Assembly (NCBI RefSeq): GCF_964355755.1
Contig: NC_092679.1
Coordinates: 24,304,432-24,368,431 of the forward strand
DNA from: Antedon mediterranea
Taxonomy: Eukaryota; Echinodermata; Crinoidea; Comatulida; Antedonidae
DNA: 64,000 nt
Direction: 5' to 3'
The notes under the pieces: generated by a model
Told to the model about the DNA's origin: nothing
Databases searched by the model: none
Seen by the model: only the letters and a program-made list of their open reading frames with translations
Made by a program: the position numbers and the translations under genes
In this document: positions 1 through 64,000 of the stretch, piece by piece
How positions within the stretch are numbered: position 1 is the first letter of the stretch
Layout of the letters: every line of letters starts with the position of its first letter

Positions 1-361
1 ATATCGAGTTCCAACTTCCTTATTCAACTTGTTTTGGTTTTTAGACTTTGCCATCAGCTTATTTACTTATGGTATACTGTATCAACTTTGATTGATGGTC
101 AATGTTGTGACCTAGTGACCTGCTTACAATTTCTATTCGACGAGTTTAGGTCGCAAGAAAATAATCAAGTAATTCCAAATAAAATAAGTTTAATGCAAGT
201 GTATGTAATTAAGCTATGTCGATGTGAATATTAAAAGCTGAATAAATGTCGACCGAGACTTATTCCGAATAATGATCAGTGGTCAGCTTTCCTTTAAATC
301 CATATAAGTGTTTTCTAATTGCAATATACATTATTCACACAGTTTTCATTGTCACTTTTAG

Positions 362-3032
362 GTTACAGATGAAAAGGTTGACCCTAGTATGACATTGCTG
401 AGTTACCTTCGCTTAAAACGTATCCTTTGTTCTATGAATAGAAAATACCAGAGAATGTACACTAAATACATTTCTAAAGACGGAAGCAAAACTCGTTCAA
501 TGATGCGTAAAAATTACAAAACATGTTAAGGTTAAATGGCAACTACTATTTTTAGTTCCTATTATATAATTCTCTAAGCTATTTTACCGATTTTCTATAC
601 TTCTACTCTCTAATTCTTGCTTTGTTTATCGAGGCTGTAAAACCAATTGCTATATTGTAAAAAATGTTAAAACTGAAAAAATTACTGATTCATAAAACAA
701 CACCGATTCTATTGCAAATATAGGCTATAATTTCTTTATACGTCTTAACAATATTTGCACCTATTGGTAACATATGTTGAATTTTCTTTCCAGTTAAGTT
801 TATCATCAGTTATTGTACCTAAAATATTTAGGTTTTACATCAGCTCACCGTGGTTCTTATCATCTTTCCTATAATCAATAATCATCTCTTGTTTTCTTGA
901 TATTCAACTTTAAGTGTATCAGTACACCAATAAGAGAAACGATTTACATTATCAAAGTTTAACTGAGTATTTATCGTTTAAAAGCTCAACAAGTATCATC
1001 TGCATATTTTACAGTAAAACACTTTGTTAAAACTTGGTCATCTATATTAGGTTTACACTCGTAAAACAGAAAATTGTTGCATATCCATTAAAAAAGCATT
1101 GATCCATAAACTAATAAAGACTGGTTTACATCTAAACTATTCATTTTCTTCATTAAAATTCCGACATTATGGATTAAAATTAAAACTTTGTCACGATAGG
1201 TCTAACACTTGCAGAGAGTAACAAACAGACAAACTGGCATAGAATTTACACATTTAACATTGTAATGTGTAATGGAAAAGCTTTATAACCAAATGTACAT
1301 ATTGTTTGATTATACTACTGTCAGAAATCATGTGTGCGTGTCAGTATGTGTAATAACATTTTAATTTCACATTTATGACGTACGTGTATCCTGGAAATTG
1401 TACATACTATCTGATACCAAAAATGTCCTTCAGCGTTTTAGTAGCTTGAAACTTGCACCATATCGTTATATAATGCAATTTGCCACCGTGGATTTTAAAC
1501 ATTATTTACTAGATTCATTTAAAATAAATGTAGATAAATTTAATTGGTACAGAAAAACTTGTACTGATTTAAGTATAAATATATTGCACATTATTACTAT
1601 CAAGCTTAACAAGACAATGTGTAGTAAGATTGACAGGTTCCAAACTTGGTTGTGGTGAAGGAGGTTGTGGTGCCTGCACTGTTATGATATCAAGCTATGA
1701 TAGGCTGACCAAAAAAATAACGTAAGCAAATTTTCAGCCGATTCTCGGTACCGTACATTTTCTATACATTATAAAACGACATCAAACGTAGGCCTACATT
1801 AAAATGATTATACTTTACCCTACAGTTGCAAACGCATAGACCTACGTAGTAACGTTGATATACATCAAAATGCAATAGCCTATGGATGGATACGTCTCCG
1901 TTTAAACAAATGATATGCTTTTAGATTGAATTGAATGATATTTCTTTTATTAGTAACATATCGGCAAATGCTTGCTTGACTCCTATATGTCAAGTACATA
2001 TGATGGCAGTAACGACAGTTGAAGGTATTGGAAGCATAAAAGAAGGACTACACCCAGTCCAGGTATAAAGTGCAATATAATTATCTTCTCAGATTAAGGG
2101 CAAACATTAATTTAAGAGAATAATTAGTAAGATTAATCATCAATCAAAATATATGTCAAAATGTAAGTGCTGTACAGACGTGAAATAGAGGAAGTTCGAT
2201 TCCCGCTCGAGAATTACTTTCGAGAAACGGGAAAAAATATCTTACCAATTAAATACCACTAATTCCCATTCGTATAAATGACAACATTCTACACATTGGC
2301 TTCCACACGCCATAATAATTTAGATAGAATAATGAGATCAGGTTAAAACAAATTATACCATCTATATATTGGCCTATGTATCAAGTGCTGATCAGCATCA
2401 TTCGATAAATAATTGCCATTTTATTTAGGAACGTATTGCAAAAGCTCATGGATCTCAATGTGGTTTCTGTACTCCGGGTATTGTGATGTCAATGTACACT
2501 CTCCTGAGAAACAACCATCAACCTACAATGACAGACATTGAGGATACCTTCCAGGGAAATCTGTGCAGATGTACTGGATATCGACCGATCTTAGAAGGTT
2601 ATAGAACATTCACAAAGGTATTAACATGCCGTATCTTTGTCAATTTTGTCAATAAGTATGAAAATCAACATCAATAACAATCACAAACACACACCCCCGC
2701 CCTTGCACGCACTCATTCGCAATTAAAGAACACAACTTTTTAAAAAATTAAGGATTATGTAAGTGATGGGTCTGCGGACAAAAACTGTTGCCAAATGAAA
2801 GGCAACTTGAAATGCTGTACTGATGATGGTTTGAACGACGGAACACCACAATCTTCTAAAAGTAACTGTTGTCAAATGCGGAATACTGAAAAGAGGCAAG
2901 AAGGTGTACAATCGTGTACTGATGAAAACCAATGCTGTATGATTTCAAATGGGAAGCGCCAGGTACGTTGTTGTTGTTGTTTGCTTATTTCTTCACACAC
3001 ACAACTCTTTAATATGTGGTTCTGAACGCTTA

Positions 3033-3077
<45 letters not shown>

Positions 3078-6000
3078 TGACAGATATCTACAATACTTTT
3101 TCAACCGTCAGAATTTACGGCATACGATCCCACGAAGGAAATCATTTTTCCTCCAGAACTAATTTTGGTAACGTATTATCAATCTGTCTTCTACAAAATT
3201 TTCGTATAAGGGTGGCAAGTATATACACTCACGAGTGGCGGATATACACATATTTGGCGCCAGATAACGACTTTTAAATTCACTAATGGCCCGAATAGGC
3301 TTCTGTGGTCATTATTTATTTATTTATAATACTCTTTTCTATTTAGGCCCTACGTATTTTGAATAATATTAATTTGTCGTACTTGTTTTAAATTGTTAAC
3401 ATGTTGGTGTCTATAAAGATGCTAGAAAAAGAAGACCCACAACTTGTGAAATTCGAAGGCAATGGTTTGACATGGATTAGACCGGTAACTATAGATCAAC
3501 TCTCTGCCGTCAGAAGTCAATTTCCGAATTCAAAACTAGTTTCAGGAAACACCGAAGTTGGTACGTAGCACAGTACATTCCGGTCGAAAAATACAGCATT
3601 AAAATGTCAGTATTGTAGACATAGAATGAATGTATGAAGTGAATTTCTTTCTTTGTAGGTGTTGATATAAAGCTAAAGAAAATGCATTATCCAATGCTAG
3701 TTTCTGTAGCAAACGTTGCTGAGTTAAATACCATTGGTTTATGTGAGACAGGTGTAAATATTGGAGCATCGGTAACACTTTCCCGAATTGAGGATTTTCT
3801 AAAAGATGCGATGGGACAGATTCCAGGTAAGATAACATACACTGAATAAACTATGTCAGTAGTGGTACATTCAACGTCGCGACGGTAAGAATAAGGAATA
3901 GTATTATGTTGTTTGGTTGCCTCGAGGAATACAACAGTTTGTTAAGTCTATGATTTTACACATACCAATTGAGAAACATGCAAGTAATGTCATCACTTAC
4001 TGATCCGTCGTAAGGCGTGTATGTATCGTTTAATCCTGTAACTACAAAAATAACAGTTTTTAAAATGTGCACCACATGATGGACGGTTTCTGAACACAAT
4101 GTCAACGAACTTCAGAAAAACTATACAATCAACAAAGTAACATATTCTTTACTGGTATAGTTTCTTTTTACCTCACACAATACCGATTTTGCTCTAAAAA
4201 CTTTGTTAAATTTTTCATCAGATTACCAATGTAAAGGTTTTGCCGCAGTTGTCGATATGCTTCATTGGTTTTCTGGTCAGCAAATAAGAAACGTTGCGGT
4301 GAGATTTTAAATTATTAATTGCTAAATTCCTAAAATGAACATTAGGCTACCCCGTTGTAATATCACATCAAGATAATATGCAGACTGGGCTAAAACGTGA
4401 ATAAACTATTATACTTGCTCACTGTGAAGAACAACGTATTGGGTTTCTAAAAAGAAGGAATTGTTTGCATGTTGCATTATTGTGAAATACATTATCAAAA
4501 CCAATCATAAATAATTAATAATTTGATTCACTTAATCAGGGTATTGGTGGAAATATAATTACTGGAAGTCCAATATCTGACCTAAACCCAATACTGATGG
4601 CTGCTGGATGCACCCTTGCTTTTGCTGATACAAAAGGTAAGATTCGCTAGTGACACAATAGTTAACCTCAACCTTTTTTCGTGTGATTCCATGAAAAATA
4701 CGTAATAATGAAAAGTCAATAATCATATTTTATAATTATACAATAATATTACATTATGTAATAATGATATGTAATAATGAAAGAGGCGTGCGTTGACCAA
4801 ATTCTCAATTACTATTAATTTTTACGCAGGCGTGCATCGTTCATTACAAATTGCTGAACATTTCTTTACTGGTTACAGACAGAATGCAATGAAACCAAAT
4901 GAAACGCTTGTTTCAATACATATTCCATATACAAAAAAGGTAAACAAAAATACACAATTATATAATTTTGAATTATTATTTATACTCGACTCTGAATATT
5001 AATTCACAATTTGGTGGTAACTTAAAAAAAAAAATTCTTTTATCTTTTCAAAAACAGACGGAACATATTAAAGCGTTCAAGCAAGCACATCGTCGTGATG
5101 ACGACATAGCAATAGTGAATGCTGCATTTAGAGTTGATCTACATGATGGAGTTGTTCATGACTCTTCAATGGCTTTTGGAGGAATGGCGCCCACGACAAA
5201 GATGGCAAAGCAAACAATGAACAAGATAGTTGGAAGGTATAACTCAATGGTAACTCTACAATAACAATGAGCAATGCTCTGCTTCTCTTTTTTTAATTAC
5301 CGTATTTATTCTTTTTTTATTTGATCTGAAAATTGTTTAGTGGATCATTTCGTAAGCTGACCTTGTTACCACTTGAACCTTCCGATTGCGCTGGACAGTT
5401 ATCGCGTCGTTAGAATGTTAAACAAACTTTCGGGTATTATTGTAGCTAAGATAAACTTTAATGAGATACGAAAAATAAATAAGCTTTTGGATAATTTTTT
5501 GTTGTGAAGTGTAGGGCATACAATTGTTTTAAGATTAAGATTACTCAAATGTTAAAAAGAAAATAATGATTAAAGTGGCAATAATAAACAGATATCCATT
5601 GACGTTTTCAAGATCCTAATATAAACATGTTACAAAACTGCAAACTATTGCATATCTTTGTTACATATTCTGTTTATTTTCAGAATATGGGATCAGTCGT
5701 TATTCGATGATGTCATTGCTTCACTTGCCAATGAGATGTCTCTAGAACCTGGCGCTCCAGGTGGTATGACCGAATACAGACAGTCACTTGTCCTAAGCTT
5801 CTTCTTCAAGTTTTACCTCAGATTAAATCAAGAAATACCTAATAAAGTACAGTACAATTGTAGTCCTTTCAATTTGTCATTAAAAGCAATAAAAATAACT
5901 AAACATCACCGGAGGCAACTTCTATTTTCGAAATAGGAATTAATAACTTACACCAAATTTGTTATTTCAACAGACAACGATGTTTAAAAAAACAAAACGT

Positions 6001-9000
6001 ATGAAATCAAATAATTTTTTCCATTGAAAATATATAAAAAAAAACCAATATTTTATTTGCTAAATATTTTTAAAAATGCTAAAAACATATAGTAATTTCT
6101 ATGATCTTTATTCCTGATTTCCTACATTTTAATGTCAATATACATTTTGGAGTGGAGTTGTGGCCTGGTGGTTATGATGCTTGGCTGCCAATCCAAGGGT
6201 CCTGGGTTCAAGTCCTGTCATATGTCAGGATTTTTTCTAATGACAATTTACAACTCCACTCCCAAAGACTTGTAATATAGACTTTGTTTATGTAGAGCAT
6301 TGTGTGTATATGTTTGTCTCGTGAACGGATTGCCACCTTTAAGAAGGATAGTGATTGAATTTGCTTATGGTTATCCTTGGCAATTTGCCTAAATATATAA
6401 AAAAAATGAAATTATTAATGGTTTGTTTTAATTTACAGAACATTCCAAAAGTATCACCATCTGAGACGTCAGCAACGTTTCCCTTCAAAAGAGATGAAGT
6501 AAAAAGCACTCAGATGTTTCAGGTATGTTTTAAAGGTTTAAACACAGACAGTTTTACCATTACAATCGAAACATCTAGACATTCTAAACCAACTGTTAAA
6601 GGAACACATGGTGTACTGCAAACATAACTTTACTACAATTGATTTGTTTTATTACAAAAAAATGTACATAAACTTCTTTCCTTATACTAAATAATTGCAG
6701 GAGGTTGCTAACGATCAGCCACCGATTGATCCAGTAGGTAGACCGTTAGTCCACTTATCAGCTTATCAGCAGGCAACAGGCGAGGCTATCTACGTTGATG
6801 ATATGATACCGTTTCAAAGTAAGAATTAAACTATATAAGTTTCTTTCATTCATCCATAAGAAAATATAGGAAAAAGCATAAAAACATCAATAGAGTAAAA
6901 TATGGACAAAAGGGAAGGAGAGAAAAGGCAACTACATACATGTGGCCGTAATAGGACGCATTGCAAGGACGCGTGAAATGTGAATGAGTTTATAATTTCT
7001 TGATTTGTTTTATGTTAGATGAACTTTACATGGCTGTTGTGTTTAGTCAGAAGGCACATGCACAAATCAAGTAAGAAACATTAATTACACTTGGCAAGCA
7101 TAGGAGAAACTCCAAAATACTCAAATAATACAATTAGAATACTTATTGATTAGTAAATAAACAATAAGGACGAGTCAATCTGTGAGATCGACCAAGAATT
7201 GAACCTAGACTTGTCATTTTGATATATTCTACCATTAGACCACTAACTGATTAATTCAAGAAGTATCAATTAGTTTATAAACGCTAAATGATGAGAAAAT
7301 GTTGGGAACTATGGTCCATCTGTACACACGGCTGGAATGTAAAGATATTTAAAAAAACTTTCCATTGAATAACAGAGATATACAATTCAAAAGCTCTGTC
7401 TACACTATCAAACTAATTTGACAAAAATGTGTGATGTGCCAAAATACAGTAGTGATATGACATCATCGTGCCCATAATGGGCACATCACTTTTTTTGTCA
7501 CATACAATTTAATAGTGTAGTTTTAAGGCATGTTTATGATTATTTTCTTATCTTAAAACCACAATCTCCAGTAAACATTTCTTGTAATTTATTCTATAGA
7601 TGTGTTGACGCTACAGCGGCATTGAGCATGCGTGGTGTGCATGCTTTCATTGACCACAGAGACGTCCCTGGAAGTAACTTGATAGGTGATATCATACAAG
7701 ATGAAGAACTTTTTGCAACTGATAAGGTTGTTTAACTTACTGAGTATTTAAAATCGTTACATAAAAACATAAAGTTAAAGATATATTGTCCATCAAAATC
7801 ATAAATATTAAAGATTTATAAATCAGACTTTAAATAGACCATTTTGAAGTTTTACATAAGTTAATCACTTTCATCAGAAAAAAAATGATTTCACTTATAA
7901 AAATGTATCGATTATAACATGGTGATAGGTAACTTGTATTGGTCAGTACATTGGGGCAATTGTAGCAGATGATAAGGAAATTGCACAGAGAGCCGCTAGG
8001 ATGGTACAAGTGGAATACCAGGATTTGGAGCCTATAATATCTATCGAAGTATGTACAGTAGTTTTAAATTATAGATAACAAGCGTATATAGAGTAATAAT
8101 TATATGCTTGATAAACACATACAGTAGAACAACACTGTAGAATAAAACAATATTTCAAACATTGGACACTGCTTCATTCAAGGCATTTCAAATTTCAAAC
8201 ATTGGAAACTGCTTCATTCAAGGCATTGACACTGCTTCATTCAAGGCATTTCACATTTCAAACATTGGACACTGCTTCATTCAAGGCATTTCACATTTCA
8301 AACATTGGACACTGCTTCATTCAAGGCATTTCACATTTCAAACACGTCTCTTATTTTATTAAATATACTCGCTTTTATTAACTGATGATTAACTTTCAGG
8401 ATGCAATAGAAAAAGAAAGCTATTTCGAACCAGTAAGAATGGAAACAGGTAACATGACAAACGGATTTGAAAGTTCAGATAAGATAATTGAGGGTGAAAT
8501 GAGAATAGGTGAACAGGAACATTTCTATTTGGAGACACAATCATGTATTGCAGTACCGAAGCAAGAAGAAGATTTCATAGAAGTATTTTCTGCTACTCAG
8601 GATCTCCGTTTAGCCCAGGTACGGGTTGTTGTATGTGTTTAAATTAGCCTATACATTTTCCGACAATGGAAAGCAAATTATAGCTACTGTACAACTACAT
8701 CAGTACAGCACACATATTCGTATTAAGAATGGTTATTAAAAATAACTTGATCTTATACATTATAGATTACAATTGCTAATGCATTGGGAGTAAAATACCA
8801 CAAAGTTAATGTTCGTACAAAGCGCCTTGGAGGTGCGTTTGGCGGAAAAGAAACTCAAAGTTGCAACTTATCTGCTGCTCTCGCTATTGCAGCCAAAAAG
8901 TAAGTGTTTTGTTATTTATTTTTAACACTTGGGAGTAGATAGATATCTACAGACTCTTGAAGTTAAATTTAAGCGCAAGGACGTAAACGAAACGCAAATG

Positions 9001-12000
9001 TGTTGACCAATGACAAGCGAGAGATGTAACTCACTTACGTTGCGTTACGTGCTTATCTAGTGGGAACCAAGCATAAGTGAACTAAAAAAAAAAATAAGTG
9101 AACTAAGACCAGATACATAATATGATCATAATTGCTTAATTTTACAAGTAAATTTACAGTAAAATGTATTGTTTATCAAAACTTGGGTGCCAGCAGTTTA
9201 AAATAAGGAAATATGCCTAAATGAACGAATAACATATCTACATTATAAATGGCTATGTGCACCACCTCCTTATTTAGAGTTGGTCGACCAGTGAGGTGTA
9301 TGCTTGACCGGGACGAGGATATGACGAGTACGGGAACCAGACATGCTTTTCTTGGACGTTATAAAGTTGGCTTCTCCAATGATGGTAAAATACAAGCACT
9401 GAAGATTTACCTATACTGTAATTCCGGAAATTCTATGGATTTGTCCCCCGTGGTAATCTTCATAAACTTTTCTAACTTTAGGCTACACTGTTTATGCATC
9501 TTGTCAGATATAGACCTACATAATTATCTAGTTGCTAGAACTTCTTAATCATATTCAATGACAAAATCAAAAGGTCAATTTCTACCCCTAGACATATATA
9601 TCATAGATACATCAAGTGCAATTAGTGTCTAGTAACTGATAGTCAGATATTTCTTTTTTTAAAGTCTACTAATATGCAATGGCAGTCTTTTAACTTCAAA
9701 TGTTGTTGATTTTCTTTATCATTATGATTGATGTTTGTACCAAGAAGTAAATTAAAACCCTACTCATAATATTGCTTTGGTTTTTTTTTCTCAAGAGTAG
9801 AACCTATCTTTAACGAATGGTAATTTGTTAAAGCATTGTTATGGTATTTATCCTATAATTTATTGCTAATGTTACAAAACAATCCCTTTAATTTTATTCC
9901 TAAGGTCATGGATCTTGCTTTGTGGCAATTACAAAATGCTTATTACATCCCTAATATGGATGCATATGGATACTGCTGTAAGACAAACATACCCTCAAAC
10001 ACAGCCTTTAGAGCACTTGGGCGTCCATCAGCTCTTTTGATTATGGAAAACTTGATGAATGAAATATCATATTCGATTGGTGTATCGCAGAACATGGTGC
10101 GTTGACATTTTGAAATACTTTGCATTAGTGGCGTGTGAAGAGGGAGTGTGGGGTGCAAAGATAACATATTAACAATTAATAAATAATTTTAATTCATGTG
10201 CATATCAATGCATACTGAATATATGGTTGCATTGCCTGGTTAAATGGCGGAAAACCCACTAAAGTGGATTGATAAACTTCTTTACATGTCAAATATCCTT
10301 ACTACTGTAGCAAGAGGTTAAACATTCTGCCCTTGCAGTCTTATAAAGGGAAATGTTTGTTTTATGGGCCAAATTTGGTAGATCTTACCCATCTAAATTT
10401 CTAAGCCTCTAAATTTCTAAAGTATATAATAAATAAGCAACCTTTCAGGTACGGGAGTTAAACTTTCTAAAAGAAGAGCAGATGACATGCTACAATCAAA
10501 CAGTTGACGACGTGCACTTGGTAAAGAGGTGTTGGGATGAATGCTTGTTAAAAAGTGATTATACAGAAAGGCAATCAAAGGTTGCCAACTTCAACAGGTA
10601 GGACTGTATTTTTGAAGTCACTGATACCAGATTCTGTAGAATACTAGAACAGCCAATCGATCAAGTCATAAACATTCTAAACAAAGTTCTTTGAAAGTTG
10701 TATTAAGTAAACTTATTTTTTTATGCATTTAGATCAAATAGATGGAAAAAGAGAGGGTTGTCTATCATTCCACTTCTATATGGAGTTGGGTTTCCTGCAA
10801 TTCAAATGGATAAGGTTTGCCAATTTAATTCAATTGTACACTGTATGCATTCTCCCACATTTTACATTTTAATTGGAATGTGTAAGAAAGTATTATACAA
10901 CATGGTGTTTATGTTCAAATATTGTAGTAGTGACTACATTACGAATTTTTAATTTCTATGTCGGAGCTAATTCAATAGCTGTCAACCATTATTAATCATA
11001 ATTAATAATGCTTTTTGTTTACAGGCAGGAGCATTTGTCATTATCTATCAAGACGGCAGTGTTTTACTGTCTCACGGTGGAGTTGAGATGGGACAGGGAT
11101 TGTATACCAAAATGATTCAGGTCGCAAGTCGTACCTTGAAAATTCCATCTGATCAGATTTACACAGAGGAAACGTCAACAAACAAAGTTCCGAATACTTC
11201 TCCAACTGCTGGAAGTGTCAGTTCAGACATAAACGGAATGGCTGTTAAGGTGATACGTTTATTAATAAAATCTAAAGGTTCCTTGTGAACAATCTAAGGA
11301 GCCATGTTTTACGTTTACAAAACATGGTTTTGTATGAATATTTTGTGTTTTTTTGCACCCCTACCCTCATATATTTTGATAATTAAGTTCTGTTATTAAA
11401 CATTAATTACGAATTGTGCTCTTTTTTTTAAGATCGCATGCGAAAAACTATACCAACGACTTGAGCCATACAGAAGACAGGAACCGGACAAAACATGGAG
11501 TGACTGGGTGAATAAATAAGAAATATTTTTTACAAAAAACGCTGCTCGCTTATTGAAAAATATTTTTTATTTCAAATGTTTTTTAATGTGTCATTTTATT
11601 GTCACATAATAGTTATTTTACCTGAAAAAATGTAATTTAAAGCAACAAATACCTAAATTGTCTGTCAGACAATGGTTTTTGGGTTTCTTTTCTTTTTTTA
11701 TATGTGAATAAATATTATTTTTTTGTTACAGAAGTGAATACTCAATTTCTGTCACTTTAGTTAATTTTATTGCTAAGGTCATATCTGGGGGTCACTTCAT
11801 CACCCTAGATATTTCAATTGTGAAGTATCCTATTACAAACACAAACTGGACTGTTTCGATAATAATTCAATGAATATCTGACAGTGAATATACCAGAAAT
11901 GCTTAGGGATTTGTAATTTTAGCATGACATGTCCTAATAGACTCTTTCCCAGACGTTTTTTGGGTCTACTGTAGCAGCTGGAATCAATAAATCATAGTGG

Positions 12001-13724
12001 AGTTTCCATTTTAACAAAACTGTCTGTCCTTAGAACTATAACTGCTGCTTGCTTTAGCTTCTGATTGAGTAGTCCTAATGGGACGTAGCGGGCTAGAGCA
12101 GCAGCGTGAAAAATGCTTATTTTAATCCAACTTAAATAAGGGGCTTAACGTTTGTTTTTGTATATCTCAGAGCAAACATAATTTCTATGTATATCTTATA
12201 TGAAAATAACAAGTAATGGAAATAATTTTCCACTGATGAATGAATGATACACTCTTTAATTCCAAAATGGTTATAATAATTTCATTGCAATAGGTTGCAG
12301 CGGCTTACATGGATCGAGTTAGCTTGTTTGCCACGGGATTTTACAAGTAAGAGCATATATATATATATATATATATATAATGTTATACAATTATTGGATG
12401 TTCTAACAAACATCATTGTATTCTTGCAATTTGTTTGGTTAATACTACCTCACGGAAAAGTGATATCTACTAATGATGATGATAAACGGACCTAATGCAC
12501 GCTCTCTGTACCAGTAATAACTATATCACTTTTATTTAATTTTTATTTAAAACAAAAAAAAAATTTTATTTTAAAAGAACACCGTCAAAAGGATTTGATT
12601 ATAGGACGAGAACCGGTGAACCATTTTACTACTTTTCAAGCGGTGCGGCCGTATCCGAAGTTGAGATTGATTGTCTGACTGGTGATCACGTGGTGCTGCG
12701 TACTGATATTGTCATGGATGTTGGAGACAGTATCAATCCCGCTATTGATATCGGACAGGTGACCTTTTATACTTTTAGTCTAGAACTTATCTTAGTTGCT
12801 TAACTTACTGCTCTGCATATTTGTAACATTCAGTTTTTTTAAAGACAGTCACTAAGGAATAAAAAAGGTCATAACGTCCAAAACATCACATTTCTATTCA
12901 GATTGAAGGCGGGTTCATACAAGGTTACGGCTTATTCACACTGGAAGAGTATCGCTGGAGTCCTAGTGGTGAACTACTGACAAAAGGACCAGGGTTTTAC
13001 AAGATACCAAGTTTTACTGATATTCCTGTTGAATTTAATGTTAGTTTGCTTGATGGAGTACCTCATACGAAAGTAGTTTGTTCATCAAAGGTAACCATAG
13101 ATTCCAAAAATAAACATTACTCAGATCAGAAACCACAGTGGTTCAATTTCAATTCTTGGATGTATTAATTTTATCCAAACACAGGTAGGCTTACTTTATA
13201 AGAAAAGTTAGTTGTTTTCCATGCAACGGAACAGATTTTATCATACAAGTTTTGCTATGCTCACTTCGGAACACTTTTAATAATAAAATAAATAGAGCAT
13301 TGGTTAGACATGAATTCACAACAAGTAATTGTTTTTTACAGGCGATTGGTGAACCTCCTCTTTTGTTGGCAGGGTCTGTTTTCCTGGCAATTAAAGAAGC
13401 TATTCTGGCTTCAAGAAAAGATTGTGGTATAGAGGGTAGTTTTCGATTGGACAGTCCAGCAACAGCCGAACGAATAAGGATGGCATGCAGTAATACATTC
13501 ACTGAAAAGGCATGTATACGCTTAAAATACACAAACATTTAAACATGTTATGTGTATAACCACATAATAATAGTATGTGATGTCTCAGAGTTTCTAAAAA
13601 ATTGATGTGACGAAGTGTCAGTTTAGTGTTAATAAAATGTTTAATTAACTTATATTTTTTTATTCTTTTTCAGTTTCCACCAGCAGTTCCTGGACAATTT
13701 ACACCGTTCTTCATTCGTTCATAA
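362..13724 (+). CDS. XDH: XDH-A: xanthine dehydrogenase family protein (diverged paralogue), 5' partial
   Basis: Molybdo-flavoenzyme of purine catabolism (hypoxanthine to xanthine to urate) or a derived oxidase. Exons seen: 362-419, 1625-1721, 1954-2062, 2429-2617, 2753-2962, 3084-3167, 3419-3560, 3659-3826, 4222-4298, 4540-4636, 4830-4939, 5058-5236, 5684-5846, 6439-6522, 6701-6818, 7019-7070, 7600-7726, 7929-8048, 8400-8618, 8766-8899, 9278-9452, 9905-10096, 10449-10597, 10733-10814, 11025-11249, 11433-11507, 12294-12346, 12578-12758, 12902-13090, 13342-13509, 13674-13724. These give 1358 codons; exon 1 (~17 aa in the paralogue) lies upstream. Domains in order: two 2Fe-2S modules ([30 protein letters not shown]), a Cys-rich linker, FAD domain ([15 protein letters not shown]), Mo domain ([27 protein letters not shown]). 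Substrate-pocket residues are altered: ERAL is DLAL, FRGFG is FRALG, GFT is GFP. The last intron needs a GC donor at 13510. Family assignment is secure; xanthine activity is doubtful. Confidence 0.93.
420..1624 (+). other. U12-type intron of XDH-A
   Basis: The intron starts GTATCCTTT, a match to the minor-spliceosome 5' site (RTATCCTT), and has CTTAAC at 1605-1610, 14 nt before the AG, matching the U12 branch-site core. Joining 362-419 to 1625-1721 restores the expected Leu-Arg-Leu-Thr-Gly before the first iron-sulfur motif. The paralogous intron at 23711-24182 has the same signals. Confidence 0.8.
2753..2962 (+). other. Expanded Cys-rich linker exon of XDH-A
   Basis: This 210-nt exon links the iron-sulfur and FAD domains. 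It encodes 70 residues with repeated Cys-Cys pairs (NCCQM...KCC, NCCQM...QCC), whereas the XDH-B equivalent (25240-25338) encodes 33 residues with one NCCQM...CC unit. An internal duplication of the Cys-pair unit is the simplest explanation. Confidence 0.75.
3033..3077. repeat. (ATT)n microsatellite
   Basis: About 15 uninterrupted ATT units in XDH-A, just upstream of the acceptor of exon 3084-3167. Confidence 0.95.
6150..6360 (+). mobile_element. tRNA-derived SINE in XDH-A intron
   Basis: It has an A-box-like TGGCCTGGTGGTTATGATG and a B-box GGGTTCAAGTCC at the normal Pol III spacing, with an anticodon-like stem-loop (CTTGG, loop CTGCCAA, CCAAG). A 13-bp inverted repeat, GGAGTGGAGTTGT / ACAACTCCACTCC, encloses the tRNA-like part. 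It lies inside intron 5847-6438, which XDH-B lacks. The downstream boundary is approximate. Confidence 0.65.
7391..7524. mobile_element. MITE-like element, family M1 copy 1
   Basis: Nearly palindromic ~130-bp element bounded by CTCTGTCTACACTATCAAAC on the left and the related complement (AATAGTGTAG) on the right. Its subterminal inverted blocks are GTGATGTGCC and GGGCACATCAC. Related copies lie near 47590, 53805, 56795, 57675 and 59229. Confidence 0.7.
8152..8345. repeat. 40-bp tandem repeat, ~5 copies
   Basis: The unit contains ATTGGACACTGCTTCATTCA and repeats every 40 bp, with one shortened copy. It sits in the XDH-A intron before exon 8400-8618. Confidence 0.9.
8970..9075 (-). mobile_element. 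Small MITE-like repeat, family M2
   Basis: Read on the minus strand it begins GCTTGGTTCCCACTAG and contains CGTAACGCAACG, resembling the copy at 35670-35763. Intronic in XDH-A; boundaries approximate. Confidence 0.4.
12354..12380. repeat. (AT)n microsatellite
   Basis: About a dozen AT dinucleotides immediately after the donor of XDH-A exon 12294-12346. Confidence 0.9.
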
Positions 13725-13862
13725 GAAAAACAACAGGACAAGGCATAACCCAATTAATTATTTAACAAAGTGTAGTCCAACGTTGACCACCACACAATTC
13801 GACAACGTATGATTGAAACCACTTGCAATAGTACGAAAGCCTAATCCAGAAACATGAATATA

Positions 13863-13868
13863 AATAAA
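13863..13868 (+). terminator. Poly(A) signal of XDH-A
   Basis: AATAAA, 139 nt downstream of the XDH-A stop codon. Confidence 0.6.
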
Positions 13869-14066
13869 GCTATGTCGAAATTTCAACATAGCCTGATGAA
13901 AACACATGTGTGATCATTATTTCCATTTTACTTACTTATTTTGATTAATGCTTACTAGTGGCTTCTACCAGAATAGTATATCCTGTTTAAGGTAACAACA
14001 CAATGTTGCCCTAATGATTATAATTAATTGTATAGGTTGTGGTTAACAGGAGATTGATGTCATACC

Positions 14067-14135
14067 GTAAAACCTCGAAAAGAAGCCCATGGGCTTCTTT
14101 TTTTTAGTAATCTTTGGTGGGCTTCTTTTTAAGAT
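14067..14135. repeat. Dispersed palindromic repeat, family P copy 1
   Basis: Contains AAGAAGCCCATGGGCTTCTT, which forms a near-perfect hairpin, then a second GGGCTTCTTTTTAAGAT. Related sequence occurs near 40440-40590 and 43104-43330. Confidence 0.6.
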
Positions 14136-14301
14136 AGGTTTCTTAACAATCCTTTTTTATGACTTAACATTTATTTTAAAAAAATTAAAAAATCTTCGAT
14201 CACAAAGATCACTTACAATTGATAGTTAAAATCTAATTTAAGGTAATTAAGTCTTGTAGAATTAAACAATCTGTTTTTGCTTGACTGCGACTATCTTCAT
14301 C

Positions 14302-17300
14302 TCAATTGAATTCTTCATCTACATCTCTGGTTAGCACTTCCACACTAGAGTCTGTGATAAGTACAGTGTGTTCAAATTGAGCAGACCTATTGGGTAATAA
14401 AGTACAGACTTTGTTTTACATCTTGAAACACACCTGTAACTAGATATCAGGATGTAATGAAAAGAAACAGCAAATGATTCCACCTATAGGTCGTTTGACA
14501 AACAATTTGGGTGAATTCTACAGCAGTGACTGATTTTATAGACAAGTGACGGCAACACAACTGAAGAATCAAGTCTTTAAAAATTAAGGAGATTGAAAGA
14601 TGGCAAAATAATCCTTTATGGTTTCTTTGAATCCTAATTAAAAAACCAGAAACTAGAAAACAAAATAACAGAATCTATTATGACCGTAAATTCGGCAGAT
14701 ACAAATTTAATAGATATCCTTTTGATTAAATGAACCACCGAAATATTCCAACGACTGATGAATGAAACTTTTAATGGCATTGAATACATGCAAATATCTG
14801 ACCAACGTTGCTTAACTTCGGTGATCTAACGAGAACCAGTGTTTCAACGCAGTATGGCCATACCTGTATGTATGGTAGAATTGGTGCCAAAGAAAGGTTA
14901 ATTATTGAAACCAACAATGATGATGAACTTGTAGTTCTAGACGACAGATACTAACAGGTTTGCCAAACAAATGTAGTAAAGTAGACAAACAAATTAAAAA
15001 ATATTGGACATTCTGAGATAAATTAATAGTTGAAGATGATCAACAAAGATTTAAAAAGTATTTACTTGGAAAAATTCATAAAGCACATCATGGTGTTGAC
15101 AAATGTAAGGATAGGAATGTCATATGATTGTACAAAATATTATAAAAATAGGTAATGAATTGAAATATAAGCAAACGAAAGAACTAATGAATGGTCACCC
15201 ATCAACTGAACCATGGCAAAGGGGTAGGATGGCTCTACGAAGTCGGAAATGGCGCCACGGAGGTCAGTGTGACCTTTCAACCCTGTACTTCCGATACAGT
15301 GTTTTGAACGCAAATTGAAGGAGAGGAGATTCTTTGACGCATACATCACACATTCATAACTGTTTATTATAACAAACTTGTCAGTACATTAAAACTAACC
15401 TGTAATTGTGTTTTGACATCACTGTCCACTGATCATCATCTATATATGGATTATCTTCTCCCTCAACAATAACTGGTTCAATGGTAAATGACATTCCTGG
15501 CTTCATTACTTCAACGTCTTCATTTGCTATCAAAAATACATATTTATATTTATTTATTTTATTTATTTATTTTCATTTCAACAATATTTTACGAAGGTAG
15601 TCCATCCAGCCGAAGCTGATCATTAGGGACCCTCAAAGAAATACATCAAGACATAAACATGTAACAATAAAAATAAATATAAGTTAAATTATTTTATGTA
15701 CAGTAGGCCTAAATGTTAATCGTAGTAATAAACGGAAGATGATTGTTTGAATTTATTAAATTTTGGAAGAAATTGGACACACATAAGCAAGATACAGCTT
15801 CGTGAATACGTTGAACTATAAGAAAAATGTTTGTAAATAAATAAGTTGACAGCCAAGTAGCACCTGCTTCAGTTATAGTTGTCTACATGTTGAACATCTC
15901 TGTAAAGTTGTTATACAGATACAGATACAGCAGATACAGATACAGATACAGCAGATACAGATACAGCAGATACAGATACAGCAGATACAGATACAGCAGA
16001 TACAGCAGATACAGCAGATACAGATACAGCAGATACAGCAGATACAGCAGATACAGATACAGATACAGCAGATACAGTTACAGCAGATACAGCAGATACA
16101 GCAGATACAGCAGATACAGATACAGCAGATACAGTTACAGCAGATACAGTTACAGCAGATACAGTTACAGCAGATACAGCAGATACAGATACAGCAGATA
16201 CAGTTACAGCAGATACAGTTACAGCAGATACAGTTACAGCAGATACAGCAGATACAGATACAGCAGATACAGTTACAGCAGATACAGTTACAGCAGATAC
16301 AGATACAGATACAGATACAGCAGATACAGATACAGCAGATACAGTTACAGCAGATACAGTTACAGCAGATACAGATACAGATACAGATACAGCAGATACA
16401 GATACAGCAGATACAGTTACAGCAGATACAGTTACAGCAGATACAGCAGATACAGATACAGCAGATACAGTTACAGCAGATACAGCAGATACAGATACAG
16501 CAGATACAGATACAGCAGATACAGTTACAGCAGATACAGCAGATACAGCAGATACAGATACAGCAGATACAGATACAGCAGATACAGATACAGATACAGA
16601 TACAGCAGATACAGATACAGATACAGCAGATACAGCAGATACAGATCTTTTATTGTCATACAAACCAACATAGTACAGTATGAAATTTGTCTTCTTGTTG
16701 CGAAAAAGAATACACTCAATTAGCAGAAAAAATTTACAACACTTGCAAAATACCAACAATTTTATCAACAATGAAAATTCTAATTATCTTATCTAGGTTA
16801 TATCTATTCATGTAAACAACATACACCAAAGAATTAAATGAAGGTAAAGTTATAAAATGTTATTGTCATACTTACCATTGTGGTATATACTAGGCTGACA
16901 ATGAAAGGCTCTTCCAATCCCATGACCCAAAAATGATGGTGAAACTACAAACCCAGACTTGGAAGCAACTTTACTATAACAGAATACAGCAATATTCACT
17001 AAGTCATTCAATACTGTAAACCATATTCAATTCAGTTTATGGCCTGTCTCATTTTAATTGCTCTTTTTTATTTTATTTATTTCATGGATTACTTTAATTT
17101 TTATGTGAAGCACATAGAGGCGCTATGCATTATGTGCTTAAAAGTCCAAATTTATTATCACTGTACTATTATTATTCTCACAATTTTTAATATGACCGTG
17201 TATGTGGTGTACATGGCCACAAATATTTTGTACTGTAATATAAATGTTTTCGACTAAATCAAATGAAAAACTTACTGAATAGTGTTTCCTATTTCACTCA

Positions 17301-19562
17301 GAAGTTGGTGAGGTCCACATTTTGTTATAGCTTCATCGCGGCATTTTCTAGCCACATCCACAAGTTTTCTTCCAGTCTCATCAACATTCCCAATACAGTA
17401 AGTTTCAGAAAGGTCACCGTGAAAGCCATTATAAAAAGCCTGAATTATCAAAAACAGTTTAAGAGGATAACTGTAGGATATGTAATATATTCATTTTAGT
17501 AACATTAACTACAATTGAAACCCTTATTATGGAGATCTGTGCAAAAGCAATGTGAATGGAAATTAGGTCCATCAATTGTAAATGTAAATACTAATCCACC
17601 ATTAAGCCAAAAACAGTGAAATACATAAGGAATTTACTCACACTAAACAGGGTTTGTCCCCTTTCACACATACTGTAAGTCAGCATTCGTGAATTACTAA
17701 TGGCTCCATACACCAACACACTAAACAGGGGTTTGTCCCCTTTCACACATACTGTAAGTCAGCATTCGCGAATTACTAATTGCTCCATACACCAATAAGA
17801 TAGACTTATTTACCGTGAAATCAACATTGATGATATCTCCATCTTGTAATTGGCGAGAGTCTGGAATACCATGACACATGACATTGTTTACTGATGTACA
17901 CACAGATTTTGGGTATTCTTGATATAGAAGAGTTGATGGATAGGCATTGAAAGAAATGCAAGTTTCATGAATAACCTCATCTATATAATCAGTTGTCACA
18001 CCAACCTACAGTAGTTGAATAAGTAATACAGTATTACAAAAAGGCGTTTAGTGTAATCCTACTAGGTATAAATATTAGGTATAATGTATACCAATGTTAT
18101 ATCATTATTATATGTAATACTGCCAATGTGATATCATTATTATATGTAATACTGCCAATTTGATATCATTATTATATGTAATACTGCCAATGTGATATCA
18201 TTATTATATGTAATACTGCCAATGTGATATCATTATTATATGTAATACTGCCAATGTGATATCATTATTATATGTAATACTGCCAATCATAAAATGAAAG
18301 TAGAATACAATTTATAACTTCAATGATTTTTATTTATTTAACAGTATAACAAGGATCATGATAGAGGGCGCTAGACTGGCGTATAACAAGGATCATGAGG
18401 GTGTGAAAATGACGTTTTACCTTTAGCAAAGAATATATATCACAAGAATGAGTATTCCGCGATTTTTGCATGAGAAATTTGTAACAGAGAGCTCCAGTGA
18501 GTGATGCCCGCCCTCATAAGGGCGGATGTATACATACTAAATAAGACTTGATTTAATAGACATGATACATGTCACATTAAATAGAATTATGATGATAGTT
18601 TTTGCAATTGTAAACTATTTTATAATACATATTTATTAACAAACTAGTGTTTATTCACTTTTACAGACAATTATTTACTAACATGCTAAGTTAGTTCACA
18701 AAAAAGGCCTAACATAGCAACACCAAAAATCAACGAATATTACTCAGCACGGCCTATTCTTTACCATTGCCGTGTACTACTCTACGCTCTACGTAAATTA
18801 AGTATTGTTTTTATGATATAAATTAGTATAAAACACGTGTTATTAATAGGAGAAAATGTTAAATGTCATTAACATTTATTTGTTTTACCAGAAACAAGTT
18901 AAATATAGGAATATTATTAAACTATCCTTCGTGAAAACGCGTAAACACCAACACGCCCGGTCACGCTATCGTAGCGCCCGGTTGATAAAGCAAACTGTTT
19001 ATACGGCAGTTTTTACTAAATAAATTGCATAAAACGAACAATTAAATACCCAAATAGTATTTAACATGATGTTGGCATGTAGTTGATAACATTTTTATCA
19101 TCGGAAAATACTCCGGTGGTCCAGCCTTTGATTAGTGAAACCTTCACAAAAAGTTGTATACATCCCATGGCGGCGCCCTACCACATGGACAATATTACTG
19201 TTACAGGGAAAATCGCGGATTACTCATTCTTGTGATATATATTCTTTGCCTTTAGTCAGGAATTACATTTGAAAAATAAAAATATTACTAGCCTTCAGTT
19301 CAGAAGCAGCAACATTTAATATTTGTCTTGCCAATCTGCAGACGTGTCTCATAGAATTCATATCTTTTTCCTCTAAGAAGTCAACATCCCGACTGGCTGG
19401 AGGAATTAAGCCAGATTTAACATAGTCCGGTCGCATTATATGTTTAGGTACTAGACGTATTGGGCTAACCTTAGCAGGAGTCACATAGTTGTACGGAAGT
19501 TGATCAATGCTTGTTTTCAAACTCTTACTTCGGAAGAGATTAAAGAATGTCTTGACATACAT
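14302..19562 (-). CDS. METAP1D: METAP1D: mitochondrial methionine aminopeptidase type 1D
   Basis: Removes the initiator Met from proteins in mitochondria. Exons in coding order: 19562-19293, 18005-17814, 17439-17276, 16973-16876, 15526-15400, 14386-14302; total 936 nt, 311 aa (human about 335). The start MYVKTFFNLFRSK is basic and amphipathic, as expected of a mitochondrial presequence. The five metal ligands are present: Asp in INVDFT, Asp in HGDLSE, His in GHGIG, Glu in TIEPVI, Glu in QFEHTV. KSVCTSVNNVMCHGIPDSR is strongly type-1 MetAP. The first intron uses a GC donor (AAG/GCTAGT): the nearby GTAATA would put the next exon out of frame with a stop. Intron 1 hosts a TIR element and intron 5 a Ty3-like fragment. 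It lies between the two XDH paralogues on the opposite strand. Confidence 0.93.
15060..15310 (+). mobile_element. Degenerate Ty3/gypsy-like integrase fragment
   Basis: Translated pieces resemble the integrase zinc-binding region and the start of the core of Ty3/gypsy Pol: an IHKAHHGVDKCKDR-like block, then KYKQTKELMNGHPSTEPWQ, then VGWLYEVGNG in a shifted frame. Stops and frameshifts break it. It lies antisense in the last METAP1D intron. Upstream sequence (14460-15060) may belong to the same relic, but I could not assign it. Confidence 0.5.
15913..16646. repeat. Hexamer-based minisatellite (AGATAC / AGCAGATAC)
   Basis: About 730 bp built from ATACAG and CAGATACAG modules with TTACAG variants. 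All modules are multiples of 3, so it stays open on both strands as Ser-Arg-Tyr or Ser-Ala-Val strings. It lies in the METAP1D intron between 15526 and 16876. There is no sign that it is coding. Confidence 0.95.
17641..17797. repeat. Direct duplication, ~78 bp x 2
   Basis: The block containing CACTAAACAGGGTTTGTCCC and GCTCCATACACCAA occurs twice, head to tail, with a few differences. It abuts the 3' side of METAP1D exon 17814-18005 within the intron. Confidence 0.9.
18089..18288. repeat. 32-bp tandem repeat, ~6 copies
   Basis: The unit includes TGATATCATTATTATATGTA followed by ATACTGCCAA. Nearly identical copies lie in METAP1D intron 1. Confidence 0.93.
18427..19248. mobile_element. Non-autonomous TIR DNA transposon
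   Basis: An 822-bp element with ~40-bp terminal inverted repeats starting CAAAGAATATATATCACAAG at both ends. It is flanked by a 7-bp direct repeat CCTTTAG (18420-18426 and 19249-19255), which looks like a target-site duplication. It has no transposase frame. It contains an internal hairpin CCGCCCTCATAAGGGCGG. It lies in METAP1D intron 1, 44 bp from exon 1. I did not assign the superfamily. Confidence 0.85.
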
Positions 19563-20554
19563 GAATACTATGTGACAATAAATGATTGCCTTTCAATAGC
19601 ATTCCTGAATTAACCTATAAAAAACAATAAAAAGTTTATAAAAAAAATAACAATACTTTTTTACAATGTTTAGTATTTTATGGTCAAGAAATATTGATGA
19701 TTGGCCTTTGCTGTTTAAATACGGCAGTCATTTTAGTTTATAAACTGAACTGGTGGTGCGCACACATGGGTGGAGCTGCTGAGGAGCTGGGCCGAATCGT
19801 CTCAGGGCCGAATCGTCCCGCTACCAAAATAGATACTGTCTGTGTACTGTGTAGCAGCCGTAAGCTAGCCTCTGGCCTAGCCCAGACAAAAACCACCCTC
19901 ACCGTGGCATAACCTCGTACCCTATTGAAATTCACACAGTATGTTCAGAATATATTGGAAAGATCATTTATTGATGTTGCATCGTGCGAAATGTGTGATT
20001 TAACGAGAAAAGTAGACTTTTATACGCAATGTTTACCTACTTCATGTCGTGTTTACCGCAAATGCGACGAAGCGTGACCGAAATTATGATACGCCGTTAG
20101 CGTAAACAATTATACAAAAATGTATTTATTTATAAATATATAATAAAGCTATGAAACCTGTTAGCATAATTTAAGTATAATTTACACTCAAAATATAAAG
20201 GAAATACGTAACATATAAAGAAATTCAAATATAAACTAAAATGTTTACAGATATATTATATTTAAAACTTTCCAAATAAAAATGGCCTTTCATAAAATAA
20301 AGTACGCCCTCATTCGTAATACTTTTATCGAACTTTTGTTAGTAATTTTATTGCCCCGCAAGAAGTGGGAACAAATTATGTTTATAATTTATTTCCATTG
20401 TCTTAATCATGAAAAATAACATATTACAACCTCTTGTAAACTATCATGATGGATTTTAGTAGGATTACAAAATCAGGTAAAAGAAAACCTGTTTTGCGTT
20501 GTGGTCCCGTCTTAAATACAAAAAAAAAATAAAAAATTCAGGAAAAAAAACTGT

Positions 20555-20749
20555 TTAGTTTTGTGAAAAATAATGAGATCGATATCTAACTTTGAATGAA
20601 GCAATTGTTGGAGAAATTTTAATTTCAATTGTTAGATTATTCCATAGGTTAGCGCTAGTTGGCAAAAGGCCTAATTGTGCTGAAGCAAATGGTTGTCCAA
20701 GTAACAGATGTGCAAACATACGCCTGGCGCTACAAAAGCGGCTGTACAC
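20555..20749 (-). mobile_element. LINE ORF2 C-terminal remnant
   Basis: The minus-strand translation ends LWNNLTIEIKISPTIASFK...RYRSHYFS, the usual C-terminal tail of non-LTR reverse transcriptase ORF2 proteins. A related tail occurs at 32795-32893. Truncated at the 5' side. Confidence 0.6.
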
Positions 20750-20924
20750 AGTAGTAGCGGATGGGTAAAGGTAGCGTAAAAATGATACGATTGATTATCA
20801 ATTCTCATCTATTTTGAAACTAATAACGAATTCAAACAATGGTGTAATGTTTTAAATCTTAGTCCTATACTGTAACTATACTTTGTTCTGTATATAAATC
20901 CAATAGCAAATTACTGAAAATAAT

Positions 20925-21080
20925 GACAATACTGTTGGTATCAGTATCTGGATCTCAATGAGGACAAAATAATACAAGCAGAAAGCCAAATCAAAACGAT
21001 AAAAGTAAAACAGCCAGAAAAATTAGCAGAGCTTTCTGGCAACAATAGCCTTTCACCAGTGCTGTTGTTCTATATAATAG
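20925..21080 (-). mobile_element. Dispersed repeat, family H copy 1
   Basis: Shares blocks with 54715-54870, including CTGTTGGTATCAGT and AGATCTCAATG-like words, in the same order. On the minus strand it carries a degenerate hammerhead-like core (CTGGTGAA...CCAGAAAGC). Confidence 0.5.
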
Positions 21081-22517
21081 TTTAAAATCAGCACTTGAAC
21101 TATTTTGAATATTTTTACAAAATACTGTGACTAATAGAATAAATATAAAAAAAACAACTATAAACTGTACGTTTTATATCAAAAGTGGACACATAATATA
21201 TGCCTGACAGTTATAGTCCACATTTCCATGATGACATGCATTAGAGAGATTACAATTTAGTATAAGTGATTTTCCAATTGATTTCAAATAAAATCAGTTG
21301 GTAAATCATAATAGCGCTCATCAAACAACTATAAGTATCAGGCCTAATACCTTCGTCAGACACATTTGTAGGCCTATATTAAAAATGAATACACAAAGTC
21401 TTAAGCTGTTTTAAGTGTAACTTATGAGTGGAAACAATATGCCAGTCAGGCATACATAGTTCCAAGTTTCGCGATGGCATGTATGGGATACGTGTATGAT
21501 TATTTTTTTATTTTGTTAACTGTTATTATCTTGAACATGTTTGTGGAGTTAACGTATTTTTAAATAATTACGGGCGTTGTTTACTTGAATGGAATTCATG
21601 AGATCCATGTGATGATGCATTTATTTAGTATAAACCAGTTTGTGCAGACTTGTATTAACTTGTTATAACTAGAAGTCATGTGCATAGCAATCAATTTCAT
21701 TTAATCTTTCAGACGCTTTGATCGACTTAATTCATTTGTGGACTTTAGGACTTTGGAGCAGGGTTTTCGATAAAAATGAGCGTTATTAAAAAGTATATAT
21801 GGTTACATAAAATAAATCAATAAAGGTATTTCTATAAGAAAGAAGTATTTCAAAAATTAAGAATAACATATGTGGACAAATTATTATTAGTGCTCGGGTC
21901 CCATTCGGCGACAATCTAAAGGGTTTAGTTTCTAACTCTGACAGCAAAGCCCATGCATAGAGGTATTATAAAACTATATATGTATGGACTTACATTTAAA
22001 AAAACGACCCATCAACAAGGAGAATTTGTAGTTTGTTTAGTTTAGTTTGAAGATGATCACCTATACGTGTTAAAGAGAGTATATGTCTTATTTACATCTC
22101 TTCACTTTATCAAGGAAGAGTGAAATCACACTTACACTAATTTCACTCTTCCCTGAGTGTATATACAGTTAACCATCTAGTTATATCTTACCTTATGTGT
22201 TAAAAACAGGAATCATTGGATCAACGAACTTATGGTACTAATAATGTTATGGTCGGATTCTTTTGGCATGAAATTATAATAATTTGCGGGTATTGCTAAT
22301 TTAAGATGACCTTTGAAACTATGCGCGTGATTTATCTAACCCGATTAAAAAATACGATATATGCGTGTATACTTTTGGCGGTTAGATTTTTTTTTTTTTG
22401 CTGTAAGGTAATGAGGTAATATATCTACTAATTAATACATTTGAATTGTATTAACTGAATTGTGACGGTGAAATATCAATACACGTCCTGCATTTCTTCT
22501 AGATTTATATTTACAAG

Positions 22518-22618
22518 ACGCATGATGTATATTCTACATGGCGTGGCATACACCCTAAGCGAACGCATGATGTATATATTCTACATGGCGTGGCATACAC
22601 CCCTAAGCGAACACTTTT
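22518..22618. repeat. ~50-bp tandem duplication
   Basis: CGCATGATGTATATTCTACA...GGCGTGGCATACACCC...AAGCGAAC occurs twice in direct succession, upstream of XDH-B. Confidence 0.9.
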
Positions 22619-23253
22619 ACGTGGAACGAGAAGCAATTTATATGTTTTACCACTAAGACCAACTTATACTAAGAGGACACTTATATAAAGGGAATGGGGA
22701 CAGGTTTTAGTGACGTGTACCAATTGGTTGAATTAACCTATATTGAGGGACAAATTTTTGTCCCGTCACAAAAACAACAAAAAATGATTATATTCGTTTA
22801 GATTATTCAGGGGCCAATTTGTTGGGTCTCGAAGGTGTCTCCTTAATAGAGGTTCTGCTGTAGTGGCATTACAGATGGTAAACAAGTAAATACTACTACT
22901 AAGCAAATAAATAAAAAATAAACATCTAAAAACAGGAAATAAAAGATAGCTTAGAAATTAATAAACCTAATATCATAGTTTCACATTTTTATAAAGGTTC
23001 AAAATGAATTCAAATAAAGTTCAAAAGGACAAACCTAATATAAACCATGTTTATGTACGTATAAGATAGCTAATGAAAGCCAATAAAATAAATACATTAT
23101 CATTACATTTTGGTAACACCCATCTATTCATTGTCTGCGATTAAAAAACCTGGCATGGCTTATCAATTCAAAATTCATAATTACAATCGTATTCATGGAA
23201 AGTAGTCATGTGGTCATAATACAGTACACCGACAGTCATAAAAATATTTACGT

Positions 23254-23260
23254 TATAAAT
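23254..23260 (+). promoter_or_regulatory. Candidate TATA box of XDH-B
   Basis: TATAAAT lies 93 bp upstream of the XDH-B start codon. Initiation about 30 bp downstream would give a 5' UTR of about 65 nt. Position is the only support. Confidence 0.35.
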
Positions 23261-23352
23261 AAGACGAGATTGTTTGGAGATCACAGTTTGACGAAGGTTG
23301 TTTTAAAGTCTATGCATATCAAAAAAGACTTACTTCATTTCATTATTCAATC

Positions 23353-26300
23353 ATGTCTCTCAAGGAAAACGCTGTCTTGATATTCTTCTGTAATGGACAA
23401 AAAGTAAGTTGTTAATTATTGAGTATTATTTAGACCTAGTTAATTATTAATTAATACAACTTTAAGATATATTAGGATTAATATATACCTAATAGTAATG
23501 GAAAAACTAACAATTATAATATAGCACAACAAAATATTACTACTGATGCTAGTATTCATAAAATGCAAACATGTCTTTGATGATTGTCCTACTATGACGT
23601 AAATGTATGTTTGTACTAAACACATCTAAACATGTATTTGTTTCATTTCTAGGTTACCGATGATAAAGTTGACCCAAATATGACGTTACTTAGTTACCTA
23701 CGTCTAACATGTATCCTTAGTTTTTAATTCAATTCTGGTTTTATTAAAAATAAGTAATAAAATTACATTCAAATATTACAAATAATGCGAATACGAAAAT
23801 ATACAACAACAGACTACTACAAGCGGAAATTGTGTATAAAACCAGTAGACGAGACCTACGTTTAAGCGTAGTAAACATGTTACTGAATAATATTATGTTA
23901 ATTTATTTAGATTGAATTCATTTTCTCTGATTAGACAAAAATAAATGTGTTCTTTTTAAGTACTTACAGATACATTTCTATTAAATGTTCGTTTGATAAT
24001 GTTATAAGCTGACACAGGTTTGCGTTTAAAATAGATTTCAAATTGATGACACTGGTGTAAATCGAAACTTGACATTGTATAATCGTCAAGAAATATACTT
24101 ATTAAATTTAAAGATAAATTATAATTGTATTATTAAATTTATGACTACTGTTTATAACAATACTTTACAAAACAATGCGTAGTAAGACTGACAGGCTCCA
24201 AACTTGGTTGTGGTGAGGGAGGTTGTGGTGCCTGCACTGTTATGATATCAAGCTATGATAGGCTGACTAAGAAAATAACGTAAGCTCATTTTCCAATACA
24301 TTTTTAAATCATCGCAAATAAATGAGACTATAGTATCAACCATGCACAATAACGTTATTTTAGAAATGTTTAAAAATTGATATAAATTGTTCATAATAGC
24401 TACAGTATGGCTCATTTTAAAACAATATATATTAAACTAAACTGTAGGCCTATTTAGATTGAATCCATCCAAGGGGGCCGTCAATGGGTTATGCCCCGCC
24501 TCCTATCGGGCCAATCCTTGCGCTACCACTGAATGTGATTTTCTTTTGTTAGCCACATATCGGCAAATGCTTGCCTGACTCCTATATGTCAAGTACACAT
24601 GATGGCAGTAACGACAGTTGAAGGTATTGGACGCATAAAAGATGGACTACACCCAGTTCAGGTATATAAGTTCTTAAACTGTAGTTTTTGTTATTTTGTC
24701 GATACTTTGATCATCTATCTTTTTCCATTATTTACACATTTTTTTGTTATTTCTCAACATTAATTTTTCATATAAAAGTATTTCTTGAAGTATTATATTA
24801 TATATTTGAACGATAAATACATTCTATTCGATTTAGGAACGTATTGCAAAAGCTCATGGATCTCAATGTGGTTTCTGTACTCCGGGTATTGTAATGTCAA
24901 TGTACACTCTCTTGAGAAACAACCATCAACCAACAATGACAGACATTGAGGATACCTTCCAGGGAAATCTGTGCAGATGTACTGGATATCGACCGATCTT
25001 GGAAGGCTATAGGACATTTTCAAAGGCATTTACTTCCTATAATTTATTTCATTTTTAAACCTATTTTCTTATTTCAGGAAAATGGATACACTGGTTCAAT
25101 GTTCAGAAAATAATTGCCTCTTTTGTTTCTTTTTAACTGTTTCATTTCAAATACATTATTTTGAGAAGATTAAAGATGCTAGTTTTGTAATAAATGTATG
25201 TTTTATTCTTGTTATTTGACTGAATTTCTCTTATTTAAGGAAAATCTAAATGTTGGTGAAAGAAACGCACAAGTTAACTGTTGCCAAATGAAGGATGAAC
25301 AGTGCTGTAGACCTACAAATTCAAATGGAAAGCGTCAGGTACTGTATAGGTTAAACATAATATGTATAATCTTCCATAAAATGTTTATATAAATTACATT
25401 TTTCAATCTCAAACAGAAATATTGCGCTGAATAAAATACTTATTTTAATAGAAATAATAAGGGGAAGCTAAATTATTTCCTCTTATACTTAAAACAAATC
25501 TCAAAATATTAAGAGAAGAGGTAACATCAGAGAACTATGAATGACAAAAAAAAACTAATTTATGAAAGTTGGAATGGATAGACTATGTTACCAGAGATGG
25601 TGGTTGTCGTCCCTGGACAAATTAAGTTACAAATTTGCCAATAAGGTGACAAATTAAGATAGATTAAAAAAGAAACGAATGTTGCCAACTTCGGTTGCAA
25701 TTCATCTAACAGTGGACAAACAGACATCAGTGATACAGGATGATTTAAAATAAGAGATTGCTAATATCATTCTTTTACAGATATCCACAACACTTTTTCA
25801 ACCTTCAGAATTCAAGGCATATGATCACACAAAGGAAATCATTTTTCCTCCAGAACTAATTTTGGTAACGTTAATCTCTAAAATGTTTAATTATAGAAAC
25901 TTAGATAATAATTTACTATATCATCTGTATGCTTTAGAAAATAGTCCCTAAACAATGAACACATACATCTTTTTCCCAATTGACCCGGTGCTTCAATTTT
26001 AAATGCTAAAGGCTACTCCACGAACAACTTTGCAATGATTACACTTATTATAATCGGTCTTCAATTAACGTTATTCAAAGTTTATTTTCATTTCAATTAT
26101 TTTCAAAGTTTTTATTACAATGTTAAAATTGTATCATCTGTTTTACAAAGATGCTTGAAAAAGAAGAACCAAAACTTGTAAAGTTTGAAAGAAATGGTTT
26201 GACATGGATTAGGCCGGTAACTTTAGATCAACTCTTTGACGTCAGAAGCCAATTTCCAAATTCAAAACTGGTTTCAGGAAACACCGAAGTTGGTATGTAT

Positions 26301-29300
26301 AATCTGTCGACACCTGCATATGCCTACCAAAGTTGGCTGGCCAATGCAATCAAATGAAAAATTGTACCGTTATTTTTTTTCTTTATCTAGGCGTTGATAT
26401 AAAACTAAAGAAAATGCGATATCCTATACTAGTCTCTGTAGCACACGTGACCGATTTAAACAAAATGTTTGCATGTGAGACAGGTGTAAGAATTGGAGCA
26501 TCAGTAACATTGTCACGAATTGAGGATTTTTTCAAAGATGAAATGGGAAAACTTCTAGGTAAGAGAAAACAAATATAGTTAATATAGCGAACGGCTTATG
26601 TAAATATACTACCTGTAGAATATTGACTGGCAAATTATTGTAAGTGGTACTTTCACAGAAGATTTAAGTTGTGTTGTACTTTTGTCAATATATGTCTTAA
26701 ATGCATTCATTACTCCAGTAAGCTCACATAAACTGTTTAAAGATCCAGAAAACTAAAAACTTCACAATCTAAAGAACTACTGTTACTGAAACTGATTTAT
26801 ACATTCTATCTTTCCATTAGATTACCAATGTAAAAGTTTTGCCTCCATTGTCGATATGCTTCACTGGTTTGCAGGTCAGCAAATAAGAAACGTTGCGGTA
26901 AGACTGCAGGTTCTGCACTATTAAGTAAAACAGACAACAATATTACTATAACTAATAGCCTTGAAGTAGGTCTACATTGTGTACACAGAGTAGGCCTACA
27001 CTACCTTAACACCAATTATAACCTATAAATGTTATCATACAAATTGAAAATATGGATGAAAGGAAAAGACAACTAAAAAATACACTTTTATCACAATTTT
27101 GCTTCAGAATTATGTGCGTGTTGGATATTCTGACAGGCGTTTTCTTTTAAAAAAATACCAGAAGTAAACTAAAATTCCAAGTAATAATTTGATTCACTTA
27201 TTCAGGGTATTGGTGGAAATATAATTACTGGAAGTCCAATATCTGACCTAAACCCAATACTGATGGCTGCTGGATGTACTCTTGAATTTGCTGATACAAA
27301 AGGTATTCGCTAGTTACATCATTACAGCCAAAAAGCAACGCTCTGTTTCATTTCTGTATTGCAGCTGGTTATTTCTTCAAATTGGCTCATTGAGTGTACT
27401 TGGTTAAAACATGGATAGATTAGAGAGAAGGATTTGTATTAATCTGAGATCGATCGATCTGGACCCCCAACAACATTTTTCTTAGCTTCGCATGCGCAGT
27501 TTTGACTTAGCAACCCAACTAGCCAATCAGTAGAAACTTTACAATAATACAATCTCCTATATTATGGAGATTGAACAAAAAGTCTTTCTCAGTCTTTCCA
27601 TTATTATTAATTTTTACGCAGGTGTGCATCGTTCATTACGAATTGCAGACAATTTCTTTACTGGTTACAGACAGAATGCAATGAAACCAAATGAAACGCT
27701 TGTTTCAATACATATTCCATATACTAAAAAGGTAAACCAAAATGTTGCAAATACATTAACTAGACTTTACAAGACAACTTTGGTCATAAGATTTTTCTAA
27801 GCCATCAAACCAATCGATTTTTCTAAAATGTTGATGTATTTCTACTTATTTCTAATTTAGTTTTGTTTGTTGTTTTTGTTTGCGCAGACTGAACACTTCA
27901 AAGCGTTCAAGCAAGCACATCGTCGTGATGACGACATAGCAATAGTGAATGCTGCATTCAGAGTTGATCTACATGAAGGAGTTGTTCATGACTCTTCAAT
28001 GGCTTTTGGAGGAATGGCGCCCACTACAAAGATGGCAAAGCAAACAATGGACATGATGATTGGAAGGTATAACCAGCATCGAAGTGATGTAACTAACTAG
28101 CCTATAGCTCATAACGATTTTTACCTTGTGTAAAAAAACAATAGATCCATTATATAACAATTTTAGGGTTTTTGTTTAAAATTTAAATAAGGGTTCGCGA
28201 GAGATATAATTTACGATGAAAATTATCTTGAATATAATTTCGGTTTAAAGAATTATCATAACATATGCCCAATACCCGAAAGCCTAGGTTTTCTCCGCTC
28301 ACAAAAAAAGGTTCTATTACATTAGTATTGAAATAGTTTTGAAACATTTAATGAATCATATAGCTAATGAAAACGGGCAATCTATCTATCTATCTATCTA
28401 TCTATCTATTTTAACGTATCCTGTTTATTTTAAGGATGTGGGATCAGTCGTTATTTGATGATGTTATAGCTTCACTTGCCAAGGAGATGACTCTTGCACC
28501 TGGTGCTCCAGGTGGTATGACTGAATACAGACAGTCACTTGTCCTAAGTTTCTTTTTTAAGTTTTACCTCGGTGTAAATCAAGAAATGAATAGTCTGAAT
28601 GCACCACTATCTTACACGTCAGCAACGCTTCCTTTCAAAAGAGATGAAGCCAAAAGCACTCAGATGTTTCAGGTAAGCAATGTCTTACTGTTGCTGGATT
28701 CTTCCGAATCACAATCACGTCTCAGTTTCAGTTGGTGAACAATATATCCCAATTAAATAGTAATTTGGTTTAACCCGTATTTTCCCGTGTAACGAAAGTC
28801 CAAGACATACTCATCATGCGACCGACGACAGTACACAACATCTGTTGACGATCAGACATTATGATCTATTTCAGGAGGTTTCTAACAACCAGTCACCAAT
28901 TGATCCAGTAGGGAGACCATTAGTTCACCTATCAGCTTATCAGCAGGCAACAGGCGAGGCTATCTACGTTGATGACATTATTGCGCTTAAAAGTAAGATT
29001 ATTTGTATAACGAACGAAGTAATAATGTTTTCCTACATCGAATAGAATTATAGTTCATAGTCACATACCGGGACGTCAACACCGGCGTTTCGTATTGTAC
29101 CCGCCCCTGATTTTTGCTACTAGGCGATATGAAGTTGTATACTGTTTTGGACTTGAATCCAAAATGGCGGTTATGTTAATGATTTATAAATAAAACCATA
29201 AATGAAAGAAATTCTAATTGTGTGTGATATAATAATTCATATAAATATTGATTGATTTTTTATTTCTGATAGATGAACTTTATATGGCCGTTGTATTCAG

Positions 29301-32300
29301 TCAGAAGGCCCATGCAAAAATAAAGTAAGTTATTTGTTACGATGTGGTTTAAATATTACAGTTATCAGCAGAGTATATTAAGCATTATGTAATACGACAA
29401 AATATTCTTGTATTTGTATTACAAATTATTTACAATATTAAATTTAAAAAATGTATAATCTGGGATGGTGTACTGTACTTTATATAAAATCATAAACAAC
29501 CCACATATAATAACTAGAAGTTAATCAATTTATAAATGTGAAGATCTATTAGTAGGCCTACGATAGAGCGTGACTAGTTTTATATGCATGTGCAACAGAG
29601 ATACTTGAATTGAATTGTAATATGAAATACATGTTTCCAACTCAATAATTCAAAGATAGTTTTTACTAATATTATTATGTATCTATTGATATTTTTAATG
29701 TTTTATATATTGTATTTGTTTTCAAGCATCAAGGAAAACAAATTTCATGTTCGCCTTGTTGTGTTCATGACAATAAATATTTATCTTATCTTATCTTATG
29801 ATTTGGAAATTTGTACTCGTTCGAAGCACAGTCTTCAGTAACAGTATACATCTTGTTATTTTAATAATGTACAATAGATGCGTTGACGCTACATCGGCAT
29901 TGAGCATGCGTGGTGTGCATGTTTTTATTGATCACAAAGACGTCCCTGGAAGTAACTTGATAGGTGATGTCGTACAAGATGAAGAACTTTTTGCAACTGA
30001 TAAAGTAAGATTCTAAATGTTCACATTCAATGACAACATACAGTTTAATAGCCTTTATTTACTTACTAATTATTAGTTTCTCTCTGACAATTTATGTTAT
30101 GTTTTATTGTTCTGGAAAGTAGATACATTTTTAAATATAAAAAAGATATGAGTTTTACCTAGTTTAAAACTATCATTGTTGATAAAAATAAATTATAAAA
30201 TACCTAAAAAAAAAATCATGTTACCAGTCTTATATCTTTACAATAAGGTAACTTGTGTTGGTCAGTACATTGGGGCAATTGTAGCAGATGATAAGGAAAT
30301 TGCACAGAGAGCCGCTAGGATGGTCCGTGTAGAGTACCAGGATTTGGAGCCTATAATATCTATCGAAGTATGTACAGTAGTATCAGAAATTATTCATGTC
30401 AATTTTCAAACATAATCCGATTGAGTTTATAGTTGTAATTCGAGAGAGGTTGGAAATAAGAATAACCTACAGAAGGAACGAATAAGGAAACATTTTCTTG
30501 AATTCTCAATATAAGATAGTGAAATACATAAACATAAAACAGGACACCTCCAAAATGAACTAGTTCACTGTCGAGTGGAGACCCTTAATCAGTATAAATT
30601 AGGCTACTGTAGGCCTACATTGTTTTATTTAACGTGGAACGTTGCACATTGCAAGCACATTACAAAACTATATTAATTTTCAGGATGCTATAGCAAAAGA
30701 AAGTTATTTTGAACCAATACAAAGAATAGAAAAAGGTAACGTTTCAAATGGGTTTGAAAGTTCAGACCAAATAATTGAGGGTGAAATGCGAGTGGGCGAA
30801 CAGGAGCATTTCTACTTGGAGACACAATCATGTATCGCAATACCGAAGCAAGAAGAAGATTTCATGGAAGTATTTTCGGCCACTCAGGATCTGCAGTTAG
30901 CCCAGGTAAAATACACTTATATAAACTAGTTTTATATTAACAGTAATGTATGTAGTATTTGAGTCAGTTATGAATAGATCTAAGGTATATATATATATAT
31001 ATATATAAGTATAAACGAAATTACGTATTTACGAAAACAATCAGATACATTGATTATATTTACAGATTACAATTGCTAATGTATTGGGAGTGAAATATCA
31101 CAAAGTTAATATTCGGACTAAGCGACTTGGAGGTGCGTTTGGCGGAAAAGAAACTCGAAGTTGCAACTTATCTGCTGCTCTTGCTGTTGCAGCCAAAAGG
31201 TAACTTGATTTATTAATCTGAATCTCTAAAATAACAAAATAAATTTATTACGAATTTAGGCACACCTTAAAACTGTTTAAATAAACTGTATCAAATGTTA
31301 TGCACACCTCTTTATTTAGAGTTGGGCGACCAGTGAGGTGTATGCTTGACCGGGACGAGGATATGACGAGTACGGGAACCAGACATGCTTTTCTTGGACG
31401 TTATAAAGTTGGCTTCTCCAATGATGGTAAAATACAAGCACTGAAGATTTGCTTATATGCTAATTCAGGAAATTCTACGGATATGTCAGTTATGGTAATA
31501 TTCCTAATTTCCTTGATCATTAGCATGTTCATTAGACACGTTACAATTTTAAAAAATACTGTTAACTTAAAATTATGTTGGTCAACAATACAATAGCATA
31601 TCATACCCTGTACTTGTAATGAACACAGATTACAAATATTTCTTATATATATATTCCGTATCTGAATTACGTCATTCATTAGAATGTATTAGTAATTAAA
31701 TCATGCGTAATGATTTGTAACTAGCTCTATCACATCAAACATATTAAAATGTATCAATCCCTAAAGTTGAAAAGATCTATTCAATAAAAGATTCAACAAA
31801 TAGTAGGCCTATCGCTAGGTGTGGGGGTCAAATGTAAAATACAATGTTTTTCATTTGTATTCACAAGGTCATGGAAAGAGCTTTGGATCATTTACAAAAT
31901 GCATATCACCTTCCTAATGCGGACGCTTGTGGATACTGCTGTAAGACAAACATACCGTCCAACACAGCCTTCAGAGGATTTGGACGTCCACAAGCATTTC
32001 TGATTATAGAAAACGTGATGACTGAAATATCATTGTCGTGTGGTGTAAGACAGAAAACGGTGGGCCATCGTTTGAAAATTTCTTTTTTATATTCTTCAAA
32101 AAAAATAAATACACGCGTAAAATCTACACTTGAATTGGAAAAAAATATTTTTAAATAGTTTTAAAAAAAAAGAACCATTTGAGAAAAAAAAAACTGTCAT
32201 GGATGTTTAAAAAAGAGTGTTACAAAAAGTAAAAGTAGATAAATGTTTTCTTGGCCCGACACAATCATGTATTACAATACCGATGCTAGAAGAATTTGGT

Positions 32301-35300
32301 ACTGCCACTCAGGAATTCAAGTTGACGCTTATGCATGAACCCCAATGGCAACTAAGATAGACTTTGGTAAATGGATAAAAGTAAAATCTAAAATAATCAA
32401 ATTGGTTTACAGTTGATCTTATCAAAAAGGAATGTAGTTTAAAACATATTATATAACATACTAATTTAATAATGTATGTTTATATAATCAAACTGTATTT
32501 TTCAGGTACGAGAGTTAAACTTTCTCCAACAAGGCCAATCGACATATTACAATCAAAAGGTTGATGACGTACATTTGGTAAAGAGGTGTTGGGATGAATG
32601 CTTAGAGAAAAGTGATTACGAAGTCAGGCAATCAAAAGTAGCTGAATTCAACAGGTCAGCTTTGTATTAGCAAATCGGTATCAATTTGTTGGTATTGTTA
32701 ATATTAATTGGAATAAGGACATGTATAAAGTTTAAACCACTATCAATTAATACCAAAATACACCCTTAGTAAAATGAATTCGTCCTTTAAAGTTACAGGC
32801 GCAAAAAGATGGAACAGTTTACCAATTAATATTAAATCGGCACCAACAATTACGTCCTTTAAGGCTAGATACAAATCTCATTTCTTTTCATAAACACTGT
32901 ATTATATTTAATTAAGTTTCTCTTTTGTATATTTTGATTAAGACAGGACCACAATGTAAAACAGATACACTGTTATCTGATTGTTTTATCCTGTATAAAT
33001 ATATTATCTATTATTATTATTATTATTATTAAACAACTAGGCCTACTGATATTCCAGTAGACCTAAAGAATGGGTAGTAGCCACACACATGTACTTGGTA
33101 ATTATCAACTAATAAGAGTTTGCAGTATAATATGCTTTCTAGGTTGGTTGCTAGGATGGTACTACAACAAACTATATTGTTATTTTAGCAATTATTTTCA
33201 ATTCTATATACGTATACCTCTCCCCCTCCCCAGCATCAATCCACTGATTTATGTTACTACAAGTCGTTATCCTCTAACCTAGTTTTTTAACTCTTGTCCA
33301 GCGTCTTCGTCCCGCGTCTTCGTCCCTTCTGTCCTCGTTCTGCCACGTGTTTTTGTCCTGTGTCTTGTTGTGCTTGTGTATGTAGCTTACATTTTTTATT
33401 ATCTTTTTATTATTTTTTCTTATTCTTGTTATTTATTTATTTATTCATATTTTATTTTCATTTATTTATTTATTTATTGACTACTTTTGAAACATTTATT
33501 ATATATACTTTTTGAATTATTTTTTTTCTGGTAGAACTAGCCTTAAAGCCCTCTTGGCTTATTTATGTTTCTCCAGCATAAGTGCATTCTAATTTTTTTT
33601 AAATAACACACTGTAATATTATTTCACAATGATGTATCTCAATAAATTGAATTGAATTGAATTGAACAAGTATAATTCAAATTTACTATTTCGCACCCTC
33701 TATCTATTACGAATATAGATTACTTATTACATTGGAATAAATTAATCTGGTTCCTAAATTAATATTTTTTAGAAATTTTTCTTTGGCGTTAAACCAGGTA
33801 AAAATGTTGGTGAAAGGAAGGAACATTGTATAAAGTTCTTAAAACAATTAGATCACTACTTTCACCGTTATATTGAATGATACTGTCGTTTGTGACGAAA
33901 CATTGGAAGCTCAGTACAACCTTTATAACCTTTGTCCATAAAAGGCAAACGTTTAGTTACTATAAAAACAGTATATATCATTTGTGCATGCGTCTCATTT
34001 ATTGATAGAATAGGTTGCATCTATAATAGAACATTTTATTAATTTATACTTTTATATTCTAAGAAAAGCTGAACCAATTTTAAACCCTAGCCTGTTGCAA
34101 ATATATTTAAATGCTTGTTAATGTATAGATTGTAAGTATTATTATATTACTGAATCTTAAAATGTTAATACATTATAATTTTAATAATGTTCTTAATATT
34201 TTTATTATTAATTTAGATCAAATAGATGGAGAAAAAGAGGTTTATCTATAATTCCACTTTTATATGGAGTTGGTTTTACTGCAATGCATATGAATAATGT
34301 TAAGCTATCATTAATAAACAATAATTACACTGCACTTAGGAACCACTTATATATATATTCCTGTACCACTGTTATTTTTATATGAGCAAGAAATAAAAAC
34401 AAACAAACAAACAAACTTAAAAAATTTAACGACAACCAAGCATTTCTAAGTGACATTTAGATCTTGCTTAGTCAAATAGAATTATTGTATTAGTAAACGT
34501 TTGAATTTCTAAGCCGAGATGGTTAGATGGTTAACAGTTTTACATCCCAAATATTAATATTCTTGTTTATAGGCAGGAGCATTTGTGATTATCTATCAAG
34601 ATGGCAGTGTTCTACTGTCTCACGGTGAAGTTGAGATGGGACAGGGGTTGTATACCAAAATGCTTCAAGTCGCAAGTCGCACGTTAAAAATTCCATCTGA
34701 TCAGATTTTCACATATGAAACGTCAACAAACACAGTTCCGAATGCTTCTCCAACTGCTGGAAGCATTAGCTCAGATCTAAACGGGATGGCTGTTAAGGTG
34801 ATTTGATTCTCTATGTATGGTAAAATGTGACTTTTCTCCTTCTAAACTTCAATAAAACTGTACTTGGTATCTGATCTTTTTTCTGTATATTCGAATGAAC
34901 CGTTACATTTAGTTTGGTAAAAAATAATCCAAATTAATAGTTTCACGTTAGTGCTCGTCACACTGTACATTAGAGTTCCATTGTATTCTTATTGGTATTA
35001 GTAGGCCTACTTACCAAGCAATGTCTTGGCATATGCTACCAAAGTAATATATGTAATACTAGAAGTGATGTTTGCATTTCAGGGTGCCATGTTTGCACTA
35101 ACGTGGTTATTTGCACAAATGTGACTTTTTTTGCAAATTTCACAACTCAACAGCCCGTCAATGAGAAATCACTTTGTTGTTTATTGTGGTTGCTTACTAT
35201 TTCCAAAAGAAAATCTAAGTGTTTACAATACAAAATATTTACTTTTTTTAAAGATCGCATGCGAAAAACTATACAACCGACTTGAACCATACAGAAAAAA

Positions 35301-37936
35301 GGAACCTAACAAAACATGGAGTGATTGGGTAAGCTCAAATAGTAATAATTAAAGCAACTTGTCTTACCTGATTTAACTCTTCGTATAACGTTGATCTTAT
35401 CTTGCTAATGTTTATATAATCCACAAACAATTATCATGCCAATCCAATGTAAGAATATAAATAATAGTAATTTAGGCATACTTGCTAAATTAAAACAAAA
35501 TTATCACCAACTTCCTAGCTACTGTAATTTCTATGGCCACCATTCCATGCATTGTTTACAGTAGATTGCATAGTGCAGCTGTATATCTGCATATAACAGC
35601 TACATCTAAAGAAGTATTGTTGACTGAATATGGACTGTTGCAGCGGAAGACTTAACTTTGTAAACGTTAACGCTTGGTTCTCTCTAGGACGTAGCGCAAC
35701 GCAAGTAATTGGTTAAATCGTGATTATTTGCGTGCACTCTTGAGTTGCGTCGTACCCAAGCGTCGGAGCTTTATATACGGATGACGTCCTATTTGTTTAT
35801 ATGTTTAATAAAGTACCATGTTAGTTTTAGTTTTGATGACGTCGACAGTAGAGCGTAAACATTCATTTGTCCACATTTTTACGGTGATAAAACGTATGAA
35901 TGTTTTATGAAATGTACAGACGTGTAGAAACATTTCTTTAAATTCTTATAAATAATGATAACAATAAGCTGCACCCCTTAAACGTAATAAAACAGTTTGA
36001 AAACTTACAACACAAACTAGCATGTAGGTCTACTAAATTCAAGAACTAGCCCTTTTTTATGTTAATTCTCTAGGTAATAAAACAGTATTGTAAAATTGTA
36101 TTCATTACTATCTAATAGATTGCAGCAGCCTACAAAGATCGAGTTAGCTTGTTTGCTACGGGATTTTACAAGTAGGTATTAACCTATTTCACTCTTTTCT
36201 GGTATAACATATAAAACACATAGCTTCTTCATTTTAAAAAAAGGTTTATGAACATTTCATCCAGTTTTAAATTACAATAGAGCTAATGTTTAGTATTTAT
36301 ATACGAGTTTGTTTGATTTCAAGTATGACATTTAAAGTATATGGGTGATGAAAAGGGACTAAACGCAAAATCTTTGAAAAAGAATAATAATTATATACAA
36401 AAAAAAAAGCATTTCCATCATTATTTCATACGGTATATATTTTGTGCAATTTGTAATGCAATTTAAATTTATAACCTACATTCGTTCTTGTGTGATATGA
36501 CTTTACTAATGTTTGATTGTAAAAGAACGCCGTTAAGAAGTGAACCGTTTCACTACTTTACAAGCGGTGCGGCGGTTTCCGAAGTTGAAATTGATTGTCT
36601 GACAGGTGATCACGTGGTGCTGCGTACTGATATTGTCATGGATGTTGGAGACAGTATCAACCCCGCTATTGATATCGGACAGGTATAATAATATAATGTG
36701 TTTTCTTAATTAATGTACATTTTTGTTTCTTTTGGTTGATGCGAATTAAAGAAATAATTTTACGGTAAAAATGTCATATTATGTTTTCAAATCCATCTAT
36801 AGCTAAGTTGTTAAAACTTGACTTCATTAATATGACGTATTTCAAATTCAGATCATATAAAGTTTGTAAATTAAATGAATTTTTTCATGGAGTAAAGAAT
36901 AATTATTATTATATACTCCATCATATAATACACAGATCGAGGGCGGTTTTATACAAGGTTACGGCTTATTTACGCTAGAAGAGCACCGCTGGAGTCCTAG
37001 TGGCGAACTAATGACAAAGGGACCAGGGTTTTACAAGATACCAAGTTTTACTGATATTCCTGTTGAATTCAATGTTAGTTTGCTTGATGGAGTACCTCAT
37101 ACAAAAGTAGTTTGTTCATCAAAGGTAATCAATTAAGTTAAAAATATTTTTTTTAAATAAATAAAAACATCACAATTAATATTTGTTACTATTAATTGTG
37201 GAATTTCTTTCATGTTTTCCCTCCTTTTAATATTTTTTTACATTAATTTACATTCTGTCTCCGTTTTGTCTAAAAAGACGCAATAATTAATTAACTTGAG
37301 TTTCAAAATTCTGTTACTACATTCCATCGAATCAATAGTAACGTCGTCACAACAACTACTTTATAATATAAGTTGATGGGTTTATAATTCTCACCATAAT
37401 TAACAGAATAAATTAAATAACTCATCTGAACGCCAATTACAAGAAGGATGTTAAGCCTACTCTACCATATTTCTTTCACAGGCGATTGGTGAACCTCCTC
37501 TTTTCTTAGCAGGGTCCGTTTTCTTTGCAATAAAAGAAGCTATTCTGGCTTCAAGAAAGGATTGTGGTATAGAGGGAAGTTTTCGATTGGACAGTCCAGC
37601 AACTGCTGAACGAATAAGGATGGCATGTAGTGACACATTCATAGAAAAGGTATAAATAAACAATAATGAATTCATCTTTTTTTTTGGAATACCATGATGA
37701 CATAGTATATCCATAGCAAAATATATATATATATGAGTATTTCGATATGTAATCAATTGTATTTTTAAGTGAAGTGCTGTTATGCAAATTTTATTTATTC
37801 TTAAATTCAGAAAACATATTGTTTTTAACAAAATCATACAAAAGAAAGAATTGAAATGTTTCTATTGATAACGATTATCTTTCAGTTTCCACCAGCAGTC
37901 CATGGAACCTTCACACCATTTTTTATTCGTTCATAA
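23353..37936 (+). CDS. XDH: XDH-B: xanthine dehydrogenase
   Basis: Oxidises hypoxanthine and xanthine to urate using Mo-pterin, two 2Fe-2S clusters, FAD and NAD. Exons: 23353-23403, 23653-23710, 24183-24279, 24553-24661, 24837-25025, 25240-25338, 25781-25864, 26151-26292, 26391-26558, 26821-26897, 27206-27302, 27622-27731, 27888-28066, 28435-28672, 28875-28992, 29273-29324, 29878-30004, 30248-30367, 30684-30905, 31066-31199, 31320-31494, 31868-32059, 32506-32654, 34217-34298, 34573-34797, 35254-35328, 36119-36171, 36526-36682, 36936-37124, 37482-37649, 37886-37936. Total 3987 nt, 1328 aa (human 1333). Pocket residues equivalent to bovine Gln767, Glu802, Arg880 (MERAL), Arg912/Phe914 (FRGFG), Phe1009/Thr1010 (GFT) and Glu1261 (GEPPL) are all present. 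Oddities: HGG is HGE before VEMGQG, and intron 5 starts with GC (25026). Starts [17 protein letters not shown]. Confidence 0.96.
23711..24182 (+). other. U12-type intron of XDH-B
   Basis: The donor is GTATCCTTA. A CTTTAC branch-like motif ends at 24168, 14 nt before the acceptor end. Phase and position match the XDH-A intron 420-1624, so the minor-class intron predates the duplication. Confidence 0.75.
28381..28410. repeat. (TATC)n microsatellite
   Basis: About seven TATC units in the intron before XDH-B exon 28435-28672. Confidence 0.95.
29740..29799 (+). mobile_element. 3' end of a retroelement with (TATCT)n tail
   Basis: GTTCATGACAATAAATATTT followed by three TTATC-type units is the usual 3' terminus of a non-LTR or SINE insertion. 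Only the end is recognisable. Confidence 0.4.
30987..31008. repeat. (TA)n microsatellite
   Basis: About ten TA units in the XDH-B intron before exon 31066-31199. Confidence 0.9.
32795..33666 (+). mobile_element. LINE 3' fragment in XDH-B intron
   Basis: Translation at 32804-32893 gives an [20 protein letters not shown]-type tail ending in a stop, typical of a non-LTR ORF2 C-terminus. A 3'-UTR-like stretch at 33540-33666 ends in AATAAATTGAATTGAATTGA-type repeats. The (TTA)n run at 32999-33030 and the pyrimidine-rich stretch in between may or may not be part of the same insertion. Confidence 0.5.
35670..35763. mobile_element. Small MITE, family M2
   Basis: A 94-bp element with inverted ends ACGCTTGG / CCAAGCGT and subterminal GCGCAACGCAA / TTGAGTTGCGT. 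Located in the XDH-B intron 35329-36118. Confidence 0.55.
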
Positions 37937-39365
37937 GTTTGTCATTGTTTCCTTTAATTGAAGATTAAAGAGGTAGAAAGAGATCAAATATATACACAAT
38001 AATTATAACTAAATGTCAATATTATTGTAACAATTAGCCTATTATAATGATTAAGATAAGTATTTACGAGTGTCTTGTATGTGTTGTATGTATAAACAGT
38101 TTGTTCCAACATCATTACTGTATAATAATTAATTATTTATGTTGACTTACAGACTGTAAATGGTTAACAGTAACATCCGGGTTATTATTTCATTTTATTT
38201 ACAAAACGCAGTAAACAATGTTTTTTTCAATATATTTGAAATAATTGTTAAAGATATTTTTCAAATATTAGCTTAGATAGATATTTAACAAGATGATAAA
38301 GAATATCATATCCAATTGCATTGGATGTAAAATGTAGTTGATTGGTAATGAAATCACAATATCATAAAGTTGACGGTTATAGACGGGCTATTATTTTGGC
38401 ACCAACACAAAAAAACCATACGAATTATTACATGTGCACGATGAGATTAAATGTTACTGCATATGTGAGGGTCTATTTTAGTCATTAATCGCGCCCTCAT
38501 ACTTACTTACTCATGTTACATTTGGGGTACGGAAGAAGGCAGTGATAGTCCTGTCGTCCATGCCGTTTCCATCGACGAATTAATCCTCCGATATCACTCA
38601 TCTAGTCTCATGTTTATTTGTCATAAAAACTTTCATATTCTAAAGGGGTCTGAGCCGCTTTTAATCTCACTACTGTAGAGGGGCTGTGTTGGTTTAATTA
38701 ATTTATATTTTAACTTCTGATTTGTTTCCTTAATAATATTGATTAAATTATAATAGGCCTAAATAGTATTATCTTGAAATTAGCAAACTGTCCTCTGTAT
38801 ATATGGCTTATTAGAAAAAGAGGCTAAATTTACGATATATACCAGATTATTTATTGTGTGTATGTATTACACTTATAGATATTCTAAACAATTATTACGA
38901 AAATATTCAGTAACGTTTGATCTTGAACAATTGATATTATTAGTGTTTACACATCATAGGGCTGCTTTACAAGGCTCCTTTATATGTGATTTATAATTAT
39001 AACTAAATCATATTTGATTGTTATTCATGAATATTGTAGGATTTCAATAAACTAAAAATAAATTGGAATTTAGATATGAAGATCGTGGGGATGTTTATCA
39101 AAGTCAATTGAGCCGATGATAGATGCGTACGTATTTTCATCATTTGCATCTTGTTCCTGATGGAAATTAGAAACATAAAGAACATTCTCTTGATAAATGT
39201 CATTTGCAAGTGGCTGTGAATTATTTTATCACCACGTGATTTCAGGAGACGATAAATTCTAAAGATACTGATAATTAAGATAAACACAACAGCTTTAATC
39301 ACATCGACTCAAAACAAGACCATATACATGGCTGCAGTCGTGTGCTAAAATTTGAATTACTGTTT

Positions 39366-39436
39366 ACCGACCAACCAACCGACCGACCGACCGACCGACC
39401 GACCGAACAACCGACCGACCGAACAACCGACCGACA
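39366..39436. repeat. (CCGA)n microsatellite with AACA interruptions
   Basis: Tetranucleotide CCGA run with two ACAA-type interruptions. Confidence 0.95.
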
Positions 39437-39654
39437 AAGTGAGCTGTAGAGTCGCGTTGCACGCGGTTTATAACCAATATTAGCATGATATGTATTTAGG
39501 CATATTTGACTACAATTCATTTTGTCTATCTTATATTCTTTTGCTAATAATGTTACGGTATTTAAGAGGAATAAAATAATAATAATAATCTTACATTACA
39601 TGATATTGAAATCATAATCGTCTTCACCATTGCTATTGTCTTGTTCTAGCTTAA

Positions 39655-39770
39655 TTTAAAGCTATTGCACTTTAGTAACGCTGCTAAATGTCTAACAATA
39701 GCATCTTCCCCACTGTACACGTGTACACTCATTTGCATAACAAACGCACGGCATACCAAACTACGATGAG
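39655..39770. repeat. Dispersed repeat, family R copy 1
   Basis: Shares ordered blocks (CTAACAATA, CATCTTCCCCA, ACTCATTTGCATAACAA, ATACCAAACT) with 40675-40765 in the same orientation, about 1 kb apart. Confidence 0.6.
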
Positions 39771-39889
39771 ATATAAATTCTCTTCTAAACGCGTAACGAA
39801 GAGAATTAATTCCTTTTTTTTTACAATAAATTAAATTGAGGGCGCTAAACATAAAATTTAAAACATCAAAGCAGTTAGCGAGAACCAAA

Positions 39890-40155
39890 AAAAAAAGATG
39901 GTAAATGTGCTCTCCCTGCCTCAGCACTAAGGCCCTGCCACAGCCTTTTGGGGTCGTTCCCACCACATCACCAGATGCATTGATGTTGTCGCCTCATGGT
40001 GTGTGGTGGAAAGGGGGACGTATGATCTGTGAACCCCAAACACAGTGGCTCGCATAGCCTTAACTCTATCCCACCGACCAGCGTGGGAATCGAACCCACG
40101 ACATACGTGTTGTTAACTCGACGCTCAGGCGACTGAGCTAACTGATCATCTTGGT
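39890..40155 (-). mobile_element. tRNA-derived SINE
   Basis: On the minus strand the head reads GATGATCAGTTAGCTCAGTC (A box), and GTGGGTTCGATTCCCAC supplies a perfect B box and T-arm. The acceptor ends do not pair, so it is not a functional tRNA. A ~190-bp body follows, ending at a poly(T)-rich tail near 39890. Confidence 0.7.
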
Positions 40156-40239
40156 TTTAGCCAGGTTAATAGGATATTAATTACGTAATGATGAATTACG
40201 TAATACACGTATAAATAGATTATTATCAGCTGTTCTGTC

Positions 40240-40320
40240 ATGTCCTTTGTGGCTTAACGGGTAATGCCCAGTTTTGAGTGCTATCAGCTGGGGTTCGAAC
40301 TTCTATGGATTTTTTTTTAT
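40240..40320 (+). mobile_element. tRNA-like SINE head
   Basis: TGTGGCTTAACGGGTAATG (A-box-like) and GGGGTTCGAAC (B-box-like) are spaced as in a tRNA promoter and followed by a T-run. Stems pair poorly, so a SINE or tRNA pseudogene is more likely than a working tRNA. Confidence 0.5.
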
Positions 40321-40674
40321 GAATTGTTTTTTTTGTGTTTTTTTTTTAAAGGGTTGAAAATGTCAGTGCTCGGCAAGTGGACCTTAAATCATAAACAAAG
40401 GTGTATGCCATTCATTTTTCCATTAAATAGACACCATAAAACCCCAAAAAGAGCCCATGTGTTCATCACTTTTTTTTTAGTACGCTTGGGTACGGTGGCT
40501 TCTTTTCAACGGATAAGCTTCTCTTTCCACATGGGCTTTATTTCGAGATTTATACTTTTGTAAACTAAAGGAGGGGAGCTTCTTTATTTTCTTCCCGGAA
40601 AATTGTATCTTTACATGATTTGAATTTTTAATAAAGATTAACAAAATAAAAACTTAATTTTTAAATTTAATTTG

Positions 40675-40765
40675 TGGCGTGTTCACCGCGTATGACTAAC
40701 AATACCATCTTCCCCATTACACCTGCTCAAACTCATTTGCATAACAACGCAGGGTATACCAAACT
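40675..40765. repeat. Dispersed repeat, family R copy 2
   Basis: Diverged copy of 39655-39770. Family P sequence (GAGCCCATG, GGGCTT, CTTCTTTTCAA) lies just upstream at 40440-40590. Confidence 0.6.
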
Positions 40766-41381
40766 GTTTGAAATAGCTGCAAGGTCTAAAGTATTTTGAA
40801 ATGTCATATAAGAGTCTTCACTATTGGGGCTGAGCACGGACAATTTTGAAAAAAAATATTTATTGAAATATGAAGTCTCCAGTTAAGCTCACCATGGTTT
40901 GGGCAGAGCTAATAATGAAAATAGAACTCAGAATTGCACTTATACTTATTACTATATCATCATAATTATGATAATGTTAACATTTCAACTATCCAGATGC
41001 GACTTCAAAATGTTAGGTGGGGTTTTTTCTACTTTAAAAACTCGACTTCGTATGCTTCAATTTCAAAATTGGTATAGACATCGAAATCTTCTAATGTTCT
41101 TTGATCTTATTTCACTCTCCATTAACACCAGACAAAAACCATCGGCGACAACCTATCTGTTTAAAACATGTTTATTCTGGGACGGTGCGGCCATACACAC
41201 TAACTACCATAAACGTTTATTCATAACATAATAAAATATCTTGCATGAATCGGACATTTCGCTACCAATGTAGCAACATTGATTAACAAAAAAAAGAAAG
41301 AAAACGGAAGTGGCAGAAGCATATATGTTTGAAAAATGTCGGTGATATTGTTGCAATATTTGCGTTCTAATTTGATTACAT

Positions 41382-41561
41382 ACATTCAAACAGTTAAAAT
41401 AAATAGTAAACACAAATACATTCAACCAGTTAAAATAAATAGTAAACACAAATACATTCAACCAGTTAAAATAAATAGTAAACACAAATACATTCAACCA
41501 GTTAAAATAAATAGTAAACACAAATACATTCAACCAGTTAAAATAAATAGTAAACACAAAT
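41382..41561. repeat. 36-bp tandem repeat, ~5 copies
   Basis: The unit contains ACATTCAACCAGTTAAAATA and repeats every 36 bp. Because 36 is divisible by 3 it stays open on both strands, giving spurious ~110-codon frames. Confidence 0.95.
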
Positions 41562-42058
41562 TTCCGATATACAATATATTTTATTTACAATATTTTAGTT
41601 TGAATAAGCTATTAACAATCTCACAAAGAGTTAGTCACTTTGACAAAAAATTGTAGAGTTGAAAAACTCAATTTACCTGACAAACCATTGTCTGAAACTG
41701 TTTATCTTGTCTTATTTTAATAAGTGAAAACATTAATTGTTTTTTTTTTTGGTAAAAGTGAAAACCACCACAAAATGGTCTATTCAAAGTTTCATTTTAT
41801 TCATCTTTATTTTTTTGAAGCACAATACTTAATTACATCATTCTATCTAAGTACTGTGCAATAGTACATATAATTTACTCTTTGTTCAAGAAATGTGGTT
41901 GCCAACATTGTTTGTGGAAGTGTAATATATCTACACTCTTAGTGCAGTAACCTACAGCCTCTGATGATTATATTCTCTCATGGAAATGAACTATTTTGAT
42001 ATATAAGTGTACAAAAAGATAGAAAGTAACAAATATGAAAAGGAAGACGAGACCCTCT

Positions 42059-42357
42059 TTAATAATAATAATAATTTCCTGGATTTATAAAGCGCCTAAT
42101 GTTGTGAAACATCTAAGCGCTAAACATATTATTACCCCTGCCATTTTTTTAAATCAAACACATATTTAACATACTCCCATAATGCAGCTTGTAATCAGCG
42201 CAAACTTAGGTCTTGACGTTACCAGGTACACATTCGTGAGTGGAGAGAGCCAAACGTAAGTAAAGTGTCTTGCCTAAGGATGCGACGAGAGTTGCATTCA
42301 AACTCACGATCTTACAATCAGTAGTACAACGTCCAACACACTGCGCCACATGCCTTT
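42059..42357 (-). mobile_element. tRNA-derived SINE with conserved core
   Basis: On the minus strand it starts GGCATGTGGCGCAGTGTGTT (A-box-like). It contains AAGTGTCTTGCCTAAGGAT (plus strand), a common animal SINE block, and ends near AAAGCGCCTAATG plus an (AAT)n tail. It lies just downstream of the VTI1B stop and may be part of its 3' UTR. Confidence 0.6.
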
Positions 42358-42421
42358 GGAATGTAAAAAGCAGACACTTTGGCCTCCATCTTATTAGTTG
42401 ATTAAAAACATTGTGTCATCC

Positions 42422-45400
42422 TCATTTCTTGAAAAATTTCCACCAGACGACAATTCCAAGAACAACGAGTTCCCCCAAAATAATTGCCATTAAAATCATC
42501 TTATTCGTCATGACTCTAAAAAATAAATGTTAAAGATTGTAAAATGTTATTTACTCGGCTGAAGGGAGTCACTGATATCCTTGTAGAAATAGCCACACCA
42601 AATTGTATCACACGCAACAAGGTTGGAGAATTGAAACAGGTTTGTCAATATAATAAAAATATTTATTATTTGTTGTTCTTATTATGCTGATAAATAAGTG
42701 TATTGCTTTATAAAACAACACTGACAACATTTTATTTTAAAGTTCTCACCTCCGTGCCATAGAATTTAATATTTTGCGACTCCTCCCAAGATTAGCATCC
42801 ATGTTGTCAAGCTGAAAAGGTAAACAAGCAATACAAGCTTAGTGATTTAGTGATCATCATACTACTTTTGATTATTACAAAACATTTCATGCTTACCTTA
42901 TCTCTAGTACGTATAAGTTGTTCCTTTTGTCCACCTAATTCTTCTATGATTCCAACACCGATCTCATCAGTCTCTGCAGCAATTCTATGAGATCTGTCTA
43001 CACTTGCAGATGCACGGTTTAAAGACTCTGTTCCTTGTATTAAGGTTTTTCTTTGATTTGTTTTCATAGACTTTAAAGAAAAAGTGAAATGTCATTAACA
43101 TACCGTAATAACCTTGAAAAGAAGGACATGGGCTTATTTTTTTATGACTCTTGTATGGGCTTTTTTTTAGATGGGCTTGGAAAACATTTCTATTCATTTT
43201 GTCGACATTTAAATAAAGTTATCACGAAAATAAGCCTATAACTATCTTGAAAATAGGCCAGTGGGCTTGATTTCGAGATGAGCTTCTTTTCAAGATTTCT
43301 TTTGCAAACCAAAGAGGGGGACTTCTTCTTCAATGATGAGTGGCTGTGACTGATCTCCACACTGGTTGGCTTCTTAAATAAATTAGCTAAATTGTATAGA
43401 GAAGCTGTTGCCTAATAATATCACTTAAAACATAATTATATTTACAGTAATTTCATTGTCTACGTTGTCACGCTAGTATGTGCCACCAGTGAACAGTTCA
43501 GCGCTAGCTGCTGACTATAAGCCTATAACTATCTTGAAAATAGGCCAGTGGGCTTGATTTCGAGATGAGCTTCTTTTCAAGATTTCTTTTGCAAACCAAA
43601 GAGGGGGACTTCTTCTTTAATGATGAGTGGCTGTGACTGATCTCCACACTGGTTGGCTTCTTAAATAAATTAGCTAAATTGTATAGAGAAGCTGTTGCCT
43701 AATAATATCACTTAAAACATAATTATATTTACAGTAATTTCATTGTCTACGTTGTCACGCTGGTATGTGCCACCAGTGAACAGTTCAGCGCTAGCTGCTG
43801 ATGTGCTCATCCTTTTCTACAATGAAAAACAAATTTTACTTATTTAAGCATGCATTTATTAGCGGTACTTGCCATATGTTTTGGGTCATTTACTTGCAAT
43901 CTTTACTCTGTATTTGCGTAGTTGTTTGCAACAAACATCACAGTCTCTTTTAAAAAATTGATTGATCAAATTGTCACATGTTTGGTTATGATTGTGAGAT
44001 TGTGATTTGTTGCATTGCTTCTATCCTTAGGTAAGATACTTTACTTACGTTTGCATTTCTCCGGCCAGGTGTAAAAATAAAGTATTATTGTAATTTTTAT
44101 TATTATGACAAAACAAATCCCGAATCTTGACTAGATAAATAAACAATAGAGTTAATAAGAAACTCACAAGATCTCTTTTAAGTTTTTCTAACTCCTTGGA
44201 ATAATTTCTTATTTTCTGATTCATATTAGTGCGGTAGGTACCGGGTGCTGGACGAGCTTCTGCCTCCATATCATGAAGCTGAAACAAAAACCAATATCAC
44301 TCAAAATTAGTCATGGATAAAATAACATTTATTTAAAATAAATAGTGTGTGTTTGCACACTCTTTTCACTTAAAAAGTACAAGTAAACAGAACAAAGTAA
44401 ACAAGTAAACAGAACAAAGTAAACAAGTAAACAGAACAAAGTAAACAAGTAAACAGAACAAAGTAAACGGAACAAAGTAAACAGAACAAAGTAAACAAGT
44501 AAACAGAACAAAGTAAACAAGTAAACAAGTAAACAGAACAAAGTAAACAAGTAAACTGAACAAAGTAAACAAGTAAACAGAACAAAGTAAACAAGTAAAC
44601 AGAACAAAGTAAACAAGTAAACAAGTAAACTGAACAAAGTAATCAAGTAAACAGAACAAAGTAAACAAGTAAACAGAAAAAAGTATACAAGTAAACAGAA
44701 CAAAGTAAACAGAACAAAGTAAACAAGTAAACTGAACAAAGTAAACAAGTAAACAGAACAAAGTAAACAAGTAAACAGAACAAAGTAAACAAGTAAACAG
44801 AACAAAGTAAACAAGTAAACAAGTAAACAGAACAAAAAAGTAATCAAGTAAACAAGTAAACAGAACAAAGTAATCAAGTAAACAAGTAAACAGAACAAAG
44901 TAATCACGTAAACAAGTAAACAGAACAAAGTAAACAAGTAAACAGAACAAAGTAAACAAGTAAACAAGCAACAGAACAAAGTAAAACTAAAAATGGGTTC
45001 TATTATAAGAAAACTTCATAAAAAGTGAGGCAAGCCATTATGGAAAATGGCAAGAAAAGACGATGGTGAGTAGAGCCATGGGTTCACTGTAGTAGTTCAT
45101 AGGGTTCGGTGAGGTAATTTGTCAGACCGCAATTAAATCCAAATACCATTTCGCCAGCTTCTTCCAAGCCTCGTTCCACATCTCTTATCAACTGTTTCTT
45201 CTCTTCTACAATTTTAAACAAATGAATTAATTAATATGGTATTGACTGTTCAGTGTTGTTGAAAAAAGTAACTATTTTAAAAACATTTCAATTTTCCTTA
45301 ACATAACTTATAAGGCAAGAGAGATTTCTCTACAGATGGCAAATAATACACACAAACAGACACCATAGCCTCCTAGGCCTACCTAGCTACTGTAGGCCTA

Positions 45401-45609
45401 CACTAGCAATCTAGGTCTAGCCCTAGCCTCCTAGCTAGCTAGCTCTGGCCTTTTCTGCCAATGAATCACCACAGCTGATCTTGGTTTGGCTGGATTCCGT
45501 TTGGCTTACCCCCTGAACACCGTGAAATACGGTTGTCTATTTTTTTTTTTAAATCGTCAAATAATATGTTGTAGTCTTCCTGCAAGTTTTCAAACTTTTC
45601 CGACGACAT
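42422..45609 (-). CDS. VTI1B: VTI1B: vesicle transport Qb-SNARE
   Basis: Tail-anchored SNARE for fusion of late endosomal/lysosomal and Golgi-derived vesicles. Exons in coding order: 45609-45510, 45205-45147, 44278-44168, 43816-43733, 43070-42897, 42811-42750, 42515-42422; 684 nt, 227 aa (human 232). The start is MSSEKFENLQEDY. An N-terminal helical region (EEKKQLIRDVE...MNQKIRNYSKELEKLKRDL) is followed by the SNARE helix (LIQGTESLNRA, RSHRIAAETDEIG, IIEELGGQKEQLIRTRDKL) and a C-terminal membrane segment ILMAIILGELVVLGIVVWW with a short KFFKK tail. It resembles VTI1B more than VTI1A at the C-terminus. Exon 1 contains an 11-A run encoding Lys-Lys-Lys. Exon 4 has a nearby duplicated copy carrying a stop. 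It is divergent from DHTKD1, with 635 bp between start codons. Confidence 0.95.
43104..43230. repeat. Dispersed palindromic repeat, family P copy 3
   Basis: ACCTTGAAAAGAAGGACATG and GGGCTTATTTTTTTA, then GGGCTTTTTTTTAGATGGGCTT, match the family seen at 14067. Further P-type sequence runs into the duplicated VTI1B block (CAGTGGGCTTGATTTCGAGA). Confidence 0.5.
43231..43517 (-). pseudogene. Duplicated VTI1B exon 4 copy with a stop codon
   Basis: This block is a near-identical direct duplicate (about two differences) of 43518-43801, which contains most of exon 43733-43816. The copy keeps the exon body and donor but loses the true acceptor and the first codons. Its sequence has CAG changed to TAG (43473-43475 on the minus strand). 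A chance AG at the junction could act as an acceptor, so inclusion would give a truncated protein. Confidence 0.85.
44378..44985. repeat. 11/22-bp minisatellite (GTAAACAAGTAAACAGAACAAA)
   Basis: About 600 bp of GTAAACAAGTAAACAGAACA-type units with GTAATC and deletion variants, in VTI1B between exons 44278 and 45147. It yields long spurious minus-strand frames rich in Leu/Phe/Cys/Tyr in several phases. Confidence 0.95.
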
Positions 45610-46244
45610 GTTTGTAGATTTTACTTGAAATTTAGTCGCTTTATTTATCTATTTTTACGGTAGAAATCATTTGAATGGGAAAAATGTTAAAAAGGACCTC
45701 ATCATATGATATTTCTGTGTCACCAAAAGGTTAAACTGCAATCATTCAAGCGTATTACATAAACTCGAGCGGCGTGAAAATTTCACCGGTTGGTGGTGTC
45801 GTGGTGCACATTTTGTCCTAAAATTGACGACTTTGTTTTGTATTTTACTTTATCATTTGATTTGTAATAATGTAAGTGGCCTAGGATAGCAGTATACCTT
45901 GTCTACCCCGTGGCTATATAGTGTCATCTTACATTTTACTAGTCCTAAAGCTAGGCCTAGGTAGGCCTCTAGTTCTAGCTAGGCCTAGCTAGCTATAGGC
46001 TATATAGGCCCTGCCTAGTGTAGCTGTAGGCCTAGGCCCTAGGCCTAGTGTAGGCCTACCTAGTAATAGTAGAGACTTATTTTGCTCTAGACATGGAGGT
46101 ACCTCTATGCTCTAGCCAAGCTCAGAGGAGATATCTATTTTGTCTGCCTCTCTATTGAACTTTAACCTTGTTTTCTAATATATGACATGCAATTCATGCC
46201 TCTACTTCTTAAATCTAAACTCATAATTCCAATTCACAGACAGT
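45610..46244. promoter_or_regulatory. Putative bidirectional promoter of VTI1B and DHTKD1
   Basis: Head-to-head starts 635 bp apart imply a shared control region. Sequence at 45940-46070 is unusually rich in overlapping TAGGCCTA and CTAGCTAG words. No TATA box is obvious. TTCACAG/ACAGTATG just before the DHTKD1 ATG may be a 5' UTR splice acceptor. Confidence 0.4.
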
Positions 46245-49200
46245 ATGCTGTCCAGAAGTGCATTCTTAAAGTCGACAGGCTTCATTCACAGATTACCAAG
46301 ATCATTGTATCATGCAAAAACTGGCATTTATGGATATAAACCAGCAGCACAGCAGACTCTACAAGAATTTAAAGGTATTCTTTTGTTTTGACCATATGTA
46401 CACCTCAAATGAGAATGCTCCAAAGGCTTTTCAAAATCCCGACTCGCCCTTTTCCTCTCGCCGTGTAAATGTTAGAAAATACAATTGCTTTGCTTATTAT
46501 GATACATTTAAATTATTTACCATTTTTTTTAAGTACAAGATATTTAAATTATAATTTTGCATTTTCGTTAACAGTGGACAGAGAAGTTTTGTCGAAAAGG
46601 ATTGAGAATGCAGCACTATCACAGTTGGTAGAAGCCTATCGAAGCCATGGCCATAAAAAGGCTAAAATTGATCCTCTAGGATTGCAAGTACCTAGGTACA
46701 GTATATAACTATGTTATCGTCAATCAAATTGAAGCACAATTTGGTTATTTTGTTATTCATTGTTTTTCTTTTTTTAATATTTTGAATGAAACCTCACTGC
46801 TTTCACTCCTTTTATTATTTCTGTTTATACAATTCCACCTCCACCTGTCATATTAAATTTGAAAATGACACCCATGTCAGATTGTTCAAGAAACTATTGA
46901 TACCAACCTATTGATACCAACTATTGATACCAACTATTGATACTAAACTATTGATACCAACCTATTGTGGAGAGAATTATAAATGATCTATGTGTTTCTA
47001 TTCTGTATCTAGCTTACAATACCTGGATAAACCAACATTAGCCATTCTGTCTCAGAATAAGAATAATGCACTATTTACTTTTTATTAGATAAGCTATTAC
47101 AACAAGAATTTACATATTGACATGCAAACATTTAAATTTGTATGTGTATTTTTTAGTCCAACACCAGAATTAAATCCTGAATTGTATGGCCTTTGCAGTA
47201 CAAGCAAGTTTGACTTAAGTGGTAAGTAAATTGTATGGCCTTTGCAGTACAAGCAAGTTTGACTTAAGTGGTAAGTAAGTATTACTGTAAGAACCTCAGG
47301 AGGCATATTATGGCTGTTCTATATAAAACTGCTGGTGTGGTACATAACTGTGTGTAACTTTAGTAAACTTACAATTCTATACAATATAAAAGGTGAAAAA
47401 AATAAATAGTTTCGGTACTTGGTATTATTACATTACAATGCATGTTTGTTTTTGTTTAGGTATTTTAAACACAGCTGATAAAGGTAGCAAGTCCCTAGAT
47501 GAAGTTATAAGTGCTTTGGAGTCCATATACTGTGGAGCAACATCAGCAGAATGTTCCCATCTTGAGGTAAAGTATGTAACAAAAAATTTGATGTTCCCAT
47601 ATATATGGATATGATGATGTCATATCACTACCATATTTGAGCACATCACTACCATATTTGGTTGCATCACACTTTTTTTGTCAAACTAGTTGATAGTGTA
47701 GACAGAGATTTAGAGCGAATTCCTAATAAATAACTAATAGGTTAAATTTACTGAAAGATATATTTCCAAATATTGATTTAAAATGGATTTTGAGGTTGAT
47801 ATGATAATTGGGAAAAGGTGGTACATAATAGATGATTTTGTGTCTTATTTTAACCTTCACAGACATTAGAGGAAAGAGAATGGTTTGCTCAGAAGTTTGA
47901 AGAAAGCAGAAGCTGGCAGTTAACTGACAGTGAGAAGATAGAAATAGCTAAGGTTATAGCAAAATCACAGGTATAAAAAATAAGTATAGTAAAAATGTTT
48001 TACTGAATTTCTTTCATTGAGTTTGTAAAAAGTTAAAGCACTCCTTTCTGCACCTAAAACAGCAAATTGCTAATAGAAGGCCAGACTGTCCCAAGTGTTA
48101 TTGTAATTTAAAATTTTAAAGTTATATGTTATAAAAGATATAAAATGATAAGATCATTCATATTTTGATAATTTTTACAAGAACTAATTTGTCTTTTTCA
48201 GTCATTTGATAATTTCTTAGCCACTAAATTCACTACCTTAAAAAGATACAGCGGGGAAGGAGCCGAAAGCATGATTGCATTTTTTAACGAGCTATTCAAA
48301 CTGTCCTCAAACTGTAAGTACCATTTTAAATCGTTCATCATTAAAGGGACAGCTAAGTGTGATCTTACTAATGTGGGTGCATTAAAACATATTGTGTTAT
48401 TGTTCCTTGTTAATTTATAAAGTTTCCCCTTAATAGAGGTTTCCCAAAGGATGGATTCTACTGCCTATCTACCATTGTATACATACAGAAAAATTGGAGA
48501 AAATACCGTACTCATTTTATTCTCAATCATAAAGCTTTCATCTATGATTCTACAGTATTCTTTGCTATTTTTGACATTTCTTTCAAATTGCTTGTTTGCA
48601 TTGGTTTAGCAAATATAGAACAAGTAATGATTGCAATTGCTCATAGAGGGCGCCTTAATCTATTGAGCGGTCTGCTCGACTATCCAAAAGCACTGATGTT
48701 CAGAAAAATGCGAGGTAAAACAGAGTACCCAGAATCAGCCCCTTCTACGGGAGATGTTGTTTCACATTTGTGTAAGTACAGTACTATTACTATGCTACTC
48801 TCTATTTTTTTGTATATCTTGCATTTTAAATATCTTTTTGTCCATGTTTGTAGGGCTAAGCTAATGAAATTAGGAAGTATAAACTCCTGTACACTGCTGC
48901 ATACTCCATGTCTCAAGCTGGCAATTAGCAGTCATAGAAATCTTTATAGTATTTGATGCATAGAAAACAATAACTCTGGTGCAGTTTTTGTACTGCACTG
49001 GAATTTGTACTGGATCATTACATTTGTTAATACAGTAGGTAGTAAGAGAATATTAAACATGCAAATACTGTATTCAGGACAAAATAGTTAAATTTTACTT
49101 TATTAAGTTACTGGTTACTCAGTACTACAGTTGTTTTCTATTTCTTTTATAAACAGATCAATCAGTTGATTTACAGTATGAAGGGAAATCATTACATGTC

Positions 49201-52200
49201 AGTCTAATACCAAATCCATCCCATCTTGAGGTAAAGAATTTGTTTTTTCCTTCTTTCTTCTTTTCTTTTTCTTTTCTTTATTTAAATTGTATTTACGTAC
49301 AGATTTAATAGCATGGTAAATTTCCGACCGATTCTGTTTTGTATATTCTCTTTAGTATATTTTGGAAAATTACTTGCTCCATGGTGTTAGATTTTGGTGG
49401 AATCAGCGCTATATAAGAACTTGTATATTATTATTAGCCCAGATACAGTAGGAAGAATCTTGTTACTTGGTATTTCAGATTTTCCAGCTCTTGTTCTGTA
49501 TTGATTGTTTTATTCTGGTTTAGGCTAATGTACCTGTGGTGATTGGAAAAGTAAGAGGGAGGCAGCAAACACTAGCAGAAGGTGATTACTCAGCCAGTGA
49601 ACAGGAATCAATTGTAGGGCAGAAGGTACTATGTGTACAAGTCCATGGGGATGCTGCAATTTCAGCCCAGGTAAATATTATTTCTGGCATTTAAGCAGCT
49701 CTCTCTGCTCTGTTACATGAAAATGATAGCAACAAAAGGCCCAACTAACTGTATTATTACTACTGTACTAAATTTTCATAAAAATAAATAATCATGTTCT
49801 CTTGCTTCAGGGTGTTATTCAAGAATCTTTAGGATTATGGAACCTCCCCCATTTCAGAGTGGGTGGATCCATTCATCTAGTCATTAATAACCAGTTGGGT
49901 TTTACCACACCTGCAGAACAGGGGAGGTCATCATTATACAGCACAGATATTGCCAAAAGTAATGGTTTTCCTATTTTACATGTCAATGGTGACCATCCTG
50001 AGGTAAAATATTTGATTTTGATTGAATAGATTAATTGTTGGAGTGAAATAAATGCTTACTAACTGCTAATTAATGCTTTATTTTCAGGAAGTTGTAAAAG
50101 CACTTCGTCTTGCTATGAGCTACAGACAAACATTTGGTAAAGATGTATTTGTTGATTTGATCTGCTTCAGACGCTGGGGGCATAATGAATTAGATGACCC
50201 ATCTTTTACCAATCCAGGCTTGTATTCCATTATAGGATCTAAGCCAAGTGTACCAGACTCTTATGTGCAAAAACTGTCTGTAAGTATTGTATAGATTGGC
50301 TGTTGAATATTGTAGCAACTTTCCTATACCATTAAAAGCATACATGTACTTTACCTGTAGGGCCTTAAATATTATAATTTAATTTCTTTACTCACAAATT
50401 CTTTCTCAAAACTATATATTTGCAATACAATTTGTTTTTTTCAGGAAGAAGGCATTCTAGATAAAGAAACTATTTCCAAAGAAGTATCCACATATTATGA
50501 AGCATTAAACTACTCACTTAAAGAGGCAGACACGCATGAACCTAAACAGTTCCACCTACAAGCTCACTGGAAAGACTTGGTTGATGCGCCATCACATATA
50601 TCCACCTGGGATACAGGTGATAATATTTAATCTTGAGATGAAGGTGATAGTTTTCAATCCCAAGATAAATCTGACAATATTTAATCTTGAAATAAAGATG
50701 ATAATCTTTTAAATCCCACAATAATAATAATGTTTAATCCGGATAATAAAGGGTTTATTTATCTTTAGAAAATATGATGTAAAATTAATAAAATCTCTTA
50801 GGGTAATACTTATTTCTGCAGCGCAAATTTGAACTGACATTATACAGTGGAAGCCCAGGCTTTTGGATCAGCGCAATGTTTACCCTCCAACATCATACAG
50901 TGGAAGCCCAGGCTTTTGGATCAGCGCAATGTTTACCCTCCAACATTATACAGTGGAAGCCCAGCCTTTTGGATCAGCGCAATGTTTACCCTCCAACATT
51001 ATACAGTGGAAGCCCAGGCTTTTGGATTAGCGCAATGTTTACCCTCCAACATTATACAGTGGAAGCCCAGGCTTTTGGATCAGCGCAATGTTTACCCTCC
51101 AACATTATACAGTGGAAGCCCAGGCTTTTGGATCAGCGCAATGTTTACCCTCCAACATTATACAATGGAAGCCCAGGCTTTTGGATCAGCGCAATGTTTA
51201 CCCTCCAACATTATACAGTGGAAGCCCAGGCTTTTGGATCAGCGCAATGTTTACCCTCCAACATTATACAGTGGAAGCCCAGGCTTTTGGATCAGCGCAA
51301 TGTTTACCCTCCAACATTATACAGTGGAAGCCCAGGCTTTTGGATCAGCGCAATGTTTACCCTCCAACATTATACAATGGAAGCCCAGGCTTTTGGATCA
51401 GCGCAATGTTTACCCTCCAACATTATACAGTGGAAGCCCAGGCTTTTGGATCAGCGCAATGTTTACCCTCCAACATTATACAGTGGAAGCCCAGGCTTTT
51501 GGATCAGCGCAATGTTTACCCTCCAACATTATACAGTGGAAGCCCAGGCTTTTGGATCAGCGCAATGTTTACCCTCCAACATTATACAGTGGAAGCCCAG
51601 GCTTTTGGATCAGCGCAATGTTTACCCTCCAACATTATACAATGGAAGCCCAGGCTTTTGGATCAGCGCAATGTTTACCCTCCAACATCATACAGTGGAA
51701 GCCCAGGCTTTTGGATCAGCGCAATGTTTACCCTCCAACATTATACAGTGGAAGCCCAGGCTTTTGGATCAGCGCAATGTTTACCCTCCAACATTATACA
51801 GTGGAAGCCCAGGCTTTTGGATCAGCGCAATGTTTACCCTCCAACATTATACAGTGGAAGCCCAGGCTTTTGGATCAGCGCAATGTTTACCCTCCAACAT
51901 TATACAATGGAAGCCCAGGCTTTTGGATCAGCGCAATGTTTACCCTCCAACATTATACAGTGGAAGCCCAGGCTTTTGGATCAGCGCAATGTTTACCCTC
52001 CAACATTATACAATGGAAGCCCAGGCTTTTGGATCAGCGCAATGTTTACCCTCCAACATCATACAGTGGAAGCCCAGGCTTTTGGATCAGCGCAATGTTT
52101 ACCCTCCAACATTATACAGTGGAAGCCCAGCCTTTTGGATCAGCGCAATGTTTACCCTTCAACATTATACAGTGGAAGCCCAGGCTTTTGGATCAGCGCA

Positions 52201-55200
52201 ATGTTTACCCTCCAACATTATACAGTGGAAGCCCAGGCTTTTGGATCAGCGCAATGTTTACCCTCCAACATTATACAATGGAAGCCCAGGCTTTTGGATC
52301 AGCGCAATGTTTACCCTCCAACATTATACAGTGGAAGCCCAGGCTTTTGGATCAGCGCAATGTTTACCCTCCAACATTATACAGTGGAAGCCCAGGCTTT
52401 TGGATCAGCGCAATGTTTACCCTCCAACATTATACAATGGAAGCCCAGGCTTTTGGATCAGCGCAATGTTTACCCTCCAACATTATACAGTGGAAGCCCA
52501 GACTTTTGGATCAGCGCAATGTTTACCCTCCAACATTATACAATGGAAGCCCAGGCTTTTGGATCAGCGCAATGTTTACCCTCCAACATTATACAGTGGA
52601 AGCCCAGGCTTTTGGATCAGCGCAATATTTACCCTCCAACATTATACAGTGGAAGCCCAGGCTTTTGGATCAGCGCAATGTTTACCCTCCAACATCATAC
52701 AGTGGAAGCCCAGGCTTTTGGATCAGCGCAATGTTTACCCTCCAACATTATACAGTGGAAGCCCAGGCTTTTGGATCAGCGCAATGTTTACCCTCCAACA
52801 TTATACAGTGGAAGCCCAGGCTTTTGGATCAGCGCAATGTTTACCCTCCAACATTATACAGTGGAAGCCCAGGCTTTTGGATCAGCGCAATGTTTACCCT
52901 CCAACATTATACAATGGAAGCCCAGGCTTTTGGATCAGCGCAATGTTTACCCTCCAACATTATACAGTGGAAGCCCAGGCTTTTGGATCAGCGCAATGTT
53001 TACCCTCCAAAAAATGTAGACTCTTTTCTGTTTGTGTTGGTCACTGATTTTGCAGCTTCTTCCAGAAATAATACTAAATTTATAAAAAAAAAATAAATCT
53101 TATAATGATTCTTGTGTTAAATGAAATGATATTTATTTCCCATAGAAAATTAATTTTTGTAGGTTGTTAAATGAAATATGAAATATCCACTTTAGTATAA
53201 TATTGTATGTTTATTTTTGTAGGCGTGGATCAAGAACTGTTAAGGTTTATTGCTGCCAAGTCTGTTCAAGTTCCTGAAGACTTTGTAAGTACCGTACTGA
53301 AATAGACCAGTGGTTGGTCTGTAATCTCTTCACCGTTACTCAAAAATATGTTTTTGATACAAGTAAAAATGCACTGGCATTAGATATTAATAAAGCTTTC
53401 TCAACATTAATTTTCATTCCTTTTTAGAAAGTTCATTCAACTTTGCTAAAAAGTCATATAGGGTCACGTCTGAAGAAACTAGAGGAAGGTGCTGGTGTGG
53501 ACTGGGCTACCTCTGAGGCAATGGCCATAGGCTCATTGATGACCCAAGGATTTAATGTCCGTCTATGTGGTCAAGATGTAGGACGAGGCACCTTCAGTCA
53601 TCGCCATGCAATGTTGGTTGACCAAAATACTGACCAACTTCATGTACCATTGAATTGTATATATAGTGATCAAAAACACTTTTTAGAGGTGAGAACATTC
53701 ATTTATAACTTTGTTGTATTTTTATTTACCATTTAGAAAGGTAAACTGTGATTAAATTAGACTTTAAATAGGTTATTTGGTAGTTTTAATAAATTTAATC
53801 ACTTCCGTAGACAAAAAATGTGTGTGATGTGGCCAAATAAAATTCATTCATGTCCATATATAGGCACATCACTCTTTTTTACGTCACATAAAGTTTGATA
53901 GTGTGGACAGAGAGTGTGGAATTTTTCTTTTTCTGCAGGTTGCCAATAGTCCCTTGTCAGAGGAAGCTGTGCTTGCATTTGAGTATGGAATGAGCATTGA
54001 AAACCCTCAGTCACTAATAGTATGGGAAGCACAGTTTGGTGATTTTTACAATGGAGCCCAGATAATGATTGATACATATGTAACATCAGGTGAAGGTAAG
54101 ATGTACAATTGATACATATGTAACATCAGGTGAAGGTAAGATGTACAATTGATACATATGTAACATCAGGTGAAGGTAAGATGTACAATTGATACATATG
54201 TAACATCAGGTGAAGGTAAGATGTACAATTGATACATATGTAACATCAGGTGAAGGTAAGATGTACAATTGATACATATGTAACATCAGGTGAAGGTAAG
54301 ATGTACGATTGATACATATGTAACATCAGGTGAAGGTAAGATGTACAATTGATACATATGTAACATCAGGTGAAGGTAAGATGTACAATTGATACATATG
54401 TAACATCAGGTGAAGGTAAGATGTACAATTGATACATATGTAACATCAGGTGAAGGTAAGATGTACAATTGATACATATGTAACATCAGGTGAAGGTAAG
54501 ATGTACAATTGATACATATGTAACATCAGGTGAAGGTAAGATGTACAATTGATACATATGTAACATCAGGTGAAGGTAAGATGTACAAGTATATTTGTTT
54601 AAAGCAAATTATGATTTAGTTTTATGTTTCAAAATTGGCACCATTTTGAAATCTAAGATTACGTTACGTGCCCCACAAATAGATACATTTGATATAACTC
54701 CAGAGGCATATTATTGAAAAAATAACAATGCTGTTGGTATCAGTGGCTAGATCTCAATGGGATACAAAAAATTAAAAGCAAAAAGCTAAATCAAAATGAT
54801 AAAATAGCCAGACAAAATTGCAAAGCTTTCGGGCAGCACAAGCCCTTCATCAGTGAAAGATATAATATAAATACATAGTATCTGTAATAACTTTTCACAT
54901 TTGTAGTGAAGTGGCTGTTGCAGAGTGGCTTAGTAATGATGCTTCCACATGGATATGATGGTGCTGGTCCTGAACATTCATCATGCCATATGGAAAGATT
55001 TTTACAGTCATGTGACAGCAAAGAAGATGGAATAGATGGTGATAACGTCAATATCCAACTTGCTCATCCTACTACGCCAGCTCAGTACTTCCATCTTCTC
55101 AGGCGACAGGTAACGGAGTGCTTTATAAATAGATTTGTATATACAAACTAAGCCAAGTGAAAAAATATGGTAAACATCGTAAATACTGCCTGTTGCACGC

Positions 55201-57042
55201 ACGATATTCGATATCAACTGGTTTCAATACCAGATTTGTTTAAAATAACATTCACTTCTTTGCATGTTTCTTTTCATACAGACCTTTTTCTCCCCCATTC
55301 ATAATTTTATTATACAATTTTCATTTTCCGTTTTTTCTCAGATGATAAGGAACTTTAGGAAGCCTTTAATTATAGCTTCTCCAAAAGTGTTACTTAGACT
55401 CCCAGCAGCCACTTCAAGTTTAAGTGAAATGGCACCAGGAACAAGCTTTCAGCCTGTAATCGGAGACCAGCAAGCAGACCCAAATAAGTAAGACAATTTT
55501 ACTCTTTGTTACTTTTCTTGTTGTCTATAGTGCTGTATCTTCTGTTCAAAAAAGTACACTCTGTGGCGCTTTCTTGCCAAGTATTTTGCATCAAAGTGCT
55601 TGGCTGATTTAATTTTTACATAAATTGTTTGTTTCTATAGAGTGGATAAGGTGATTGTTTGCTGCGGCAAGCATTATTATACATTGGTGAATGAGAGGCA
55701 GCGATTACAAGCTGATAATATAGCTATAGTACGAATTGAACAGCTTTGTCCATTTCCAGCTGAAGAAATTCAATTAAATCTATCTAAATTCAAAATTGCC
55801 AAAAGTAAGTGTGTTGTTTTTGTATTACCATTTTATATTCTATATGGTTGTGGTTTTAGGTGATACTATTTAGGTATACTTGTCCCCTAAGGTCTTTACT
55901 TACTCATGTTGATGCTGTACAGTTTTAGTTGAGTAACTTAGATTAAATATATGACACAAATATTACTTTGCTTGACCAATAAGAACAAGAAACTGGCAAA
56001 TAAGGACTCGGTTCTTGCCAACTTTAGTGGGTCTGTAAAGCTAAATCATTTAGTAATTACTTCCAATCAGGATATACTCGAAAATATCTTACTTACTTGT
56101 ATACTAAATTTAAACCAACTTACTAATGTAACGTAGGCCTGACCAAACAGTATTTATGTTATGCTATAAATATACTACTATTGCAATGCATTACAGAGTT
56201 TGTTTGGAGTCAAGAAGAACATCAAAACATGGGGGCGTGGTTCTTTGTGGCACCTAGATTTGCTAATCTTGTTGGTTGCAATGTGAGTATTACAGTATCT
56301 ATGTTAATAGGGATAACAACAAATAAATAGATAAACAAGAAATATATTTTGAAAGAATTTCATTTAGCTTCGATTTTGTATAGATGACAAATTTCGTTTT
56401 TGTAAAAGCACAAGTTAACGGAGTACTTACTCGAACGTTTCGATCTCTATCAGAGATCCTTCTCAACTGACTGCGGAGTGTTAATGCAGCTTGGTCATTC
56501 TTGACGTCATCTCGCATTTGTACAATGATTTGATAGACACATCACCTGGCCGAGCCCCGCACAACCTCCAACCTACAACCGGAGGCGTACAACGTCATCA
56601 ACAGATGACGTCAAGAATGACCAAGCTGCATTAACACTCCGCAGTCAGTTGAGAAGGATCTCTGATAGAGATCGAAACGTTCGAGTAAGTACTCCGTTAA
56701 CTTGTGCTTTTACAAAAACGAAATTTGTCATCTATAAGAAATATATTAATTACAATTAACATATAATGTATTTGTTGTGCATTAATTTATAACAAGTGGC
56801 CATATGATGATGTCATATCATTATCATATAAGCATATCACTACCATATTTGGGCACATCACACTTTTTTCTGTCACATAAAGTTTGATAGTGTAGACAAA
56901 GCTTTAAACTGTTCGTAAATATGTTTTCTATCTTCAGCTTACATATGCGGGAAGGCAGAATTTAGGAACACCAGCTGTAGGTGTCGGCCAAATACATCAA
57001 GCTGAAGTTAAAATGATAATGGAAAATACATTTAGCTTTTAG
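46245..57042 (+). CDS. DHTKD1: DHTKD1: 2-oxoadipate dehydrogenase E1, mitochondrial
   Basis: ThDP-dependent E1 converting 2-oxoadipate toward glutaryl-CoA in lysine and tryptophan breakdown. Exons: 46245-46374, 46575-46695, 47157-47221, 47460-47566, 47863-47970, 48202-48313, 48610-48771, 49157-49230, 49524-49670, 49811-50002, 50088-50279, 50445-50616, 53223-53284, 53428-53688, 53939-54095, 54907-55109, 55342-55487, 55641-55804, 56197-56282, 56938-57042; 2766 nt, 921 aa (human 919). The N-terminus [20 protein letters not shown] is a plausible mitochondrial presequence. E1o-family landmarks: [41 protein letters not shown], the ThDP/Mg motif spanning HGDAA to [73 protein letters not shown]. Local duplications affect exon 3 and exon 15 borders; the poly(A) signal AATAAA is at 57062. 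Confidence 0.96.
46893..46970. repeat. Short tandem repeat of CTATTGATACCAA
   Basis: About five imperfect ~13-15-bp units in DHTKD1 intron 2. Confidence 0.85.
47181..47278 (+). repeat. 49-bp duplication across DHTKD1 exon 3 donor
   Basis: The 3' 41 nt of exon 3 plus its donor (GTAAGTA) are repeated immediately downstream, with period 49. Use of the second donor would read AGT GGT AAG TAA, an immediate stop, so the first donor must be the productive one. Confidence 0.92.
47590..47716. mobile_element. MITE-like element, family M1 copy 2
   Basis: ATATGATGATGTCATATCAC, then GCACATCAC blocks, ending AGTTGATAGTGTAGACAGAG. Located in DHTKD1 intron 4. Confidence 0.65.
50841..53010. repeat. 53-bp minisatellite, ~41 copies
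   Basis: 2170 bp of a 53-bp unit (TACAGTGGAAGCCCAGGCTT, TTGGATCAGCGCAATGTTTA, CCCTCCAACATTA) with only scattered substitutions, inside DHTKD1 intron 12. No forward frame of the unit contains a stop, so forward open frames of 643 to 749 codons arise in all three phases. Flanking DHTKD1 exons splice in phase around it, so it is intronic. Confidence 0.97.
53805..53918. mobile_element. MITE-like element, family M1 copy 3
   Basis: GTGTGATGTGGCC, TCCATATATAGGCACATCAC and AAGTTTGATAGTGTGGACAG match the M1 family. Located in DHTKD1 intron 14, ending about 20 bp before exon 15. Confidence 0.65.
54068..54588 (+). repeat. 40-bp tandem repeat of a splice donor, 13 copies
   Basis: The unit is the last 28 nt of DHTKD1 exon 15 plus GTAAGATGTACA, repeated 13 times with one substitution. 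Each unit therefore carries an identical 5' splice site GAAG/GTAAGA (first at 54096, then every 40 bp to 54576). Reading past the first donor meets an in-frame TGA within 15 nt. Confidence 0.96.
54715..54870 (-). mobile_element. Dispersed repeat, family H copy 2, with hammerhead-like core
   Basis: Homologous to 20925-21080. On the minus strand 54853-54827 reads CTGATGA, a GGGC/GCCC stem, then GAAA: the conserved core order of hammerhead ribozymes, as found in some retroelements. A closing stem III and cleavage-site pairing are not clear. Confidence 0.4.
56380..56735. repeat. Perfect 133-bp inverted repeat
   Basis: Left arm 56380-56512 and right arm 56603-56735 are exact reverse complements, separated by 90 bp. 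The arms include CTCTGATAGAGATCGAAACG and GTTGAGAAGGATC. It lies in DHTKD1 intron 19, so the pre-mRNA could form a long perfect duplex. The origin is probably two head-to-head copies of one mobile sequence. Confidence 0.93.
56795..56908. mobile_element. MITE-like element, family M1 copy 4
   Basis: ATATGATGATGTCATATCA, GGGCACATCACAC and AGTTTGATAGTGTAGACAAAG match family M1. It ends about 30 bp before the last DHTKD1 exon. Confidence 0.65.
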
Positions 57043-57061
57043 TTCTACGATATATTTATGT

Positions 57062-57067
57062 AATAAA
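57062..57067 (+). terminator. Poly(A) signal of DHTKD1
   Basis: AATAAA, 20 nt after the DHTKD1 stop codon. This close spacing would make a very short 3' UTR; other AATAAA motifs lie near 57578. Confidence 0.5.
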
Positions 57068-57674
57068 CGGTTGTTCTATATTTTTTATAGATGTGTATCT
57101 TAATGTGGTGAAATATTTTAACGACAAACAATTGATTCATAAATTCAATACAGGGTTTAACTTTAAAAACAAATTATGGAATATAATTAAGCTATATGTG
57201 TTATTTATGAGTGAAACTCTTTCATGTTTGTACACACACAAGTTTGAGTTGCAGAACTCTACATTTGTTTGCAGGAGATGATGAACCAGGGTTTACTTAT
57301 TTCCTTATATGGGTACTCTTTGTATTTATCATGTTCATTCATACAGTACCTATTCTTTTGTTTTCAAATTATTTTTTACAAATAATATTTGCATGAGCAA
57401 TAATTAAAGGAAAAGAATTATGACCATCAAGGATGTATGTTACCGGATAGGAGGCTGGCTCATCCAGCTGATTTAGTGTTATATGTCCCATTGTTATGGT
57501 AATGTCCCAGAATACCCAGTCTGAGCATGCTCAGAATTGTCTGAATGATAAACAGTACTGTGTATTATTTTATATAAATAAATGTTTATATTTTACTTTA
57601 TTAACTGCAAATAGGTATGCTGCCCTTATGATGAAATTTAAATATTAATCTATTGCACAATTAACATAAGCTGA

Positions 57675-57797
57675 TAATGTGCCCATATATGGACATGATG
57701 ATGTCATATCACTACTATATTTGGCCATCACTTTAATATTTGGGCACATCACACATGTTTTGTCAAACTAGTTTGATAGTGTAGACAGAGCTTTAGA
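57675..57797. mobile_element. MITE-like element, family M1 copy 5
   Basis: Best-preserved right end: AACTAGTTTGATAGTGTAGA followed by CAGAGCTTTAG, with GTGCCCATATATGGACATGA at the left. Confidence 0.7.
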
Positions 57798-59228
57798 CTT
57801 ATTAGTATTTCATTCTGTGAATGAGAAAGAGAAAATCTACTGTAATGAAAGCATTTGTTTATGTGCTGCTAAACAACAACATTGAATTACTATTATTAAA
57901 TGATATGAATATAGTGAATATTCATCTTGTTATCTACCTTTTGAAAACTATGAAAAGTAATATTAAAGTCAGGAACACTCTTCCCAGCTCACATTTAAAA
58001 TACTGTTCTATAAAATTGTTTAATAATATTTGATGTTGATTTTAAATTTGAAATACAGAGCACTGACTAGCCCATTATATCTTTTTAAATATATATAATA
58101 TCTTTAAAATCTGTAAGTGTTACATTGAAGTGTGCATCTTGTGGTAATGATTATAGTATAGATACTCAGGGTAATGTTTTGTTATGTTGCATTACAAACA
58201 TTAGGAACCTTTTTTAATTTTACAAGAATGTACTAGATATATTAAACTACAAATGTAGATGTACAGTAGATCTTATGTGCTTTAAAAAGGCAGGGGAATT
58301 AAATTAAAAATAAACTCAATCTTAATAACAGAGTCATGTAATACAATATTTGTGTTGATATTTTGGCTACATTTATGATGTCATCAAAATCTGACCTATA
58401 CCACCAGTTGAAGTTTCATAATATTCATTGTCAATTGTGATTACGATACCCCTACAGCCACAGTACAAATCCAACCATGACTGACTGGAGCTGATGGACC
58501 AGTACACTGGAGTAACCCACTGCTCTTGTTCTTGTAAAGTGGACACGAGCCAGATGTGTACACTCACTCAGTCCTTATTTGAAACGACCTACAGTCAAGG
58601 AGTCGAGTCTTGAACTTGGTATGATTACAATTTGCAGTGCTCCTGAAATGCTCAATCTGAACTCTATGGCGAATACAGTTCAATCTAATATTATGCTGCT
58701 AATATAATTGCAAAAGAAACAAATAAAGTGTTTGAAATTACATATTTATTAAAACACTACCTGTATTTAGCTTTAATATAAAACTTAACATGAGATTCAA
58801 TATTACCAGTGTGCAGCAGAAGATTCCATGGAATATAACATTGCATTGATGTTGTGAAGTGTGCATAGCATATTATTTATACTATGCCATTTTCTCTAAA
58901 GTATGTTTTTCGACCCAGTTTCTGGTCAAAGTGAACTATTACATGACCTTGTATTGCTGCCTTTTAAAACAAACATTTAGAATTTATTTTGTAAGGGCTT
59001 TCAAAAATTACAGGAAAGGGAAAAAAGCTATGATGAAAAGATTTGTATTTGTGGTATGGCCAACAGGTACATCGATTGGCATAAAGGTAGATAAAATGGT
59101 GCCAAAATCCAACAATTGACCAGCATGAATATCTGTTGCCTAAATGTGTACCGCATGTGATCAGTCATTTTTTAGTAGTAGTACAGCTAATTTGACTGTA
59201 GTAAGGTATACAGTGTCTCTACGCTTTC

Positions 59229-59353
59229 AAGCTATAGTTTGACTAAAAAAGTGCGATGTTCCCAAATATAGTAGTAATATGATGTCGTCATGTCCATATA
59301 TGGACACACAATATTTTTTCCTCAAATAGTTTATAGTATAGACAGAGCTTTAG
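59229..59353. mobile_element. MITE-like element, family M1 copy 6
   Basis: Diverged copy: AAAGTGCGATGTTCCCAAAT, ATGATGTCGTCATGTCCATA and TATAGTATAGACAGAGCTTTAG. Confidence 0.6.
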
Positions 59354-60248
59354 GGTCTTATAACTTGTGTAACTTTACTGAATTTATGTGCAACTTTTAT
59401 TGCCGAGTGACAGATATACATAAATTTGAGAAAACATGTTTAAATACTATAACTATTTAAAATATGAAGTATGCTATACAGCTTATTACACAATATACTG
59501 ATAATCAAAATAATATGATTACATTACTATTATAGATTTCTTTAAAATTAGCACTATAAAAGCACCATATATAGGTTACCTTTCGTAATTACCATAATAC
59601 AGTGTTAACAGTAATATTTAGTTTATAAATAATTTCATTTCAATTATTTATTTCACTTTACAAATATATAAATATAAAGTGGAGGAGCCTAAAAGAAAGC
59701 AAAGCTTGTGGTGAATAGGCTCCTCAAAACAAAAAATAAAATATAAATATTAAAATAACACAATAATAAAAGATGCAATAGTGTACATTCTGTCATGGTC
59801 ATGATACTGAGAATTTCAAATTTGATTTATTATGTTACGATTCATTAAATGCCACAAAATGAATCATTTCAGACCTCCTAAAGTTATTGATCACTTTCGT
59901 AGGAAAAAAAAGAAAGAACAAATTGAAAGACAAATTTGACTATTATTTTCTTAAATTGCAGTTTTTCATAATTTTTTTTTCAATCCAATTTTTTATCAAA
60001 GTGAAAAACTGTATGTGACATTAAAATGGAATATTAAAAAAATGTTTAATTTATTGAGGGAGACAATATCTAGGGCTAACATTTACCTGCAGAATTCTCT
60101 TTAAAATCAACTACTTCAACATTTTGCCAAAACATTTTAAAAGCTTGAAACCTAAATGTAGATGTCTTTTAAATTTTACCACAACGTAAACATCGATAAT
60201 GTATTTAAAACAAATCCACTAATACGAAATAAATAGAAACATTTGGTA

Positions 60249-60571
60249 CAATGTCTTTGTATTACAATGTCTTTGTATTACAATGTCTTTGTATTACAAT
60301 GTCTTTGTATTACAATGTCTTTGTATTACAATGTCTTTGTATTACAATTTCTTTGTATTACAATGTCTTTGTATTACAATGTCTTTGTATTACAATGTCT
60401 TTGTATTACAATGTCTTTGTATTACAATGTCTTTGTATTACAATGTCTTTGTATTACAATGTCTTTGTATTACAATGTCTTTGTATTACAATGTCTTTGT
60501 ATTACAATGTCTTTGTATTACAATGTCTTTGTATTACAATGTCTTTGTATTACAATGTCTTTGTATTATAG
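60249..60571. repeat. 16-bp tandem repeat, ~20 copies
   Basis: The unit ACAATGTCTTTGTATT repeats almost perfectly (one G to T change). It is open in all three forward frames, so frames of 100-129 codons here are spurious. Confidence 0.96.
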
Positions 60572-61183
60572 TATTAAATTATTGAAATTCTTATATTATT
60601 ACATTTTATATATACATGGCCACCTAGAATAGAGCACAAGTACTGTACTGTATATATTATATAATAATAAATGGGCAAAACACCTTGAAATGTTTGTGTT
60701 AAAATACCTACCTACTGTATATATTATATTTTAAAGAACATTTTAAGTGTACCTTTAAAACTAATACATTTTGACATTGCATAGAGGCATACTTATTTGC
60801 TTTATTTAAAATAAATTATTTAAATATTTACATCTATGTGTCAACAATTCAATAAATTAATAAAACCTCTAAAATTAAGTAGAATTTTAACATAATATTT
60901 TAAAACTATATATAGAAACAAAAGATATAGCAATGATTTGGTGCAACATTATGAGTAAAAGTTTTCTTTTCTTCTTAGGAGCATAATATGGCTACTATTA
61001 GATTAAGATAAATCATGAACTTTTAGATAAAATGGTATTGGTATCTCAACAAATACATGTTAAATTAAATTACTTAAGAATATCTTTTAAACAAAACTTA
61101 ATGAGAATTGTATTCATATCTGTTGACTTTAGTTAGTAGCAGCCAGCCTTAAGGCACAATGAAAGTACAGCAGTTAATTGACT

Positions 61184-64000
61184 TCAGCTGGTTAAGGTTT
61201 TCCAGTTGACGTCTCTAAAGAAAGGATGGTTTTTGATGTCTTCAGAGCCAGCTAACCCTGAGCCTAGTCTCTCGCTTGGGTTTACCAAAAGAAGCTAATA
61301 AAGTAACAGAAAATAGAAAAGATATAGAAATTAACATTGTAAACAAATATTGTGTTTATTACTTTTTTATCGTTGATTTTTTGTGCAACATTCAAAAGTG
61401 GTTATGTTAGTAGCCAATTTCCTTCCTAATACTGTACCTGTTTTAGTAATGATTTAGCTTCTTTGGATACATGATCAGGTATTTTCAGTTCGGTGTGACT
61501 GTTGATTCCACTTGGATGGCAATTGTGCAGGGTCTACAAATACAAATACATTGAATATCATGGTGTACAATCTTACACTTTTAATTCCTTTAAAGTGAAT
61601 GATGATTTTCCTTGAAAAATATGTTTTTTAAATATTTGTTCTGAAAATAAATAATACATTTTAAAAAGTTTACTTTACCTTTCCTGTGAGGAGCTCAAAC
61701 AGAAGAGTTCCTACAGTCCACCAATCACAAGCCTGCGTGACCTTGTAGATCCCATTGACCTCTGGAGCAGAATACAGGTTGTCTATTGCCAATTCCTTTG
61801 CATCATCTTCTACATATTGCCATATACTGAAGTAAGATAACCGGATGTGACCACGCTCACCAAGAAGAATATTGCTAGGGTTTAAATCTCTGTGGGAACA
61901 AATCAACAAAACAAAATAGTGTGAATTATACTATATATTATATAATATTGTGTACAGCCCCAGAATTCATTTGGTGTTGAAGTTTTATTACTTACTTGCA
62001 CTTTAATATTATTAACTTCCAACTAATAAATAAATAAACTCAAAATGTATAATAATGAAAGAAGAACCAACCTGCATATAATACCCATAGAATGAAGATC
62101 TTCTAAAGCAAGTACTATTTCTGCGATCCAAAAACGTATACATGACTCTGGCAGTGTGGCGTTAACTCTCAACTGTTCATTGTCTAAATGTTCAAATAGA
62201 ACAGACATTGTCCGATCACGCGATAAAGCTATTCCATTACCGGTTATTCCATTGTCAGTTAAAGTTTTCTTTCCAACATTATTTTCCAAATTTTCTTTCT
62301 GTTCATTCATTTCAGTAGTATTCTCTTTTTTGTTAGAATCAACGGAAGTTTTCCTCGTTGGACTACAAACTGGGGTTGGAATTCCTTTTGGTATTGTAAC
62401 AGAGGGTTTGCGGTCAGGAGAGTCCTCGATACTAACCCATGTATTGAATTGCAGTTTATTTGTTGTACTGCCTGCTTCACTAGATTCATATTTTTCAAAT
62501 GGATTAACAAATACAGAAAAAGTATCATCTTCTGGCGGAGAACTTTCAGGCAAATTTAACACTTCTTTGGTAGATTCAGGTTCACCCTCAATTTGGTTGT
62601 CATTATCAATTCCGGGAAAACACCCTTTACCCATCCCAGACACATTGAGATTGCTCTTTGATGTCTGTGTTTGAAGTATAGGACGGTTAGTACTGTTATC
62701 AGTTCTACAGATTGCACTGTTATCAACTAAATCTACGACAAGAAAGTCATCAGCAGAATTGACTGTACTGTCACATGTGACTTCAACGGATTGCAAGAGC
62801 TCAGAGGAATCTCCATCAATTGATGAACCACTGCTCATTGTGGTAGCGTCCATAACGATGCCAAATCCACTTGTGTCTGGCGTTTTGTGGATGAATGAAT
62901 CTAGCAAATTAGGTACATTATCTTCAATATCTTCCATAAAGTAACCAGATGGTTTTTTAGTTTGTGAATTATCAATAGAGTCTAGCACATCATCAATTAC
63001 CTCATTACTATCCGACACTTCCGCTTCGTTTTCTGGAAAACGATCGAAATCAAGCTTTCGTGATGAATTGCTCTTTGATGTATTGTTATCCTCTGGGATG
63101 TCTTTTAATGTTCGACCCGACTTACGTGGATCGAAACTGAAAATATCTCCATTCATCACATGTTCTGGACTTGAGAAGTCACTCTCTAAGCTGTCAATAC
63201 TGAACAAGCACATTGGAGGAGGTTGTCTGTCTGGTGTGGTTTGAGGCAAAGACGCTTCCTGATTATCAACAAACACATTATCTGGTTGTGTTTGTAAATT
63301 ATCATCATCATACTGCAAGCATTTCTCCATAAGAGTGCTCATACTCAAATCATCAGTTTCATCCACTACATCTGATTCAACATCTGATGCAGTGGTGTTT
63401 AAAATGGAGAGATTTGGCGCAGCAACAGATGGCATAGTGTCATCAGTAAAGTCTTGATTATTACTTAACGGTTCTTTAGAGTTTTTTTCAGATGGCTCTT
63501 TCAAAATCGTTTCATCACTAGTTAATGAATTAATATTATGGGTATAGTCAGTAACAAGCTCAACATAACTGCTGGCACAGTCTTGATTATTGTCTGGGAC
63601 TGGGCTTGTTTCCTTTGATTCTATTTCTGGATTCGGTTCAAAAGAATTAACTGCAGGTTCAACAGTACTATGAATATCTTTTAGATCGTTTTTATCGGCT
63701 GTTGATTCAAAAACCTCTCCGTCTTCAATTGCAATTTCCTCAAGAACACTATTGTCACGAGATCGTTTTGATGCCCTACTAGAATTCCTACTTCTGTCCA
63801 GACTATTGGTCAGCGACTGTTTTGCCATGGCGTCTTCTTCTTGCCTTAGATACCCACTTACGTAATCCCACAGTTTGCCACCACTAGCGTGTTCTATAAC
63901 AAGGTATATAGCATTTTCTGTTTCAAAATACTGGCAGAGTTGAACCATAAAACGACATTTTACTGGAACACAAGTTTTTCTTTTCTTTGAAGGAACAGCA
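61184..64000 (-). CDS. RPS6KC1: RPS6KC1: ribosomal protein S6 kinase-like pseudokinase, 5' partial
   Basis: Endosome-associated PX/MIT/kinase-like protein. Only the kinase-like part is in the window. Exons in coding order: 64000-62072 (continues beyond the edge), 61889-61679, 61533-61438, 61294-61184 (stop). The large exon starts within the N-lobe ([29 protein letters not shown]), then encodes about 500 residues of acidic, Ser/Thr/Asn-rich, probably disordered insert, then resumes kinase fold at [20 protein letters not shown]. The catalytic-loop Asp and Asn are kept (CRDLNPSN), but the Mg-binding DFG is replaced (IRLSYFSIW), as in the vertebrate protein, so it is probably a pseudokinase. [21 protein letters not shown] and the [16 protein letters not shown] tail identify an AGC-type C-lobe. 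The PX and MIT parts would lie upstream of the window. Confidence 0.93.

Follow-up and report, generated by a model that had tools for sequence, protein, structure and literature searches.

A tandem xanthine dehydrogenase duplicate with a putatively rebuilt molybdenum pocket in the crinoid Antedon mediterranea

In this study, we describe five copies of xanthine dehydrogenase (XDH) in the genome of Antedon mediterranea, one of which, XDH-A, is probably a lineage-specific tandem XDH duplicate with a rebuilt molybdenum pocket that would act poorly on xanthine and oxidise another substrate. Alignment to the XDHs of the PDB (residue numbering is that of rat/bovine XDH) places Leu880, Leu914 and Pro1010 in XDH-A where XDHs carry Arg, Phe and Thr, and the codon positions agree, as a preliminary description of this DNA had it. 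The same description held that XDH-A is not simply a decayed copy, and by its open frame and a branch dN/dS of 0.22-0.30, with 1 rejected and a near-1 value thus excluded, XDH-A is an intact copy under purifying selection.

The XDH array and its gene models

The window, that is, the whole stretch of 64,000 nucleotides analysed here, corresponds to C10:24304432-24368431 of a 354-Mb, 18-contig genome. Genome searches with the PF20256 profile and with the Moco region of XDH-A as query returned an identical set of five XDH loci, four of which (c1, c2, XDH-A and XDH-B) lie head-to-tail on one contig, C10. No separate aldehyde oxidase (AOX) gene was found among the genome matches of both searches, in which weak matches may be missed, and uricase (PF01014) had no match in the genome in an exon-wise search that may have missed one. 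Gene models were obtained by a purpose-written spliced protein-to-DNA alignment, with manual correction of exons 5-6 in XDH-A; the c1 model begins at exon 5, exon 4 and a portion of exon 3 having been located upstream and exons 1-2 left out. The relevant features are listed below, in window positions unless a contig is given.

C10 ~24.267-24.284 Mb: c1, outside the window
C10:24287706-24303062: c2, the neighbour of XDH-A
C11:2785082-2803909: c11, the fifth copy, on another contig
C10:24304198-24304248: XDH-A exon 1, 17 codons, upstream of the window
362..13721, forward strand: XDH-A gene, exons 2-32, from the spliced alignment, with the stop codon TAA at 13722-13724
2753..2962, forward strand: XDH-A exon 6, Cys-rich, a long, length-variable linker from the Fe-S to the FAD domains
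8766..8899, forward strand: XDH-A exon 21, GGAFGGKE with Glu802 kept (8850-8852)
9278..9452, forward strand: XDH-A exon 22, Leu873 kept (9441-9443) and Val876 in place of Ser (9450-9452)
9905..10096, forward strand: XDH-A exon 23, Asp879, Leu880 (9914-9916), Trp883, Gln884 (9926-9928), Ala913 (10013-10015), Leu914 (10016-10018) and Ser918 (10028-10030)
10733..10814, forward strand: XDH-A exon 25, Phe1009 kept (10791-10793), Pro1010 (10794-10796), Gln1013 (10803-10805) and Asp1015 (10809-10811)
13342..13509, forward strand: XDH-A exon 31, GEPPL with the catalytic Glu1261 kept (13351-13353), followed by a GC donor at 13510-13511
23353..37933, forward strand: XDH-B gene, Arg880, Phe914 and Thr1010 kept
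34627..34629, forward strand: XDH-B codon 1035, GAA (Glu), in the GGxEMGQG motif

The frame of XDH-A is open over 32 modelled exons, and the intervals 9905-10096 and 10733-10814 proposed earlier for two of them match the models obtained here. The earlier figure of ~1358 intact codons holds for the part within the window, and the full gene has 1375 codons once the 17 codons of exon 1 upstream are included. Thirty of the 31 donors of XDH-A are GT, and that of the last intron is GC. Splicing at an alternative GT, 4 bases past this GC donor, would put the end of the protein out of frame and alter its last 16 residues, so that use of the GC donor is required for a working C-terminus; on this model the GC donor is the one weak point in the exclusion of a pseudogene.

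Two features of the XDH-B model concern its introns. Intron 5 has a GC donor (25026-25027), and the segment 28435-28672, a single exon in XDH-B, corresponds to two exons in the XDH-A, c1, c2 and c11 models, which points to a probable intron loss in XDH-B. Elsewhere in the window, positions 50807-53096 hold a long tandem array of a short repeated peptide, open in three frames (662-752 aa), flanked by exons that, judged by eye from their motifs, may belong to a putative DHTKD1/OGDH-type E1 gene.

Pocket residues in XDH-A and its sister copies

The alignment of XDH-A covered the PDB sequences of rat and human XDH, AOXs and 80 prokaryotic relatives; these relatives are the best 80 among 571 matches confirmed for an XDH query and hence chosen for XDH likeness. 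In this alignment XDH-A has V876, D879, L880, W883, Q884, A913, L914, R916, S918, P1010, Q1013 and D1015; beyond the three replacements already described, it has thus also changed at 876, 884, 913, 918, 1013 and 1015. At positions of the published pocket, the changes private to XDH-A are S876V, R880L, H884Q, F914L, T1010P and N1015D, and G913A adjoins F914. R916 and D879 say little about XDH-A, because the former is common to XDH-B and c2 and the latter occurs in 53 of the best 80 of 571 prokaryotic relatives. XDH-A keeps Glu802, Leu873, Phe1009, HGGVEMGQG (the GGxEMGQG motif) and Glu1261, and the alignment bears out the earlier statement that its Fe-S, FAD and Mo-cofactor motifs, Glu802, Phe1009 and Glu1261 remain, the NAD motifs being kept as well.

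Among the best 80 of 571 prokaryotic relatives, all 80 are identical at Glu802, Leu873, Arg880, His884, Gly913, Phe914, Phe1009 and Asn1015, with the count for His884 biased by its place inside one of the two scan patterns. In the same set, 65 relatives have Thr and the other 15 Asn at position 1010, and positions 876 and 1013 are variable. Within region 776-1090, 53 columns are invariant in these 80 prokaryotes (best 80 of 571), rat XDH, human XDH and c1; XDH-A breaks 11 of them, human AOX1 12, mouse AOX3 10, XDH-B 7, and c2 and c11 6 each. The overlap of broken columns with AOX was rejected as evidence particular to XDH-A: it amounts to 7 of 11 columns in XDH-A (P=0.002), but to 5 of 7 in XDH-B (P=0.007).

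The pocket was defined as positions 802, 873, 876, 880, 884, 914, 1009, 1010 and 1014 plus the gating loop 1006-1008, 1011 and 1015, from the XOR-AOX comparison reported by Mahro et al. 2013 (PMC3864932), with pocket positions 771 and 1261 falling outside the aligned region 776-1090. XDH-A-specific changes hit 6 of these 14 positions, compared with 26 of the 301 outside the pocket (p=0.0012), and within the 53 invariant columns 4 of 9 pocket columns and 1 of 44 others (p=0.002); these p values are uncorrected for several tests, and the pocket list was chosen after some residues had already been seen. The corresponding pocket hits are 2/14 in XDH-B (p=0.29), 2/14 in c2 (p=0.20) and, by a slightly different count, 3/14 in c11 (p=0.44). 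XDH-B reaches p=0.041 in one of six test variants (restricted to the first shell, with columns required to be invariant across rat, human, c1 and c11), and its pocket may also be shifting. On these counts, the changes of XDH-A's own concentrate in the substrate pocket, and those of the sister copies do so little or not at all.

Codon 880 is CGT in c1 and c11, AGA (Arg) in XDH-B, TGT (Cys) in c2 and CTT (Leu) in XDH-A. Exon 23 of c2 (C10:24298444-24298635) encodes Cys880 and is c1-like at the other first-shell positions compared. Independent losses of Arg880 in XDH-A and c2 are the simplest history, because they take two steps from CGT and a path through a shared Cys takes three; the arginine was thus apparently lost independently in these copies, a history simplest by one step. 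Exon 25 of c11 (C11:2800172-2800253) encodes Tyr1009-Ser1010 for the XDH Phe-Thr, with Arg880 kept.

XDH-B had been described as carrying all canonical residues, which does not hold: Arg880, Phe914 and Thr1010 are kept, but it has Met873, Met876, Asp883, His1013 and Glu1035, and 8 residues are missing. His1013 is unlike the animal XDHs compared, yet occurs in 27 of the best 80 of 571 prokaryotic relatives, among which position 1035 is Gly in 79 and Ala in 1. The missing residues, which XDH-A has, fall in the exon 29 region (36526-36682), and without a doubtful, automatically placed 21-base exon at 36324-36344 the exons join in frame, 8 residues shorter than in XDH-A. This doubtful exon formed part of the XDH-B coding sequence behind the counts of broken invariant columns, the 6-of-14 pocket count of XDH-A, the pairwise dN/dS and the branch fits. 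Judged from Glu1035 and the missing residues, XDH-B may itself be changed or impaired, and on the residues compared the canonical reference copy is c1, outside the window, and not XDH-B.

Descent, relation to aldehyde oxidases and selection

In a tree of 23 sequences over region 776-1090, with two mammalian XDHs and two AOXs as animal references, the five copies grouped in a single clade (100/98), c1 branching first, followed by c11 and then by XDH-B, c2 and XDH-A; the mammalian AOX pair formed a separate clade, with no order fixed among the three animal groups. XDH-A is thus nested among paralogs of its own genome, apart from the AOXs, and this nesting lends no support to descent of XDH-A alone from an animal AOX. 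The outermost of these paralogs, c1, has canonical XDH residues, which favours a parallel origin, as suggested earlier, over descent from an AOX of the vertebrate type.

Profile matches are mixed. The top NCBIfam model for XDH-A is TIGR02969 (mammalian aldehyde oxidase), at 1400.1 bits and below its cut-off of 1912.3; of the models of bacterial XDH subunits, TIGR02963 scores 522.5 bits, above its cut-off of 467, and TIGR02965 scores 765.7 bits, below its cut-off of 849.5. In PDB alignments XDHs rank above AOXs in both halves of the protein. On the FAD/NAD side, XDH-A has the motifs GSPISDLNP and RRDDDIA, to be compared with ASPISDLNP and QASRREDDIA in human XDH and with SRHPDSDLNP and QAQRQENALA in human AOX1.

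Compared with canonical XDHs (rat, human and c1), XDH-A shares the domain order, the Fe-S centres, the FAD/NAD loops, the Moco motifs, Glu802, Phe1009 and Glu1261, while Arg880, Phe914, Thr1010, His884, Asn1015, Gly913 and Ser876 are replaced. Like XDH-A, the vertebrate AOXs compared (human AOX1 and mouse AOX3) are without Arg880, His884, Thr1010 and Asn1015, and Pro1015 of mouse AOX3 is the same residue as Pro1010 of XDH-A. Val1007 and Gly1008 of XDH-A are also AOX-like, but are common to XDH-B, c2 and c11 too. On the other hand, XDH-A keeps Glu802, lost in both AOXs, and Leu873, and has Leu at 914, where both AOXs keep Phe; position 880 is Leu in XDH-A and Met or Tyr in the AOXs, and position 884 is Gln in XDH-A and Lys in AOX1 and AOX3. 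By these comparisons the resemblance of XDH-A to AOX is partial and confined to the molybdenum pocket. Of the preliminary wording, a subfunctionalised oxidase perhaps evolving in parallel to AOX, the parallel stands, whereas the term oxidase does not, the FAD/NAD region being XDH-like; dehydrogenase is the better name, because XDH-A retains Glu802, Glu1261 and an XDH-type FAD/NAD region. Subfunctionalisation looks the same here as neofunctionalisation.

Pairwise dN and dS are 0.081 and 0.342 between XDH-A and XDH-B (dN/dS 0.24) and 0.075 and 0.359 between XDH-A and c2 (0.21), and dN/dS between XDH-B and c2 is 0.21, the doubtful 21-base exon being included in XDH-B. Exon 6 of XDH-A has the highest dN of all exons in this three-copy comparison. 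A branch codon model written for this analysis was fitted to the three possible topologies, and gave an omega of 0.223, 0.228 or 0.295 for the XDH-A branch, with omega=1 rejected in all three (2dlnL 91.6, 89.1 and 6.3). The topology with the best lnL pairs XDH-A with XDH-B, the others being worse by 2.7 and 7.1, and the protein tree pairs XDH-A with c2 (90/77). Equal omega across XDH-A, XDH-B and c2 was rejected in one of 12 fits (p=0.031; the gene without exons 23-25, one topology). For exon 23, positive selection on XDH-A was not detected, with an omega of 0.46, 0.46 and 2.5, none of which differs from 1 (p 0.12, 0.12 and 0.88), and omega did not differ significantly among XDH-A, XDH-B and c2. 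Over exons 23-25 of XDH-A, two of the topologies reject omega=1 (p ~3e-6), and the third does not (p=0.66). Such fits do not separate relaxation from positive selection in the pocket exon.

Fourfold sites of exons 23-25 differ more between XDH-A and its sisters than those elsewhere in the gene, at 15/32 against 105/465 for XDH-A and c2 (p=0.004) and 13/38 against 88/458 for XDH-A and XDH-B (p=0.036), with 6/39 against 106/455 for XDH-B and c2 (p=0.32), in a test run after the pattern had already been noticed. In genomic BLAST between copies, the aligned pieces are mostly exons at 71-96% identity, and most intron sequence is unaligned; a single identical hit of 2000 bases between XDH-A and c2 is one piece of DNA that both compared stretches contained. 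Exon 5 of c1 (C10:24269286-24269474) shows fourfold differences of 4/27 against XDH-A, 5/25 against XDH-B and 2/27 against c2, compared with 198/311, 200/306 and 201/311, respectively, in the rest of c1 (p 1.2e-6, 1.4e-5 and 3.9e-9). The near-identity of this exon to XDH-A, XDH-B and c2 indicates gene conversion.

Predicted function, alternatives and meaning

The human XOR variants Arg881Met or Glu803Val are reported to have lowered purine activity and to gain AO activity (PMC3509653), the mutations described for Aspergillus HxA at the position of Arg880 include ones that leave the enzyme unable to accept xanthine (PMC5746545), and the E232V/R310M double variant of Rhodobacter XDH reportedly lost purine activity and had higher aldehyde activity (PMC2671166). 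According to the last of these sources (PMC2671166), the reverse changes in mouse AOX1 create no purine activity, and specificity therefore does not depend on the Glu/Arg pair alone. By extension from this mammalian, fungal and bacterial mutagenesis, xanthine would no longer be well oriented or activated in XDH-A once Arg880 was lost, and the pocket, also deprived of one stacking Phe and of the hydrogen bond from Thr, may accept different aldehydes or N-heterocycles, probably ones of greater hydrophobicity. Catalysis would continue as a base-assisted hydroxylation at Mo (Glu1261), with electrons presumably passing through Fe-S to FAD, and the acceptor is probably NAD+, not only O2, because the sequence of the NAD side is XDH-like. 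Xanthine oxidation would be left to the canonical copy c1. Against this reading as a whole we count the kept Glu802, the GC donor, the AOX model as top NCBIfam match, the variability of position 876 and the lack of significant positive selection.

XDHs are dimers, and XDH-A might be without xanthine activity and persist as a partner or regulatory subunit, its pocket drifting with no substrate to hold. Several pocket-lining residues have indeed changed together, an AOX-like design is hard to see in F914L and N1015D, and the fitted omega of exon 23 lies above that of the rest of the gene in both XDH-A and XDH-B, with that of XDH-A not significantly different from 1. However, Glu802, Glu1261 and HGGVEMGQG are kept, and whole-gene constraint together with the kept Fe-S, FAD and NAD motifs suggests turnover, so that we regard such a role as unlikely.

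We hold it to be rather improbable, too, that XDH-A still works on purines or pterins with a changed preference (e.g. for hypoxanthine or pteridines) and Glu802 as the main anchor. The retention of Glu802 and Phe1009 is consistent with this, and tandem copies with different pockets could conceivably divide purine and pterin work, but Arg880 is present in 80 of the best 80 of 571 prokaryotic relatives, its mutation lowers or removes xanthine activity in the human and fungal enzymes as reported (PMC3509653, PMC5746545), and F914L costs the pocket one ring of the stacking pair. That XDH-A is a young pseudogene or an artefact of assembly, as the one GC donor with its adjoining frame-shifting GT would suggest, is very improbable given 1375 open codons, 30 of 31 GT donors, an omega of 0.22-0.30 with 1 rejected, and changes of XDH-A's own that are focused on the pocket and not scattered.

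For the favoured reading of XDH-A as a duplicate oxidising another substrate, the fungal nicotinate hydroxylase HxnS, an XDH-derived enzyme, offers a comparison. As described in PMC5746545, HxnS is likewise a duplicate with a pocket change at Phe1009/Thr1010 and the NAD side kept; it keeps Arg880 and Phe914 and has an Ala inserted between Phe1009 and Thr1010, whereas XDH-A has substitutions at 880, 914 and 1010 and no insertion. His1013, given there as an HxnS feature (PMC5746545), is present in XDH-B and absent from XDH-A. A literature search over titles and abstract openings, with few subscription papers in its scope, turned up none that reports this XDH array.

That aldehyde-oxidase-like enzymes arose from XDH more than once is a known evolutionary theme. 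Taken as predicted here, the pocket remodelling of XDH-A is a variant on this XDH-to-AOX theme, to which HxnS provides a fungal parallel among new enzymes derived from XDH (PMC5746545). More tentatively, the array as a whole might be an ongoing independent radiation of molybdenum hydroxylases, in which Arg880 was lost separately in XDH-A (CGT to CTT) and c2 (CGT to TGT), and XDH-A would now be an NAD-linked, AOX-like dehydrogenase of a new substrate, its pocket exons forming a divergent island amid otherwise similar coding sequence. One genome would then hold apparently graded states, with c1 canonical, the gates of c11 and XDH-B partly changed, c2 with Arg880 lost and little else altered in the first shell, and XDH-A rebuilt. 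With an XDH-type NAD side in XDH-A, the substrate pocket and the electron acceptor would become separable for the study of the change from XDH to AOX.
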